A stretch of DNA of 64,000 nucleotides. It comes from Thauera chlorobenzoica (GTDB taxonomy: Bacteria > Pseudomonadota > Gammaproteobacteria > Burkholderiales > Rhodocyclaceae). The position numbers were made by a program, and so were the translations under genes. The number at the start of each line of letters is the position of its first letter. Position 1 is the stretch's first letter. Shown in pieces: positions 1 to 64,000 of this stretch. The DNA lies in the NCBI RefSeq assembly GCF_001922305.1, contig NZ_CP018839.1, positions 2,542,001 to 2,606,000 on the forward strand, read 5' to 3'. The notes beneath the pieces are model-generated. The model saw only the letters and a program-made list of their open reading frames with translations, was not told the DNA's origin and made no database searches.

Positions 1-1
1 G

Positions 2-31
2 CGCCTGCTGGGCGAGCGTTTCTTCCGATGA
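2..31 (+). CDS. 3' end of an upstream gene, probably thymidylate kinase
   Basis: Only the last nine codons lie in the window, reading RLLGERFFR and ending in TGA at 29-31. This stop overlaps the holB ATG (28-30) in an ATGA arrangement, so the two genes are translationally coupled. In many betaproteobacteria tmk lies immediately upstream of holB, pilZ and tatD, and that context is the only reason to propose tmk. The fragment is too short to identify by itself. Confidence 0.4.
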   Translation, partial: RLLGERFFR

Positions 32-1077
32 TCCACCCCTGGCTGCAGCCCGCCTGGGGCCGCCTCGTCGAACTCGGCGCGCGCCTGCCGCATGCGCTGC
101 TCTTCGTCGGCGCCGCCGGGCTGGGCAAGCGCGAGCTGGCCGAGGCGCTCGCCGCGCGCCTGCTGTGCGACGCGCCGCAGGCCGACGGCCATGCCTGCGG
201 CGGCTGCGGCCCCTGCCAGTGGCGGATCGCCGGCAACCACCCGGATCTGCATCACGTGGTGCCGGCTGCCGAGGCGGCCGAGGCCGAAGGGAGCGAGGCC
301 GCCGCGCGCGAGGCCGGCGGCAAGGCCGCTTCTGCCCAGATCGTGATCGAGCAGATCCGCGAGCTGCAGGCGGCGCTGAACGTCACCGGCCATCACAGCG
401 CGCGCCGGGTGGTGGTGCTCGATCCGGCCGAGGCGATGAACCCGTTCACCGCCAATGCGCTGCTCAAGCTCCTCGAAGAGCCGCCCGCGGGCTGCGTCTT
501 CCTGCTCGTGTCCTCGGCGCCGCGGCGCCTGCTGCCGACGATTCGCAGCCGCTGCCAGCAGTGGCCGTTCGGGCCTCCGGACGAAGCCGGGCTGAAGCGC
601 TGGAAGGCGCAGGCCGATCCCGATGCGCGCGCCCTGCTGGCCCTGAGCGGGGGCATGCCGCTGGCCGCCGAGCGGCTCGCCCGGGCCGGGGGGGCGGCCC
701 TGCTCGCCCGCTTCGTCCGCGACCTGGGGAGCGTGCAGGCGAGCGGGGTGCTGCCGCTGGCCGGGCAGTGGGAGGCGTGGCTGAAGTCGAAGGAAGCGCA
801 GGCCGCCGGTTTCGGCCTGCCCGAGCTGAGCGGCTGGATGCAGCGCTGGGTCAGCGACCTGGCGGCGTTGCGCCTGGGCGGGCGGGTGCGCTTCTTCCCG
901 GCGCAGGAGGCGGTGCTCGCCGCGCTTGCCAGTCGCAGCAGCGTTGCTGCCGCGAGCGCCTGCTACAATGAGCTGGCGCAGATCCACAAGGTTTCCCGCC
1001 ACCCCTTGAGCCTGCGCCTGGTGCTCGAAGACATGTTGATGCGCTACGCCCGCGCTGTCGCCGGATCCCGTCGATGA
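28..1077 (+). CDS. holB: DNA polymerase III subunit delta'
   Basis: This is the clamp-loader delta' subunit, which helps load the beta sliding clamp onto primed DNA. The 349-residue protein has a P-loop-like segment GAAGLGKR near residues 28-35, four zinc-type cysteines at 47, 57, 60 and 63, and the clamp-loader SRC motif in IRSRCQQW near residue 180. The LLKLLEEPP segment before it is also typical of the DnaX/HolB family. The start ATG overlaps the upstream stop. The 3' end overlaps pilZ by four bases (ATGA), so holB and pilZ are probably one operon. The delta' P-loop is often not catalytic in the family; whether it binds ATP here cannot be read from sequence. Confidence 0.95.
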   Translation: MIHPWLQPAWGRLVELGARLPHALLFVGAAGLGKRELAEALAARLLCDAPQADGHACGGCGPCQWRIAGNHPDLHHVVPAAEAAEAEGSEAAAREAGGKAASAQIVIEQIRELQAALNVTGHHSARRVVVLDPAEAMNPFTANALLKLLEEPPAGCVFLLVSSAPRRLLPTIRSRCQQWPFGPPDEAGLKRWKAQADPDARALLALSGGMPLAAERLARAGGAALLARFVRDLGSVQASGVLPLAGQWEAWLKSKEAQAAGFGLPELSGWMQRWVSDLAALRLGGRVRFFPAQEAVLAALASRSSVAAASACYNELAQIHKVSRHPLSLRLVLEDMLMRYARAVAGSRR

Positions 1078-1436
1078 GTGAAACCCCTCCCGCCGCTGCA
1101 CGCCCCGGCGTGCTCTCGGTCAATATCAGCTCGAAGTCCGCGCTTTATGCCGCTTACATGCCGTTCCTGAAAAACGGCGGCATTTTCGTGCCCACCCCGA
1201 AGACCTACAAGCTCGGCGCCGAAATCTTCATGCTGCTGCAGCTGATCGACGACCCGACGCGCCACCCGGTGGCCGGTACGGTGGTGTGGATCACCCCCTA
1301 TGGCGCCCAGGGCGGACGCACGCAGGGGGTTGGCGTGCATTTTTCCGACGACGATGCGGGCAAGGTGTTGCGCGGGCGCATCGAGCAGATCCTCGCCGGG
1401 CACCTCGGCTCGAGCCGGCCCACGCATACGCTGTGA
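1074..1436 (+). CDS. pilZ: Type IV pilus assembly protein PilZ
   Basis: This 120-residue single-domain protein is the pilus-type PilZ needed for type IV pilus biogenesis and twitching. Diagnostic stretches are FLKNGGIFVPTP, GTVVWITPYGAQGGRTQGVG and VHFSDDD. The RxxxR element that binds cyclic di-GMP in signalling PilZ domains is not visible, as expected for the pilus-type founder protein, which does not bind this nucleotide. The ATG overlaps the holB stop, and the holB-pilZ-tatD order is a familiar betaproteobacterial arrangement. No pilus structural genes lie in the window. Confidence 0.93.
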   Translation: MSETPPAAARPGVLSVNISSKSALYAAYMPFLKNGGIFVPTPKTYKLGAEIFMLLQLIDDPTRHPVAGTVVWITPYGAQGGRTQGVGVHFSDDDAGKVLRGRIEQILAGHLGSSRPTHTL

Positions 1437-1513
1437 TCTCGCCGCCGGGGGCGGGCGGGATCGGCGCCGCGCCGGTCCGTCCGATCCCGGTTTTTCGCCA
1501 TGCAAACGGATAC

Positions 1514-2323
1514 ATGATGTACGTCGATTCGCACTGCCACCTCGATTTCCCCGATCTTGCCTGCCGCGAGGACGAGATCCTCACCACCATGGCCGCCAAC
1601 CGCGTCGGCGCTGCGCTGTGCGTCGGCGTCAAGCTGGAGGATTTCCCGCGCGTGCTCGGACTGGCCGAGCGCCATCCCCGGTTGTGGGCCTCGGTCGGGG
1701 TGCACCCCGACAACGCCGACTGCGAGGAGCCGACCGTCGAGCGCCTGTGCGAGCTCGCCGCCCATCCCAGGGTGGTGGCGATCGGCGAGACCGGGCTCGA
1801 CTACCACTGGCACCAGGACGCCCCGGAATGGCAGCGGGCGCGTTTTCGCACCCACATCCGCGCCGCCCGCGCCGCCGCCAAGCCGTTGATCATCCATACC
1901 CGCAGCGCCGCCGAAGACACCCTGCGCCTGATGCGGGAAGAACACGCCGCCGAGGCCGGTGGCGTCATGCACTGCTTCACCGAGAGCCGGGAAGTGGCCG
2001 AGGTCGCGCTGGCGCTCGGCTTCTACATCTCGTTTTCGGGTATCGTCACCTTCCGCAATGCCAGGGAACTGAAGGAGGTGGCGAAGATCGTCCCGCTCGA
2101 ACGCCTGCTGATCGAGACTGACGCCCCTTATCTCGCTCCGGTGCCGCACCGCGGCAAGACCAACGAACCCGGCTGGGTCGTGCATGTCGCCGAGGAACTC
2201 GCCCGCCTGCGCGGCGAGCCGCTCGAACGCATCGAACAGGCCACCACCGACAACTTCTACCGTCTCTTCCGCCATGCTCAAGGTCCTCACTCCGGCTCCG
2301 CTTCTGCCCCGCAGGGCACCTGA
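1514..2323 (+). CDS. tatD: TatD family metal-dependent hydrolase
   Basis: This is a TatD/YcfH-type TIM-barrel metallohydrolase, a family with DNase activity in characterised members. The 269-residue protein keeps the full metal set: HCH at residues 7-9 (DSHCHLDFP), Glu92 in GETGLDYH, His128 in PLIIHTR, His153 in MHCFTES and Asp203 in IETDAPYLAP. The frame is open further upstream, but the family start MYVDSHCHLD fixes the start at one of the tandem ATGs at 1514 or 1517. The 3' end overlaps the next gene by about 50 bases in a different frame. The cellular substrate is unknown. Confidence 0.93.
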   Translation: MMYVDSHCHLDFPDLACREDEILTTMAANRVGAALCVGVKLEDFPRVLGLAERHPRLWASVGVHPDNADCEEPTVERLCELAAHPRVVAIGETGLDYHWHQDAPEWQRARFRTHIRAARAAAKPLIIHTRSAAEDTLRLMREEHAAEAGGVMHCFTESREVAEVALALGFYISFSGIVTFRNARELKEVAKIVPLERLLIETDAPYLAPVPHRGKTNEPGWVVHVAEELARLRGEPLERIEQATTDNFYRLFRHAQGPHSGSASAPQGT

Positions 2324-3026
2324 TTCCGGGTCTTTCCAGGCCGTCGCCGGCGTGCGCCGCGCGGCGCTGGTGGCGCTCGCCGCCGCCGCCCTGGCGGCGG
2401 GCGGAGCGCACGCCGGCAGCTACGACGACGCCCTCGCCGCGGCCCGCTTCGGCGATGCGCGCGCCCTCGCCAGCCTGCTCGATCGCGGCATCGATCCCGA
2501 CACCGTCGATGCCCAGGGCAACACCTTGCTGATCCTCGCCGCCCGCGAAGGGCAGGGCGCCGCGGTCGACACCCTGCTGAAGCGGCGGGTGCGGATCGAT
2601 TACCGCAACCTCGCCGGGGATTCGGCGCTGATGCTGGCCGTGCTCCGCGGCCACGACGACGTCGCCCGCGCCTTGCTGAAAGCCGGCGCGAAGGTCAATC
2701 ACGAGGGCTGGGCGCCGCTGCATTACGCCGCCTTCGAAGGGCGCGAGACCCTCGTCGATGCGCTCGTCGCCGCCGGGGCCGAAGTCAACGCCCCGGCGCC
2801 CAACCAGGCCACCGCGTTGTCGCTGGCGGCGCGCAACGGCCACCTCGGCGTCGTCCGCCGCCTGCTCGCGCTGGCGCAGACCGACCTCAACGCGCTCACC
2901 GACACCGGCCTGTCGGCCGACGTCTGGGCCGAACGGCAAGGCAACACCGACATCGCCGCGCTGATCCGCGCCGAGCGCCAGCGCCGCGGCCTGCCCGCGC
3001 CGGCGCTGCGGCTCAGGATCGAGTAG
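2274..3026 (+). CDS. Exported ankyrin-repeat protein
   Basis: The protein has 250 residues. The N-terminus is basic, followed by a hydrophobic Ala-rich stretch (AALVALAAAALAAGGAHA) that looks like a signal peptide with cleavage near AHA, so a periplasmic location is likely. The mature part is built of about five ankyrin repeats: TLLILAAREGQGAAVDTLL, SALMLAVLRGHDDVARALL, APLHYAAFEGRETLVDALV and TALSLAARNGHLGVVRRLL are the clearest. Such repeats mediate protein contacts; the partner is unknown. The ATG lies inside the end of tatD, and the 3' end overlaps the convergent anSME gene by 14 bases. The start could be later, but the signal peptide supports this one. Confidence 0.85.
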   Translation: MLKVLTPAPLLPRRAPDSGSFQAVAGVRRAALVALAAAALAAGGAHAGSYDDALAAARFGDARALASLLDRGIDPDTVDAQGNTLLILAAREGQGAAVDTLLKRRVRIDYRNLAGDSALMLAVLRGHDDVARALLKAGAKVNHEGWAPLHYAAFEGRETLVDALVAAGAEVNAPAPNQATALSLAARNGHLGVVRRLLALAQTDLNALTDTGLSADVWAERQGNTDIAALIRAERQRRGLPAPALRLRIE

Positions 3027-4335
3027 GGGGGGGCGGCCGCCCCGTCCGTGGTGGCCGGCCCTGCCACTGGCGGGCGAGCGCCATGATCTGCGCTGCCGGG
3101 CGCTGCTGGCGCAGCAGCTCGGCCATTTTCCGCATGTAGGGGTCGATGTGGCGGAAAAAGTGGCGGTAGCCCGCGCACAGGTAATTGAGCCCTGGTTCGC
3201 CGTCTGGGGTGTCCAGGAAGCGATGTTTCGGGCATTCGCCGTGGCAGGCGAAGCGGAACTCGCAGCGTCGGCAATAGGCGGGCAGGGTGTCGCTCTTGTC
3301 GGCGCCGAATTTACGCTGCGCCGGTGAATCGACCATGTTGGCCAGAGTGCGCTCGCCCAGCCTGCCCAGGCGGTACTGCGGATAGACGTAGTGATCGCAG
3401 GCATAGACGCTGCCGTCGTGCTCGATGGCGATCGCCCGCCCGCAGGTTTCGGCAAATACGCACAGCGACGAGCCGTGTCCGAGCCAGCTTCCGAGCGCAT
3501 TGTCGAACAGCTGGACGAAAGTCGAGCCGACGTCTTCCCGCACCCATTCATCGAATATCGCGGTAAGGAAGTTCCCGTAGGCGACCGGCATCACGCTCCA
3601 GGGGGCCGGCCTGGTCCGGGTGCGCTCGCCGGGGCAGGGGGGAGAGGCGAGACCTCCGCCGCGGTTTGCGTCTACCTCGCGCTCGACGAGGGGGATGAAC
3701 TGGATGAAGCGCGCGCCGATGTCCTTCAGGAATCGATATACCTTGAGCGGATGCTTGACGTTGCGGCGATTGACTACGGTCAGGGTATTGAACTCGACGC
3801 GATGCTGCTTGAGCTTTTCGATCCCCTGCCGCACGCGGGCAAAGCTGGGGCCGCCACGCGGGTCGATGCGGTAACTGTCATGGAGCTCGGCGGGCCCGTC
3901 GATGCTGACACCGACCAGAAAACCGTGCTCGGCGAGAAACTCGCCCCATGCGTCGTCAATCAGGGTGGCGTTGGTCTGCAGCGCATTGGTGATCGGGCGC
4001 CCATCGGCGAAGCGCTGCTGCAAGGTGAGCACTTTGCGAAAGAAGTCGACGCCGAGCAAGGTCGGCTCGCCACCTTGCCAGGCAAAGGAAATTTCGGCGG
4101 CGTCCTGCAGGCGGATGTAGTCGCGGATGAAGTTTTCCAGCACGTCATCGGGCATCCGCAAGCTGGCCGACGACGGAAAGAGCGCGCTCTTGTCCAAATA
4201 GAAGCAGTAGGTGCAGCGCAGATTGCACGCCGGCCCGATCGGTTTGGCGAGGGTATGGAAGGGGCGGGTGCGCGCTTGTGCCGGGGGCGGGAGGGGGGCG
4301 GCGTACGCGGCGGGCGGGGAAAGTGCGTCGGTCAT
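3013..4335 (-). CDS. Anaerobic sulfatase-maturating radical SAM enzyme (anSME)
   Basis: This enzyme converts the active-site Cys or Ser of a sulfatase to formylglycine without oxygen. The 440-residue protein has the radical SAM motif C37-x3-C41-x2-C44 in CNLRCTYCFYLDK. It also carries the SPASM-type auxiliary cluster cysteines in LCVFAETC, YACDHYVYP, YCRRCEFRFACHGEC and YLCAGYRHFF. The Asp right after Cys in YACDHYVYP corresponds to the residue proposed as catalytic base in characterised anSMEs. The ATG at 4335 overlaps the stop of the upstream IclR gene (ATGA), so both come from one transcript. The likely client is the CxPSR sulfatase at 8343-9896. The pairing is inferred from family and neighbourhood. 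Confidence 0.92.
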   Translation of the reverse strand: MTDALSPPAAYAAPLPPPAQARTRPFHTLAKPIGPACNLRCTYCFYLDKSALFPSSASLRMPDDVLENFIRDYIRLQDAAEISFAWQGGEPTLLGVDFFRKVLTLQQRFADGRPITNALQTNATLIDDAWGEFLAEHGFLVGVSIDGPAELHDSYRIDPRGGPSFARVRQGIEKLKQHRVEFNTLTVVNRRNVKHPLKVYRFLKDIGARFIQFIPLVEREVDANRGGGLASPPCPGERTRTRPAPWSVMPVAYGNFLTAIFDEWVREDVGSTFVQLFDNALGSWLGHGSSLCVFAETCGRAIAIEHDGSVYACDHYVYPQYRLGRLGERTLANMVDSPAQRKFGADKSDTLPAYCRRCEFRFACHGECPKHRFLDTPDGEPGLNYLCAGYRHFFRHIDPYMRKMAELLRQQRPAAQIMALARQWQGRPPRTGRPPPPTRS

Positions 4336-5195
4336 GACTTGTCCGATTTCCTGTGGGAGAAGGCGGTCTCGGGCACCGTCTGGTCTCGTTCTCGCCCGCT
4401 GGCGGAGCCCGCCTGAAGGCTCGATGCAAGCGCCCGCGCGGCTTCGAGCAGATCGGGCAGATAGTCGTGGGCGATGGCGTCGGTGCTTGCCGCGCTGGAC
4501 AGCCACACCAGGTTGAGCACAGCCAGCACCTTGTCGTCGGCCGCCAGCACCGGGACCGCGATCGCATCGAGCGGCTCGGGCGGGGAGTCGTGGCTGAGCC
4601 AGTAGCGCGCCATCCGGGTCCCATAGCCGTGCTCGCGGACTTCGCGCAAGGTCCGCTCGACCCAGCCGGGGGCGGTGACGATGCGGTCCCGCGGGTCGCT
4701 CGAACGTGCCAGGGCCTCGAGTAACTCTGCGCGCTCGTCGTCCGGACAATAGGCGAGGTAGGCGCGCCCGAAGGCCGACCACGGGATGTGGACACGAAAG
4801 CCGATGACGCGGTAGTTGAGCTGCAGGCTCAGCGCGCGCGAGGTTGATTCGAGGATGTGCATCCGGTACTGGTCGCGAACCGCGATCGAGGACGGCCAGC
4901 CGGTCTGCTGCTGCAAGCGCTCCAGGATGGGACCGGCGCGTTCGATCAGGTGCTCGTGCCGGCCGGGGATGTGGCTGCGGATGCGCAATTCGGCACGCAG
5001 GCGGTAGCGGTGGTCTCCCAGCCCACGAAAGACCCAGCCCTGTTCGACGAGGGTTCTCAGAATGCGCAGCAAGGTGGCCTTGGCAAGACCGGTGCGCTCC
5101 TGCAGTTCGGCGAGTGCGACGGGTCCGGTTTCCTGGAGGGTTTCGATCACCACCAGTCCGCGGGCGAGTGCAGCAATGTTTTTCACCATGACCAT
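4332..5195 (-). CDS. IclR-family transcriptional regulator
   Basis: This 287-residue regulator has an N-terminal winged helix (residues ~10-65, with LAELQERTGLAKATLLRILRT cut into the helix-turn-helix region) and a C-terminal IclR effector domain containing IAVRDQYRMHILESTS, AFGRAYLAY and PLDAIAVPVL. It is transcribed divergently from the TRAP/sulfatase genes across a 141-base gap and is coupled to the anSME gene by a four-base overlap. It is therefore the natural regulator of the island, probably responding to the imported substrate or its product. Resemblance to MhpR/PcaR-type members is general and gives no ligand. An in-frame ATG two codons downstream is an alternative start. Confidence 0.9.
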   Translation of the reverse strand: MVMVKNIAALARGLVVIETLQETGPVALAELQERTGLAKATLLRILRTLVEQGWVFRGLGDHRYRLRAELRIRSHIPGRHEHLIERAGPILERLQQQTGWPSSIAVRDQYRMHILESTSRALSLQLNYRVIGFRVHIPWSAFGRAYLAYCPDDERAELLEALARSSDPRDRIVTAPGWVERTLREVREHGYGTRMARYWLSHDSPPEPLDAIAVPVLAADDKVLAVLNLVWLSSAASTDAIAHDYLPDLLEAARALASSLQAGSASGRERDQTVPETAFSHRKSDKS

Positions 5196-5240
5196 GGCCC
5201 AAGAGTGTGTCCGGTCTGAAGACTAATGAAGTGGTGCCGT

Positions 5241-5253
5241 TTCACCAAGTGAA
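5241..5253. promoter_or_regulatory. Candidate IclR operator palindrome
   Basis: TTCACcaaGTGAA is a perfect 5-bp inverted repeat with a three-base centre. It lies inside the divergent gap between the IclR gene and the TRAP permease gene. IclR regulators commonly bind short palindromes in such gaps. A second, wider inverted repeat, CGGTTTC (5283-5289) with GAAACCG (5312-5318), lies nearer the TRAP gene. Function is inferred from position only. Confidence 0.4.
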
Positions 5254-5336
5254 CCTTCCCCCTATTGCGATCGCGGCCATTGCGGTTTCATTCGGATCAA
5301 ATCGGTGGCCAGAAACCGATACCAAAGGAGCGAGAC

Positions 5337-7235
5337 ATGAACGAACCGGAAAACTGCACCCCCTGGGGGCGCAGGTTATCTTCAGCAGCGATTTTCGTCC
5401 TCGCGGCGGCAATCGTGCTCGGGGCCCTGCATACCGCGTTTTATGGGGTCTATGACGACACCCTGGTCCGCGTCGGCGGCCTGTCGCTGGCGGTCTTTCT
5501 GCTGCTGCTGCGGATGTCCGCCGCGCACCCGCGCCCGAAGCTGCGGCAGGGGGTCGATGTGGGGCTCGGCCTGGTGTTTGCGGCATCAATGCTGCACTAC
5601 GCCAGCATCGCCGAACTGCTCGAGACCGGGCTGTGGTTTCCCGAACACATCGACCTCGTGTATGGCCTGGCCGGGCTGGCGGTGCTGCTCGAGCTGGCGC
5701 GGCGCACGGTCGGTTTTCCATTGTTGCTGGTGTGCCTGCTGACCATCGCCTACGGTCTGTACGGCGCCAGCCTGGGCGAAACCCTCGGTCATGCCGGGAT
5801 GGATCTGGAGAACCTGACGCTCACCCTGTGGTACAGCTTCGAAGGCGTGTTCGGGCGCCCGCTCGCGGTCGTCGTCGATACCATCGTGGTCTTCATCATC
5901 TTCGGCGCGCTGATGGAAGGGTTGGGAATCGGCGATGCCCTGCTCAAGCTCGCGGTCCGCAGCCTGGGCTGGCTGCGCGGCGGCGCCGCCCATGCGGCGG
6001 TGCTGGCGAGCGCGCTGTTCGGCACGGTGTCGGGCAGCGCGGTGGCCAACGTCGTCGCCACCGGTGTGGTGACGATCCCGATGATCCGGCGCAGCGGGTT
6101 CTCGGCACGCTTTGCCGGTGCGGTCGAGGCGGCAGCGTCGAGCGGAGGGCAGATCACGCCACCGATCATGGGCGCGGTGGCGTTCATCATGGCCGACCTC
6201 ACCGGCATCCCCTACCTGTCGATCTGCGTGGCGGCGCTGCTGCCGGCCTTGCTCTATTACCTCAGCCTGTTCGCGTGTATCGCGGTCGAGGCGCAGCGGG
6301 CCGGCATCGAACGCCCGGATCGCGCCAGCCTGCCGAGCCTGAACCGCAGCGACTGGGCGATGATCGCGGTGTTCTCGGTCAGCCTGTTGATCGTCGTGGT
6401 CCAGCTCGTGCGCGGGGTGTCGCCCGCGCTTGCCGGCTTCTGGGCGGTGCTCGTCGCGCTCGTCTTCGGCCTCGCGGCCAATCCGCAGGCGCGCTCGCTG
6501 CGGGTGTTTTCCCGTGCCGTGCGCGGTGCCGGGGACGCCAGCGCAACCGTGATCATCGCCGTCGCCGCGGTGGGGGTGATCGTCGGCGTGATGAACTACA
6601 CCGGCATCGGCCTGCGCTTTGCCGGCGCGGCGTTGTCGTTCGCCGACGGTTCGCTGTTCCTGTCCCTGCTGGTGATGGCGGCGGCCTGCCTGGTGCTGGG
6701 AATGGGCATGCCGACCGTGCCGGCCTATCTGGTGATCATTCTGGTGATGGGGCCGGCGGTCGAGGCGCTCGGCGTGCCGACGGTGGCAGCGCACCTGTTC
6801 GTGATCTATTTCGCGGTGATGTCGGCGATCACTCCGCCGGTGTCGCTGGCCGCCTTCGCCGCCGCGCCGATCGCCAACGCCAACCCGCTTGGGATCAGCC
6901 TGGTGGCGATGCGGATCTCGCTGCTCGGTTTCGTTGTGCCTTTCGTGTTTGCCTACAGTCCCTCGCTGCTACTGATCACCGATTTCAGCTGGACCGAGCT
7001 GCTGTGGGCGCTCGCCCGCCTGGGACTGGCGTCGTGGCTGCTGGCGACGGTGTTTACCTGCGGGATCGTGGGCATGGTGGCCGGCCTGCTCGCGCTGTTC
7101 GCCCTGGTGTCGCCGCTGCTTGGCCTTCAGCTTGGTGGCGCGGTGCTTGGTGTGGCTGCGCTCATCGCTCGACACAAAGGGTTCATCCGCGCCACAAGTC
7201 CTTGTGGCGGGGTCACGCCGGCGCCCTGCGCCTGA
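5337..7235 (+). CDS. TRAP transporter fused permease (4TM+12TM type, TAXI class)
   Basis: This 632-residue polytopic membrane protein is the fused small and large permease of a TRAP uptake system. The N-terminal third has about four hydrophobic helices (DctQ-like). The rest is the DctM-like domain with the family segments FGTVSGSAVANVVATG, SSGGQITPPIMGAVAF and the second-repeat LGMGMPTVPAYLV and AITPPVSLAAFAAA. It would use an ion gradient and a periplasmic binding protein to import an organic anion. The chosen ATG has a strong AAAGGAG site at 5324-5330; the frame is open about 24 codons further upstream, but without such a site. The cognate TAXI binding protein follows after 22 bases. Confidence 0.94.
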   Translation: MNEPENCTPWGRRLSSAAIFVLAAAIVLGALHTAFYGVYDDTLVRVGGLSLAVFLLLLRMSAAHPRPKLRQGVDVGLGLVFAASMLHYASIAELLETGLWFPEHIDLVYGLAGLAVLLELARRTVGFPLLLVCLLTIAYGLYGASLGETLGHAGMDLENLTLTLWYSFEGVFGRPLAVVVDTIVVFIIFGALMEGLGIGDALLKLAVRSLGWLRGGAAHAAVLASALFGTVSGSAVANVVATGVVTIPMIRRSGFSARFAGAVEAAASSGGQITPPIMGAVAFIMADLTGIPYLSICVAALLPALLYYLSLFACIAVEAQRAGIERPDRASLPSLNRSDWAMIAVFSVSLLIVVVQLVRGVSPALAGFWAVLVALVFGLAANPQARSLRVFSRAVRGAGDASATVIIAVAAVGVIVGVMNYTGIGLRFAGAALSFADGSLFLSLLVMAAACLVLGMGMPTVPAYLVIILVMGPAVEALGVPTVAAHLFVIYFAVMSAITPPVSLAAFAAAPIANANPLGISLVAMRISLLGFVVPFVFAYSPSLLLITDFSWTELLWALARLGLASWLLATVFTCGIVGMVAGLLALFALVSPLLGLQLGGAVLGVAALIARHKGFIRATSPCGGVTPAPCA

Positions 7236-7257
7236 TCAACGGGAAAGGAGACGGAAC

Positions 7258-8280
7258 ATGCAATTCCTGCAGCGGAAAAAATGGTTTTGCCGGGGCGTTC
7301 TCGCCTTGAGCGCGGCCGCGTTGAGCTTCGGCGCGGGTTTGAGCCACGGCGCGCAGAACCTGCGCCTGTCTACGCTGGGGCCGGGCTCGGCGCCGTATGT
7401 GGTGATGACCACCTTCGCCAACATCGTCAACGAGCATGTCCCCGACTATCGCATCCAGGTCAATGCCACCGGCGCGGCGACCCGGCATGCGGTCGAAACC
7501 GCCCAGGGACGCTCCGAGTTCTGCCTGAACACACCCCATCAATATGACATGATGGTCAAGGGGGGCGGTCCTTATGCGAATGTTCCGAAGAGCGGGGAGT
7601 TGTCGAAAAATCTGCGGTCGGTGTTCAGTTTTCCGATCGGGGTCTATCACATCCTGACCTTTGGCGACTCGGGCATTCATTCCCTCGACCAGATTCGCGG
7701 CAAGCGTGTCTATCTGGGGCCGCCGGGATCGGTCGCGTTCGATACCACCCAGCGCATTGTCGCCCTGATGACCGGTCTGAAGGCCGATCAGGATTACACC
7801 GCGATCAAGCTGGGCTGGGATGCGGCAGCGCAGAGTTTCCAGGATGGACATATCGACGTCTACTTCAACCCGACGCTGGCGCCGAGCCCGGTTGTTGCCC
7901 AGCTCGCCCTGGTACGCAAACTGCGGTGGATCGGCATCGATCCGGCCCGCCTTTCGGAACTGCTTGCACGCCCGGGGTACCGCGCCGTACGGATCGAGCC
8001 GGCCGTCTATGGCGATGGGCTGGCAAACGAGGCGCCGGTGACCGCTCTGCGGATGACGGCCAGCATGGGAACCAATAACGCCCTTTCCGAAGAGGCGGTC
8101 TACGCGATGACTTCGGCGTTCTGGAAGCATCTCGATACCTATGCCGCAAGTACACCAGTGCTGCGCAACGTCCGCCTCGAGGAAGCGCTTGCCGATGCCA
8201 ATACCCCGCTCCACCCGGGCGCCGCACGCTTTTACCGTGAGCAGGGGATGACGATCCCGGCGGCGCTACTGGCGCAGTGA
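7258..8280 (+). CDS. TAXI-family TRAP solute-binding protein
   Basis: This periplasmic solute receptor partners the fused permease just upstream. The 340-residue precursor starts with a signal peptide (basic MQFLQRKKWFCR, hydrophobic core, cleavage near SHGAQ). Then follow the TAXI-type opening LRLSTLGPGSAPYVVMTTFA, IQVNATGAATRHAVE, and GKRVYLGPPGSVAFDTTQRI. An AAAGGAG Shine-Dalgarno lies eight bases before the ATG. TAXI receptors bind dicarboxylates, glutamate or other organic anions, and the ligand cannot be read from sequence. The sulfatase gene 62 bases downstream suggests a sulfated ligand. Confidence 0.93.
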   Translation: MQFLQRKKWFCRGVLALSAAALSFGAGLSHGAQNLRLSTLGPGSAPYVVMTTFANIVNEHVPDYRIQVNATGAATRHAVETAQGRSEFCLNTPHQYDMMVKGGGPYANVPKSGELSKNLRSVFSFPIGVYHILTFGDSGIHSLDQIRGKRVYLGPPGSVAFDTTQRIVALMTGLKADQDYTAIKLGWDAAAQSFQDGHIDVYFNPTLAPSPVVAQLALVRKLRWIGIDPARLSELLARPGYRAVRIEPAVYGDGLANEAPVTALRMTASMGTNNALSEEAVYAMTSAFWKHLDTYAASTPVLRNVRLEEALADANTPLHPGAARFYREQGMTIPAALLAQ

Positions 8281-8342
8281 AAGGACAGGGGCGCGTCCCG
8301 CTGCGGGCGCAGGCACGATTGACGGATCAGGGACCGATCGAA

Positions 8343-9896
8343 ATGAAACCGAACATCCTCTTCATCATGGCCGACCAGCTGCGCGCCGACTACCTGTCGT
8401 GTGCGGGGCATCCGAGCGTAAAGACGCCGACGCTCGACCGCCTCGCCGCGGAGGGGGTGCGCTTCGAACGGGCCTTCTGCAATGCGCCGGTGTGCGGACC
8501 GTCGCGGATGTCGTTCTACACCGGACGCTACCCGGCCAGCCATGGCGCGACCTACAACAACGTGCCACTGCGGGTCGATGAGCTGACCCTCGGCGACTAC
8601 CTGCGCCCGCTCGGCTACCGGGTCGGGCTGGTCGGCAAGACCCACATGCGCGCCGATATCGAGGGCATGCGGCGGCTCGGCGTCGACCCCGAATCGAGCC
8701 GCGGCGTGTATGCGCGCGAATGCGGATTCGAGCCGTTCGAGCGTGACGACGGCCTGCATCCGGATGGAGCGGTCGATTCCGACCTGCCTTACAACCGCTA
8801 CCTGCGCCAGCACGGTTTCGGTGGCGACAACCCCTGGCACGAGTGGGCCAACAGCGCGCTCGACGACAATGGTGAGCGGGTCAGCGGCTGGTATCTGCGC
8901 AATGCACACCTGCCGGCGCGGGTGCCGGAGCCGCATTCGGAAACGGCTTACATGACCGATCGCGCGATGGACTTCATTCGCGAAACCGGCGATGCGCCAT
9001 GGTGCCTGCACCTGTCCTACATCAAGCCGCACTGGCCATACATGGCGCCGGCGCCCTATCACGCGATGTATGGCGCTGCCGATGTGTCGCCGCCCAATCG
9101 CAGTGTCGCGGAACGGGGCAATGCCCATCCGGTCGTGCGCGCCTTCCGTCAGCACGAGGAAAGCGTCAATTTTTCCCGCGACGAAGTGCGCGCGCGCGTG
9201 ATCCCGACTTACATGGGCCTGATCAGCCAGCTCGACCACCACCTCGGGCGGCTGTTCGATTTTCTGCGCGAACAGGGGCAGTATGAAAATACCCTGATCG
9301 TGTTTACCAGCGATCATGGCGACTTCCTCGGTGACCACTGGCTGGGGGAGAAAGAAGTGATGTATGAGGAGGCGCTGCGCATTCCGATGATCGCCCGCCT
9401 GCCCGGTGGAGTCCGCGGCCGGATATTCGAGCAGATGGTCGAGTCGGTCGATCTGGTCCCGACTTTTCTCGAACTGGCCGGCGGTGACCGCCACGACCAT
9501 GTGCTCGAGGGGCGCTCCCTGCTGCCCTTGCTGAAGGGCGCGCGGCCGCCGTGGCGCGATGCCGTTTTCGCCGAAATGGATTACGCCTGGCGCCCGGCCC
9601 GCGCTGAGCTCGATGCGGCGGCCGACGGCGCCCGTGCCTGGATGGTGCGTACCGAGCGCTGGAAATACATCGAGTACCAGGGGTTTGCGCCCCAACTGTA
9701 CGATCTCGAGAGTGATCCCGTCGAGCAGCATGATCTGGGTACGGCAGCGGCCTACGAAGCGGTGCGCCGGATGCTGGCCGACCGCCTGCACGACTGGTTG
9801 CGCACCCGGCGGATGCGCAAGACGATCTCCAACGAGACGGTCTCCGCGCTGACCGGCAGCGCGCGCCGGCGCGGGTATATCTTCGGGGCATGGTAG
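8343..9896 (+). CDS. Formylglycine-dependent sulfatase / phosphonate monoester hydrolase-like enzyme
   Basis: This 517-residue alkaline-phosphatase-fold hydrolase has the sulfatase signature at Cys51, CGPSRMSFYTGR, where Cys51 would become formylglycine. Metal ligands are visible in FIMADQLRADY near the N-terminus and in FTSDHGDFLGDH. The Asp-Gln (DQ) form of the first motif resembles choline sulfatases and phosphonate monoester hydrolases more than classical arylsulfatases. No signal peptide is seen, so it should act in the cytoplasm on imported substrate. The gene lies between the TAXI binding protein and SulP genes, and its 3' end overlaps the SulP start. The anSME at 3013-4335 is the expected maturase. 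The exact ester is unknown. Confidence 0.92.
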   Translation: MKPNILFIMADQLRADYLSCAGHPSVKTPTLDRLAAEGVRFERAFCNAPVCGPSRMSFYTGRYPASHGATYNNVPLRVDELTLGDYLRPLGYRVGLVGKTHMRADIEGMRRLGVDPESSRGVYARECGFEPFERDDGLHPDGAVDSDLPYNRYLRQHGFGGDNPWHEWANSALDDNGERVSGWYLRNAHLPARVPEPHSETAYMTDRAMDFIRETGDAPWCLHLSYIKPHWPYMAPAPYHAMYGAADVSPPNRSVAERGNAHPVVRAFRQHEESVNFSRDEVRARVIPTYMGLISQLDHHLGRLFDFLREQGQYENTLIVFTSDHGDFLGDHWLGEKEVMYEEALRIPMIARLPGGVRGRIFEQMVESVDLVPTFLELAGGDRHDHVLEGRSLLPLLKGARPPWRDAVFAEMDYAWRPARAELDAAADGARAWMVRTERWKYIEYQGFAPQLYDLESDPVEQHDLGTAAAYEAVRRMLADRLHDWLRTRRMRKTISNETVSALTGSARRRGYIFGAW

Positions 9897-11635
9897 TCTC
9901 GTCGCCCCCGTTATTGGCACGTTCGATGAACGCTTCTCATCCGACCCGGGCAGAGCGCGTGTTCCCGTTCCTCGGCTGGCCGCGCCTGTGGCGCCAGCAC
10001 GGGGTGCGCGGCGACCTCGTCGCCGGCGTCACCGTCGCCCTGGTGCTGGTACCGCAGGCGCTGGCCTATGCGCAGCTCGCCGGCCTGCCTCCCCATCTCG
10101 GCCTCTATGCGGCCTTGCTGCCGGCGTTGGTGGGGGCCTTGTTCGGCTCCTGCGGGGCGCTGTCGACCGGGCCGGTGGCGCTCACCTCGCTGCTCTCGGG
10201 GGCGAGCCTGCTGTCGCTGGCGCAGCCCGATACGCCCGAATTCATCGCGCTCGCGGTCGTGCTCGCGCTGCTGTCCGGGCTGATCCAGCTGGCGCTGGGT
10301 CTGCTGCGCGCCGGCTGGCTGCTGAACCTGCTGTCGCGCCCGGTGATGGCCGGCTTCATCAATGCCTCGGCGCTGCTGATCGGCTTGTCCCAGCTGCCTG
10401 CGCTGCTCGGCCTGTCGCTGCCCCGGTCCGGGCATTTCCTGCTCGATCTGTGGCATATGCTTGCAGGCTCGGGTGCGCCACACCTGGCGTCCGCGCTGTA
10501 TGGCGGCCTGGCCCTGTTCGCGCTGGTCGCGCTGCGTCGGCTCGTGCCCCGCTTGCCTGGAGTGCTCCTGGTGGTCGCGTCGGCGACCGCGGTCTCGGCG
10601 CTCACCGGGTTCGCCGCACAAGGCGGCGCCGTGGTCGGTGCGCTACCGTCCGGCCTGCCTTCCCTCGGCCTGCCGGTGATCGACGGGAACATGCTGGTGA
10701 CCCTGTTCCCGGCTGCGTTCGTGATCGCGCTGGTGAGCTTCATGGAGGCAGCCTCGAGTGCGACCGTGATCACCGCCCGTACCGGCATGTCGTGGAACCA
10801 GAACCAGGAGCTGATCGGCCAGGGGCTGGCCAAGCTGGCCGCCGCCGCGAGCGGTGCGATGCCGGTCAGCGCGTCGTTTTCGCGCTCGGCGCTCAACCAT
10901 GCCAGCGGCGCGCGTAGCGGATTGTCGTCGCTGCTCACCGCCGCCGGCGTGCTGCTGAGCCTGCAGTACCTCACCCCGCTGCTGTGGCACCTGCCGATCG
11001 CGGTGCTCGCCGCGGTGATCCTGGTGGTGGTGGCCAGCCTCGTCGACTTTCGCGCGCTGACGGGGGCATGGAAGGCCGGGCGCGACGACGGTCTGGCGGC
11101 GGTGGTGACCTTTTGCGCGACCCTCGTGTTCGCCCCCGACATCCAGAACGGCATCCTTACCGGACTGATGCTGTCGCTGGCGCTGATGCTCTACCGCGAC
11201 ATGCAGCCGCGGGCGGCCCTGCTCGGCATGCACCCGGATGGCACTTACCGGGACTTGACGCGTTTCGGTCTCGAACACCCCCATCCCAATCTGGTCATCC
11301 TGCGCTTCGACAGCCCGTTGACCTTCGTCACCGCGAAGGCTTTCGAAGAGGCGGCGGCGCGCGCCGCCCAGGCCCAGTCCGAAGTCAAGGTCCTGCTGGT
11401 TTCCGCGGCCGGGATCAACGCCATCGATGCCACCGGTCAGCATGCGATTTCCACCCTCCACGAGCGCCTGCGCCTGAACGGCCAGGTGCTGGCCTTCTGC
11501 GGGCTGAAGAAGCAGGCCGTCGACGCCCTCGAGCGCACCGGGCTATGGGCGCGCTTGAGCGAGCACGGGCAGTACCGCACCGAACATCACGCGCTCGACA
11601 CCCTGCTGCCCCGTCTTTCCCGACCCTCCGGCTAG
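9890..11635 (+). CDS. SulP-family anion transporter with C-terminal STAS domain
   Basis: The 581-residue protein belongs to the SulP/SLC26 family of sulfate or other anion transporters. The membrane domain opens with the family segments GVRGDLVAGVTVALVLVPQA and LAYAQLAGLPPHLGLYAA and continues to about residue 430. A cytoplasmic STAS domain follows, with NLVILRFDSPLTFVTAK and INAIDATGQHAI. The first ATG (9890) overlaps the sulfatase stop by seven bases; an alternative ATG at 9926 gives MNASHPTRAERVF. Coupling to the sulfatase suggests it moves the sulfate released by hydrolysis, in or out. SulP members also carry bicarbonate or dicarboxylates, so the substrate is inference. Confidence 0.92.
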   Translation: MVVSSPPLLARSMNASHPTRAERVFPFLGWPRLWRQHGVRGDLVAGVTVALVLVPQALAYAQLAGLPPHLGLYAALLPALVGALFGSCGALSTGPVALTSLLSGASLLSLAQPDTPEFIALAVVLALLSGLIQLALGLLRAGWLLNLLSRPVMAGFINASALLIGLSQLPALLGLSLPRSGHFLLDLWHMLAGSGAPHLASALYGGLALFALVALRRLVPRLPGVLLVVASATAVSALTGFAAQGGAVVGALPSGLPSLGLPVIDGNMLVTLFPAAFVIALVSFMEAASSATVITARTGMSWNQNQELIGQGLAKLAAAASGAMPVSASFSRSALNHASGARSGLSSLLTAAGVLLSLQYLTPLLWHLPIAVLAAVILVVVASLVDFRALTGAWKAGRDDGLAAVVTFCATLVFAPDIQNGILTGLMLSLALMLYRDMQPRAALLGMHPDGTYRDLTRFGLEHPHPNLVILRFDSPLTFVTAKAFEEAAARAAQAQSEVKVLLVSAAGINAIDATGQHAISTLHERLRLNGQVLAFCGLKKQAVDALERTGLWARLSEHGQYRTEHHALDTLLPRLSRPSG

Positions 11636-11698
11636 GGGCGGGCCGCCGTCGGCGCGAAAGCCGGCAAAGAACGTCATCGATCCCGCCCCACCGGCCGC

Positions 11699-12493
11699 CT
11701 ACCGTTCATCCTGCGTCAGCGATGCCAGATATTTCCCCGGGGGCCGGCCAAGGGCCTTCTTGAACATGGTGATGAAGGCGGTGACCGATTCGTAGCCCAG
11801 TTCGGCGGAGACTTGCTGCACGCTGGCGCCAGCGGCCAGCCGGCGCAGGGCGACCAGGAGCTGCAATTGCTGGCGCCAGCGCCCGAAGCTGAGGCCGGTT
11901 TCGCGCAGCATCAGGCGGGCGAGGGTGCGCTCGCTGGTGGCGACGCGGGCCGCCCATTCGGGCAGGGTGGCGCGGTCGGCCGGGTTGCGGGTCAGGGCGT
12001 CGGCAATGTGGCGGATGTGCGGCTCGTCCGAGATCGGCAGATGAAGCTGTTCGACCGGCATGTTCGGCAACTCGTCGAGCAGCACGCGGGCGACGCGGCC
12101 GGTGGCGCTGTCGGCAGCGTACTCGTGCGGCTGGTCGGCAAGGTGCTGGATCAGCTCGCGCACGAGGGGCGAAATCGCCAGCGTGCAGCAGCGGTGCGGC
12201 AGCGCGGTGGCGCCCGGCGCGACGAACAGCAGGCAGATGCGGGCGTTGGGCGTGACCCGGTTGCTGTGTGGCATCGCACCGGGCACCCATACCGCACAGT
12301 TGGGCGGCACCATCCACAGCGCATGGGGCACCTCGCAGCTGATGGCGCCGCGCAGCGCGAGCACGAGTTGCCCCTTGCGGTGCCGGTGCACTGGAGTTTC
12401 GTTGTCGTTCCTGGTCGTTTCGACCCGCAGGGCGATCGCCGGGCTGGTGATGCGGTCGGGGTCGAAGTGGCGCAAGGAGGCATCGAGGAGCAT
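11699..12493 (-). CDS. AraC-family regulator, NimR-like
   Basis: This 264-residue protein has an N-terminal cupin-type sensor domain (ETPVHRHRKGQLVLALRGAI, PHALWMVPPNCAVWVPG) and a C-terminal AraC DNA-binding domain with two helix-turn-helix units (LPEWAARVATSERTLARLML and VQQVSAELGYESVTAFITMF). This layout matches the E. coli NimR (YeaM) group. It diverges from an MFS gene of the NimT/CynX group, which is the same arrangement as nimR-nimT, so it probably controls that exporter. The inducer is not evident. Confidence 0.9.
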   Translation of the reverse strand: MLLDASLRHFDPDRITSPAIALRVETTRNDNETPVHRHRKGQLVLALRGAISCEVPHALWMVPPNCAVWVPGAMPHSNRVTPNARICLLFVAPGATALPHRCCTLAISPLVRELIQHLADQPHEYAADSATGRVARVLLDELPNMPVEQLHLPISDEPHIRHIADALTRNPADRATLPEWAARVATSERTLARLMLRETGLSFGRWRQQLQLLVALRRLAAGASVQQVSAELGYESVTAFITMFKKALGRPPGKYLASLTQDER

Positions 12494-12511
12494 CGGCGTG
12501 GCTGTTTTTGG

Positions 12512-12528
12512 AGATTAATTGGCAATCT
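12512..12528. promoter_or_regulatory. Inverted repeat in the AraC/MFS divergent promoter
   Basis: AGATT at 12512-12516 and AATCT at 12524-12528 form perfect 5-bp arms around a seven-base centre, about 19 bases upstream of the AraC start. It is the clearest symmetric element in the 101-base gap and could be an AraC/NimR operator. This is a positional inference only. Confidence 0.3.
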
Positions 12529-12594
12529 ATCCAGATACTCCCGGCCGGTAAATCCGTAAGCTTGGCGACATCGCAAGTTTTTCCGGATTCCCCC

Positions 12595-13821
12595 ATGCGT
12601 CAGGCCCGCCCCGTCCTCTCCGCCGCTCCGCGCACGGTGCTGCTGCTGATCGGCATCGTGCTGGTTGCCGCCAACCTGCGTGCGCCGATCACCGGGCTGG
12701 CGCCGGTGCTGGGCATGATCCAGGAGACCTTTGCGCTGAGCACCGCGCACGCCGGCCTGCTTACCACCTTGCCGTTGCTGGCCTTCGCCCTGGTGTCGCC
12801 GGTGGCACCCTGGCTGGCGCGCCGCTTCGGCCTGGCGCGTGCGCTGTTCGCGGCCCTGGTGCTGCTCGCCGCCGGCGTGGTGCTGCGCTCGGCGGGGCCG
12901 GCGTGGAGCCTTTTTGTCGGCACCGCGGTGATCGGCGCCGGGATCGCGGTGGGCAACGTGTTGCTGCCGGCGCTGCTCAAGCGCGACTTCCCCACCCGGA
13001 TCGCCAGCGTCACCGGCGCGTACGCGCTGGCGATGGGCGCCGCCGCCGCAGTGGCTTCGGCAACGGCGTTCCCGCTCGCGACCGGCTTCGGGCTCGGCTG
13101 GTCGGGGGCGCTGCTGGCGATGCTGGTACTGCCGGTGGTGGCGATGCTGCTGTGGTGGCCGCAGCTCGGCGAGCGGGCCGCGGTGGCCCAGAGCGGTGGC
13201 GGGGCGCCGGCTGCGAGCCCGATCTGGCGTCATCCCCTGGCCTGGCAGGTGACGCTGTTCATGGGGCTCAACTCGTTCATTTATTACGTGATGATCGGCT
13301 GGTTGCCCGCGATCCTCGCCAGCCGCGGCTATTCGGCGGCCGAGGCCGGGTCGCTGCATGGCCTGATGCAGCTCGCCTCGGCGATCCCCGGCCTGGTGCT
13401 GGGGCCGCTGATCCAGCGCCTGAACGACCAGCGGAGGGTCGCGCTGGCGACCTCGCTACTGGTCGCCGGCGCGCTGCTCGGCCTCCAGTGGCTGCCGCAG
13501 CTGGCCGGCCTGTGGGTGGCGTGCTTCGGCTTCGGCACTGGGGCCTGCATCATCCTGGCGCTGATGTTCATGGGGCTGCGCACCGAAAACCCGCGCCAGG
13601 CGGCCGCCCTGTCGGGAATGGCGCAGTGCGTCGGCTACCTGCTGGCGGCCTGCGGGCCGCCCCTCATCGGCGGGCTGCACGACCGGTCGCAGGACTGGAA
13701 CCTGGCGCTGACGGTGTGCCTGGCGCTGTCGCTGGCGATGGCCGCAGTCGGCATGCTGGCCGGGCGCAACCGCCGTATCCGCAGTGCGAGTACGGCGGCG
13801 AGCACTCCGGCCGCCGGCTGA
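12595..13821 (+). CDS. MFS transporter of the CynX/NimT family
   Basis: This 408-residue protein has the twelve-helix major facilitator layout. Family segments include LLLIGIVLVAANLRAPITGL at the start, TTLPLLAFALVSPVAPWLAR in the first half and GLNSFIYYVMIGWLPAILAS at the start of the second half. CynX/NimT members export small toxic compounds such as 2-nitroimidazole or have unknown substrates. The frame is open further upstream, but the ATG at 12595 gives the expected short basic N-terminus. It diverges from the AraC regulator and probably is its target. Confidence 0.9.
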   Translation: MRQARPVLSAAPRTVLLLIGIVLVAANLRAPITGLAPVLGMIQETFALSTAHAGLLTTLPLLAFALVSPVAPWLARRFGLARALFAALVLLAAGVVLRSAGPAWSLFVGTAVIGAGIAVGNVLLPALLKRDFPTRIASVTGAYALAMGAAAAVASATAFPLATGFGLGWSGALLAMLVLPVVAMLLWWPQLGERAAVAQSGGGAPAASPIWRHPLAWQVTLFMGLNSFIYYVMIGWLPAILASRGYSAAEAGSLHGLMQLASAIPGLVLGPLIQRLNDQRRVALATSLLVAGALLGLQWLPQLAGLWVACFGFGTGACIILALMFMGLRTENPRQAAALSGMAQCVGYLLAACGPPLIGGLHDRSQDWNLALTVCLALSLAMAAVGMLAGRNRRIRSASTAASTPAAG

Positions 13822-13844
13822 GGACGCTCCTGCCGTGCGTGCCC

Positions 13845-14819
13845 TTAGCGGGCTTCCCACAGCTGATCGACCACCTTGCGGGAGATGGCGAGCAGGACCC
13901 GGCGGCGATATTTGACTCCGGTGATGGTGGTCCTGAGCACGTTGGAGGTCTTGCGCACCAGCTGGGCCAGGGTCTCGGCTGCTGCGTCGTCCCAGTTGCC
14001 GCCCACCAGCGCGTCGACCGGCACCATCAGGGGGGCGGAGTTGGAGCCGGTGATGGCCACTCGCAGGCCGGCGATCCGGTCCCCGTCACGATGCAGGGCG
14101 GCGGCGACGCCGGCCAGCGGAAAGTCGACGGCATCGCGGATGCGCACCTTGGAGTAGGCGGCTTTCCAGGCACCGGTGGGCGGAACCTCGATCGCCGCGA
14201 GCAGTTCGCCCTTCTCCAGGGTCAGGTGCTCGGCGCCGCTTTCGCGGAACAGCTGCGCCACCGGCACGGTGCGTTTGCCGGCGGGGCCGACGATCTCGGC
14301 GCGGGCGTCGAGCACCATCAGCGCGGGGGCGACGTCGCCGTGATAGGTCGCGTAGCAGCGATCGCTCTTGACGATCACGTGGCACTTGTCGCCCTTGTAC
14401 TTGAGGCAATAGCTGTTGCCGGAGCGCCACCATTCGCTCTGGTTGTAGAAGGTGCAGCGCGTGTCCTGGCACAGGTTGCCGCCGAGGGTGGCGGCGGCGC
14501 GGTGGGTCGGCCCGGCGACCGATTCGGCGGCCTGGGCCAGGGCCGGCCAGCTCGTCCGGATGGCGTCGTGCTCGGCGATGGCCTCCAGGGTGGCGCCGGC
14601 GCCGAGGCGCAGGCTGCCGTCGGCCAGCGTCGAGATGACGCCGAGGCCGTCGATGCCGGTCAGGTCGACCAGCGCGGCGGGGTGGCCCAGGCCACGGCGC
14701 AGGTTGGGCAGCAGGTCGGTGCCGGCGCCCAGGGGAACGGTAGCGTCGGCGGCCAGGGCGTTGACTGCGTCGGCCAGGGTGGCGGGACGGTGGGTGCGGA
14801 AATCGGTGAGGATGTTCAT
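13845..14819 (-). CDS. hcrB: 4-hydroxybenzoyl-CoA reductase, beta (FAD/4Fe-4S) subunit
   Basis: This is the FAD subunit of 4-hydroxybenzoyl-CoA reductase, which removes the phenolic hydroxyl to give benzoyl-CoA in anaerobic aromatic degradation. The 324-residue protein has the xanthine-oxidase FAD-binding fold ([34 protein letters not shown]). It also has the enzyme-specific inserted loop with cysteines at 122, 138, 146 and 155, the positions known to hold an extra [4Fe-4S] cluster in the Thauera enzyme. That cluster underlies the reversed electron flow compared with other xanthine-oxidase relatives. The ATG overlaps the hcrA stop by four bases. Confidence 0.97.
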
Positions 14820-17125
14820 GCTGCGGCTTCCTTGGCGTCGAGCAGTTCAGTGATGCGGTCGGGGCTGAGCGGGAAATCGGTGGCGCGCACGCCCACCGCT
14901 TCGTACACCGCTTCGTGGATCGCGGGAAGGAATCCGGCGAGCATCCCTTCCGAGGCCTCCTTGGCGCCGAACGGGCCGTTGGGGTCCATGCTCTCGACGA
15001 TGATCACCTCGATGTCGGGGCTCTCCACGATCGTCGGCACCCGGTAATCCAGGATGTTGCCATGGACCATGCGGCCGTTGTCATAGACCGTCTCTTCCGA
15101 CAGCGCCTGCCCCATGCCCATCCACACGCCGCCTTGCGTCTGGCCTTCGACCGCCAGCGGATTGAGGGCTTTGCCCACGTCGACCGCCACCCACACCTTG
15201 TGCGCGGTGACCTTGCCGGTGATCTCGTCGACCGAGGCCTCCACCACCTGGGCGGCGTAGCAAAAGCCCATGGTGGCGCCGATCGCGCTGCCGCGGATCT
15301 TCTTGTCGCCCTGGAATTCGGTCGGGCAGGTGTAGGTGCCCTTCACCGTGATGGTGCCGGAGTCGATCATCGCGGCCTTGACCACTTCCTGGAAAGTCAG
15401 CCCCGGGTCCTGGCTGCCCGAGACCATGAATATCTCGTCGATGACTTCGATGTCTTCCTCGCGGGCGTCGAGCTTCTTCGCCGCGGCCTTGACCAGGACG
15501 CCTTTCAGCTCTTCGGCGGCGGAAATGGAGGCGTTGCCGACCATGAAGGTGACGCGCGACGAATAGGAGCCGTTGTCCTTGGGGGTCAGCGCGCTGTCGG
15601 CGGAGATCACCCGGATGCGGTCGAGGCGCACGCCCAGCACTTCGGCGGCGACCTGCGAGGCCATGGTGTTGGAACCCTGGCCGATGTCGGCGGCGCCGGT
15701 GAGCAAGGTGATGCCGCCGTCGAAGTCGAGCTTCAGGTTGACGGTGGCGTGGGGCTCGCCGGTCCAGTGCTTCGGCGTCGAGGTGCCCGACACGAAGTGC
15801 GACAGCGCGATGCCGAGGCCGCGCCCTTTGGGCAGCTTGCCCTTGCGTTCTTCCCACCCCGAGGCAGCCTTGACCTTCTCCAGGCACTCCGGCACGCCGT
15901 AGCTCATCACCCGCTGGGCGTACATGGTGACGTAGGGGATCTGCGGCAGCATGTTGATCTGGCGGATCTTGAGCGAGTCGATGCCCAGCTCCTCGCCCAT
16001 TTCGGTGAGCAGCGCCTCGAACGCGGCGCGGGTATCGACCGTGCCATGGCCGCGCATCGCGCCGCAGGGCGGGGTGTTGGTGTAGACGCGCCAGGCGTCG
16101 TGCTTGATCGCCGGGATATGGTAGAGCCCGTGCATCAGCGCGCCGGTGTAGAGGATGGTGATGATGCCGTAGCCGGCATAGGCGCCGCCGGCCTGGGTGG
16201 CTTCCAGCGCGAGGGCGGCGATCTTGCCGTCCTTCTTCAGGCCGATCTTCATCTTCACTTCGGTCCACGGCCGGCCGCGGTGGGCGATGAAGGTTTCCTC
16301 GCGCGTCTGCAGCAGGCGCACCGTGCCCTTGGCCTTGCGTGCCAGCAGCCCGGCGATGATCTCGAAGTGCAGGGCCTCGGTGCGGGCGCCGAAGCCACCG
16401 CCGAGGAAGGGCTTGATCACGCGGATGCGCGCCGAGTCCATCTGCAGGCAGGCCGCCACCTTGAGATGCACGTAGTAGGGCACCTGGGTGGTGGTGTTCA
16501 GCGTGAGCATGTCGCGCACCGGGTCGTACTCGGCCAGGGTGGCGTTCAGCTCCATATGAACGTGGTTGACTTCGGCGAAGGTGTAGGTCTTTTCGCGGAC
16601 CAGGTCGGCTTCGGCGAAGGCGGCGGCGACGTCGCCGAACTCGGCGTGGACTTCGCGCAGCACGTTGTTGGGCTTGTCGTCGTGAAGGGCGACCGCGCCT
16701 GCCTTCATCGCCGCCTTGGGCGTCATGTAGGCGGGCAGGACCTCGTAGTCGACCTTGATCAGGCCGAGCGCCTTCTCGGCGGTCACTTCGTCGATGGCGG
16801 CGACGGCCGCCACCGGGTCGCCGCGGTAGCGCACCTTGTCGCGGGCGAGCGGGTACTCGTTCTCGGCGATCGGCAGCACGCCGAACGGCACCGGGGTCTC
16901 GGCGCCGGTGCATACGGCGATGACGCCTTCCAGGGCTTCGGCGGCCGAAGTGTCGATGGCGAGGATGCGGGCGTGGGCATGGGGCGAGCGCAGGATGCGC
17001 CCCACCAGGGCATCGGGAGCGGCGATGTCGGCCGTGTACTTGGCCTTGCCGGTGACCTTCTCGACGCCGTCCACCAGCGGGGTGCGGACGCCGACGGTGC
17101 CGTGCTTGGGGAGTTTCGGGTTCAT
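14816..17125 (-). CDS. hcrA: 4-hydroxybenzoyl-CoA reductase, alpha (molybdenum) subunit
   Basis: The catalytic subunit carries the molybdopterin cytosine dinucleotide cofactor and binds 4-hydroxybenzoyl-CoA. At 769 residues it has the length I recall for Thauera HcrA. Visible motifs are the cofactor segment [49 protein letters not shown] and the C-terminal [15 protein letters not shown], in which Glu726 aligns with the conserved active-site Glu. The frame extends six codons further upstream, but the ATG at 17125 has a GAGGAGGG ribosome site and overlaps the hcrC stop (ATGA). It forms a heterotrimeric unit with HcrB and HcrC. Confidence 0.97.
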
Positions 17126-17607
17126 CGCGCACCCTCCTCGCACAACCGGGCCGCGGCTGCGGTTTCGACCGATTCAATGATCTTCACATAGCCGGTGCAG
17201 CGGCAGAGGTTGCCGGCGAGCGCGGCCTTGATCTCGTCGCGCGACGGGGAGGGGTTCTTCCGCAGCAGCGCCTCCGACGCCATGATCATGCCCGGGGTAC
17301 AGAAGCCGCACTGGGTGCCGAGCTTTTCGTGGAAGGCGGCCTGGAGCTTGGACAGCGTGCCCTGGGTGGCCAGGGATTCGACCGTTTCCACCTTCTTGCC
17401 GGCGACCTGATGGGCGAGGGTGGAACAGGCCAGGCGGGGCCGGTCGTCCACGAGGACGGTGCAGGCGCCGCACTCGCCGCCGTCGCAGCCCTGCTTGGTA
17501 CCGGTCAGGCCGACGGTTTCGCGCAGGTAATCCAGCAGCAGCATGTTGTCGGGAACAAGGTCCTCACGGGCGCGCCCGTTGAGGGTCAGACGAAGGATGT
17601 TTTTCAA
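17122..17607 (-). CDS. hcrC: 4-hydroxybenzoyl-CoA reductase, gamma (2Fe-2S) subunit
   Basis: The 161-residue electron-transfer subunit binds two [2Fe-2S] clusters. The plant-type cluster uses Cys41, Cys46, Cys49 and Cys61 ([11 protein letters not shown]), and the second uses Cys100, Cys103, Cys135 and Cys137 ([19 protein letters not shown]). The sequence closely resembles the Thauera aromatica protein as I remember it. Translation appears to begin at an unusual TTG codon, six bases after a GGAG site; no ATG or GTG start would preserve the conserved N-terminus [10 protein letters not shown]. It is the first structural gene, nine bases after marR, in a marR-hcrC-hcrA-hcrB operon. Confidence 0.97.
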
Positions 17608-17616
17608 GGTTGACTC

Positions 17617-18117
17617 CTATTCCCGCACACTGGCCGGGGTTTCACTGTCTTGTTGGTAAAGCCGTTTCAGCAGCTCAATCAGTGTGCCGCGCTCGGCATC
17701 GCTGAGTCGGGCGGAAAAATCCTGATCCTGTCGCATTACGGCCTGCTCGATGCGTGCCAGCGCCTGAACACCGGGTGTCGTCATGTGCAGGCAGTAGCGT
17801 CGACGGTCGGTCGGGGAGGCATCCCGGACGATCAGTCCTTTCTCCTCGAGCTGGTTCACGACCTTGACGATCGAGGAACGATCTACGTCCATCGCCACCG
17901 CGAGGGCGCTCTGGCTCATCCCGGGGTTGTTGGCGATCACCTGCAGCATCCCGTAAAGGCCTGGCGTGATGCCCTCGGGGGTGGTGATGGCCCGGGCGAA
18001 CTGCCTGAATGCGGCGATCTGCCCGCGACGCAGATGAAAACCCAGCTCACCGGCCATGGGGCCGTGGAAAACCTCCGCCAGATCGCTGTTGGCTGGTTTG
18101 CCCTGGTGTTTGCGCAT
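17617..18117 (-). CDS. MarR-family regulator of the hcr operon
   Basis: This 166-residue protein has a MarR winged helix-turn-helix: SQSALAVAMDVDRSSIVKVV as recognition region and a wing around RDASPTDRRRYCLHMT. It is the first gene of the transcript that continues into hcrC, nine bases away, so it would be co-expressed with and probably control 4-hydroxybenzoyl-CoA reductase. MarR repressors of aromatic pathways often respond to a CoA thioester such as 4-hydroxybenzoyl-CoA; that ligand is a guess here. A 14-base inverted repeat lies 38-90 bases upstream of its start and suggests autoregulation. Confidence 0.9.
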   Translation of the reverse strand: MRKHQGKPANSDLAEVFHGPMAGELGFHLRRGQIAAFRQFARAITTPEGITPGLYGMLQVIANNPGMSQSALAVAMDVDRSSIVKVVNQLEEKGLIVRDASPTDRRRYCLHMTTPGVQALARIEQAVMRQDQDFSARLSDAERGTLIELLKRLYQQDSETPASVRE

Positions 18118-18154
18118 GAAATCCTCTCGATGACTCTGCGCGGATTGTTAACCA

Positions 18155-18207
18155 GGGCAACAAAATTGGCAATTGAATTGTTTGTGTAGGCAACAATTTT
18201 ATTGCCC
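18155..18207 (-). promoter_or_regulatory. Long inverted repeat upstream of marR-hcrCAB, likely operator
   Basis: GGGCAACAAAATTG (18155-18168) and CAATTTTATTGCCC (18194-18207) are inverted copies matching at 13 of 14 positions. Between them lie further AT-rich repeats (GGCAATTGAATTG). The region is markedly AT-rich against a GC-rich background and sits just upstream of the MarR start codon (18117). This is where the promoter should be, and MarR dimers bind such palindromes. The same element could also affect the divergent cobS gene (18372). Confidence 0.55.
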
Positions 18208-18371
18208 TCTTTTCAAACCGGCGGGATGATCGGAAAATCCGCAGGGCGGGTTACCATCGATGTCCGTCCCATCCGGACGCGGCCGGACGCCCAGCCTGGG
18301 CGAGAGGCCGCCTGAATTCGCCACCGGATGAATCCTGCCGCCGGCCGCCCCCCGCCAACCGGAACAGACCC

Positions 18372-19370
18372 ATGACCGAGACCGAGCGCCAGGCTTCCGA
18401 CTACCTTCCGACCCTGCCCGACTGCGAACTGTCGGTGCGCCAGGTTTTCGGGCTGGACACCGACATGGTGGTGCCGGCCTTCAGCCAGGGCAGCGAGCAT
18501 GTGCCGCAACTCGACGACACCTACCGCTTCGATCGCGACACCACGCTGGCCATCCTCGCCGGCTTCGCCTACAACCGGCGGGTCATGATCCAGGGCTATC
18601 ACGGCACCGGAAAATCGACCCATATCGAGCAGGTCGCGGCGCGCCTGAACTGGCCGTGCGTGCGCATCAATCTCGACAGCCACGTCAGCCGCATCGACCT
18701 GATCGGCAAGGACGCGATCGTCCTGCGCGACGGCAAGCAGGTGACCGAGTTCCGCGAAGGCATCCTGCCGTGGGCGCTGCAGCATCCCTGCGCCCTGGTG
18801 TTCGACGAATACGATGCCGGCCGCCCCGACGTGATGTTCGTGATCCAGCGCGTGCTCGAAGTCGAGGGTCGGCTCACCTTGCTCGACCAGTCGCGGGTGA
18901 TCCATCCGCATCCCGCCTTCCGCCTGTTCGCCACCGCCAACACCATCGGCCTGGGCGATACCACCGGCCTCTACCATGGCACCCAGCAGATCAACCAGGC
19001 GCAGATGGATCGCTGGAACATCGTCGCCACCCTGAACTATCTCGAGCATGACGCCGAAGTCGAGATCGTCCTCGCCAAGATGCCCGCCTACGACACCCGG
19101 GAAGGGCGGGAGCGGGTCGGCGCGATGGTGATGCTGGCCGATCTCACCCGCAGCGGCTTCATCAACGGCGACCTCTCCACCGTCATGTCGCCGCGCACGG
19201 TGCTGACCTGGGCCGAAAACACGCTGATCTTCAAGGATATCCGCTTTGCTTTCCGGGTCACGTTCCTGAACAAGTGCGACGATGTCGAGCGCGCCGCGGT
19301 GGCCGAATATTACCAGCGCTGTTTCGGTGAAGAGCTGATCGATCCGCGGACGCCCTCGGCCGCGGCCTAG
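18372..19370 (+). CDS. cobS: CobS-type AAA+ ATPase (cobaltochelatase subunit)
   Basis: This 332-residue AAA+ ATPase matches CobS, the ATPase that with CobT and CobN inserts cobalt in the aerobic cobalamin pathway. Walker A is GYHGTGKS at residues 75-82 and Walker B is [11 protein letters not shown] near 140-150. The segments [16 protein letters not shown] and [19 protein letters not shown] are typical of CobS. cobT follows after five bases, so both are in one operon. No cobN is present in the window, so the chelatase core would have to be encoded elsewhere, or the pair may serve as a different MoxR/VWA-type metallochaperone. Confidence 0.9.
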
Positions 19371-19375
19371 CGTCC

Positions 19376-21229
19376 ATGGCGTACCAGCGCACCCGCCCGG
19401 AACCCGCGCCCGAAGCGCCGCCGGGCGTCCTTGCAAGGGCAGTTGTCAGTGCCTTTCGCGCCATGGCCGGACCGGCCGCCGCCGATCCGGCGGGCACCCG
19501 CGCCCGCCTGGCCGATCTTGCACAGCACTGCGTGACTGCGGAGGACATCGCGCGCCTGCGCGGGCAGGCCGATGCGCAGGCATTGCGTCTGCGCTATCAC
19601 GATGCGTGTCTCCATGAGCGGGCGATGCCGGCGGGCGAGGAGGCGCGCGCCGTCTATGACGCCATCGAGCAGGCACGCGTCGAAGCCCTGGGCGGCCGCC
19701 GGATGGCCGGCGTCTCGGCCAACCTCTCCGCCCTGATCGAGCAGCACTGCCGGGCGAGGAAATTCGACCGGGCGACGCGCCGGGCGCAGGTGCCGCTGGC
19801 CGAAGCGCTGTACGTTCTGGCCCGCGAACGCTTCTGCGGCACGCCGCCGCCGCCCGCGGCGCGGACCATGGCCGAGCTGTGGCGCCCCTTTGTCGAAGCC
19901 AGGGCCGGGCGCAACCTCGAGGCGCTCGGCGGGCGCCTGCACGATGAGGAGGCTTTCGCCGCGGGCTTGAATGCGCTGGTTGCGGCGCTGGAACTGGAAG
20001 GCGGCAGCGGCGAACCGGAGGACGAGCGCAAGCTCGGCCAGCGCCAGGACGAGACGCACACCGAAGAGGCCCCGGAGCAGCGCCACGGCGCGGGGGAGGC
20101 TGCACAGAATGCCGACAGCCCGCACCGCCGGGAGAGCGCCGGGCGGGCCGCGGGCCTGCCGGGCGCGGCCCGCCCGGCGCTGGTTTCACCCGAGCGCGGG
20201 ACCGGAGAGGCCGGCGCGTCCGCTTCGCGCCGGCCGGTGCCGTCGTTGCCGGGGGGCCAGGCCTATCATCCCTACACCACCGCCTTCGACCAGACCGTGG
20301 ATGCCGAAGACCTGTGCGAAGCCGGCGAGCTGCACCGGCTGCGCAGCCGGCTCGACCGCGAGCTGGTGCATTTCCAGCACCTCGTCGGCCGCCTCGCCAA
20401 CCGCCTGCAACGCCGCCTGCTGGCGAGGCAGATGCGGGACTGGGTGTTCGACCTCGAAGAAGGCTTGCTCGACACCGGCCGCCTCGACCGCATCGTCGTC
20501 AGCCCGGATCACGGCCTGTCCTTCAAGCTCGAAAAGGATGCCGATTTCCGCGACACCGCGGTCAGCCTGCTGATCGACAACTCCGCCTCGATGCGCGGCC
20601 GCCCGATCACGGTGGCGGCGATGAGTGCCGATATTCTGGCGCGCACCCTCGAGCGCTGCGCCATCAAGGTCGAAATCCTCGGGTTCACGACGCGCACCTG
20701 GAAGGGGGGGCAGGCGCGCGCGCAATGGCAGCGCGACGGCGAGCCGGCCGACCCGGGGCGGCTCAACGATCTTCGCCACATCCTCTACAAGGCGGCCGAC
20801 ACCCCCTGGCGGCGGGCGCGCAAGAACCTCGGCCTGATGCTGCGCGAAGGCCTGCCGAAAGAGAACATCGACGGCGAGGCCCTGCTCTGGGCGCATCGCC
20901 GCCTGATTGCCCGCCCCGAGCGCCGGCGCATCCTGGTGGTGATTTCGGACGGGGAACCGGCCGACGATTCGACCTTGTCGGCCAACCCGGGGCACTATCT
21001 GGCGCAGCACCTGCGCGACGTGATCGCCTGGATCGAGCAGCGCTCCCCGGTCGAACTGGTCGCGATCGGCATCGGCCACGACGTAAGCCGTTATTATCGC
21101 CGCGCCGTCACCATCGACGATGTCGACGCGCTGGCGGGCGTCATGCTCGAACAGCTGTCGGCGCTGTTCGGGGAAGAGCTGCGGCGCCCGCGGCCGTCCG
21201 CGCCCGCGAGTGGCCGGACGGTGCGGTGA
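19376..21229 (+). CDS. cobT: CobT-type von Willebrand factor A protein (cobaltochelatase subunit)
   Basis: The 617-residue protein has the CobT layout: an alpha-helical N-terminal region, a charged disordered linker around residues 215-300 (rich in Glu, Arg and Ala), and a C-terminal VWA domain. The MIDAS motif DNSAS is in [15 protein letters not shown], and [13 protein letters not shown] provides further metal-site residues. CobT binds CobS to form a ring-shaped ATPase complex that drives metal insertion. The gene starts five bases after cobS. A short PhnA-like gene follows after 41 bases. Confidence 0.9.
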
Positions 21230-21270
21230 AGCCGTGACCGGCCCGATTCACGAAACCACAAGGAAACCCG

Positions 21271-21624
21271 ATGAGCAGTTTGCCGAAATGCCCCGCGTGC
21301 AGTTCCGAATACACCTACGAGGACGGCGCGATGTACGTCTGCCCCGAATGCGCGCACGAATGGCCGAAAGCCGCGGCCGAAGACCCAGAGGAAGACGGAC
21401 ACGAGGCCGGGCGCGAGTTCCGTGATGCCAACGGCAACGTGCTGGAGGACGGCGACAGCGTCACCGTGATCAAGGACCTGAAAGTCAAAGGCTCGTCGCT
21501 GGTGGTGAAGGTGGGCACCAAGGTCAGGAACATCCGCCTGGTCGACGGCGATCACGACATCGACTGCAAGATCGACGGCATCGGCGCGATGAAGCTGAAG
21601 TCGGCGTTCGTGAAGAAGAGCTGA
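21271..21624 (+). CDS. PhnA/YjdM-family zinc-ribbon protein
   Basis: This 117-residue protein has an N-terminal zinc ribbon, C7-x2-C10 and C24-x2-C27, and the C-terminal PhnA domain ([40 protein letters not shown]). The family was named for alkylphosphonate use in E. coli, but that link is weak and its real role is not established. An AAGGAAA-like site precedes the ATG. It lies just after cobT on the same strand, and a functional tie to the chelatase pair is not known. Confidence 0.88.
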
Positions 21625-21636
21625 AGGCGAAGCCGC

Positions 21637-21667
21637 TTCCCGGCCGAGCGCGCGCCTCCGCCGGGAA
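21637..21667 (+). terminator. Hairpin after the PhnA-like gene
   Basis: TTCCCGGC (21637-21644) and GCCGGGAA (21660-21667) form a perfect 8-bp stem with a 15-base loop, 13 bases after the stop codon. There is no T-run, so this is at best a weak or factor-assisted terminator. The rest of the 235-base gap up to 21859 is GC-rich, with no gene I can support. Confidence 0.35.
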
Positions 21668-21859
21668 AGGGGGGCGGCGCGGGCAGGCGGCGCCGCAAAG
21701 CGCCGGCCCCGCCGCGCCGGGCGGGAACTTCGGGTGGAGCGGGGCTTTCACACCGGCAGCAGCCCATCGGTGCGGGTAAGGCACGAGCCGGCTGCCGTCC
21801 GTGTCCGCCCCTGTAATACACTCGACCCCCCGAACCGAACCCGACCACACGGTGCAGCC

Positions 21860-23032
21860 ATGAGCGTCCTCGAAGCCGTCCGGCCCCTGCACGGCAAACT
21901 CACCGCCATCCGGCGCGACCTCCATGCCCATCCCGAGCTGGCGTTCAAGGAGCATCGCACTGCCGAGCTCGTCGCCCGCCATCTGCAGCAACTGGGGATC
22001 GAGACCCACTGCGGCATCGGCGGCACCGGCGTGATCGGTGTCGTTCGCGGCGGACGCGGCCTGCGCGCGATCGGCCTGCGCGCCGACATGGACGCGCTGC
22101 CGATCACCGAGCGCAACACCTTCGCCCACGCGTCCACCGTCCCCGGCTGCATGCACGCCTGCGGCCACGACGGCCACACCACGATGCTGCTCGGTGCCGC
22201 CGAGGCGTTGGCGGCACGGCGTGATTTCGACGGCACCGTGTATCTGATCTTCCAGCCTGCCGAGGAGGGCGAGGGCGGGGCGGCGGCGATGATCGCCGAC
22301 GGCCTGTTCGAGCGCTTCCCGATGGAGGCGGTGTTCGGCATGCACAACTGGCCGGGCATGGAAGCCGGCAGCTTCGCCGTGCACAGCGGTCCGGTGATGG
22401 CCAGCGCCGACCGTTTCGATGTCTGCTTCCTGGGGGTGGGGGCGCATGCGGCGATGCCCCACCTGGGCGCGGACCCGCTGCTGGCGGGGGCGGCCTTCGT
22501 GCAGGCAGTGCAGGCCCTGGTCAGCCGCCGCGTGGACCCGATCGATGCGGCGGTGGTGTCGGTGACCCGCTTTCATGCCGGCGAGGCCTATAACGCGATT
22601 TCCGACCGTGCCGAGCTGTGCGGCACGGTGCGCACCTTCTCCGCCGAAGTGCGCGACATGCTGGAGCAGGGGCTGCGCCAGGTCGCCGAAGGGGTCGCCG
22701 CGAGCCACGGCGTGCAGCTCGAGTTTGCCTACCGCCGTGGCTATCCGCCGACGCTCAACAGCGCCGCCGAAGCGATTCGTTGCGCCGATGCGGCGCGGGG
22801 AGTGGTGGGCGCGGAGCGGGTGTTCACCGATCGCCGCCCGAGCATGGGTGCGGAGGACTTCGCCTACTTCCTCGAGCGCCGGCCGGGCGCCTACGTGTGG
22901 ATCGGCAACGGCCCGGGAGCGGGCGGGTGCACGCTGCACAATCCGAACTACGACTTCAACGACGAAGTCCTGAGCATTGGCGTGGCTTACTGGTGCGAAC
23001 TCGTGCGCAACCTGCTTGCCACGGTGAAGTGA
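21860..23032 (+). CDS. M20-family amidohydrolase (HipO/N-acyl-amino-acid hydrolase type)
   Basis: The 390-residue metallopeptidase-fold enzyme hydrolyses N-acyl amino acids, hippurate or similar amides in the cytoplasm. Motifs are the opening IRRDLHAHPELAFKEHRT, the metal cluster CMHACGHDGHTTMLLGAAE, the FQPAEEGEGGA segment with the catalytic Glu pair, and GMHNWPGMEAGSFAV. The C-terminal PSMGAEDFAYFLERRPGAYV completes the site. The frame is open 42 codons upstream, but homology begins at MSVLEAVRPLHGKLTAIRRD. The exact substrate is not clear. The FtsX-type permease gene follows after ten bases. Confidence 0.92.
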   Translation: MSVLEAVRPLHGKLTAIRRDLHAHPELAFKEHRTAELVARHLQQLGIETHCGIGGTGVIGVVRGGRGLRAIGLRADMDALPITERNTFAHASTVPGCMHACGHDGHTTMLLGAAEALAARRDFDGTVYLIFQPAEEGEGGAAAMIADGLFERFPMEAVFGMHNWPGMEAGSFAVHSGPVMASADRFDVCFLGVGAHAAMPHLGADPLLAGAAFVQAVQALVSRRVDPIDAAVVSVTRFHAGEAYNAISDRAELCGTVRTFSAEVRDMLEQGLRQVAEGVAASHGVQLEFAYRRGYPPTLNSAAEAIRCADAARGVVGAERVFTDRRPSMGAEDFAYFLERRPGAYVWIGNGPGAGGCTLHNPNYDFNDEVLSIGVAYWCELVRNLLATVK

Positions 23033-23042
23033 GGGTGGTGGA

Positions 23043-25541
23043 ATGATGCGGAACCTGCGCCTGGCCTTGCGGATGATGCTGCGCGACCTGCGCGCGGGCG
23101 AACTGCACCTGCTCGGTCTGGCGATCGTCATTGCGGTGGCGAGCCTGACCAGCGTCGGCTTTCTTGCCGACCGCGTCGGCCGTGCGCTCGACCGCGAGGC
23201 CAACCAGCTGCTCGGGGGCGACTTGCTGCTGCGCGCCGACCGTCCGTGGCCGGCGCAGTTTATCGACGAGGCGCGCGCGCGTGCGCTGCAGAGCGCGACC
23301 ACGGTGTTATTCACCAGCATGGCGAGCACCGGGTCGACAGCCGCGCTGACGGGCGTCAAAGTGGTGCAGGAAGGCTATCCGCTGCGGGGCGCGATCCGCA
23401 TCGCGCCGGGGCCGAACCAGGCCGATGCGGTGGCTGGGCGGGTGCCCGAGCCGGGTGAATTGTGGCTCGACGAGCGCCTGTTCGCCGAGCTGGGCGTCGA
23501 TATCGGGGAGTCCGTCGGGCTGGGCGAGCTCGAGTTCCGCGTCGGCGCAATGGTCAGCTTCGAGTCCGACCGCGGGGCCAACTTCTTCAGCCTGTTGCCA
23601 AGGGCGATTTTCAACCTCGAGGATCTGGAGGCCACCGGCTTGCTCGCCCAGGGCAGCCGCGCCACCTGGCGGCTGCATGTGGCCGGGCCGGCGGCGGCGG
23701 TGGCGGCCTACGAACAGTGGGCGCGGGCCCGCCTCGAACGGGGGCAGGCGGTGGAGAGCATCGACAGCACCCGCCCCGAAGTGCGCGCCGCGCTCGACCA
23801 GGCGCAGCGCTTCCTGCGCCTGGCGGCGCTGCTCGCGGTGATCCTCGCCGCGGTTGCGGTGGGGCTGTCGGCGCGCCGCTTCATGGCCCGCCACCTCGAC
23901 GGCTGCGCGGTGATGCGTGTGCTCGGCGCAGGCCAGGCCCAGGTGCTGGGAATCGTGATCGGCGAATTCGCCCTCTTCGGTCTGGCTGCGGCTGCAGCCG
24001 GCTCCGCGCTGGGCTGGGCGGTGCAGTGGGGGCTGGCAGCTGGGCTGCGCGAACTCCTCGCCACCGAGCTGCCCGCACCCTCGCTGCTGCCGCTGGCCCA
24101 TGGGCTGGTGGTGGGGATGGCCTTGCTGGCCGGGTTCGTGCTGCCGCAGCTGCTGCGCCTGGGGCGGGTCAGTACGCTGCGTGTGCTGCGCCGTGAACTC
24201 GCGTTTGCCGAGCCGGTCTCGGGCGCGGCCTGGGCGCTGGGGCTGGCGGCCCTGCTTGCGCTGGTGTTCTGGATCGCCGCCGATGCGCGCCTGGGAGCGA
24301 TGGTCGCCGCCGGCTTCGCCGTGGCCCTCGGGCTGTTCGCGCTCGCGGCCTGGGGCGTGCTGTGGCTGGCGGTGCGCTTCAAGGGCGCAGGCAGCCTGCG
24401 CGGCGGCGGCTGGCGCTACGGCGTGGCTGCGCTCGGCCGCCGGATGGGGGCCAGCGTCATCCAGACGGTGGCGCTCGGGGTGGGCATGACCGCCCTGCTG
24501 CTGTTGACCCTGGTCCGGGCCGACCTGCTCGACAACTGGCGGCGGCTGGCGCCGGCGGATGCGCCCAACCGCTTCGTCATCAATATCCAGCCCGACCAGC
24601 GTGCCGGACTCGATGCGCTGTTCGCCGCCGAAGGGCTGCCGGTGCCGCAAATCCAGCCGATGATCCGCGGGCGCATGGTGGCGATCAACGACCGCGCGGT
24701 CGCCCCCGAGGACTTCGACAACCCCCGTACCCGCCGGCTGGCGCAGCGTGAATTCAACCTTTCCTACACCGCCGAGCTGCCCGCCGGGAACGCGGTGGAG
24801 GCGGGGCGCTGGCACGGTGGCGAGCGTGTGCCGCAGTTCTCGGTGGAAAAGGGGCTGGCGCAGACCTTCGGCCTGCAGGTGGGGGACCGGGTCGCCTTCG
24901 AGGTCGGCGGGGAACGGGTCGAGGCGCCGATCAGCAGCGTGCGCCGGCTCGACTGGGATTCGATGCGGGTGAATTTCTTCTTCATCGCCGCGCCGGGCCT
25001 GCTCGAAACCTATCCGGCGAGCCTGATCACCAGTTTCCACCTGCCGCCCTCGGCGCACGGCTTCACCACCAAGCTGATCGAGCGCTTTCCCAACCTCACC
25101 GTGATCGACGTTGCCGCGGTGCTGGCACAAGTGCAGGCGATGACCGACAAGCTGATCGTGATCGTCCAGTTCGTGTTCGGCTTTGCCGTGCTCGCCGGCC
25201 TGGTGGTGCTGTACGCTGCGCTGCAGGCCACCCACGACGAGCGCGGATACGAGTTCGCCATGCTGCGCACGCTCGGTGCGCGCAACCGCCAGGTGCGCCA
25301 GGCCGTGCTTGCCGAGTTCCTCGTGCTCGGTTGCGTCGCCGGGGGGCTGGCCGGCCTCGGTGCGAGCGCGATCGGTTGGGTGCTGGCCGGGCAGGTGTTC
25401 GGGATGCCTTATGCTCCCGCTCTCGCTCCGGTGCTGGCCGGGGCGCTGCTCGGTGCCGCGGGCGTGGTCGGTGGCGGCTGGCTGGGCATGCGCGGGCTTC
25501 TGTCGCGTCCGCCCCTGGTGAGCCTGCGGGCGCTCGGTTGA
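23043..25541 (+). CDS. FtsX-type ABC transporter permease (YbbP-like)
   Basis: The 832-residue membrane protein has two FtsX/MacB-type permease repeats: an N-terminal helix (GLAIVIAVASLTSVGFLADR), a large periplasmic domain, a central helical bundle, a second extracytoplasmic domain and a C-terminal bundle (VQFVFGFAVLAGLVVLYAAL, ATHDERGYEFAMLRTLGARN). This fits E. coli YbbP. YbbP normally lies beside the ATPase gene ybbA and tesA; neither is here, so its ATPase must come from elsewhere. Tandem ATGs at 23043 and 23046 follow a GAGGGTGG site. Confidence 0.88.
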   Translation: MMRNLRLALRMMLRDLRAGELHLLGLAIVIAVASLTSVGFLADRVGRALDREANQLLGGDLLLRADRPWPAQFIDEARARALQSATTVLFTSMASTGSTAALTGVKVVQEGYPLRGAIRIAPGPNQADAVAGRVPEPGELWLDERLFAELGVDIGESVGLGELEFRVGAMVSFESDRGANFFSLLPRAIFNLEDLEATGLLAQGSRATWRLHVAGPAAAVAAYEQWARARLERGQAVESIDSTRPEVRAALDQAQRFLRLAALLAVILAAVAVGLSARRFMARHLDGCAVMRVLGAGQAQVLGIVIGEFALFGLAAAAAGSALGWAVQWGLAAGLRELLATELPAPSLLPLAHGLVVGMALLAGFVLPQLLRLGRVSTLRVLRRELAFAEPVSGAAWALGLAALLALVFWIAADARLGAMVAAGFAVALGLFALAAWGVLWLAVRFKGAGSLRGGGWRYGVAALGRRMGASVIQTVALGVGMTALLLLTLVRADLLDNWRRLAPADAPNRFVINIQPDQRAGLDALFAAEGLPVPQIQPMIRGRMVAINDRAVAPEDFDNPRTRRLAQREFNLSYTAELPAGNAVEAGRWHGGERVPQFSVEKGLAQTFGLQVGDRVAFEVGGERVEAPISSVRRLDWDSMRVNFFFIAAPGLLETYPASLITSFHLPPSAHGFTTKLIERFPNLTVIDVAAVLAQVQAMTDKLIVIVQFVFGFAVLAGLVVLYAALQATHDERGYEFAMLRTLGARNRQVRQAVLAEFLVLGCVAGGLAGLGASAIGWVLAGQVFGMPYAPALAPVLAGALLGAAGVVGGGWLGMRGLLSRPPLVSLRALG

Positions 25542-25613
25542 GGTCCGCGCCGAACATGCCCTTCGACCGTATGCCGTTCATCCGCGGCTCCCGCAACCCT
25601 GGACTCCGCTTCG

Positions 25614-26795
25614 ATGACCCAGACTGAAACGATTTTCGCTCTCCTCGGCGCCGCCGTGCTGCTGTCGGCCTGGCTGTTGCTGCGCAGCTTCGCCCACGAG
25701 CGCGGCCTGCAGCGCCGGCTGGCGGAGGCGCTGTCCGAGCAGCTCGATGACCGCCTGGCGGCGCAGCACCGTGAAATCCTCCGCGACCTGCACGAAGGCC
25801 TGGCACGCCAGACCGATCGTATCGGCGAACACGCGCGCGCCGACCGCGATCTGCTGCAGCGTGGGCTGAGCGCGGCGTCGCTGCAGCTGTCGCGCGGCAT
25901 GCAGGCGCTGACCCAGAGCGTGGACGGGCGCCTGGACACGCTGTCCGGGCAGGTGAGCCAGCGCCTCGACGAGGGGTTTCGCAAGACCAACGAAACTTTC
26001 GCCAGCGTGATGGCGCGGCTGGCGACGATCGACGAGGCGCAGAAGAAGATCGACGGGCTCACGACCAACGTCGTCAGCCTGCAGGAGCTGCTCGGCGACA
26101 AGCGCGCGCGCGGGGCTTTCGGCGAAGTCCAGCTCGAGGCCCTGGTGCAGAATGCGCTGCCGCCCGACGCCTACGCTTTCCAGCAGGTGCTGCCCAACGG
26201 CACCCGCGTCGATTGCCTGCTGACGCTGCCGGCGCCGACCGGCAAGGTGGCGGTGGATGCGAAGTTCCCGCTGGAGAACTACCACCGCATGTTCGACGCC
26301 GATGCCGCCGAGCTCGACCGCCGCGCCGCGCAGCAGGCGTTCCGCACCGACGTCAAGCGCCACGTCGATGCGATCGCGGGCAAGTACATTCTCCCCGGCA
26401 CGACCTCCGACGGTGCGGTGCTGTTCCTGCCGGCCGAGGCGGTGTTCGCCGAAATCCACGCCTACCACCCGGAGGTCGTCGCCTACGCCCAGCACAAGCG
26501 GGTGTGGATCGTGTCGCCGACGACGCTGATGGCGGTGCTCAACACCGCGCGCGCGGTGCTCAAGGACGTCGAGACGCGCAAGCAGATCCACGTCATCCAG
26601 GATGCCCTCGCCAAGCTGGCGAAGGATTTCCAGCGTTTCGACGAACGCATGGCTGCGCTTGCGCGCCATATCGAGCAGGCCAGCCGCGACGTGCAGGACG
26701 TGCACACCTCCAGCCGCAAGATCAGCGCCCACTTCCACAAGATCGAGTCGGCGCAGCTCGACGAGCTGGCCGACGAGGCCGGGGCGCAAACTTGA
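25614..26795 (+). CDS. rmuC: RmuC-family DNA recombination protein
   Basis: The 393-residue protein starts with a membrane helix (FALLGAAVLLSAWLLL), then a long coiled coil to about residue 150, then the RmuC nuclease-like domain with LLGDKRARGAFGEVQLEALV, GKVAVDAKFPLENYHRM, LPAEAVFAEI and RVWIVSPTTLMAVLNTAR. RmuC is thought to limit inversions and structural rearrangements at short inverted repeats. It follows the FtsX-type permease gene on the same strand. Confidence 0.92.
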   Translation: MTQTETIFALLGAAVLLSAWLLLRSFAHERGLQRRLAEALSEQLDDRLAAQHREILRDLHEGLARQTDRIGEHARADRDLLQRGLSAASLQLSRGMQALTQSVDGRLDTLSGQVSQRLDEGFRKTNETFASVMARLATIDEAQKKIDGLTTNVVSLQELLGDKRARGAFGEVQLEALVQNALPPDAYAFQQVLPNGTRVDCLLTLPAPTGKVAVDAKFPLENYHRMFDADAAELDRRAAQQAFRTDVKRHVDAIAGKYILPGTTSDGAVLFLPAEAVFAEIHAYHPEVVAYAQHKRVWIVSPTTLMAVLNTARAVLKDVETRKQIHVIQDALAKLAKDFQRFDERMAALARHIEQASRDVQDVHTSSRKISAHFHKIESAQLDELADEAGAQT

Positions 26796-26870
26796 TTGCG
26801 GACAGGGCGCGGGCGGCCGTCTCCCCGTATCGTTCGAACCACTCAGACTCTCGAACCAGGCTTCTGCCCC

Positions 26871-27155
26871 ATGTCCTCGATTCCCTTCCCGATCCTCTTC
26901 ATCATGCTGGTGTTTTTCACCATGTGGATGATCCTGCGCAAGTTCAACCGGATCGAGCAGCAGAAGCGGGACCTTCCTGAACTCGGCGCTTACCTCGCGG
27001 CCCATGGGCAGGCCGCGCCGCGCTGCGTCGCCTGTGGCGCGGCCGAACTCAAGGATGAAGGCCTGACCCACGGCAAGGACGAGCGCCGGATCGTATCCTG
27101 CGGCACGTGCCGGACGCTGCTCTACCGTTTCGTCCGCCCGGCCGAGGAGCAGTAG
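26871..27155 (+). CDS. Small membrane-anchored zinc-ribbon protein
   Basis: This 94-residue protein has one N-terminal membrane helix (FPILFIMLVFFTMWMIL), a short basic linker, and a C-terminal ribbon with cysteine pairs C52-x2-C55 and C77-x2-C80. The ATG at 26871 begins right at the helix. I do not recognise a characterised family. It sits 75 bases after rmuC on the same strand and may be co-transcribed. Confidence 0.75.
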   Translation: MSSIPFPILFIMLVFFTMWMILRKFNRIEQQKRDLPELGAYLAAHGQAAPRCVACGAAELKDEGLTHGKDERRIVSCGTCRTLLYRFVRPAEEQ

Positions 27156-27199
27156 CAGCGCCCTGCGCCAGCAGCCCGGGCGATGCTCCGGGGCGGGGG

Positions 27200-28357
27200 T
27201 CAGGCGCCTCCGGCGGCGCCCGGTGCCGGCAGACGCTCGGGCTCGGCTGACGCCGGTTCGTCCTGCTCGTTGAGCAGGTCGTGCAGCCAGTGGCCGTGGC
27301 GGTTGGCCTTGGTGTGCAGGTAGCGCTGGTTCTGCGCCGTCACTTCGCCGTAGATCGCCTGGCGGGCGACGACGTTGATGCCGGCGCGCTGGAGTGCCTC
27401 GACCTTGCCCGGGTTGTTGGTCAGCAGCAGCACCCTGGAGACGTCGAGCTGCTCGAGCATCTCGTGGGCGACGCGGAAATTGCGCTCGTCCTTGGAAAAG
27501 CCGATCACCTGGTCGGCGTCGATGGTGTCCAGCCCTTCGTCCTGCAGGCCGTAGGCGCGCAGCTTGTTGGCGAGCCCGATGCCGCGCCCTTCCTGGGTCA
27601 GGTACAGCAGGACGCCGCCGCCCTGGGCGCGGATCGCGGCCACTCCACGGCGCAGCTGTTCGCCGCAGTCGCAGCGCAGGCTGCCGAAGAGATCGCCGGT
27701 CAGGCAGGACGAATGCAGGCGCACCGGCACCGCCTCCGGCCATCGTGCGCGCTCGCCGATGAGGATGGCGACATGCTCGTGCATGCCGTCGGCTTCGCGA
27801 AAGAGAATGAAGCGGCTGTCGTCCGCTTCCGACAGTGGTACGCGCGCCTCGCTCACCCGGGTGAGCTGGCCGGAGCCGCTGTGGCACAGGCGCAAGGCTT
27901 CGTCTGCATCGACCGCCAGCAGCATGCCGCTGGCGACTTCCGCCGCCACCGCCGCCGCCTGTGCCGGCGAGACCGGACAGACGATCGCCGCCGGCACCAG
28001 CTGGGCGCGGGCGAGCAGGCGGACTGCGGCATCCTCGCAGCGCTCGGCCGGCTTCGCCGTGCATTGTGCAGGCAGCCGGACGCCGCGCGTCCACGCCAGC
28101 TCGCGCAACCCCTGGCAGGCGGGCAGGGACTCGAAGGCGAGTTCCTGGGCGTCGCCGTCCACCGTCTGCCCGAGGGCGGCCATGCGGTGGCGGCTGAGCA
28201 CCAGCCGTGCGGCCGATCCGGCGAGCGCCTGGGCCGCGGCGAGGGTATCGTCGTTGAGACCTTCGACCGCCTGGATCAGGACGTTGCGGCCGGCGTCGCG
28301 CAACAGGATGGGGAGGCCGCGTCGCAGGTCGAAAATTGCACGCTCGGCTTGGCGCAT
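27200..28357 (-). CDS. ribA: GTP cyclohydrolase II with degenerate RibB-like N-terminal domain
   Basis: The C-terminal half (from about residue 175) is GTP cyclohydrolase II, the first enzyme of riboflavin synthesis. Its zinc cysteines are in SSCLTGDLFGSLRCDCGEQL, followed by LLYLTQEGRGIGLANKLRAY and LLTNNPGKVEAL. The N-terminal half (RRGLPILLRDAGRNVL, LVLSRHRMAALGQ) resembles a decayed dihydroxybutanone-phosphate synthase domain and lacks that enzyme's acidic catalytic motif as far as I can see. The whole is 385 residues. The frame is open far upstream, but MRQAERAIFDLRRG with a GGAG site fixes the start. It lies downstream of moaA on the same strand with a 259-base gap. Confidence 0.9.
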   Translation of the reverse strand: MRQAERAIFDLRRGLPILLRDAGRNVLIQAVEGLNDDTLAAAQALAGSAARLVLSRHRMAALGQTVDGDAQELAFESLPACQGLRELAWTRGVRLPAQCTAKPAERCEDAAVRLLARAQLVPAAIVCPVSPAQAAAVAAEVASGMLLAVDADEALRLCHSGSGQLTRVSEARVPLSEADDSRFILFREADGMHEHVAILIGERARWPEAVPVRLHSSCLTGDLFGSLRCDCGEQLRRGVAAIRAQGGGVLLYLTQEGRGIGLANKLRAYGLQDEGLDTIDADQVIGFSKDERNFRVAHEMLEQLDVSRVLLLTNNPGKVEALQRAGINVVARQAIYGEVTAQNQRYLHTKANRHGHWLHDLLNEQDEPASAEPERLPAPGAAGGA

Positions 28358-28616
28358 TGCTTGTTCTCCGTTCGGATGTTCGGGCTTGCCGCGTGAGCGG
28401 GGCGGGGCGAGCCGGATCGGGTGGAATGGGGCGGGAGTTCGATGTCGATGGGAAGACTTGTAGCAGATTGGGGCGGAAACCGTATTCTGCAAGCGGCCGG
28501 GTTCGTGGGCCGCGGGTGTCCTGGGGGCACGCGCAAGGGGAGCCGGGCGGGGACGCCGGGTGCCGGTGGCGGGACGGGACCGGCGCTGTGCGCGGGCGGC
28601 GGTCCTGCCGGGCACC

Positions 28617-29696
28617 TCAGCCGCCGATGTAGGACATCTCGATCTTGCGCAGGGCGGCGGTTTGCGCGGTGCGGATTTCCGAATAGCGGTCCTCGCGCTG
28701 CTGCCACACGCTGGCGATCGCCGCGTCGAGCAGGGCGTCGTCGGCGCCTTTGCGCAGCAGGGCGCGCAGGTCGTGGCCGGCCTGGGCGAACAAACAGGTG
28801 TACAGCTTGCCTTCGGTGGACAGGCGGATGCGGGTGCAGCTCGAGCAGAAGGCCTGGGTTACCGAGGAGATCACGCCGATTTCGCCGCCGCCGTCCTTGT
28901 AACGCCAGCGTTCGGCGACTTCGCCTTCGTAGTTGGGGTCGATCGCTTCGAGCGGGAACAGGCGGTCGATGCGGGCGATCACTTCGCGCGAGGGCAGGAC
29001 CTCGTCCATCTTCCAGCCGTTGGAGGCGCCCACGTCCATGAACTCGATGAAGCGCAGGATGTGGCCGCTGTGGCGGAAGTGTCCGGCCATCGCCTCGATG
29101 TCGCTGTCGTTGGTGCCGCGTTTGACCACCATGTTGATCTTGATCGGCCCCAGCCCGGCGCTGCGCGCCGCCTCGATGCCCTCGAGCACTTTTTCCACCG
29201 GGTAGTCGGCATCGTTCATGCGCCGGAACAAGGCGTCGTCGAGTGCGTCCAGGCTTACCGTGACCCGGTGCAGGCCGGCGTTTTTGAGGCGCTGGGCGAG
29301 TCTGGGCAGCAGCACGCCGTTGGTGGTGAGGGTGACTTCGACGCCGTCGAGCCTTGCCAGCATGCCGATCAGGCGCTCGATGTCCTTGCGCAGCAGCGGC
29401 TCGCCGCCGGTGATGCGGATCTTCCTGACGCCGTGGGCGACGAACAGGCGCGCCACGCGGAGGATTTCCTCGAAGCTCAGCAGTTCGCGACGGGGCAGGA
29501 AGGCGTGGTCGTCGCCGAACACTTCGCGCGGCATGCAGTAGATGCAGCGGAAGTTGCAGCGGTCCGTGACCGAGATGCGCAGGTCGCGCACATGACGCCC
29601 GCGGCGGTCGGACAGGAGCTCGCCCGCAGCGGGGGGCTGGCCGGTGGCGGGCGCGAGGGCGGGTGCTGCAGCCTCATGGATGGGGATGACTTTCAT
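28617..29696 (-). CDS. moaA: GTP 3',8-cyclase, molybdenum cofactor synthesis
   Basis: MoaA is a radical SAM enzyme making the first intermediate of molybdopterin from GTP. The 359-residue protein has the SAM cluster motif C-x3-C-x2-C in [13 protein letters not shown], the [12 protein letters not shown] segment, the second cluster cysteines in [20 protein letters not shown], and the C-terminal di-glycine (SYIGG) that MoaA needs for activity. A GTG at 29705 could start it three codons earlier; the ATG at 29696 is preferred because a promoter is visible just upstream. The molybdenum cofactor is needed by HcrA in this same window. Confidence 0.95.
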
Positions 29697-29722
29697 GATG
29701 GGCACTGGAAACGGACGCCTCG

Positions 29723-29751
29723 ATTATCGGTACAGGGGCACAACGGCGCAA
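29723..29751 (-). promoter_or_regulatory. Candidate sigma-70 promoter for moaA
   Basis: On the minus strand, TTGCGC (29746-29751) is separated by 17 bases from GATAAT (29723-29728). This matches the sigma-70 pattern with good spacing. The predicted start of transcription, near 29716, leaves a leader of about 20 bases before the moaA ATG. Confidence 0.5.
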
Positions 29752-29866
29752 GACGGGCATCGTCGCCGGGGACTCGGGCGCTGGGCGAGGGGGGCAAGAG
29801 GGAGGCATCGGCGGGCGGTGTATGATTGCGCTCCGGACCGATCCGGCACCAGGAGAAAAAACGAAT

Positions 29867-32296
29867 ATGGCCGAACTCGTGCCGCTGCCGGCGACGGCAC
29901 TGCGTACCCGCTGCAACCCCGCCTGCTTCAGCTTCGATACCACCGAATCCCTTGCCGACCATGCCGGCGACCTGGGGCAGGAGCGCGCCGTCGAGGCGAT
30001 CCGCTTCGGCCTGGCGATGGGCCACAGCGGCTATCACGTGTTCGTCCTCGGTGAGACCGGCAGCGGCAAGCATGCGACCACCTTCCGCCTGCTGCGCGAG
30101 CGCGCCGCGACCGAGCCGGTGCCGCCCGATCTGTGCTACCTGCACAATTTCGACGAGGCGCTCAAGCCTTGCCTGCTGACCTTGCCCGCCGGCCGCGGCG
30201 CAGCGCTGCGCGCGCACATGCAGACCTTCATCCGCGAACTGGGGCCGGCGCTGGGGGCGGCGCTCGACAGCGACGCCCACACCGAGCGCGTCGAGGCGCT
30301 GCAAAGCGCGCACAAGGCACGCGAGGAAGGCGCGCTGCGCGAACTGGGCCAGGCCTGTGGTGCTGAAGGCATCTCCCTGCTGCAGACACCCGAAGGCTTC
30401 GTGTTCGCGCCCACGCGCGAGGGCGAGGTGATCTCGCCGGAAGCGTTCGAGGCCCTGCCGGAGGCCGAGCGCCACGAGATCGAAGGCCGGGTCACCGCCT
30501 GGAGCGAGAAGCTGGAAGACCTGCTCAACGAGTTTCCCGGTTGGCGCAAGGCGGTGCGCGAGTCGATCGAGCGCGCCGAGCATGAGGTGCTGGAGCCGGC
30601 GGTGTCGCACCTGCTGCGCAGCGTGCGCGAGGCCCACGTCGACCTGCCCGAGGTGCTGACGTTTGTCGATGCGGTGGCGCTCGACGTGCTCGACAGCGCG
30701 ATCAAGGGCACGATGCTCGACGAAGAAGAAGATGAGGTCGCCGAGCCCGAGGAAAACACCCGCTACCATCGCTACCAGGTCAAGCTGCTGGTCGATCATT
30801 CCGCCTCGCGGGGCGCGCCGGTGGTGTTCGAGAACAATCCCGGCTACGGCAACCTGATCGGGCGCATCGAGCACATCGTGCAGCAGGGCAACCAGGTCAG
30901 CCATTTCAACCTGATCCGCGCCGGGGCGCTGCACCGCGCCAACGGCGGCTACCTGGTGCTCGATGCCGAGCGCCTGCTGGCCCAGCCGTTCGCCTGGGAA
31001 GGGCTCAAGCGCTGCCTGCGCGCGGGCGAGATCCGCATCGAGCCGCCGGCCGAAGCTCAGGGCTGGAGCGGGGCGCTGACGCTGGAGCCGCAGGCGCTGC
31101 CGAGCGCGTTGAAGGTGGTGCTGGTGGGCGACCGGGACGTCTATTACCTGCTGATGGAGCACGATCCGGAGTTCGCCGACCTGTTCAAGGTTGCGGCCGA
31201 CTTCAACGACGATCTGCCGCGCACGCCGGAAAACGAGTGCGAATACGCCCGCCTGATGGCCTTGCTGGCGCGCGGGGCGAAGCTGCTGCCGATCGAGCGC
31301 AGCGGCGTCGCCCGCCTGGTGGAGGAGGCGTCGCGGCTGGCCGAGGATGCCGGTCGGCTGTCGCTGAACACCCGCGCGCTGTCCGACCTGATGCGCGAGG
31401 CCGACTACCACGCCCGCCTGAAGGGGCTCGCCGCCACCGGCCGTGCCGAAGTCGAGGATGCGCTGGCGGCACGTGCGCGGCGTTGCAACCGCTACCCCAC
31501 CCGGGTGCGCGAATCGATTCTCGACGGGACGACGCTGATTTCCACCGACGGCGAGCGCGCCGGCCAGATCAACGGCCTGGTGGTGGTGGAGCTGGCCGCC
31601 GAGCGCTTCGGCCATCCGGTGCGGATCACCGCCACCGTGCGGATGGGCGAAGGCGACGTCGTCGACATCGAGCGCGAGACCGAACTCGGCGGCGCCATCC
31701 ATTCCAAGGGGGTGCTGATCCTGTCGGCCTTCCTCGCCGCGCGCTATGCCCGGCATCAGCCGCTGTCGCTGTCGGCGAGCCTGGTGTTCGAACAGTCCTA
31801 CGCCCCGGTCGAGGGCGACTCTGCGTCGCTGGCCGAGCTGTGCGCACTGCTCTCGGCGCTGACCCAGATCCCGATCCAGCAGCGCTTTGCGATCACCGGT
31901 TCGGTGAACCAGTTCGGCGAGGTGCAGGTGATCGGCGGCGTCAACGAGAAGATCGAGGGCTTCTTCGACCTGTGTGCCGTGCGTGGGCTGGATGGCACGC
32001 ACGGGGTGGTCATTCCGGCGGCGAGCGTGCGCCACCTGATGTTGCGTGAAGACGTGGTGCAGGCGGCAGGCGAAGGGCGTTTCCATATTCATGCGGTGAA
32101 GACCGTGGATGAGGCGATGACCGTGCTCACCGGGGTCGAGGCCGGCGAACCCGACGCGAAGGGCGTGATTCCGAAAGGCACGCTCAATCACAAGATCGCC
32201 ACCGTGCTCGCCGAGATGACGGCGGCACGGCACGCCTATTCCGAAACCGAAGGTGCGGCGGGCGCGCGCCAGCATCGCCGGCGGCACGGGGTCTGA
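29867..32296 (+). CDS. Lon-like ATP-dependent protease (AAA_32 type)
   Basis: The 809-residue protein is a Lon-related protease of the group lacking the classical Lon N-domain. Walker A is GETGSGKH at residues 62-69. A central helical insertion lies around residues 90-290, followed by the ATPase C-part and the Lon proteolytic domain. The catalytic Ser is in GDSASLAELCALLSAL and the Lys in GGVNEKIEGFFDLC. The ATG at 29867 has an AGGAG site at 29851-29855; an in-frame ATG 15 codons earlier lacks one. It diverges from moaA. Physiological substrates are unknown. Confidence 0.92.
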   Translation: MAELVPLPATALRTRCNPACFSFDTTESLADHAGDLGQERAVEAIRFGLAMGHSGYHVFVLGETGSGKHATTFRLLRERAATEPVPPDLCYLHNFDEALKPCLLTLPAGRGAALRAHMQTFIRELGPALGAALDSDAHTERVEALQSAHKAREEGALRELGQACGAEGISLLQTPEGFVFAPTREGEVISPEAFEALPEAERHEIEGRVTAWSEKLEDLLNEFPGWRKAVRESIERAEHEVLEPAVSHLLRSVREAHVDLPEVLTFVDAVALDVLDSAIKGTMLDEEEDEVAEPEENTRYHRYQVKLLVDHSASRGAPVVFENNPGYGNLIGRIEHIVQQGNQVSHFNLIRAGALHRANGGYLVLDAERLLAQPFAWEGLKRCLRAGEIRIEPPAEAQGWSGALTLEPQALPSALKVVLVGDRDVYYLLMEHDPEFADLFKVAADFNDDLPRTPENECEYARLMALLARGAKLLPIERSGVARLVEEASRLAEDAGRLSLNTRALSDLMREADYHARLKGLAATGRAEVEDALAARARRCNRYPTRVRESILDGTTLISTDGERAGQINGLVVVELAAERFGHPVRITATVRMGEGDVVDIERETELGGAIHSKGVLILSAFLAARYARHQPLSLSASLVFEQSYAPVEGDSASLAELCALLSALTQIPIQQRFAITGSVNQFGEVQVIGGVNEKIEGFFDLCAVRGLDGTHGVVIPAASVRHLMLREDVVQAAGEGRFHIHAVKTVDEAMTVLTGVEAGEPDAKGVIPKGTLNHKIATVLAEMTAARHAYSETEGAAGARQHRRRHGV

Positions 32297-32326
32297 CGCG
32301 GCGCGCGCGCTCCCGTTGCGCAGTCT

Positions 32327-32923
32327 TCACCTCAGGCCGACGATCATGCTCAGCAGCAGGGCGAGCACCGCCATCAGCGCGAGCCACGCGGCCACCCCGG
32401 TGGCGAGCACGAAGCTGCCCAGCACGCGCGACTTGGCATGGTCGTCGAGCTTGAACAGCGGCTCGATGCCGTGGTAGATGAGCGCCGCCGAAGCCACCCA
32501 GGCGGCGGCGAGCGCGATCCCGGCTACCCACCCCGAGGGGATGAAGAGCACCAGCGCGCAGAGCCACAACGGCGTCGGCGCCACCGCGGCGAGCATGAAT
32601 GCGTCGTGGAAGTCCGGGCGCGCGCCGATGACGTCGCCCATCTGCTGGATCAGGCTCGCCATCAGCGGCACCATCAGCAGCTGCGCGGCAAAAAAGGCGA
32701 CGAACACGGCGCCGGCCTCGAATGCGCTGATTTCCGGGACTGCGGCGGGAAACACCGCGCCGGGGGTCACGAACATCGAGTACAGCAGCATCGCCGGCGG
32801 AATCAGCGACATCGGCACCACGTACATCAGGAAGACCCGCATCACCGAAGGGTGGATGCGGACCAGATCCGACCATCCTTCGGAATACGAATACAGCATC
32901 TTCGGAAAATCATGGACATGCAT
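32327..32923 (-). CDS. Yip1-domain integral membrane protein
   Basis: The 198-residue protein has a cytoplasmic N-terminus (HDFPKMLYSYSEGWSDLVRI) and about five membrane helices, including FLMYVVPMSLIPPAMLLYSM and LCALVLFIPSGWVAGIALAA, which fits the bacterial Yip1 family. Function is unknown. I chose the start MHVHDFPKM because a GAGGAG site lies six bases ahead. A start at 32941 (MAEETIMHVHDF) is possible. Its 3' end faces the Lon-like protease gene. The 180 bases between it and the PIN gene hold no gene I can support. Confidence 0.75.
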   Translation of the reverse strand: MHVHDFPKMLYSYSEGWSDLVRIHPSVMRVFLMYVVPMSLIPPAMLLYSMFVTPGAVFPAAVPEISAFEAGAVFVAFFAAQLLMVPLMASLIQQMGDVIGARPDFHDAFMLAAVAPTPLWLCALVLFIPSGWVAGIALAAAWVASAALIYHGIEPLFKLDDHAKSRVLGSFVLATGVAAWLALMAVLALLLSMIVGLR

Positions 32924-33103
32924 GATCGTCTCCTCGGCCATCGGTTCCCCTCGAGGCCTCCCCTGCGCTGCGTGAGCGAACTTGGGCAGTAGACCATGTT
33001 CCGGAGCATTCGTGCCGGCAGGGCAGGACTCGACGACCGAGTCGCGTTTGAAGGTCGCCGACTTGCAGACGGGCAGACGCAGCACCCTCTTCTACATCCC
33101 GGC

Positions 33104-33529
33104 TCAGCGTTCCAGAAAGTCCCGTGGCAGGACAACCGGAATTCGGCGATAGGGGTTGAGCGTCAGCAAGTCCTCATCGCTGCTGACGACGACATCGGCC
33201 GAGCAGGCAAGGGCCAAGGCCAGGAACTTGTTGTCGCGCGGGTCGCGGCAAGGCTCCTGAAGCATCGTCTCGTCGGCCTCGGAAACGTGGAACAGCCGTG
33301 CGTGCCGGCGGTAGAGCTCGACGAACTGCTGGCGTAGATCGCGGTCGAGGTAGCGGTCGAACTTCTCTCGCGACATGACCTCAGCGAGTTCGGCAAGCGT
33401 CGAATCGGAAACGCACAATTCGGCTTGCGCGATCGCCTTCAGAAAAGCCTGGCGCGGGATCGATGTGGGCCGAAGGGCTGCGCTGACGAGCGTGCTGGTG
33501 TCGAAGACAACCCGCTTAACGAAGTTCAT
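33104..33529 (-). CDS. PIN-domain toxin (VapC-like ribonuclease)
   Basis: The 141-residue protein is a PIN-domain nuclease of the PIN_3 group. The acidic site is seen at Asp10 (VVFDTSTLVSA), Glu47 (DSTLAELAEV), Asp99 (DPRDNKFLALA) and Asp118-120 (SSDEDLL). Such toxins cleave RNA and halt growth when their antitoxin is lost. Its start lies inside the end of the antitoxin gene (14-base overlap), as is usual for a type II toxin-antitoxin operon. The RNA target is unknown. Confidence 0.9.
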   Translation of the reverse strand: MNFVKRVVFDTSTLVSAALRPTSIPRQAFLKAIAQAELCVSDSTLAELAEVMSREKFDRYLDRDLRQQFVELYRRHARLFHVSEADETMLQEPCRDPRDNKFLALALACSADVVVSSDEDLLTLNPYRRIPVVLPRDFLER

Positions 33530-33791
33530 TCACCATCCGCTGCACATCACTGTCGGACAGGTCGAGCGCCTCGGGTTTGAGGCGCGCATCCGCGGAGCGG
33601 AAGAAGGCCTCGAAATCGCTGACAACGCGTTCGCGCTGCTCACGGACAGCCAGCAACTCCTTCATGTCTGCGGGCGACAGGACAAAAGCCACCGGGCGAC
33701 CGCGACGGGTGATGGTGACCGGTTCGCGCTGGGCGCTGTCGATCAACTCGCCGAAGCGATTCTGGGCCTCGACGGAGGTCACGGTACGCAT
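33516..33791 (-). CDS. Phd/YefM-family antitoxin
   Basis: The 91-residue antitoxin has the family opening MRTVTSVEAQNRFGELIDSA and REPVTITRRGRPVAFVLSP, which form the DNA-binding dimer, and an acidic C-terminal tail (residues 50-91) that should wrap the toxin. The frame is open 15 codons further upstream, but the ATG at 33791 has an AGGAG site seven bases ahead. A consensus TATAAT (-10) lies about 35 bases upstream. It precedes and overlaps the PIN toxin gene and presumably represses the shared promoter. Confidence 0.9.
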   Translation of the reverse strand: MRTVTSVEAQNRFGELIDSAQREPVTITRRGRPVAFVLSPADMKELLAVREQRERVVSDFEAFFRSADARLKPEALDLSDSDVQRMVNELR

Positions 33792-33825
33792 GATCAGTCT
33801 CCTGGCTGAAATAGCTAACATGGAG

Positions 33826-33831
33826 ATTATA
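33826..33831 (-). promoter_or_regulatory. -10 element of the toxin-antitoxin promoter
   Basis: The minus strand reads TATAAT here, 34 bases before the antitoxin ATG. No convincing -35 hexamer is visible at the usual distance, so activity may be low or regulated. Confidence 0.5.
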
Positions 33832-33853
33832 GGCAAAACAGGGGGATCTTGGC

Positions 33854-34014
33854 GAAAGGATACGGTGGGAGCAGTGCGCGGCAGGCCTCGAAGGAGAGCC
33901 GCACGTGGGTCGGGCGCCCGCGCCCGGTGATGATGACCGGTCCGGCCATCGCCGCCTTCTTGGTGCGTCCGGGCTGGCGGCTAAACGCCCGGCTCACAGG
34001 GTGGTGGTTGGCAT
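33854..34014 (-). pseudogene. Frameshifted remnant of a second Phd-type antitoxin
   Basis: On the minus strand an ATG at 34014 reads MPTTTL and then stops. One frame over, the reading continues as SRAFSRQPGRTKKAAMAG and PVIITGRGRPTHVRLSFEA. This is the typical body of a prevent-host-death antitoxin of the SREFN...GPVFITDRGRPAHVLL type. The start and body are in different frames and the tail is degenerate, so this is a decayed copy. No toxin gene is left beside it. The rest of the gap from 33792 to 34156 holds only the antitoxin promoter. Confidence 0.65.
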
Positions 34015-34156
34015 GATCGGATCGGTGATCAGGAGCGTGAGGCAGCTCGCCTGCGGTGGTAGTGGCTGTGTAGTTCGGTCGCGGAGCGAGACCCAAGATC
34101 GGAGGGTGCAGGGCGACCAAAAACGGCGCTGATGCCCGCTCTGAGATCCCGTGAAC

Positions 34157-34184
34157 GAAAAATGCCATCCCGAAGGATGGCATT
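34157..34184 (-). terminator. Intrinsic terminator after the tRNA-Asn genes
   Basis: On the minus strand, AATGCCATCC and GGATGGCATT form a perfect 10-bp stem closed by a stable TTCG tetraloop, followed by TTT. It lies just downstream of the two leftward tRNA-Asn genes and should end their transcript. Confidence 0.85.
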
Positions 34185-34196
34185 CTCGTTTGAAGC

Positions 34197-34272
34197 TGGC
34201 TCCCCGACCTGGGCTCGAACCAGGGACCTACGGATTAACAGTCCGGCGCTCTACCGACTGAGCTATCGGGGA
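34197..34272 (-). tRNA. tRNA-Asn (GTT)
   Basis: On the minus strand this 76-base gene begins TCCCCGATAGCTCAGTCGG and ends in an encoded CCA. The 7-bp acceptor stem is TCCCCGA/TCGGGGA. The anticodon GTT lies at 34237-34239 within the loop CTGTTAA, and the T arm has GGTTCGAGCC. This is the downstream member of two identical copies. Confidence 0.97.
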
Positions 34273-34336
34273 ATTACTTTTTTGCAGCTTTTGCCGCGAC
34301 TTGCTGTTCCTTGGAGAAGCACCAAGTCCTGAAACT

Positions 34337-34412
34337 TGGCTCCCCGACCTGGGCTCGAACCAGGGACCTACGGATTAACAGTCCGGCGCTCTACCGACTG
34401 AGCTATCGGGGA
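34337..34412 (-). tRNA. tRNA-Asn (GTT), second identical copy
   Basis: This is identical over all 76 bases to the copy 140 bases to the left, including the encoded CCA and the GTT anticodon. The 64-base spacer shows no terminator, so both are probably made from one precursor. A shared leftward promoter should lie to the right, between 34413 and the tyrB stop at 34501. Confidence 0.97.
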
Positions 34413-34500
34413 ACAGAGGCGCGCATTCTAGGCAACGGATGCGCGCTCGTCAAGGCTGGGGTGGCAGATTTTGCGAGCCTGCCGCCCTGGCCGGGTTGGG

Positions 34501-35709
34501 TCAGTCCTTGACGACCTGGGCGATCGCTTTGGCGACGTAGCCGATGTTCTTCGAGTTCAGTGCGGCGAGGCAGATGCGGCCGGTGGATACGGCATAGATG
34601 CCGAAGTCGGCCTTCAGCTTCTCGACCTGGGCGGCGGTGAGCCCGGTGTAGGAGAACATGCCGCGCTGCTTGATCACGAAGGAGAAGTCCTGCGCCACGC
34701 CTTCGGCCTTGAGCTGCTCGACGAGGCCGGTGCGCATGGCGCGGATGCGCTCGCGCATGCCGGCCAGTTCGTCCTCCCACATCTGACGCAGTTCGGGCGA
34801 GTTCAGCACCGCGGCGACGACGGCGCCGCCGTGGGTGGGCGGGTTGGAGTAGTTGGTGCGGACCACGCGCTTGACCTGCGACAGCACGCGGCCGGCCTCT
34901 TCCTTGCTGGCGGTGACGATCGACAGCGCGCCGACGCGCTCGCCGTAGAGCGAGAAGCTCTTCGAGAACGAGCTCGAGACGAAGAACTGCAGGCCGCTGG
35001 CGGAGAAGGCGCGCACCGCGACGGCGTCGGCGGCGATGCCGTCGGCGAAGCCCTGGTAGGCCATGTCGAGGAAGGGGATCAGGCCGCGGTTGCGGCACAC
35101 GGCGACGACTTCGTCCCACTGCGCGTCGGAGAGGTCGGCACCGGTCGGGTTGTGGCAGCAGGCGTGGAGGACGATGACCGAGCCCGGCTGCAGGCTGTCG
35201 AGCTTGGCCTTCATGCCGGCGAAGTCCACGCCGCGGGTGGCGGCGTCGTAGTAGGGGTAGTTCTCGACCGGGAAGCCGGCGGACTCGAACAGCGCGCGGT
35301 GATTTTCCCAGCTCGGATCGGAGATGTAGACGGTGGCCCCGGGCAGCAGGCGCTTCAGGTAGTCGGCGCCGACCTTCAGCGCGCCGGTGCCGCCGAGCGC
35401 TTCGACGGTGACGACCTGGCCGCTGCTGGCGAGGGCGGAGTCCTTGCCGAACAGCAGGTTCTGCACGGCGCTGTTGTAGGCGCCGAGACCTTCGATCGGC
35501 TGGTAGCCGCGCGGCGGCATGGCTTCGAGGCGGGCCTTCTCGGCGGCGCGCACTGCGGCCAGCAGCGGGATCTTGCCGTTGTCGTCGTAGTACACGCCGA
35601 CGCCGAGGTTGACCTTCTCGGCGCGGGTGTCGGCGGCGAAGGCCTCGTTCAGGCCAAGGATCGGGTCACGGGGCGCCATCTCGACGGCGGCGAAGATCGA
35701 AGCGGACAT
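34501..35709 (-). CDS. tyrB: Class I aromatic/aspartate aminotransferase
   Basis: The 402-residue PLP enzyme transfers amino groups between aspartate or aromatic amino acids and 2-oxoglutarate. Lys250 in SSSFSKSFSLYGERVG binds PLP, Asp215 is in FLDMAYQGF, and HACCHNPTGADL and TNYSNPPTHGG are family motifs. It resembles TyrB/AspC equally; the symbol is tentative. The frame is open well upstream, but the MSASIFAAVEMAPRDPILGL start follows a GGAG site. It diverges from uvrB across 154 bases. Confidence 0.92.
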   Translation of the reverse strand: MSASIFAAVEMAPRDPILGLNEAFAADTRAEKVNLGVGVYYDDNGKIPLLAAVRAAEKARLEAMPPRGYQPIEGLGAYNSAVQNLLFGKDSALASSGQVVTVEALGGTGALKVGADYLKRLLPGATVYISDPSWENHRALFESAGFPVENYPYYDAATRGVDFAGMKAKLDSLQPGSVIVLHACCHNPTGADLSDAQWDEVVAVCRNRGLIPFLDMAYQGFADGIAADAVAVRAFSASGLQFFVSSSFSKSFSLYGERVGALSIVTASKEEAGRVLSQVKRVVRTNYSNPPTHGGAVVAAVLNSPELRQMWEDELAGMRERIRAMRTGLVEQLKAEGVAQDFSFVIKQRGMFSYTGLTAAQVEKLKADFGIYAVSTGRICLAALNSKNIGYVAKAIAQVVKD

Positions 35710-35863
35710 GGAAACTCCAGTTGTTGCGGTTGTGCGGGCAGATCGGCCGCGGCTCGGGGGACGGCATTGCGTGCCTCGAGGCGCGATTTGGGAAATAATC
35801 GACGCTTTGGCGTGTGCGCCCCACTCCGGGGCGAACCGCTGAAAAACAAACGGAAATTCTAGC

Positions 35864-37969
<2,106 letters not shown>

Positions 37970-37984
37970 CAGGGAGAGGGGAAA

Positions 37985-38458
37985 ATGCTGAAAATCCTGT
38001 TCGTGTGTTCCGGAAACATCTGCAGGTCACCCACCGCCGAAGGCGTCGCCCGCGATCTGCTCGCGGCTGCAGGTTTGGCAGGGACGGTGACGGTCGATTC
38101 GGCGGGCACGCTCGATTACCACGTCGGCGAGGCGCCGGACCGGCGTGCCCAACGCGCGGCAGCGCAGCGCGGCTACGATCTGTCGGCGCTCCGGGCGCGG
38201 GCGCTGGTGGCGGAGGATTTCGAGCGTTTCGACCTGCTGCTGGCGATGGATCGTGGCCATCTCGAGATCATGCAAGACCGCTGTCCCGAGCCGTATCGGC
38301 CGCGCCTGGGATTGTTCATGCAGTTCGCCGCGGATTCGGGTCTCGCGGATGAAGTGCCGGACCCGTATCACGGTGGGGCGGAGGACTTCGAGCGCGTGCT
38401 CGATATGTGCGAATACGGCGTGCGCCGGCTGCTGGAGTCGGTCGGCACGCGCGCCTGA
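37985..38458 (+). CDS. Low-molecular-weight protein tyrosine phosphatase
   Basis: The 157-residue phosphatase has the P-loop C8-x5-R14 followed by Ser (CSGNICRSP) and the general-acid loop DPYHGG. In bacteria such enzymes act on phosphotyrosine proteins, often tyrosine kinases for polysaccharide export, but also on other substrates. It lies 15 bases after uvrB, after a GGGAGAGGGG site, and is probably co-transcribed. A large hairpin follows its stop codon. Confidence 0.93.
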   Translation: MLKILFVCSGNICRSPTAEGVARDLLAAAGLAGTVTVDSAGTLDYHVGEAPDRRAQRAAAQRGYDLSALRARALVAEDFERFDLLLAMDRGHLEIMQDRCPEPYRPRLGLFMQFAADSGLADEVPDPYHGGAEDFERVLDMCEYGVRRLLESVGTRA

Positions 38459-38498
38459 GCGGCAGGAGGCCGTCTCTTGCGAGACGGCCTCCTGCCGC
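38459..38498. terminator. Bidirectional 18-bp hairpin between convergent genes
   Basis: An 18-base arm at 38459-38476 pairs perfectly with 38481-38498 around a TTGC loop. It lies directly between the phosphatase gene (+) and rne (-), starting at the first base after the phosphatase stop. There is no T-run on either side, so it may work mainly as an RNA 3'-end stabiliser or a factor-assisted terminator for both genes. Confidence 0.7.
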
Positions 38499-38509
38499 AG
38501 GGGGCGGGC

Positions 38510-41500
38510 TTACTTGTGGGTTTCCACCTGCTGCAGCGGCTCATCGACGACGACCGGAGCCGTGCGCGGTTTGCGGCCAAGACGCACCGGAGGTTCGACC
38601 GCGCCGCTGCCGAACTGTACGATCTTGGACGGATCGGTTTCGATCTTGATCAGTCCGTTGTCGTCCGCAACCGGGGCCGGCGCGTTCGGGGCGAGCTCGG
38701 GTCGGCCTGCCGCCGGCTCGGCTTCATCGGCCGGCAAGGGCGCTTCGATCGGCGCTTCGGCAGCGGTCTCCGGTACGGGCTCGGCTTCGATTGCGGTGCT
38801 GCCGCTGGGCGCGGCCGGTTCGGCGTGTTCGACGATTGCCGCTGCGGCGATGGCCGGCGCCGGTGCGGTCGCTGCGACCTCGATGCCCGGCTCGGACGCA
38901 AACGGTGCCTCGGCCGCCGGGCTGGCGGCTGCATCCGGCGCGGGGGGCACCGGGGCAACGATGCGGACCGGGGCCGGCGGTGCTTCGGCCGGCGTTTGCG
39001 GTGCAGGCTCGATGCTCACTGCGGCGGACACGGCGACCGGGAGTTCCGGTTCGGCTTGCGCGGGCGTATCCGCCGCCGTGCTGTGCTCGAGCGGCTGGGG
39101 AGTCAGCGTTGCTTCGGCAACTGGTGCCGCGTTGCTGCCGACGCGCTCCTCGCTCGGAGCCGAGGGGGGAATGGACGCAAGCGCATCGTCCGCCTCGGAG
39201 TCCGGGGTGGGAGCTGGCACGGGCGCGCTATCTTCGCCCTGGGCTTCGGCGCTGTCCTCGCCGGAGACCGCCGCGCTGGCTTGCGCTTCACCGGAACGGC
39301 GGCCGCGACCACGACCGCGACGGCGGCGCTTCTCGGTCGGGGCGCCTTCTTCAGTGGCGATTTCGGCGGCTGGCGTTTCGCTGGCTGCGGCTTCCGGGGC
39401 GAGCGTCTCGGCAGTGGCCGCGGCCGCAAGGACGCCTGCGGTGCCTGCTGTCAGCCGGTCCTCGTCGACGATCGCGCTGCGAAGCTCGGTCGTCCTTTCG
39501 TTGCGCTCGACCGCTTCTTCGTCGCGGTTGACGCGCTGACCGCGGCCGCGGCGACCGCCTTCGGCGCGCTCAGCCTTTTCCGTGCGTTCGGCGCGCTCGC
39601 TGCGCTCGGGCCGCTCTGCAGGAGCCGCGTTGCGTTGCGGGCGCTCGGTGTTTTCGCCGCGCTCGGTGCGGGGGCTGCGTCCGCCCTGGGGGTCGCCGTC
39701 ACGCTCGTTGCGGCGGCCACGGCTGCCGTTGCCACGGCGGCCTTCGCCACTGCGCTCGCTGCGGCCGCGGCCCTCCCGCTTCGGCGCGGCTTCAGTCGCA
39801 GTGGTGAGTGCCGACGGCGGCGGCGCTTCGGCCTTCTTGCCGGTGAACAGGCCGATGATGCGGGCGAACAAGCCCTTCGACGGAGGCTGGGGCGCCGCCG
39901 CGGGAGGCGCATCGGCCGGCGCGGCGGCTGCGATCGGTGCCGGCTGGGCCGGGGCGATGCCCTTGACCGCGGCTTCCTGGCGCGGCGGGCGCTCGTTGGC
40001 CTTCGACGGCAGGCGCTGCTGCTCTTCGTCCGGCTTCTGCACCATCTGGTAGCTGGCCAGGGCGATGTCTTCGGCGTTGAGCTGGTCGTGGCGCAGGCGG
40101 ATGATCTCGTGCGCCGGCGTCTCCAGATGGCGGTTCGGGACGATGATCAGCTGCACCTTGTGGCGCATCTCGATGCGGGCGATATCGACGCGCTTCTCGT
40201 TGAGGAGGAAGGTTGCGACGTCGACCGGCACCTGCAGGTGCACCGCGCCGGTGTTCTCCTTCATCGCTTCCTCTTCGAGGATGCGCACGATGTGCAGCGC
40301 CGACGATTCGGTGCTGCGGATATGGCCGGTGCCGTTGCAGCGCGGGCAGGTGATGTAGCTGGTTTCGGCGAGCGCCGGACGCAGGCGCTGGCGGGAGAGC
40401 TCGAGCAGGCCGAAGCGGCTGATCTTGCCGGTCTGTACCCGTGCGCGGTCGTGGCGCAGGGCGTCGCGCAGGCGGCTTTCGACTTCGCGCTGGTTCTTCG
40501 CCGACTCCATGTCGATGAAGTCGATCACGATCAGGCCGCCGAGGTCGCGCAGGCGCAGCTGGCGGGCAAGCTCGTCGGCGGCTTCGAGGTTGGTGCGCAG
40601 CGCGGTTTCCTCGATGTCGGCGCCCTTGGTGGCGCGGCCCGAGTTGACGTCGACCGACACCAGCGCCTCGGTATGGTCGATCACGACCGCGCCGCCCGAG
40701 GGCAGGTTCACCTGGCGCGAATAGGCCGATTCGATCTGGTGCTCGATCTGGAAGCGCGAGAACAGCGGCACGTCGTCGCTGTAGCGCTTCACCCGGGAGA
40801 CGTTCGCAGGCATGACGTGGGCCATGAACTGGCACGCCTGGTCGAAGATGTCGTCGGTGTCGATCAGGATCTCGCCGATGTCGGGCTGGAAGTAGTCGCG
40901 GATCGCGCGGATCACCAGGCTGCCTTCCTGGTAGATCAGGAACGCGCCGGACTGGCCCTGCGCCGCGCCTTCGATCGCGGTCCACAGCTGCAGCAGGTAG
41001 TTGAGGTCCCACTGCAGCTCTTCGGCGGAGCGGCCGATCGCCGCGGTGCGCGCGATCAGGCTCATCCCCGAGGGGACTTCGAGCTGGTCCATCGCCTCGC
41101 GCAGTTCGGCGCGCTCGTCGCCCTCGACGCGGCGCGAGACGCCGCCGCCGCGCGGGTTGTTGGGCATCAGCACCAGATAGCGGCCGGCGAGCGAGATGTA
41201 GGTGGTGAGCGCCGCGCCCTTGTTGCCGCGCTCGTCCTTTTCCACCTGGACGATGAGTTCCTGGCCTTCTCTGAGGGCTTCCTTGATCGAGGCCTTGCCG
41301 GCATCGACGCCGGGCTGGAAGTAGGTGCGCGAGATTTCCTTGAACGGCAGGAAGCCGTGGCGCTCGGCGCCGTAGTCGACGAAGGCCGCTTCGAGGCTGG
41401 GCTCGATGCGGGTGATGACCGCCTTGTAGATGTTGCTCTTGCGTTCTTCTTTTGCGGCCGATTCGATATCGAGATCGATCAGTTTCTGACCGTCCACGAT

Positions 41501-41551
41501 TGCGACGCGTAGTTCTTCGGCCTGCGTCGCGTTGAAAAGCATGCGCTTCAT
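38510..41551 (-). CDS. rne: Ribonuclease E
   Basis: RNase E is the main mRNA-decay and RNA-processing endonuclease and scaffold of the degradosome. The 1013-residue protein has an N-terminal S1 domain ([22 protein letters not shown]), the catalytic site with Asp in [11 protein letters not shown] and LIVIDFIDM, and the zinc-link cysteines in CPRCNGTGH. From about residue 520 it is disordered and rich in Arg, Glu, Ala and Pro, as expected for the scaffold region. A short amphipathic helix, [16 protein letters not shown] (around 558-573), could anchor it to the membrane. The start [10 protein letters not shown] is canonical. Confidence 0.96.
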
Positions 41552-41988
41552 TTGGATCGTTCTCCCGCGCAAAGCACACGGGCAGGACGAGCGGCGCGCA
41601 CCATCGCGCTTTCCGGGATCAGGAGCGACTGGACATGACTGCTGCTTTCATCCGGTGGGTTTGTCGGGCTGTGATGGGTCGGCTGGTCGATATTCTCTTG
41701 CTCCCGCCGGTTGTGGGGCCGGGCCGGAGCATTTGATCCTGCTGTGCGGTTTGTGCGTCAAAATCCAACCCGCGGGCTGGATGGGTATGTCGAAGTGGGA
41801 CGGTTGCGTTACCATCGGCGCCTTTTCGGCCTTGGATGGCGGGCAACGGTCGAGCCGGGAGCGCTCTTCAGGGCTCATTGCCAGCAGTCTGCGCACGCCT
41901 CCGATGCAGATGTTTCGACCTGCAGGGAAAATTAGACGTGTCGCACTTGGTTGGCAGCGACCGGGTCGACCGCCCGGAAGTATATTTC
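41552..41988. other. Long divergent leader region between rne and rluC
   Basis: This 437-base gap contains no gene I can support, although it is long for this compact window. It must hold the promoters and leaders of rne and rluC. The clearest structure is an imperfect palindrome at 41762-41781, ATCCA-N10-TGGAT with a CCCGCGGG core. In other bacteria the rne leader is a structured target for autoregulation by RNase E. Whether this region does the same is inference. I found no convincing promoter pair. Confidence 0.5.
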
Positions 41989-42948
41989 ATGACGACGATT
42001 GAAGGCAAAGCGATCGCGGTTCGCCACGAGCGCATCGATGAGGAGGCTGCGGGGCAGCGCATCGACAACTACCTGTTGCGCATCGCCAAGGGGGTGCCGA
42101 AAAGTCACGTCTATCGCATCCTGCGCAGCGGCGAAGTCCGCGTCAATGGACGCCGGGTGCAGCAGACCTACCGCCTGGCGGAAGGGGACGAGGTGCGTAT
42201 TCCGCCGATCCGTATCGCCGAGCCGGCACGCACTGCGCCGGCGCCGGCGGGCAAGCCGTTGCCGGTGGTGTACGAGGACGACGCGCTGCTCGTCATCGAC
42301 AAGCCTTCGGGCAAGGCGGTGCATGGCGGCAGCGGGGTGAGCTACGGCGTCATCGAGCAGTTGCGCGCGCAGCGCCCCGACGTGCGCCTGCTCGAGCTGG
42401 CGCACCGGCTCGACCGGGAAACCTCGGGTCTCTTGATCGTCGCCAAGAAGCGCTCCGCGCTCACCGCCCTGCACGACATGCTGCGCGAAGGCCGGGTGGA
42501 AAAGCGCTACCTGACCCTGGTGCCGGGGCGCTGGGCGAATTCGCTGCAGCATGTGAGGGCGCCGCTCTACAAGTACCTGACCGCCGAGGGCGAGCGCCGC
42601 GTGCGGGTGAGCGACGAGGGCAAGCCGGCGCACAGCGTGATGCGGCTGGTCAGGCGCTGGGGCGGCTACAGCCTGCTCGAGGTGGAGCTGAAGACCGGGC
42701 GCACGCATCAGATCCGGGTGCATCTGGCACACCTCGGCTTTCCGCTGTGCGGTGACGACAAATACGGCGATTTCGCCCTCAACAAGCGGCTCGAAGGCGA
42801 GGGGCTCAAGCGCATGTTCCTGCACGCCGCGCAGCTGAGCTTCCGCCATCCGCTGACGGGCGAGGCGCTTGCCTTCGAGTCGCCGTTGCCCGGCGACCTG
42901 CAATCCTTCATCGAGCGGCTCGATGCCGCGGAGAAAAAACATGGCTGA
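41989..42948 (+). CDS. rluC: 23S rRNA pseudouridine synthase RluC
   Basis: RluC makes pseudouridines in 23S rRNA (positions 955, 2504 and 2580 in E. coli). The 319-residue protein has an N-terminal S4 RNA-binding domain (residues ~22-75, RIDNYLLRIAKGVPKSHVYR) and the RluA-family catalytic motif HRLDRETSG with Asp142. GRTHQIRVHLAHLG is the conserved C-terminal motif. The start MTTIEGK at 41989 is chosen over the much longer open frame. rluC and rne are neighbours in many proteobacteria. Its stop overlaps the next gene by eight bases. Confidence 0.94.
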   Translation: MTTIEGKAIAVRHERIDEEAAGQRIDNYLLRIAKGVPKSHVYRILRSGEVRVNGRRVQQTYRLAEGDEVRIPPIRIAEPARTAPAPAGKPLPVVYEDDALLVIDKPSGKAVHGGSGVSYGVIEQLRAQRPDVRLLELAHRLDRETSGLLIVAKKRSALTALHDMLREGRVEKRYLTLVPGRWANSLQHVRAPLYKYLTAEGERRVRVSDEGKPAHSVMRLVRRWGGYSLLEVELKTGRTHQIRVHLAHLGFPLCGDDKYGDFALNKRLEGEGLKRMFLHAAQLSFRHPLTGEALAFESPLPGDLQSFIERLDAAEKKHG

Positions 42949-43597
42949 GCGCTTCGATCTGATCGTCTTCGACTGGGACGGCACGCTGATGGATTCGGCC
43001 GCGGCGATCGTGCGTGCGATGCAGGCGGCGGCGTGCGACCTTGCCCTGCCGGCGCCGTCGGACGAGCGTGCGCGCTACGTCATCGGCCTGGGGCTGGGGG
43101 ACGCGTTGCGCCATGCGGTGCCGGAACTGGCGGAAGCCGATTATCCGCGCATGGTCGAGCGCTACCGTCACCACTACCTGTCGCGCGACCATGAGCTGGT
43201 GCTGTTTGAAGGTGTTGCCGAAATGCTCGCCGGCCTCGCTGGGCGCGGGCGGATGCTCGGCGTGGCGACCGGCAAGAGCCGGGTCGGGCTCGACCGTGCG
43301 CTCGGCCATACCGGGCTCGGCACTTATTTCCACAGCACGCGCTGCGCGGACGAGTGTTTTTCCAAACCCCATCCGGCGATGCTCGAGCAGCTGATGGACG
43401 AACTGGGCGTGCCCCCCGAGCGCACGCTGATGGTTGGCGACACCACGCACGATCTGCAGATGGCGAAGAATGCCGGCACGGCCGCGCTCGCGGTCAGCTT
43501 CGGCGCGCATCCGGTGGCGGCGCTGGAGGCCGAGTCGCCGCTGGCCTGCGTGCATCGGCCGCACGAGCTGGCGCGCTGGCTGTTCGAGCACGCCTGA
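42941..43597 (+). CDS. HAD-superfamily phosphatase (phosphoglycolate phosphatase-like)
   Basis: The 218-residue HAD hydrolase has nucleophile Asp11 and acid Asp13 in VFDWDGTLMDS, the Lys of motif III in CFSKPHPAMLEQL and the acidic motif IV in LMVGDTTHDLQMAKNAG. It resembles Gph but is shorter and lacks a clear family marker, so the substrate is uncertain. The ATG follows a GGAGAAA site and lies inside the rluC end, which suggests one operon; this pairing is common in betaproteobacteria. Confidence 0.88.
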   Translation: MAERFDLIVFDWDGTLMDSAAAIVRAMQAAACDLALPAPSDERARYVIGLGLGDALRHAVPELAEADYPRMVERYRHHYLSRDHELVLFEGVAEMLAGLAGRGRMLGVATGKSRVGLDRALGHTGLGTYFHSTRCADECFSKPHPAMLEQLMDELGVPPERTLMVGDTTHDLQMAKNAGTAALAVSFGAHPVAALEAESPLACVHRPHELARWLFEHA

Positions 43598-43690
43598 GCG
43601 CGAGGATGCCCGGGCGGATGTGTCCGCCGGGGCGGTTGGGCGTGCGCAGCTTGCGGTGGCCGGTGGCGCCGCCGGCTGCGGCCATGGATG

Positions 43691-44440
43691 TCAGGCCAGG
43701 AGCAGGAACAGCGCCGGGCGTTTGGCGAGTGCCGGGTGTGGCGCTTTCTTCCAGTCGCGGATGCTGCGGGTGAGGAGGAGCTCGCTTGCGGTGTTGAGTT
43801 CGCAGGCGACGCACAGGCGGGTTTCGGGCCGAAGCAGCTTGAGCAGGGCGTCGAACATGCGCTCGTTGCGATACGGCGTCTCGATGAAGATCTGGGTGCG
43901 GCCGAGCTGGCGCGATTCGCTCTCGAGCGCGCGCAGGGCGGTGTCGCGCCCGGCTTCATCGACAGGCAGGTAACCGTGAAAGGCGAAGCTCTGGCCGTTC
44001 AGCCCGGAGCCCATCAGGCCGAGCAGGATGGAGGAGGGGCCGACCAGCGGTACGACGCGAATACCCCGTGCGTGGGCGCGGGCGACCAGGCGGGCGCCGG
44101 GGTCGGCGACCGCCGGGCAGCCGGCGTCCGACATCAGGCCGAGGTCGGTGCCGTTCAGCGCGGGAGCGAGGAGGGCGTCGAGCAGGGCGGGGTCGGCGGC
44201 CTGTGGATCGGCGGGCAGTTCCCGGATGTCGGTTTCGCGCAGCGGGTGCGGGTAGTCGAGCTGCTTCAGGTGGGCGCGTGCGGCGCGCGCGGTTTCGACC
44301 ACGAAGTGGCGCAGGCTGGCGGCGATGGCCTGCGCCTGCGCCGGCAGGAACGCCGCCCAGGGGGTTTCGCCGAGGGCGACCGGGATGAGGTAAAGCGTCC
44401 CTGTCGGGGGGGCGGGCGGGGTGACTCGAGCCTGGCTCAC
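43691..44440 (-). CDS. RsmI-like SAM-dependent methyltransferase
   Basis: The 249-residue protein has the tetrapyrrole-methylase fold shared with RsmI, which methylates C1402 of 16S rRNA. Motifs are LMSDAGCPAVADPGARLV, VVPLVGPSSILLGLMGSG and FHGYLPVD. It lacks the usual RsmI N-terminus and looks like the paralogue found beside maf in betaproteobacteria, so its target may differ. Translation probably begins at GTG (44438-44440), which overlaps the maf stop as GTGA; no ATG is available near the domain start. Confidence 0.85.
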   Translation of the reverse strand: MSQARVTPPAPPTGTLYLIPVALGETPWAAFLPAQAQAIAASLRHFVVETARAARAHLKQLDYPHPLRETDIRELPADPQAADPALLDALLAPALNGTDLGLMSDAGCPAVADPGARLVARAHARGIRVVPLVGPSSILLGLMGSGLNGQSFAFHGYLPVDEAGRDTALRALESESRQLGRTQIFIETPYRNERMFDALLKLLRPETRLCVACELNTASELLLTRSIRDWKKAPHPALAKRPALFLLLA

Positions 44441-45012
44441 GGCAGCTCCAGGCCTTCGGCGCGCAGCATGCGGGCGAGGGCGATCAGCGGCAGGCCGATC
44501 AGCGCGGTGGGGTCGTCGCCGGGCATGGCGTCGAGCAGGGTGATCCCCAATCCTTCCGATTTGGCGCTGCCGGCGCAATCGAGCGGGCGTTCCTTGGCGA
44601 CATAGCGGCGGATCTCGTCGTCGCTCAGCGGACGGAAGCGGACCTGCGTCGGCACGCCTTCGACCTGCAGCCGGCCACTGCGGGTGTTGAGTACGGCGAG
44701 GGCGGTATGGAAGGTGACCGTCTGCCCGCGCATGCGCTGCAACTGGGCGATGGCGCGTTCTTCGGTGCCGGGTTTGCCGAAGATCTCGTCGCCGAGGCAG
44801 GCGACCTGGTCGCTGCCGATGATGAGGGCGTCGGGCCAGCGCACGGCGACGGCCCGCGCCTTCTCGGCCGCCAGCCGCTCCGCGGTCGTTGCGGGGTACT
44901 CGCCGGGCAGCGGCGTCTCGTCGGTTTCAGGACGGTCGGTCGAGAACGGCAGCTGCAGCCGCTCGAGCAGCATCCGGCGGTAGGCGGAAGTCGAGGCGAG
45001 GACGAGGTTCAT
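44437..45012 (-). CDS. yceF: Maf-family nucleotide pyrophosphatase, YceF type
   Basis: The 191-residue protein belongs to the Maf/Ham1 fold; the YceF branch hydrolyses 7-methyl-GTP. Signatures are LVLASTSAYRRMLLERLQLP, LIIGSDQVACLGDEIFGKPG and DCAGSAKSEGLGITLL, and the last of these closely matches E. coli YceF. As in E. coli it sits next to yceD-rpmF-plsX, here divergently. The 176-base gap to yceD holds the rightward promoter. Confidence 0.92.
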   Translation of the reverse strand: MNLVLASTSAYRRMLLERLQLPFSTDRPETDETPLPGEYPATTAERLAAEKARAVAVRWPDALIIGSDQVACLGDEIFGKPGTEERAIAQLQRMRGQTVTFHTALAVLNTRSGRLQVEGVPTQVRFRPLSDDEIRRYVAKERPLDCAGSAKSEGLGITLLDAMPGDDPTALIGLPLIALARMLRAEGLELP

Positions 45013-45149
45013 GGATGGTGCGGGGTGCGAAGTGGGATGGCAGCGAAGGGAAAGGGGCGAAGAAGGGGCAGTGCCGCGCGGGACGTGAACGACGGTCGGC
45101 TTTGTGTTGCCGGCAGCTCGCCCGGTCAGGCGGGCTGATGCGGGATGGC

Positions 45150-45179
45150 TTTACACAAAGCTCGAAAAAATAATATCAT
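45150..45179 (+). promoter_or_regulatory. Candidate promoter for yceD-rpmF
   Basis: TTTACA at 45150-45155 is followed 18 bases later by TATCAT (45174-45179), or 15 bases later by TAATAT (45171-45176). The region is AT-rich against a GC-rich background. The predicted start site falls only about 3-8 bases before the yceD ATG at 45189, so the leader is extremely short and no Shine-Dalgarno is seen. Confidence 0.5.
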
Positions 45180-45188
45180 GCGCGGCTT

Positions 45189-45713
45189 ATGTCGCAACAA
45201 GGCATCCCGTCGAGAGTCATCTCCGACCCTTTCAGGTTTGCCGCAGAGGCGCGCTCGATTCAGGGCGAGGTCGCTGTGGCGGATTTGCTGCGCTTGAGCG
45301 ATGTCCTTGCCTCGACCGAAGGCGTGGTGCGCTGGAAGCTGGAAGGTTCGCTGGTCGGGGAAGTGGCCCGGCGAGAGCCGCGGTTGCGCCTGACCGCGAG
45401 CGGGCAGCTCGATCTGTGTTGCCAGCGCTGTCTGGGCGGCCTTGCGTGGGTGCTCAAGCTCGATACGCAGTTGCAACTGGTCAGGGCTGGGCAGCCGATC
45501 CCGGAAGAAGAGCTTGAAAACGACGAGTTCGATGCGATCGAGGTCGGTGACGAGTTCGATGCGCTGGCGCTTCTCGAAGACGAGATCCTGCTGGCGCTGC
45601 CGGTCGCACCGCGGCACGAAAATTGTGACGCGCCCCGCCCGGTGGGGGGGGCGTCAAAAGAATCGCCTTTCGCTGCGCTGGCGTCGCTGCGAGGCAGTCC
45701 CAGCGCGAAATAG
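45189..45713 (+). CDS. yceD: YceD/DUF177 family protein
   Basis: The 174-residue protein is the YceD homologue that precedes rpmF in most proteobacteria. It has a cysteine pair in [10 protein letters not shown] and a conserved acidic segment ([18 protein letters not shown]). YceD is implicated in 23S rRNA or ribosome assembly, but its exact role is not settled. Twenty-nine bases separate it from rpmF, and both should be co-transcribed. Confidence 0.93.
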
Positions 45714-45742
45714 GCGCGATATTTGTTTTAGGAGCATTTCTC

Positions 45743-45922
45743 ATGGCCGTTCAGCAGAACAAGAAGTCCCCGTCCAAGCGTGGCATGCATCGTGCGCACG
45801 ATTTCCTTACCGGCCCGGCGCTGGCCGTGGAACCGACCACCGGTGAAGTGCATCTGCGCCACCACATCAGCCCCAATGGCTTTTACCGCGGCAAGAAGGT
45901 CCTGAAGGTCAAGGGCGAGTAA
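45743..45922 (+). CDS. rpmF: 50S ribosomal protein L32
   Basis: This 59-residue ribosomal protein reads [20 protein letters not shown] followed by [20 protein letters not shown] and [19 protein letters not shown]. It is clearly L32, without zinc cysteines, as usual in proteobacteria. A TAGGAG site lies nine bases before the ATG. A strong terminator hairpin follows, separating it from plsX. Confidence 0.97.
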
Positions 45923-45945
45923 TCCCGCTGCCCGCACGCATGAGG

Positions 45946-45982
45946 GCGGCGCAGTGCGCTTTGCGCCTGCGCCGCTTTTTTT
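45946..45982 (+). terminator. Strong intrinsic terminator between rpmF and plsX
   Basis: GCGGCGCAG (45946-45954) pairs with CTGCGCCGC (45967-45975). An inner GCGC/GCGC extends the stem to about 13 bp with one bulge and a TTT loop. Seven T residues follow (45976-45982). This is a textbook intrinsic terminator, 23 bases after rpmF. It would end the yceD-rpmF transcript, or act as an attenuator for plsX and the fab genes. Confidence 0.9.
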
Positions 45983-46009
45983 CCGACTTTACCGACTGAA
46001 TCACGCGAG

Positions 46010-47032
46010 ATGCCGATGGGTGTCACCATTGCGGTCGATTGCATGGGTGGCGATCACGGCCCGGTCGTGACCGTGCCTGCTGCGCTGTCCTTCCTGCGCA
46101 GCCATTCCGAAGCCAATGCAATCCTGGTGGGGCGGGAGGAGGCGATCCGGCCCCTGCTCGGCACGGCAGCGGCCGACTTCGGTTCGCGCCTGCAGCTGCG
46201 GCCCGCTTCCGAAGTCGTGGCGATGGACGATCCGCCCGCGATCGCCATGCGCACGAAGAAGGATTCTTCGATGCGGGTGGCGATCGATCTGGTCAAGGCG
46301 GGCAATGCCGATGCCGCCGTGTCGGCCGGGAATACTGGCGCGCTGATGGCGATTTCGCGCTTTGTGTTGAAGACGCTGGCGGGCATCGACCGGCCGGCGA
46401 TCGCCACCATCCTTCCTTCGCTGAAGGGCCACACCTACATGCTCGACCTCGGCGCCAACGTGGACTGCTCGGCCGAGCATCTGCTCCAGTTCGGCATCAT
46501 GGGGGCGATGCTGGTGGCGGCCATCGAGCACAAGGAACGCCCCAGTGTCGGCCTGTTGAACATCGGCGAGGAAGCGATCAAGGGCAACGACGTGGTCAAG
46601 GAGGCGGGCGAACTGCTGCGCGGCAGCGGCCTGAATTTCCATGGCAACGTCGAGGGCAACGACATCTACGAGGGGACGGTCGATGTGGTCGTCTGCGACG
46701 GCTTCGTCGGCAACGTCGCGCTGAAAACCTCGGAGGGGCTAGCCCAGATGCTGGGCGCCTTCCTCAAGGAAGAGTTCGGCCGCTCCCTGCCGGCCAAGCT
46801 GATGGGGCTGGTCGCGCTGCCGGTGCTCAAGCGCTTCAAGCGCCGGGTGGACCATCGCCTGTACAACGGTGCCCCGCTCCTCGGTTTGCGCGGCGTCGTT
46901 CTCAAAAGCCACGGCTCGGCCGATGCGCTCGCTTTTGCGAACGCGCTGTCGCGTGCAGCCGAGGCCGCATCCAACCGGCTCATCGAGCGCATTTCCGAGC
47001 GCATGGCGAGCATGAATGAGGTGAAGGCATGA
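46010..47032 (+). CDS. plsX: Phosphate acyltransferase PlsX
   Basis: PlsX makes acyl-phosphate from acyl-ACP for phospholipid synthesis. The 340-residue protein starts [20 protein letters not shown], with [31 protein letters not shown] and [14 protein letters not shown] further in. The start may be ATG 46010 or ATG 46016; neither has a clear ribosome site. Its stop overlaps the fabH start (ATGA). The upstream terminator means a plsX promoter or read-through is required. Confidence 0.95.
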
Positions 47033-47994
47033 TCTACGCACGGATCGCCGGCACCGGCAGCTGTCTGCCGGGCAACCCGGTGAGCAACGAGGACTTGGTC
47101 GCGCGCGGCATCGACACGTCGGACGAGTGGATCGTCAGCCGCTCGGGGATCCGCAGCCGTTACCTCGCCGCTGCCGATGTCGGAGCGAGCGATCTGGCGC
47201 GTGTCGCCGCCGAGCACGCGATCGAAGCCGCCGGTTGCGAGGCCGACGACATCGACCTGATCATCGTCGCCACGTCGACGCCCGACTATATCTTTCCGAG
47301 TACCGCCGCCTTGGTGCAGTCCAAGCTCGGGATCCGCAACGGCGGCCCCGCGTTCGACGTCCAGGCCGTGTGCAGCGGCTTCGTCTATGCGCTGACGGTG
47401 GCGGAGAAGTTCATCCGCTCGGGTAGCCACACGCGTGCCCTGGTGATCGGTGCCGAAGTGTTCTCGCGCATCCTCGACTGGTCGGACCGGGCCACCTGCG
47501 TGCTGTTCGGCGACGGCGCCGGCGCGGTCGTGCTCGAGGCCTCGACGCAGCCCGGGATCCGCGCCAGCGCGCTGCACGCCGACGGCAGCCACCATCCGAT
47601 CCTGTGCGTGCCCGGCGGCGTCGCTTCGGGTCAGGTGATCGGCGATCCTTTCCTGCGCATGGACGGGCAGGCAGTGTTCAAATTCGCGGTCAAGGTGCTC
47701 GGCGATGTCGCCCAGGAAGTGCTGGAGCAGGCCGGTGCGCCGGCCGACAGCGTCGACTGGCTGATTCCCCACCAGGCCAACATCCGCATCATCCAGGCGA
47801 CCGCCAGGCGCCTTGGCCTGCCGATGGAGCGCGTCGTCACCACCGTTGATCACCACGGCAATACTTCGGCGGCCTCGATCCCGCTCGCGCTCGACGAAGC
47901 GGTGCGCAGCGGCCAGGTCCGCCGCGGCCAGCGCCTGGTGGTGGAAGGCGTGGGCGGCGGTTTCACCTGGGGCGCGGCCCTGATCGATTTCTGA
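47029..47994 (+). CDS. fabH: 3-oxoacyl-ACP synthase III
   Basis: FabH starts fatty-acid synthesis by condensing acetyl-CoA with malonyl-ACP. In this 321-residue protein the catalytic triad is Cys115 ([13 protein letters not shown]), His248 (IPHQANIRI) and Asn278 ([10 protein letters not shown]). FDGDGAG-type segments and the C-terminal [13 protein letters not shown] are typical. It is coupled to plsX by a four-base overlap and followed by fabD after 36 bases. Confidence 0.97.
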
Positions 47995-48030
47995 TTTTTC
48001 ACCAGCATTTCTGACAAGCGGAGAGCAGGC

Positions 48031-48960
48031 ATGGCATTTGCGCTGGTTTTTCCCGGCCAGGGGTCGCAGTCCGTCGGCATGATGGCTGCGTATGGGGATT
48101 CGACCGTGATTCGTGACACCTTCGCCGAGGCGTCGGATGCCCTCGGCGAGGATCTGTGGGCGATGGTCTGCGACGGCCCGGCCGAGCGCCTGGCCCTGAC
48201 CGTCAACACCCAGCCGCTGATGCTGACCGCAGGGGTGGCGACCTGGCGCGCCTGGCGGGCGGGCGGTGGGGCGAAGCCGGCGATGGTCGCGGGGCACAGC
48301 CTGGGTGAATACTCCGCACTGGTCGCGGCCGGGGCGATGGCGTTCAAGGACGCGGTGCCGCTGGTGCGCTTTCGCGCCCAGGCGATGCAGGAAGCGGTGC
48401 CGGCGGGCGAAGGCGCGATGGCTGCGGTGATGGGCCTGGAAGCCGATGCGGTGCGCGAAGCTTGTGCGGAAGCGGCGCAGGGGGAGGTGGTCGAGGCCGC
48501 GAACCTGAACGCGCCCGGCCAGATCGTGATCGCCGGTGCCCGGGCCGCGGTCGAGCGTGCGAGCGGGATTGCCAAGGCCAAGGGTGCCAAGCGTGCCGTG
48601 CTGCTGCCGGTGTCCGCGCCGTTCCACTGTGCGCTGATGCGTCCGGCGGCCGAGCGCCTGGCCGGGCGCCTGGCCGGCGTGACGATTTCGAAGCCGGAAA
48701 TCGACGTCATCAACAACGCCGATGTGGCCATCTATGATGAGCCGGAGAAGATCCGCGATGCCTTGGTGCGCCAGGCCTTCTCGCCGGTGCGCTGGATCGA
48801 GCTGGTGCAGGCGATGGCCGCGCGCGGCATGAGCCACGTCATCGAGTGCGGCCCGGGCAAGGTGCTGGCGGGGATGACCAAGCGCATCGCCAAGGAAGTG
48901 GAGGGCGGCTCGGCGCACGACGCGGCGAGCCTGGAAGAATCGATTGCGGCAACGAGGTAA
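48031..48960 (+). CDS. fabD: Malonyl-CoA:ACP transacylase
   Basis: FabD loads malonate onto ACP. The 309-residue protein has the nucleophile Ser90 in VAGHSLGEYSALVAAG, the oxyanion region FPGQGSQSVGMM, and the catalytic His in SAPFHCALM. A GGAGA site precedes the ATG. fabG begins three bases after its stop. Confidence 0.97.
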   Translation: MAFALVFPGQGSQSVGMMAAYGDSTVIRDTFAEASDALGEDLWAMVCDGPAERLALTVNTQPLMLTAGVATWRAWRAGGGAKPAMVAGHSLGEYSALVAAGAMAFKDAVPLVRFRAQAMQEAVPAGEGAMAAVMGLEADAVREACAEAAQGEVVEAANLNAPGQIVIAGARAAVERASGIAKAKGAKRAVLLPVSAPFHCALMRPAAERLAGRLAGVTISKPEIDVINNADVAIYDEPEKIRDALVRQAFSPVRWIELVQAMAARGMSHVIECGPGKVLAGMTKRIAKEVEGGSAHDAASLEESIAATR

Positions 48961-48963
48961 GGG

Positions 48964-49713
48964 ATGAGTTTTTCACTCGAAGGGCAGATCGCCCTGGTCA
49001 CCGGCGCATCGCGCGGCATCGGCCGTGCCGTGGCGCTCGAACTGGCCCGCCTGGGGGCGACCGTGATCGGCACTGCGACGTCCGGGTCCGGCGCTGCCGA
49101 AATCGAAAAGGCCGTCACCGAGGCGGGTCTGAAGGGTGCCGGGATGGCGCTCGACGTCACCGACGCCGCAGCCTGCGAGGCGCTCGTCGGCGAGGTCGAA
49201 AAGCGTTTCGGCCCGATTGCCATCCTGGTCAATAACGCCGGCATCACCCGCGACAACCTCGCGATGCGGATGAAGGACGAGGAGTGGGATGCGGTGCTCG
49301 ACACCAACCTGCGCGCCGTCTTCCGCATGAGCAAGCTGGTGATGCGCGGGATGATGAAGGCGCGCAGCGGACGCATCATCAACATCACCTCGGTGGTGGC
49401 GAGCGCGGGCAACCCCGGCCAGGCCAACTATGCCGCGGCCAAGGCCGGGGTGGCAGGCATGAGCCGTGCGCTGGCGCGCGAACTGGGCAGCCGCAACATC
49501 ACGGTCAATTGCGTGGCGCCGGGATTCATCGACACTGACATGACGCGCGCGCTGCCCGACGCGGCGCGCGACGCGCTCCTGGGTAATATCGCCCTGGGGC
49601 GCCTCGGGCGCCCGGAAGAGATCGCCGGCGCGGTCGCATTTCTCGCATCACCTGCCGCTGCTTACGTGACGGGGACCACCCTGCACGTCAATGGCGGTAT
49701 GTACATGTCCTGA
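48964..49713 (+). CDS. fabG: 3-oxoacyl-ACP reductase
   Basis: FabG reduces 3-oxoacyl-ACP with NADPH. The 249-residue short-chain dehydrogenase has the cofactor motif TGASRGIGRAV, NNAG (90-93) and the catalytic Ser143, Tyr156 and Lys160 (YAAAK). The C-terminal YVTGTTLHVNGGMYMS is typical of FabG. An intrinsic terminator lies 24 bases after the stop. Confidence 0.97.
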   Translation: MSFSLEGQIALVTGASRGIGRAVALELARLGATVIGTATSGSGAAEIEKAVTEAGLKGAGMALDVTDAAACEALVGEVEKRFGPIAILVNNAGITRDNLAMRMKDEEWDAVLDTNLRAVFRMSKLVMRGMMKARSGRIINITSVVASAGNPGQANYAAAKAGVAGMSRALARELGSRNITVNCVAPGFIDTDMTRALPDAARDALLGNIALGRLGRPEEIAGAVAFLASPAAAYVTGTTLHVNGGMYMS

Positions 49714-49736
49714 TCAAGGTTCAGGATAGCGGTTCC

Positions 49737-49768
49737 CCGGCGTTTTGGTAGAATACGCCGGCTTTTTT
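49737..49768 (+). terminator. Intrinsic terminator after fabG, with a -10-like loop
   Basis: CCGGCGT (49737-49743) pairs with ACGCCGG (49755-49761), followed by C and six T residues (49763-49768). The 11-base loop contains TAGAAT (49749-49754), which looks like a -10 element for acpP, although no -35 at the right distance is clear. The site would separate fabG from acpP transcription. Confidence 0.8.
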
Positions 49769-49804
49769 CAAATACACCTGTCACCCTCAGGAAGGAGTTG
49801 GTTC

Positions 49805-50044
49805 ATGGAGAACATCGAACAGCGCGTCAAGAAGATCGTCGCTGAGCAACTTGGCGTGAACGAATCGGAGATCAAGATCGAATCTTCGTTCGTCGATGAT
49901 CTGGGCGCGGATTCGCTGGACACCGTGGAACTGGTCATGGCCCTGGAAGAGGAGTTCGAGTGCGAGATTCCGGACGAAGAGGCCGAGAAGATCACCACCG
50001 TCCAGCAGGCGATCGACTACGTCAACGCCCACCTCAAGAAGTAA
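49805..50044 (+). CDS. acpP: Acyl carrier protein
   Basis: The 79-residue acidic protein carries growing acyl chains on a phosphopantetheine attached to Ser37 in [13 protein letters not shown]. An AGGAAGGAG Shine-Dalgarno (near 49788-49797) fits high expression. The position between fabG and fabF is the usual one. A separate transcript is likely because a terminator precedes it. Confidence 0.98.
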
Positions 50045-50145
50045 GCAGTACACGCGCTGTTCCAGCGTCTCCTGTCCGGTAACTGCAGTCTCCGCGGTTC
50101 CGGGCAGGCTCTAATTCTTCCTTATTGATTCCAACGGAGTTGCCC

Positions 50146-51381
50146 GTGTCGCGTCGTAGAGTCGTCGTCACCGGTCTAGGCGTGATCTCGCCGGTCGGCA
50201 ATACTGTTCCCGAGGCCTGGGAAAACCTGACTGCCGGCAAGAGCGGTGTCGGCCCGATCACGCGTTTCGATGCCAGCAGTTTCGCGTCGCGCATCGCGGG
50301 TGAAGTGAAGGACTTCGACGTCGCCGCCTATCTTTCCCCCAAGGAGGCACGCCGGATGGATGTCTTCATCCATTACGGCATGGCTGCGGGGATCCAGGCG
50401 ATCCGCGATTCAGGCATCGAGGTCGATGAGTCCAACGCCGATCGCATCGGTGTCAACATCGGTTCGGGTATCGGCGGCCTGCCGATGATCGAGGATACCC
50501 ACAACGATTTCCTCGGCGGCGGCCCGCGCAAGATTTCCCCCTTCTTCATTCCCGGCACGATCATCAACATGATCTCGGGGAACCTCTCGATCATGTTCGG
50601 CCTGAAGGGGCCGAACCTTGCGGTGGTGACCGCATGCACCACCGGGCTTCATGCAATAGGCATGGGCGCGCGGATGATCGAATACGGCGATGCCGACGTG
50701 ATGGTGTGCGGCGGCGCGGAATCCACCGTCACCGAACTGGCGATCGGCGGCTTCGCCTCGGCCAAGGCCTTGTCCACGCGCAATGATGATCCTGCCACCG
50801 CCAGCCGTCCCTGGGACAAGGGGCGCGACGGTTTCGTGCTCGGCGAAGGCGCCGGCGTGCTGGTGCTCGAGGAATACGAGCATGCAATCAAGCGCGGGGC
50901 GAAAATCTACGCTGAAGTTGCCGGCTTCGGCATGAGCGGCGATGCCTTCCACATGACCGCGCCGGACACCGATGGCCCGCGCCGCAGCATGATCAACGCG
51001 ATGCGGAATGCCGGGGTCAATCCGGACGAAGTGGACTACCTCAACGCCCATGGCACCTCGACGCCGCTCGGCGACAAGAACGAGACCGATGCCATCAAGC
51101 TCGCGTTCGGCGCGGATGTGGCGAAGAAGCTCGTGGTCAACTCGACCAAGTCGATGACCGGCCACCTTCTCGGTGGGGCCGGCGGCCTGGAATCGGTGTT
51201 TACCGTGCTGGCGGTGCATCACCAGATTTCGCCGCCGACGATCAACATCTTCGACCAGGACCCGGAGTGCGATCTCGATTACTGTGCCAACGTGGCGCGG
51301 CGGATGAAGATCGATGTGGCCCTGAAGAACAACTTCGGCTTCGGTGGCACCAACGGGACACTCGTCTTCCGCCGCGTCTGA
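50146..51381 (+). CDS. fabF: 3-oxoacyl-ACP synthase II
   Basis: FabF elongates acyl-ACP, including the temperature-dependent unsaturated step. The 411-residue protein has Cys164 in VVTACTTGLHA and the His pair in NAHGTSTPLGDK and KSMTGHLLGGAG. The start is taken as GTG at 50146, giving MSRRRVVVTGLG as in the family, with a CGGAG site six bases ahead. A TTG further upstream in frame has no support. A ygfX-like gene begins 28 bases after the stop. Confidence 0.96.
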   Translation: MSRRRVVVTGLGVISPVGNTVPEAWENLTAGKSGVGPITRFDASSFASRIAGEVKDFDVAAYLSPKEARRMDVFIHYGMAAGIQAIRDSGIEVDESNADRIGVNIGSGIGGLPMIEDTHNDFLGGGPRKISPFFIPGTIINMISGNLSIMFGLKGPNLAVVTACTTGLHAIGMGARMIEYGDADVMVCGGAESTVTELAIGGFASAKALSTRNDDPATASRPWDKGRDGFVLGEGAGVLVLEEYEHAIKRGAKIYAEVAGFGMSGDAFHMTAPDTDGPRRSMINAMRNAGVNPDEVDYLNAHGTSTPLGDKNETDAIKLAFGADVAKKLVVNSTKSMTGHLLGGAGGLESVFTVLAVHHQISPPTINIFDQDPECDLDYCANVARRMKIDVALKNNFGFGGTNGTLVFRRV

Positions 51382-51408
51382 AGCGCCGATGCATGTGGCG
51401 CCCGCTCC

Positions 51409-51918
51409 ATGCATCGGCCGCTGAGCATCGAACTCTCTCCTTCGCGAGGGGTGCTGGCGTCAGTGCTGGCCGTGCATGTCGCGGCTGCACTGGCGCTTTT
51501 TCATGCCCTGTTCCCGATGCCGACGGGAGGTCCCGAGGGGCAGGTGGTCCTGGCCGCAGTGGCCTGGGGGCTGCTCATCGCCTCTTTGCTGCGCGCCATC
51601 CGCGCCGAACTGGGCAAGCGCGGGACCACGCTGGTGCTGCTCGAGGACGGGGCGGTGGAGGTGTCGAGTGGCGGGGAGCGGGTGCTGTGCCGAGTCGGTG
51701 CCGATGCCGTCGATCTCGGCTCGGCGCTGTGGCTCCATCTTCGACCCGGCCCGGCGGCGGACGCGGGTGGCGGCATGCCACCGCCGCCCCGGCACGGGCG
51801 GGGCGTGGAGCGCGGGAGGCGACTGATGCTTCTGCCGGTGAACCTGCCGGCTGTGCAGTGGCGGGGGCTGCGGATCTGGCTGCGCCACCGGGCGCTGCGC
51901 GGCGACGCCGGTGCTTGA
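51409..51918 (+). CDS. YgfX-like membrane protein
   Basis: The 169-residue protein has two N-terminal membrane helices (VLASVLAVHVAAALALFHAL and VVLAAVAWGLLIASLLRAI), a short cytoplasmic beta-rich domain (TTLVLLEDGAVEVSS), and a C-terminal NLPAVQWRGLRIWLRHR. This matches the layout of E. coli YgfX (CptA), an inner-membrane protein linked to flavinylation factor SdhE or to cytoskeleton toxicity. SdhE is not adjacent here. The similarity is in layout and short motifs, so the call is moderate. Confidence 0.65.
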   Translation: MHRPLSIELSPSRGVLASVLAVHVAAALALFHALFPMPTGGPEGQVVLAAVAWGLLIASLLRAIRAELGKRGTTLVLLEDGAVEVSSGGERVLCRVGADAVDLGSALWLHLRPGPAADAGGGMPPPPRHGRGVERGRRLMLLPVNLPAVQWRGLRIWLRHRALRGDAGA

Positions 51919-51998
51919 TCCGTGGCCATTCGCGGCCCGGTGAGGGCGGAGTGCGTGCATGCGCTGCTGGCATGCACCGGCGCGAAAAGGATAGCGGT

Positions 51999-53639
51999 TC
52001 AGCTTCCTGCTTTCTTTCGCGTTGGTCGCGGACGCAGGACAGTGTTGCGCGCGCGCGCCAGCATGGTCGGGAAATCGCGCGAGGTGTGCAGGCCGCGGCT
52101 TTCCTTGCGTCGCAGCGCGCAACGCACGATCAGGTCGGCGGTGGTCACCAGGTTGCGCAGCTCGATCAGGTCGTTGCTGACGCGAAAGTTGGTGTAGAAC
52201 TCGTGGATCTCGCGCTCGAGCAGGCGGATGCGGTGCTGGGCACGCTTGAGCCGCTTGGTCGTGCGCACGATGCCGACGTAGTCCCACATGGCCCGGCGCA
52301 GCTCTGCCCAGTTGTGGGCGATCACCACTTCCTCATCGGCGTCGGTGACGCGGCTTTCGTCCCAGTCGGGTAACGCCGGCGGCAGCGCGTGAGGCTTGGC
52401 GAGGATGTCCCTGGCGGCGGCCTCGCCGAACACCAGGCATTCGAGCAGGGAGTTGCTTGCGAGGCGGTTGGCGCCATGCAGGCCGGTGAATGCGGATTCT
52501 CCGACGGCGTACAGGCCGGGAACGTCGGTGCGGGCGGACAGGTCGGTGACGATGCCGCCGCAGGAAAAATGCACGCAGGGCACGACCGGGATCGGCTCAC
52601 GGCTGATGTCGATACCCAGTTCCAGGCAGCGCGCGTGGATGTTGGGGAAGTGCTCGCGCAGCCAGGCTTCGGGCTTGTGACTGATGTCGAGGTAGACGCA
52701 GTCGAGGCCGCGCTTTTTCATCTCGAAATCGATCGCGCGGGCGACGACGTCGCGCGGCGCGAGTTCGGCGCGCGGATCGTGCTCGGGCATGAAGCGGGTG
52801 CCGTCGGGCAGCTTCAGCAGGCCGCCTTCGCCGCGCACGGCCTCGGAGATCAGGAAGGACTTGGCCTGAGGGTGGTACAGGCAGGTCGGATGGAACTGGA
52901 TGAATTCCATGTTCCCCACCCGGCAGCCGGCACGCCAGGCCATGGCTACGCCGTCACCGGTGGCAACGTCCGGGTTGGTCGTATACAGATAGACCTTGCC
53001 GGTGCCTCCGGTGGCGAGCACGGTATTGCGGGCGCTGAAGGTGACCACCTCGTCCGCGGCGATGTCGAGGACGTAGGCGCCGAGGCAGCCCTCGCCCGGC
53101 TGTCCGACCTTGTCGCCGAGCACCAGATCGACGGCGATGTGATGCTCGTAGATGTCGATGTTGGGGTGGGCGCGCACCTGGGCGCTCAGTGTCAGCTGCA
53201 CTGCGGCGCCGGTGGCGTCGGCGGCATGGATGACGCGGCGGTGGGAGTGCCCGCCCTCGCGGGTCAGGTGGTAGCCGAATTCCGAGTCGGGTTCGCGGGT
53301 GAAGGGTACGCCGCGCTCGATCAGCCAGTCGATCGCGCGCTTGCCGTTTTCGACCACGAAACGGGTCGCGCCCGGATCGCACAACCCGGCACCGGCCGTG
53401 AAGGTGTCCTGGATGTGCGCTTCGATGCTGTCGGTGGTGTCGAGAACCGCGGCGATTCCTCCCTGGGCCCAGTTGCTCGCGCTGTCGGAGAGCTCGCGCT
53501 TGGTGACGAGCGCAACTCGCAGGGTGTCGGCGAGGCGCAGGGCGATGGACTGGCCGGCGGTGCCGCTGCCAAGAATGAGTACGTCGTACTGTTTGAGCAA
53601 GATGTCACCCGACTCGAGAGAAGTGCGGAAATATAGCAT
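51999..53639 (-). CDS. nadB: L-aspartate oxidase
   Basis: NadB oxidises aspartate to iminoaspartate, the first step of NAD synthesis. The 546-residue flavoprotein has the FAD-binding [56 protein letters not shown] and [20 protein letters not shown]. The ATG at 53639 gives about 13 extra residues before the family start; a TTG at 53600 (reading [12 protein letters not shown]) fits homologues better, and the ATG region reads like promoter (CTATATTTCC). It diverges from rpoE across 188 bases. Confidence 0.95.
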
Positions 53640-53777
53640 GCACGGCTGTTGCGGCGAGCGTCGGTGCTGCAGGCCGGTCGCGGGGCGCTCCGGCAGCTGG
53701 AGCAGGCATGAACTAATTGCAGGGGGGCGTGTCTTTTCGAGTACCTCCGATTTCTGCAGAACCTGCGGCGGCTCGCT

Positions 53778-53783
53778 TATAAT
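53778..53783 (+). promoter_or_regulatory. -10 element upstream of rpoE
   Basis: A consensus TATAAT lies 44 bases before the rpoE ATG. The expected -35 position is poorly conserved (TGCAGA). I saw no RpoE-type GAACTT-N16-TCTGA pair, so autoregulation by RpoE is not evident from this sequence. Confidence 0.55.
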
Positions 53784-53827
53784 CCGGGTGTTTTGTCATT
53801 CCAATATCCGGGAAAACACCTCACCCC

Positions 53828-54427
53828 ATGAGCGACCGTGTGCTCGATCAGCAGCTCGTCGAGCGCGTACAGCGCGGCGACAAACAGGCTTTCGGCTTGC
53901 TGGTGTCCAAGTACCAGCGCAAGCTGAACCGGCTGTTGTCGCGCCTGATCCGCGATCCTGCCGAAGTCGAGGACGTGGCGCAGGAAACCTTCATCAAGGC
54001 TTACCGTGCGCTGGGTTCGTTCCGCGGGGACAGTGCCTTCTATACCTGGTTGTACCGGATCGGCATCAATACGGCGAAGAACTATCTGGTGTCCCAGAGC
54101 AGAAGAGCGCCCACTTCCACGAGTTTCGACTCCGAGGAGGCCGAGACCTTCGAGGATGGCGATCAGTTGCGGGACATCAATACGCCCGAGCGGCTGATGA
54201 TGACGCGCCAGATCGGCGAAACCGTGGATCAGGCAATGGAGGCGCTGCCCGAGGAGCTGAGGACTGCCATCATGTTGCGTGAACTCGAAGGGCTCCGCTA
54301 CGAGGAGATCGCCAACATCATGGAATGCCCGATAGGGACGGTGCGCTCGCGGATCTTCCGCGCGCGTGAAGCGATTGCAGAACGTCTGCGGCCCCTGCTG
54401 GATACAGCCCCGGACAAACGTTGGTAG
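53828..54427 (+). CDS. rpoE: RNA polymerase sigma factor RpoE (AlgU/SigE)
   Basis: This 199-residue extracytoplasmic-function sigma factor controls the envelope stress response. Region 2 is in RLIRDPAEVEDVAQETFIKA and FYTWLYRIGINTAKNYL; region 4 is ELEGLRYEEIANIMECPIGT followed by VRSRIFRAREAI. It heads the operon rpoE-rseA-rseB-rseC-mucD. The anti-sigma gene rseA begins nine bases after the rpoE stop. Confidence 0.97.
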   Translation: MSDRVLDQQLVERVQRGDKQAFGLLVSKYQRKLNRLLSRLIRDPAEVEDVAQETFIKAYRALGSFRGDSAFYTWLYRIGINTAKNYLVSQSRRAPTSTSFDSEEAETFEDGDQLRDINTPERLMMTRQIGETVDQAMEALPEELRTAIMLRELEGLRYEEIANIMECPIGTVRSRIFRAREAIAERLRPLLDTAPDKRW

Positions 54428-54436
54428 GTGGCAAGG

Positions 54437-54982
54437 ATGAAGGACACAGTGTCGGCCCTGCTTGACGACGAGCTCGAAGATCATGCGATTCACCCGGTTT
54501 TCGAGAAACTGCGCCGCGATCCTGATCTCCGGAAGGACTGGGATGCGTATTGCATGATCGGTGATGCGCTGCGCGGCGAGCACGATTGCCTGCCCGGTTT
54601 CGTCGAGCGCGTGATGGCGAACCTCGACGCCGAGCCGGTGGTGTTTTCCCCCGCAGTGGCGAGCGCCGGGCCGGCGCGCCGCACGGCATGGCAGTCGATG
54701 TTGCCGATCGCGGCCTCGGTAATGGGGGTGGCAGCGGTAGGCCTGGTTGCCGCAACCCTGTATTCGCGGGACGACATCGCCGTGGCCCGGCTTGCGGCGG
54801 TGTCTGCTCCGGCCCCGGTCACGAAGATCGCCGCAGGCCAGGGAGCCCTGCCGCGGACCGGGGACGATCCGTTGCGCGAGTACGTCTTCGCTCACCAGGG
54901 GATCAGCGGTGGAGGGCCGGTGCCTGCCGGGCTGCAGTATGTACGGACCGTGTCCGAGCAGCGCCAGGGTGCGGGCAGATGA
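54437..54982 (+). CDS. rseA: Anti-sigma factor RseA (MucA)
   Basis: RseA holds RpoE inactive and is cleaved during envelope stress. The 181-residue protein has the sigma-binding N-terminus (KDTVSALLDDELEDHAIHPV), one membrane helix (MLPIAASVMGVAAVGLVAAT) and a periplasmic tail. A GTG three codons earlier is also in frame; the ATG at 54437 has an AGGTGG site. The stop overlaps the rseB start by four bases. Confidence 0.92.
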   Translation: MKDTVSALLDDELEDHAIHPVFEKLRRDPDLRKDWDAYCMIGDALRGEHDCLPGFVERVMANLDAEPVVFSPAVASAGPARRTAWQSMLPIAASVMGVAAVGLVAATLYSRDDIAVARLAAVSAPAPVTKIAAGQGALPRTGDDPLREYVFAHQGISGGGPVPAGLQYVRTVSEQRQGAGR

Positions 54983-55950
54983 GGTTGATCCCCGCTGTAT
55001 TGGGCCTTTGCGTGATGCTGCTGCTGGCGCCGGTGTATGCCGAAGCGCCTGTCGATCCGCTGTCCTGGCTGGGCCGGGTCGCTACCGCGGGGCAGCGTCT
55101 GAATTACGTCGGAACGTTCGTCTATCAGTCCGGCGGGCAGGTGGAAACTTCACGCATCGCCCACCGTGTCGATGCCGACGGGGAGCATGAGCGCCTCGAG
55201 GTGCTCGATGGCAGCCCCCGCGAAATCATTCGCCGCGGCAACGAAGTGCACTGCGTGCTGCCCGACGAGCGTACCGTGATCATCGACGAGGCGGCCGGTG
55301 GGCGCAGGGCTTTCCCTGCCCGGCTGCCGCTCTCTCCGGTCGGACTCGCCGAAAATTACCGTATCCGCAAAGGCGAGATCGGGCGCATCGCCGGCTATGA
55401 AGTGCAGGCACTGGTCCTCGAGCCGCGCGACGATCTGCGCTACGGGCATATCCTGTGGGCCGAGATCAAGAGCGGGCTGCTGCTCAAGGCGCGCATGCTG
55501 GACGAGCGCGGCGAGCTCATCGAACAGTTTGCCTTCAGCGACGTGAGGATCGGGGGGGACGTCGATTCCGATTTGCTGAAGTCCCGGTTCACCCCGGGAG
55601 ACGGCTGGCGGGTGGTCAATGCACGCGCCAGCGAAATGCCGCGCGGCAGCAGCGGCTGGGGGCTTGCAGAGATGCTGCCCGGCTACAGCCTCAGCTCGGT
55701 GATGCAGCGCCCGCTCGGGCGCGACCGCGGGCAGGCCGTGCATATGGTGTACAGCGATGGGCTGGCGGCGATATCGGTGTTCATCGAGCCGGCCGGCGAT
55801 GGTTCGGTCGCCGGCCTCGGTCCTGTTTCCACCGGTGCGATCAATATCTACAAGCGCACGCTCAACGGCCATGTGATCACCGCGCTCGGCGAAGCGCCCG
55901 AGCGCGCCGTTCGCCGGATCGGCGACAGCATTCAACCAGTGGGGCAATGA
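54979..55950 (+). CDS. rseB: Sigma-E regulator RseB (MucB)
   Basis: RseB is the periplasmic sensor that protects RseA from proteolysis. The 323-residue precursor has a signal peptide (LIPAVLGLCVMLLLAPVYAE), then the lipoprotein-like fold with LSWLGRVATAGQRLNYVGTF, and a C-terminal MucB/RseB domain (LPGYSLSSVMQRP, AVHMVYSDGLAAISVFIEP). The frame opens upstream inside rseA, but the ATG at 54979 overlapping the rseA stop gives the signal peptide. Confidence 0.94.
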   Translation: MRLIPAVLGLCVMLLLAPVYAEAPVDPLSWLGRVATAGQRLNYVGTFVYQSGGQVETSRIAHRVDADGEHERLEVLDGSPREIIRRGNEVHCVLPDERTVIIDEAAGGRRAFPARLPLSPVGLAENYRIRKGEIGRIAGYEVQALVLEPRDDLRYGHILWAEIKSGLLLKARMLDERGELIEQFAFSDVRIGGDVDSDLLKSRFTPGDGWRVVNARASEMPRGSSGWGLAEMLPGYSLSSVMQRPLGRDRGQAVHMVYSDGLAAISVFIEPAGDGSVAGLGPVSTGAINIYKRTLNGHVITALGEAPERAVRRIGDSIQPVGQ

Positions 55951-56417
55951 TGCAGGCACGTGCAGAAGTGTTGCGCGCCGAGCACGGTCGGGTGTGGCTC
56001 AAGCTTACCGACCGGGCCGGTGGTTGTGGGCGGTGTGACGAGCCGGGAGGCTGTCATTCGGTGCAGATCTCCCATGTGTTTGGCCCCCCGCAGGGCGAAT
56101 TCGTCCTCCCGGCGAGCATCCCGCTGAGCCCCGGGGACCGGGTGCTGATCAGCGTTCCGGACGGGGCGCCGCTCAATGCCGCGCTCGTCAGCTACGGGCT
56201 TGGCACCTTGCTGCTGCTTGTCGGCGCCGCCGCAGGCAGCCTGATCGCACCCGAAGGCGGGGGCGATCTGCACGCGGTCGCAGGCGGCGCGGCAGGGCTG
56301 GCACTGGCCTGGACCCTGAATCGGGTGCTGACCCGGAGCCGGAACTGGCGCAGCCATCTGCGCCTGGAGCTCGCACCGGACGCCAGCTGCATGCAGTCGC
56401 CGCAGGCGTCGCGATGA
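55947..56417 (+). CDS. rseC: SoxR-reducing/sigma-E regulator RseC
   Basis: The 156-residue RseC-family inner-membrane protein has an N-terminal cysteine cluster (GGCGRCDEPGGC) and two membrane helices (ALVSYGLGTLLLLVGAAAGS and LHAVAGGAAGLALAWTL). RseC members affect sigma-E activity or the reduction of iron-sulfur regulators. Tandem ATGs at 55947 and 55950 overlap the rseB stop. Its own stop overlaps mucD. Confidence 0.9.
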   Translation: MMQARAEVLRAEHGRVWLKLTDRAGGCGRCDEPGGCHSVQISHVFGPPQGEFVLPASIPLSPGDRVLISVPDGAPLNAALVSYGLGTLLLLVGAAAGSLIAPEGGGDLHAVAGGAAGLALAWTLNRVLTRSRNWRSHLRLELAPDASCMQSPQASR

Positions 56418-57865
56418 TCCACGCCTTCCTGCGCCAGGCCTTCGCGATGCTGGCCCTGGCGCTGGTTGCGGGGTCGGTGTCGGCAGCCGGGATATCCGCA
56501 GGCGAGATTAAGGCGCTGCCCGATTTCACCCGGCTGGTCGAGCGCCAGGGGGCGGCGGTGGTCAATATCAGCACGACCCAGGCGCGTACGGACCGGCCCC
56601 GGTTTTCGTTTCCCCTACCGGAACTGGACGAGTCGGATCCGATGTTCGACTTCTTCCGCCGCTTCGTGCCCCGGCTTCCCGAATCGCCCGCCCCGGACCC
56701 CGATCCGGACAACCAGTCGCTCGGCTCGGGCTTCATCGTCAGCGCCGACGGCTACATCCTGACCAACGCTCACGTCGTCGAGGAGGCCGAGGAAATTCTC
56801 GTGCGCCTTGCCGACAAGCGCGAGTTCAGCGCAGTGGTCATCGGCGCGGATGCGCGCAGCGACGTCGCTCTGATCCGCATCGAGGCCGACGGCCTGCCGC
56901 ACGTCGCGCTGGGCGACCCGGAAGCGCTGAAAGTGGGCGAATGGGTGCTGGCGATCGGTTCGCCGTTCGGTTTCGAGCAGTCGGTGACGGCCGGCATCGT
57001 CAGCGCCAAGGGGCGCAGCCTGCCCGACGAAAATTTCGTTCCCTTCATCCAGACCGATGTCGCGATCAATCCCGGCAATTCGGGCGGACCGCTGTTCAAC
57101 CTCCGGGGCGAGGTGGTCGGCATCAACTCGCAGATCTACAGCCGCACCGGCGGCTTCATGGGCTTGTCGTTCGCAATCCCGATCGATGTGGCGATGGATG
57201 TGCAGCAGCAGCTGCGGACCTACGGGCGGGTGCAGCGCGGCCGGATCGGGGTGTCGATCCAGGAAGTGACGCGCGACCTGGCCGACGGCTTCGGCCTGCC
57301 GCGGGCAGCGGGGGCGCTGGTCAGCATGGTCGAGGCAGGCGGGCCGGCCGCGCGCGGTGGCATCGAACAGGGCGATGTGATCCTGCGCTTCAATGGCCGC
57401 AGTGTGGAAAACTCGGCCGATCTGCCGCGTATCGTGGCGGCCGCACGCCCCGGGGCAACGGTCGACGTCGACGTCTTTCGCGACGGCAAGCCGCACGTGC
57501 TGAAACTCGCGGTCGGCGAATGGCAGGATCCGGAAAACGCCCGTGGTGCCGGCAGCAAGCCGCATGCGGCTTCCGCGCCGAACCGGCTCGGACTGGTCCT
57601 GGTCGCGCCGACGCTGGCGCAGCGGCGCGAGCGTGGCATCGAGCAGGGGCTGATCGTGCTGCGTACCGAGGGGGCGGCTGCGCGCGCCGAAATCGCGCCC
57701 GGCGATCTCGTGCTGGCAATGATCAAGGACGGGCGCCAGCAGCGGCTGGGCACGGTGGCTGAATTCAACCGCACCGCGGACGCGCTCGAGCCGGGGCAGC
57801 AGATCACCCTGCTCGTACGTCGCGGCGATGCGAGCTCCTACGTCAGCCTGCGGGCAGCGCGATGA
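56414..57865 (+). CDS. mucD: Periplasmic DegP/MucD-type serine protease
   Basis: The 483-residue protein degrades misfolded envelope proteins. It has a signal peptide (FAMLALALVAGSVSAAG), a trypsin-like domain with His120 (TNAHVV), Asp150 (RSDVALIRI) and Ser223 (NPGNSGGPLF), and two PDZ domains (RGRIGVSIQEVTRDLADGFG onwards, and KPHAASAPNRLGLVLVAPTL onwards). As in Pseudomonas, mucD lies in the sigma-E operon. Its stop overlaps the next gene (ATGA). Confidence 0.96.
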   Translation: MIHAFLRQAFAMLALALVAGSVSAAGISAGEIKALPDFTRLVERQGAAVVNISTTQARTDRPRFSFPLPELDESDPMFDFFRRFVPRLPESPAPDPDPDNQSLGSGFIVSADGYILTNAHVVEEAEEILVRLADKREFSAVVIGADARSDVALIRIEADGLPHVALGDPEALKVGEWVLAIGSPFGFEQSVTAGIVSAKGRSLPDENFVPFIQTDVAINPGNSGGPLFNLRGEVVGINSQIYSRTGGFMGLSFAIPIDVAMDVQQQLRTYGRVQRGRIGVSIQEVTRDLADGFGLPRAAGALVSMVEAGGPAARGGIEQGDVILRFNGRSVENSADLPRIVAAARPGATVDVDVFRDGKPHVLKLAVGEWQDPENARGAGSKPHAASAPNRLGLVLVAPTLAQRRERGIEQGLIVLRTEGAAARAEIAPGDLVLAMIKDGRQQRLGTVAEFNRTADALEPGQQITLLVRRGDASSYVSLRAAR

Positions 57866-58137
57866 AGCCGGCCGGCCCGGCGCCCGTGTTTACCGTAATG
57901 AGCCGGCAGTGGTGCCACCTGTGCCACGAGCTGGTCGCGGCGCTGGAGCCGGTTGCGGCCGAGTTTGGCTGGGAAATCGAGGTTTTCGACGTCGACCAGG
58001 ACGCTGGACTCGAAGCGCGCTGGGATGAATGGGTGCCGGTGCTGCTGCACGGCGAGCGCGAGCTGTGCCATTACCGCTTCGACGAAGCCGCGGTGCGCGC
58101 TTATTGCGCCGGTTTTCCGCTAGAATCGCGGGCTTGA
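57862..58137 (+). CDS. Glutaredoxin-like thiol protein
   Basis: The 91-residue protein has the thioredoxin-fold opening [16 protein letters not shown] with a CHLC pair (Cys18, Cys21), followed by [20 protein letters not shown] with the expected cis-proline site. It belongs to the glutaredoxin/DUF836 group, and the redox partner is unknown. Its ATG overlaps the mucD stop, so it is the last gene of the rpoE operon and may be induced by envelope stress. Confidence 0.9.
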
Positions 58138-58174
58138 CGAGATCACTCCCGATACATCCAACTTATTCCGAAAC

Positions 58175-58200
58175 GGGTGCTGCAAGGCACCCTTTTCGTT
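58175..58200 (+). terminator. Terminator-like hairpin directly before lepA
   Basis: GGGTGC (58175-58180) pairs with GCACCC (58187-58192) around TGCAAG, followed by TTTTCGTTT. It ends only about five bases before the lepA ATG (58205) and leaves no space for a Shine-Dalgarno. It can end the rpoE-operon transcript. Because the lepA start is fixed by homology, the hairpin may also sit in the lepA leader. Confidence 0.75.
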
Positions 58201-58204
58201 TCGC

Positions 58205-60001
<1,797 letters not shown>

Positions 60002-60049
60002 TCGAACCCGCCGGCGGCCCCGTGCTCGCCGGTTGACGACGGAAAACAC

Positions 60050-60838
60050 ATGAACTTCGCCCTGATCCTCTTCCTGCTGCTCGTCGCCACCGGCGTGCTG
60101 TGGCTCTTCGACCGCTTTCATGCGCGCAAGCTGCGCCCGGCTGGCACGCCGGCGCCGTGGTGGGTGGAGTACGGAGCGAGCTTCTTTCCGGTGATCCTGG
60201 TCGTGTTCGGGCTGCGCTCGTTTGTCGTCGAGCCGTTCAAGATCCCCTCCGGGTCGATGATCCCGACCCTGCTGGTGGGCGATTTCATCCTCGTCAATAA
60301 ATGGAACTACGGTATCCGCCTGCCGGTGATCAACAAGAAGATCATCGACATCGGTGCGCCGCAGCGCGGCGACGTGATGGTGTTCCGCTATCCGGCCGAT
60401 CCTTCGCTCGACTACATCAAGCGCGTCGTCGGCCTGCCCGGCGACCGGGTCGAATACCTCAACAAGCGCCTGCGGATCAATGGCGAGGTCGTCGCCCTCG
60501 AGGCCAGCGGCAGTTATCTCCACCCCGATCGTCTGTACTATTCTCCACAGTTCACCGAGAAGCTCGGGGCGGCCGAGCATTCGGTGCTGATCGAGCGCGA
60601 CGCACCGGCGTTCGTGCCGCAGGTGATGAATTTCCCGCAGCGCGGAAACTGCACGTATACCAGTGCGGGCGTCAGCTGCACCGTGCCCGAGGGGCATTAC
60701 TTCGTGATGGGCGACAACCGCGACGCCAGCAGCGACAGCCGGGTGTGGGGCTTCGTTCCCGAGGACAACATCGTCGGCCGCGCCTTCTTCATCTGGTTCA
60801 ATTTCGGCGACATGAAGCGGATCGGCGGTTTCCACTGA
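60050..60838 (+). CDS. lepB: Signal peptidase I
   Basis: LepB removes signal peptides from exported proteins. The 262-residue enzyme has two N-terminal membrane helices (LILFLLLVATGVLWLF and SFFPVILVVFGLRSFVVEPF), the nucleophile Ser69 (PSGSMIPTLLVGD), the general base Lys124 (DYIKRVVGLPGDRV) and the C-terminal GHYFVMGDNRDASSDSR motif. lepA-lepB-rnc-era-recO-pdxJ is a conserved order. Confidence 0.97.
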   Translation: MNFALILFLLLVATGVLWLFDRFHARKLRPAGTPAPWWVEYGASFFPVILVVFGLRSFVVEPFKIPSGSMIPTLLVGDFILVNKWNYGIRLPVINKKIIDIGAPQRGDVMVFRYPADPSLDYIKRVVGLPGDRVEYLNKRLRINGEVVALEASGSYLHPDRLYYSPQFTEKLGAAEHSVLIERDAPAFVPQVMNFPQRGNCTYTSAGVSCTVPEGHYFVMGDNRDASSDSRVWGFVPEDNIVGRAFFIWFNFGDMKRIGGFH

Positions 60839-60904
60839 GCGAGAGGCGTGCGGCCGCTCCGCGTCGCGGACTCATTTACTCGCGCTGACGAAAGGGAGGA
60901 GATC

Positions 60905-61267
60905 ATGCGCATGAAATCCCAACGCGGCCTGAGCCTGGCTGGCGTTCTCGTCGTCGGTGCGCTTGCCGCCTTCGCGCTGACGATCGGTTTCCGCACGGTG
61001 CCCGTGATCAACGAGTACCTGGCGGTCAAGCGCATCGTCAACGTGCTCGCCGACGAGGGCGACAAGGGCACGCCCGCACTGGAACTGCGCCGCAGCTTCG
61101 ACCGCCGCGGCCAGATCGACGGTGTTTCCAGCGTCTCGGGGGTTGATCTGCTCATCGACAAGTCCGGCCCCCGCACCCTGATCGAGGTCGACTACAGCCG
61201 CGCCGTGCCGCTGGTGGCGAACCTGAGCCTGCTGATCGATCTCCATGCCAGCAGCGAGGCGCGTTGA
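60905..61267 (+). CDS. DUF4845 membrane protein
   Basis: The 120-residue protein has one N-terminal pilin-like membrane helix ([20 protein letters not shown]) and a C-terminal domain, [20 protein letters not shown]. It matches the DUF4845 family, which sits between lepB and rnc in many proteobacteria; its function is unknown. A GGGAGGAG site precedes the ATG; an upstream GTG frame start is not supported. The stop is five bases before the rnc ATG. Confidence 0.88.
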
Positions 61268-61271
61268 GCCG

Positions 61272-61943
61272 ATGACTACCGACCAGCTTCAATCCCGCCT
61301 GGGCCACGTCTTCACCGACTCCGGGCTGCTGCAGGAAGCGCTGACCCACCGCAGCTTCGGCCTGCCCAACAACGAGCGCTTCGAGTTCCTCGGCGACAGC
61401 ATCCTCAACTGCGTGATGTCGATCGCCTTGTTCGAGCGCTTCGGCGAACTGCGCGAAGGCGAGCTGTCGCGCGTGCGTGCCTCGCTGGTGCGCCAGGACG
61501 CGCTCTACCGTATCGCGCTCGAACTCGAACTCGGCGACTGCCTGCGCCTGGGCGAAGGCGAACTCAAGTCCGGTGGCAGCCGCCGCCCGTCGATTCTCGC
61601 CGACGCGCTCGAGGCAGTGTTCGCGGCGGTGTTCCTGGACGGCGGCTTTCCCTGTGCGCAGGGCGTCATCGACCGCCTGTACGCGCCCTTGCTTGCCGGA
61701 GTCGATCCGCGCAAGCCGAGCAAGGACGCGAAGACCGCCTTGCAGGAGTGGCTGCAGGGGCGCAGGATGCCCTTGCCCGCCTACACGATGGTGCAGGTCC
61801 TGGGCGAAGCCCACTCGCAGGAATTCGAAGTCGCCTGCGAGATCCCCAGGCTCGGCGTGCGCACCCTGGGGCGCGGTTCCAGCCGGCGCATCGCCGAACA
61901 GCAGTCGGCCGAGCTTGCGCTCGCCGCCGTGAGGAAAAAATGA
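61272..61943 (+). CDS. rnc: Ribonuclease III
   Basis: RNase III cuts double-stranded RNA, including rRNA precursors. The 223-residue protein has the signature [13 protein letters not shown], the second acidic motif [16 protein letters not shown], and a C-terminal double-stranded RNA-binding domain ([20 protein letters not shown]). The ATG at 61272 gives the usual length; an ATG at 61245 would add nine residues. The stop overlaps era (ATGA). Confidence 0.97.
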
Positions 61944-62872
61944 ACCAAGAGCATTCCCGTCCCGCTTCGGCGGCGGACGCCGCTGCGGACGAAGCTTTCC
62001 GTTGCGGTTTCGTGGCCATCGTCGGCCGTCCCAACGTCGGCAAGTCGACGCTGCTCAACCGCCTCGTCGGGCAGAAGATCAGCATCGTCTCCAGCAAGGC
62101 GCAAACCACGCGCCACCGCGTCACCGGCATCTTCACCGAAGAGCGGGTGCAGTTCGTGTTCGTCGACACCCCGGGCTTCCAGACCCATCATCGCAACGCC
62201 CTCAACCGTTCGATGAACCGCACCGTCTCTCAGGTCCTGGCCGACGTCGATCTGGTGTTCTTCGTCATCGAGGCCGGTCGCTTCACCGACGACGACCGCA
62301 AGGTGCTGACGGTGATCCCCGCGTCGTCCAAGGTGATCCTGGTGATCAACAAGGTTGATCAGTTGAAGGACAAGGCCCGCCTGCTGCCTTTCATCGACGA
62401 GGTACGCCAGCAGCGTGAATTCACCGAGATCGTGCCCTTGTCGGCGGAGAAGGGGAGCAACGTCGCCGCCTTGGTCAGGGCGGCCACCCCGCTGCTGCCG
62501 GTCGGCGTGCCGATGTTCGAGGAAGACGAGGTCACCGACCGCAGCGAGCGCTTCCTCGCCTCCGAATTCCTGCGCGAGAAGCTGTTCCGCCTGCTCGGCG
62601 ACGAGCTACCCTATGGCATCGCGGTCGAGATCGAGAAGTTCGAAGTCGAAGGCAGGCTGCGCCGCATCCACGCCGCGGTGATCGTCGACAAGCCCGGGCA
62701 CAAGGCGATGGTGATCGGCAAGGGCGGCGAAAAGCTCAAGCGCATTTCCTCCGAGGCCCGGGTCGAGCTCGAGAAGCTGTTCGACGGCAAGGTCTTTCTC
62801 GAAGTCTGGGTCAAGGTCAAGAGCGGCTGGGCCGACGACGAGCGCGCGCTGAAGAGCCTGGGCTACGAATAA
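61940..62872 (+). CDS. era: GTPase Era
   Basis: Era binds the 3' end of 16S rRNA and helps 30S assembly. The 310-residue protein has G1 [11 protein letters not shown]3 DTPGF, G4 NKVD and a C-terminal KH domain ([20 protein letters not shown]). The N-terminal 20 residues are an Ala-rich extension. It starts inside the rnc stop codon and is followed by recO. Confidence 0.97.
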
Positions 62873-62887
62873 GCCCGGCGGTGCACG

Positions 62888-63640
62888 ATGGCCGGCCCGA
62901 GACAGCGCATCGAGCAGCAGCCCGCCTGGGTGCTGCACACCTTGCCGTGGCGCGAGACCAGCCTGATCGTCGACCTCTTCGCGCGCGACCATGGCCGGGT
63001 CGCGCTGGTGGCGAAAGGTGCGCGCCGGCCGCATTCGCAGCTGCGCGGCGTGCTGATGGCCTTCCAGCCGCTGCTCATCGACTGGTCGGGCGGAGGTGAA
63101 GTGAAGACCCTGGCGCGCGCCGAATGGCTCGGCGGCCAGCCCCTGCTCACCGGGCGGGCGCTGCTCTGCGGCTACTACCTCAATGAACTGCTGCTGCGCC
63201 TGACTGCGCGTGAGGATGCCCATCCGCGCCTCTTCGCCGCCTATGCCGACGCGGTGGGCGCGCTGGGCCGCGGCGAGGCCGAGTCGCCGATCCTGCGTCG
63301 CTTCGAGCTGGCCCTGCTGCAGGATCTGGGCTACGAGGTCGGCCTCGCCACCGATGCCGCGACCGGCTCCGGACTGCAGCCCGATGCGCGCTACCTTTAT
63401 ATAATCGAGCGTGGTCCGGTGCGGCTGGAGATCCTCGAACAAGAGCAGGACGGGGTCGCCGCACTCGGCGAGCAGCCGCTTTTGTCTGGACAGACCCTGC
63501 TCGACATGGCGGCCGACGACTTTACCCGCGCGGAGACGCTGCTGCAGTCCAAGCAGCTGCTGCGCGTGCTGATCAACCACATCCTGGGCGGCCAGCCGCT
63601 GCAGTCGCGCCGGGTGCTGAAGGAACTGCAGGAGCTCTGA
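62888..63640 (+). CDS. recO: DNA repair protein RecO
   Basis: RecO helps load RecA on gapped DNA with RecR. The 250-residue protein has the N-terminal OB-fold ([33 protein letters not shown]) and the helical C-terminal part ([36 protein letters not shown]). It lies between era and pdxJ as usual. The TGA stop shares one base with the pdxJ ATG. Confidence 0.95.
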
Positions 63641-64000
63641 TGATCGAACTCGGCGTCAATATCGACCACGTCGCCACCCTGCGCCAGGCGCGCCGCACCT
63701 GGGAGCCCGACCCGGTGTGGGCCGCGGTGCAGGCCCACCTCGGCGGCGCCGACGGCATCACCATCCACCTGCGCGAAGACCGCCGCCACATCCATGACGA
63801 GGACGTGCGCCGCCTGGCCGAGCTCACCCAGGTCAAGCTCAACCTCGAGATGGCCGCCACCGACGAGATGGTCGCCATCGCCTGCCGCACCAAGCCGCAG
63901 ATGGCGATGCTGGTGCCCGAAGGCCGCCACGAAGTCACCACCGAAGGCGGGCTCGACGTGCTCGCCCAGGAGCCGCGCCTGAAGGACGTGATCGCCCGCC
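63640..64000 (+). CDS. pdxJ: Pyridoxine 5'-phosphate synthase (partial)
   Basis: PdxJ makes pyridoxine 5'-phosphate, the last step of the DXP-dependent vitamin B6 route. About 120 N-terminal residues are present: [40 protein letters not shown] and [12 protein letters not shown], which carry the substrate-binding residues of the TIM barrel. The gene runs off the right edge, and nothing suggests it is broken. Confidence 0.96.

What the first reader, a model, noticed from the sequence alone, without database searches (positions are those of the whole stretch)
3013..11635. Self-contained organosulfate uptake-and-hydrolysis island with an anaerobic maturase
Six adjacent genes combine an IclR regulator, an anSME, a fused TRAP permease, a TAXI binding protein, a CxPSR sulfatase without signal peptide, and a SulP/STAS transporter. 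Every part fits one pathway: import by TRAP, cytoplasmic desulfation, formylglycine formation without oxygen, sulfate transport. TAXI-TRAP transport paired with a sulfatase and its own maturase is a combination I do not recognise as described. Seen: the genes, motifs and overlaps. Known: the family functions. Inferred: the pathway.
Basis: partly seen in the sequence, partly recalled or inferred. Interest (0 to 1): 0.75.

Follow-up and report, generated by a model that had tools for sequence, protein, structure and literature searches.

The report
Sulfate-ester uptake and cleavage gene island
A bacterium carries a compact set of genes that probably imports an organic sulfate ester, cuts off the sulfate inside the cell and switches the cutting enzyme on without oxygen; related sets, without that switch-on gene beside them, occur in several marine and salt-loving bacteria.

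Summary
The sulfatase groups with the solved arylsulfatases SpAS1/SpAS2 rather than phosphonate hydrolases, and keeps their specificity histidine. This genome has one anSME over cut-off, one CxPSR sulfatase, and no FGE-domain protein except an EgtB-type one, so the anSME is the only known kind of maturase available.

Of 62 non-SAR11 relative loci, 9 have TAXI within 4 kb of the sulfatase, 7 of them also the fused TRAP permease and 5 also IclR. A predicted operator, TTCAC-N3-GTGAA, occurs in 11 of 13 IclR loci (window included) and in 2 of 85 loci without a near IclR. No anSME lies near the sulfatase in 87 relative loci, 32 of which have under 4 kb on one side; of 30 such genomes tested, 25 have FGE-domain proteins and 3 an anSME elsewhere. 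So the anSME looks like a local addition. SulP is associated but separable. The substrate is unknown; a sulfated aromatic acid is my best guess. New variant of a known kind.

The parts
3013..4335 (-). anSME: radical SAM/SPASM anaerobic sulfatase maturase
   Evidence: TIGR03942 504.9 bits, cut-off 349.45; PF04055 and PF13186; aligns with 4k36, CNLRCTYC motif and SPASM cysteines aligned
4332..5195 (-). IclR-family regulator; stop overlaps the anSME start by 4 bases
   Evidence: PF09339 and PF01614 over cut-off; nearest NCBIfam model PRK09834.1-3 155.7 bits, below its cut-off 269
5241..5253 (.). predicted IclR operator TTCACCAAGTGAA between the two divergent units
   Evidence: only exact match in 64 kb, 0.02 expected; same inverted repeat in 11 of 13 IclR-sulfatase loci, window included
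5337..7235 (+). TRAP transporter fused permease (DctQ/DctM)
   Evidence: TIGR02123 497.8 bits, cut-off 320.65; PF06808
7258..8280 (+). TAXI-type TRAP solute-binding protein with signal-peptide-like start
   Evidence: TIGR02122 145.3 bits, cut-off 84.35; PF16868; solved relatives 8s4j, 1us4
8343..9896 (+). cytoplasmic SpAS1/SpAS2-type arylsulfatase; C51 in CGPSR; His in KTHMR
   Evidence: PF00884; 4upi 581.5 bits, 4upl 563.2 bits against RlPMH 236.2; Cys at this column in 89 of 89 rows
9926..11635 (+). SulP/STAS anion transporter, probable sulfate carrier; open frame from 9890
   Evidence: PF00916 and PF01740; TIGR00815 368.9 bits, just under cut-off 380.45; start 9926 shared with G294
13845..17607 (-). 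HcrB, HcrA, HcrC: 4-hydroxybenzoyl-CoA reductase, in the same lineage-specific block; functional link to the island not shown
   Evidence: TIGR03195, TIGR03194, TIGR03193 all over cut-off; no close copy beside the ankyrin gene in the 6 genus members looked at besides G294

Best explanation
This is a regulated uptake-and-desulfation module. The IclR protein binds TTCAC-N3-GTGAA between the two divergent units and controls both (inferred). The TAXI-TRAP system imports an organic acid bearing a sulfate ester (inferred). The SpAS-type arylsulfatase hydrolyses it in the cytoplasm (family shown, activity inferred). Its Cys51 becomes formylglycine through the neighbouring anSME, the only known kind of maturase in this genome (genome content shown, reaction inferred). 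The SulP protein moves the released sulfate, most likely outward (inferred). The freed organic part enters catabolism; an aromatic acid is the best guess. The core is closest to one in halophilic and marine gammaproteobacteria, whose tested genomes hold FGE-domain proteins; in this lineage an anSME joined the regulator's unit, which suits growth without oxygen.
For: Family calls. Nearest solved enzymes SpAS1/SpAS2, whose specificity-determining His is kept (50; PMC5488252 passages, 48). One anSME over cut-off, no FGE-domain protein but an EgtB type, one CxPSR sulfatase in a 99.99% complete single-contig genome. Clustering with TAXI/TRAP and IclR in relatives, with a near/far control. In the sulfatase tree the window pairs with Aquisalimonas lutea (100/99) inside a set of 7 rows (95/82), the other six gammaproteobacterial, 5 of the 7 with TAXI (59). 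FGE-domain matches in all six of those genomes, G441-G445 and G450, best scores 99.8 to 207 bits. Operator in 11 of 13 IclR loci against 2 of 85 without a near IclR, 0.12 expected in shuffles; L009 has a second copy before its TRAP genes. At least ten identical longest-contig lengths between the 120 listed sulfatase hits and the 120 listed TAXI hits, each pair sharing a source, read by eye. Relatives also pair the sulfatase with DctP or TctC transporters.
Against: No assay, ligand or expression data. 39 of 62 non-SAR11 loci have none of the scored TAXI/TRAP/TctC genes within 4 kb, though over a third of all 87 loci are cut short on one side. SulP persists intact in G294 after the rest was lost, is just under the sulP model cut-off and is near only 3 other sulfatases. 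Aromatic neighbours outside SAR11 are few: FAD monooxygenase 4 near, 2 far. IclR is under the cut-off of every regulator equivalog matched. IclR locus L139 lacks the operator and L015 has it with one mismatch. Many relatives have CGGSR, CGSSR or similar instead of CGPSR (29). G443, one of the six nearest genomes, also has an anSME over cut-off, but beside another sulfatase.
Confidence: 0.6

Rival explanations
1. Sulfur scavenging: the module takes sulfate from varied esters for sulfur nutrition, and SulP imports inorganic sulfate.
For: SulP proteins commonly import sulfate (established knowledge); the nearest solved SulP is a plant sulfate transporter, 7lhv.
Against: IclR regulators usually govern carbon catabolism (established knowledge). 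The importers used by relatives (TAXI, DctP, TctC) are known mainly for carboxylates (TAXI and DctP: PMC11574862 passages; TctC: established knowledge).
Confidence: 0.2
2. The TAXI-TRAP imports an ordinary organic acid and only sits beside the sulfatase by shared regulation or history.
For: The characterised TAXI proteins in the passages seen bind glutamate (PMC11574862, PMC12344293); the transporter label changes at least 19 times over 4 groups on the sulfatase tree.
Against: TAXI genes are near 10 times, far 0. The position aligned with the key Gln93 of VcGluP is Leu, Ile or Val in 9 of 10 sulfatase-linked TAXI proteins and Gln only in the window; two divergent TAXI copies, L010a and L194, were left out of that count. 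The alignment is at low identity.
Confidence: 0.12
3. The sulfatase is really a phosphonate monoester or phosphodiester hydrolase.
For: Its best NCBIfam model is PehA; the superfamily is promiscuous (PMC5488252 passages).
Against: PehA score 313.7 against cut-off 900; bit scores to SpAS1/2 are more than twice those to PMHs; His at the residue that sets sulfate preference.
Confidence: 0.05
4. The substrate is choline-O-sulfate.
For: Choline sulfatase is a related family; TIGR03417 matches at 245.1 bits.
Against: Below cut-off 433.45; SpAS1 and SpAS2 gave no detectable choline from choline-O-sulfate (PMC5870055 passages).
Confidence: 0.03

Closest known systems
SpAS1 and SpAS2, arylsulfatases of Silicibacter (Ruegeria) pomeroyi (PDB 4upi, 4upl)
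   Same: Homologous over almost the full length, same nucleophile region, same KTHMR His and DHGD-type metal motif
   Different: The passages seen treat them as single enzymes and describe no transporter, regulator or maturase context
TAXI-TRAP glutamate transporters VcGluP and TtGluBP
   Same: TAXI binding protein; with its fused TRAP permease the window matches the TAXI and fused-permease models; VcGluP from PMC11574862 passages
   Different: Aligned with 8s4j and 1us4, the loop that carries the key Tyr is 3 residues shorter, and the key Gln is not kept in 9 of 10 sulfatase-linked copies
Solved anaerobic sulfatase maturase 4k36 (from Clostridium perfringens, recalled)
   Same: Radical SAM plus SPASM architecture, aligned cysteines
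   Different: Here inside a TRAP-sulfatase island and overlapping IclR; the five other anSME stretches (L201-L205) have only weakly related sulfatases beside or one gene away
Taurine TRAP system TauKLM with exporter TauZ (recalled, no call)
   Same: TRAP import, release of a sulfur anion in the cell, dedicated anion exporter
   Different: Sulfonate and sulfite instead of sulfate ester and sulfate; unrelated enzymes and exporter

Membership tests
SpAS1/SpAS2-type arylsulfatase | Cys nucleophile in a CxPxR-type motif | tested here: met
   C51-GPSR in the window; Cys in 89 of 89 aligned rows (window plus 88 loci, one of them, L143, a different sulfatase); the Pro varies to Gly or Ser in some relatives
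SpAS1/SpAS2-type arylsulfatase | His beside the nucleophile (SpAS1 H103) | tested here: met
   GKTHMR aligned with GKTHMR of 4upi; RlPMH has GYTTT there; role of H103 and T107 from PMC5488252 passages. That this His is H103 is my inference from the alignment
SpAS1/SpAS2-type arylsulfatase | Preference for aryl sulfates | not testable with these tools
   needs an assay
Phosphoric/sulfuric ester hydrolase PehA | NCBIfam PehA score over cut-off 900 | tested here: not met
   313.7 bits
Choline sulfatase | TIGR03417 over cut-off 433.45 | tested here: not met
   245.1 bits
Anaerobic sulfatase maturase | TIGR03942 over cut-off | tested here: met
   504.9 against 349.45
Anaerobic sulfatase maturase | Converts Cys of this sulfatase to formylglycine | not testable with these tools
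   only known kind of maturase found in the genome
TAXI-TRAP transporter | TAXI binding protein with fused permease | tested here: met
   TIGR02122 and TIGR02123 over cut-off, adjacent genes
Glutamate-binding TAXI | Tyr loop and Gln corresponding to VcGluP Y45 and Q93 | tested here: inconclusive
   loop 3 residues shorter; Gln kept in the window but Leu/Ile/Val in 9 of 10 linked copies; low-identity alignment
SulP sulfate permease | TIGR00815 over cut-off 380.45 | tested here: not met
   368.9 bits; Pfam Sulfate_transp and STAS are over cut-off
IclR-family regulator of the PRK09834 (MhpR, name recalled) type | PRK09834 models over cut-off | tested here: not met
   best 155.7 bits against 269; general IclR domains met

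The most novel reading that the evidence does not exclude
A widespread but undescribed catabolic unit for aromatic carboxylate sulfates: one cytoplasmic arylsulfatase lineage with interchangeable carboxylate importers (TAXI-TRAP, DctP-TRAP, TctC), in part run by an IclR regulator through TTCAC-N3-GTGAA, and matured in different hosts by FGE, by anSME, or by a still unknown route. Here it would feed 4-hydroxybenzoyl-CoA reductase encoded 2.2 kb away, giving anaerobic use of a sulfated hydroxyaromatic acid. SAR11 would carry the unknown-route version.
Probability: 0.3. Interest if true: 0.7.

Novelty: new variant of a known kind. Interest (0 to 1): 0.5.

Why it matters
How bacteria import small sulfate esters and cut them inside the cell was little described in the papers I could search. 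A transporter, enzyme, maturase and predicted operator in one place give a direct handle on the substrate. The same sulfatase family also meets different maturation set-ups: an adjacent anSME here, FGE-domain proteins in 25 of 30 genomes tested (some of them possibly EgtB-like), and none in 17 of 18 SAR11 genomes that carry it, which makes the old question of a third maturation route testable.

Tried and rejected
Tried and dropped:
(1) Phosphonate hydrolase and choline sulfatase readings, by model cut-offs and the His residue.
(2) A recent insertion of just the six genes: G294 is collinear on both sides and lacks about 3044-9806, but keeps a decayed tail of the sulfatase and a stub of the anSME end, so it looks like a loss there rather than a gain here.
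(3) The anSME as a conserved member: 0 near the sulfatase in 87 relative loci.
(4) Long repeats at the island edges: the 32-base imperfect pair 2953/9841 is weak and I draw nothing from it.
(5) Aromatic neighbours as a statistical signal: too few outside SAR11.
(6) Paper searches on sulfated phenolics, SAR11 maturases and Rhodocyclales: nothing on this combination in the listings.

Structure prediction and fold search were not used, since close solved relatives exist.

Rows dropped before counts. L143 (unrelated sulfatase), and L048 and L137 (sulfatase frame not called); 22 of the 25 SAR11 loci, L048, L137, L143, and of the 12 loci added (L189-L200) L190 (same stretch as L022) and L192. L048, L137, L143, L190, L192. 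Gln93 count: TAXI copies L010a and L194. The first starts I used for TRAP and TAXI were wrong and were corrected.
Full report
Observation. The six genes exist as described. They form two divergent units: IclR-anSME leftward (4-base overlap) and TRAP-TAXI-sulfatase-SulP rightward, with 141 bases between. The sulfatase has C51 in CGPSR and no signal peptide. The SulP start is probably 9926 rather than 9890: in the closest relative the first ATG is out of frame, and the second opens an intact 568-residue SulP.

Which sulfatase. The best solved relatives are SpAS1 (4upi, 581.5 bits) and SpAS2 (4upl, 563.2), far ahead of the phosphonate monoester hydrolase RlPMH (236.2). In SpAS1, His103 sets sulfate preference and RlPMH has Thr107 (PMC5488252, passages); the window has GKTHMR where RlPMH has GYTTT. 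SpAS2 turns over 4-nitrophenyl sulfate; its table entry is kcat/Km 2.1 x 10^5, with substrate and units not shown in the passages (PMC12917725, passages). SpAS1 and SpAS2 gave no detectable choline from choline-O-sulfate (PMC5870055, passages).

Maturation. The genome is one contig, 99.99% complete. It has 5 PF00884 genes; the 4 outside the window lack a CxPSR active-site motif by eye and look like phosphoethanolamine transferase or LtaS-type proteins (names by sight). It has 1 anSME over cut-off. The only FGE-domain protein is of EgtB type, next to an EgtD-like frame (names by sight). So the anSME is the only known kind of maturase present. Of 30 genomes with relatives of the sulfatase that I tested, 3 have an anSME over cut-off and 25 have PF03781 matches, some of them EgtB-like or otherwise perhaps not FGE. 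Of the 5 without PF03781, G207 (99% complete) and G452 also have only trivial anSME scores (23 and 20 bits); the other 3 are SAR11.

Conservation. The genome scan found 176 relatives and kept 80 loci; 9 more came from the order. 87 could be scored, 25 of them SAR11; 32 of the 87 have under 4 kb on at least one side. Of the 62 non-SAR11 loci, 9 have TAXI, 7 fused TRAP, 7 DctP, 6 DctM, 7 TctC and 11 IclR within 4 kb; 23 have at least one of TAXI, fused TRAP, DctP, DctM or TctC and 39 have none. Of the 9 TAXI loci, 7 have fused TRAP and 5 IclR. Gene counts near/far: TAXI 10/0, IclR 11/1, fused TRAP 8/0, DctP 7/1, DctM 6/2, TctC 11/4, SulP 2/0, anSME 0/0. Marinobacterium stanieri (L007) has IclR, sulfatase, TRAP, TAXI and SulP in a row. 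Of 12 further loci from the family and class (L189-L200; L190 repeats L022), one has TAXI-TRAP (L194) and one SulP with DctP/DctM and the sulfatase (L198). In the window's order 18 of 250 genomes match at E 1e-50, of which 10 are at 47% identity or more and the other 8 at 35-39%; in its family 3 of 199 at E 1e-30; in the class 11 of 369 at E 1e-120. These counts include the window's own genome.

Tree. In a 76-row sulfatase tree the window pairs with Aquisalimonas lutea (100/99) inside a set of 7 rows (95/82); the other six are gammaproteobacterial, and 5 of the 7 have TAXI. The transporter label changes 19 times over 4 groups, against a shuffled mean of 27.3 (0 of 200 as low), so importers have been exchanged but not at random; near-copies also lower such counts. 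No tree was built for the anSME. Its hits that carry an organism name are from Verrucomicrobiae, Phycisphaerae and Paceibacterota, but the closest hits are unnamed.

Operator. Between IclR and the neighbouring sulfatase or transporter gene I found TTCAC-N3-GTGAA in the window (5241-5253, the only exact match in 64 kb, 0.02 expected) and in 11 of 13 IclR-sulfatase loci, window included; L015 has one mismatch and L139 none. L009 carries a second copy before its TRAP genes; L046 has one further copy away from the control region. 2 of 85 loci without a near IclR have the motif somewhere; mononucleotide shuffles of the 13 loci give 0.12 in all. The motif was read off these same upstream regions, so 11 of 13 is descriptive; the controls are the 85 loci and the shuffles. 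It occurs in loci with TAXI, with DctP and with neither. I do not recall it for a characterised IclR protein; that is recall, not a search.

Place in the genome. In G294 (about 94% DNA identity) window 28-3043 and 9807-22000 are adjacent, with SulP, AraC, CynX, hcrBAC, MarR and cobST kept. The junction holds a decayed sulfatase tail, so G294 probably lost the module. I looked at 7 of the 28 other genus members. In the six besides G294 (L219-L224) none of the genes from anSME to cobST has a close copy in the fetched stretch; L223 has only weak matches to HcrC (43%) and HcrA (24%). In L223 the ankyrin gene is followed after about 26 bases by the counterpart of window 21255, and in L219 and L220 after about 1.5 kb, so the 3027-21250 block is lineage-specific there; in L221, L222 and L224 the right edge was not found close by. 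The hcr genes are over their equivalog cut-offs, which makes a sulfated 4-hydroxybenzoate-like substrate attractive but not shown; G294 keeps hcr without the module.

Other clues to the substrate. In SAR11 locus L070 the scanned neighbours are DctP/DctQ, an FAA-hydrolase family protein, a BphC-like dioxygenase and, 4.8 kb away, an FAD monooxygenase-like protein. By similarity to these, within 4 kb of the sulfatase, 25 of 25 SAR11 loci have DctM, 21 the FAA hydrolase, 20 DctP and 15 the dioxygenase. L006 has an FAD oxidoreductase of the PRK08132 model beside the sulfatase, and L132 a vanillate demethylase-like gene. Outside SAR11 such neighbours are not statistically convincing. In 9 of 10 sulfatase-linked TAXI copies the key glutamate-binding Gln is replaced.

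SAR11. 16 of 118 genomes of that family carry the sulfatase at E 1e-60, the centre genome included. Of those 16 plus G460 and G462, 17 of 18 have no PF03781 match, and the one match has the split EgtB-like pattern. anSME was tested in 3 of them, at most 31.6 bits. Completeness of these genomes is not given, so absence is likely but not proven.

Verdict. What the tools add: the enzyme's family, a core conserved in part of it, a shared predicted operator, the anSME as a local addition in a genome without a true FGE, and a probable loss scar in a sister genome. Substrate, direction of sulfate flow and regulation stay inferred. On checking, several counts were reworded and none of the probabilities was changed.

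Noticed in passing
L059-L085 except L072 and L080; SAR11 genomes carry a Cys-type SpAS-like sulfatase beside TRAP and ring-cleavage-type genes, but 17 of 18 such genomes lack any FGE-domain match; how the enzyme is matured is unclear.
   Followed up: partly
G207 (L133) and G452 (L036); Two further genomes have the Cys-type sulfatase but no PF03781 match and only trivial anSME scores.
   Followed up: no
window 3027-21250: Block from the island through hcrBAC to cobST is absent beside the ankyrin gene in L223, L219 and L220; mobile-element genes were not looked for in detail.
   Followed up: partly
L218 3003-3140: Closest relative G294 has a decayed sulfatase tail and keeps an intact SulP: a probable loss scar.
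   Followed up: yes
L039 2217-3872: Arylsulfotransferase (ASST) gene next to a TctC protein and the sulfatase.
   Followed up: no
L201-L205; L144 2021-3981: In five anSME stretches a weakly related sulfatase is beside or one gene away; in L144 a SulP gene directly precedes an anSME gene.
   Followed up: partly
window 34197-34412: Two tRNA-Asn genes with the same anticodon, 140 bases apart start to start.
   Followed up: no
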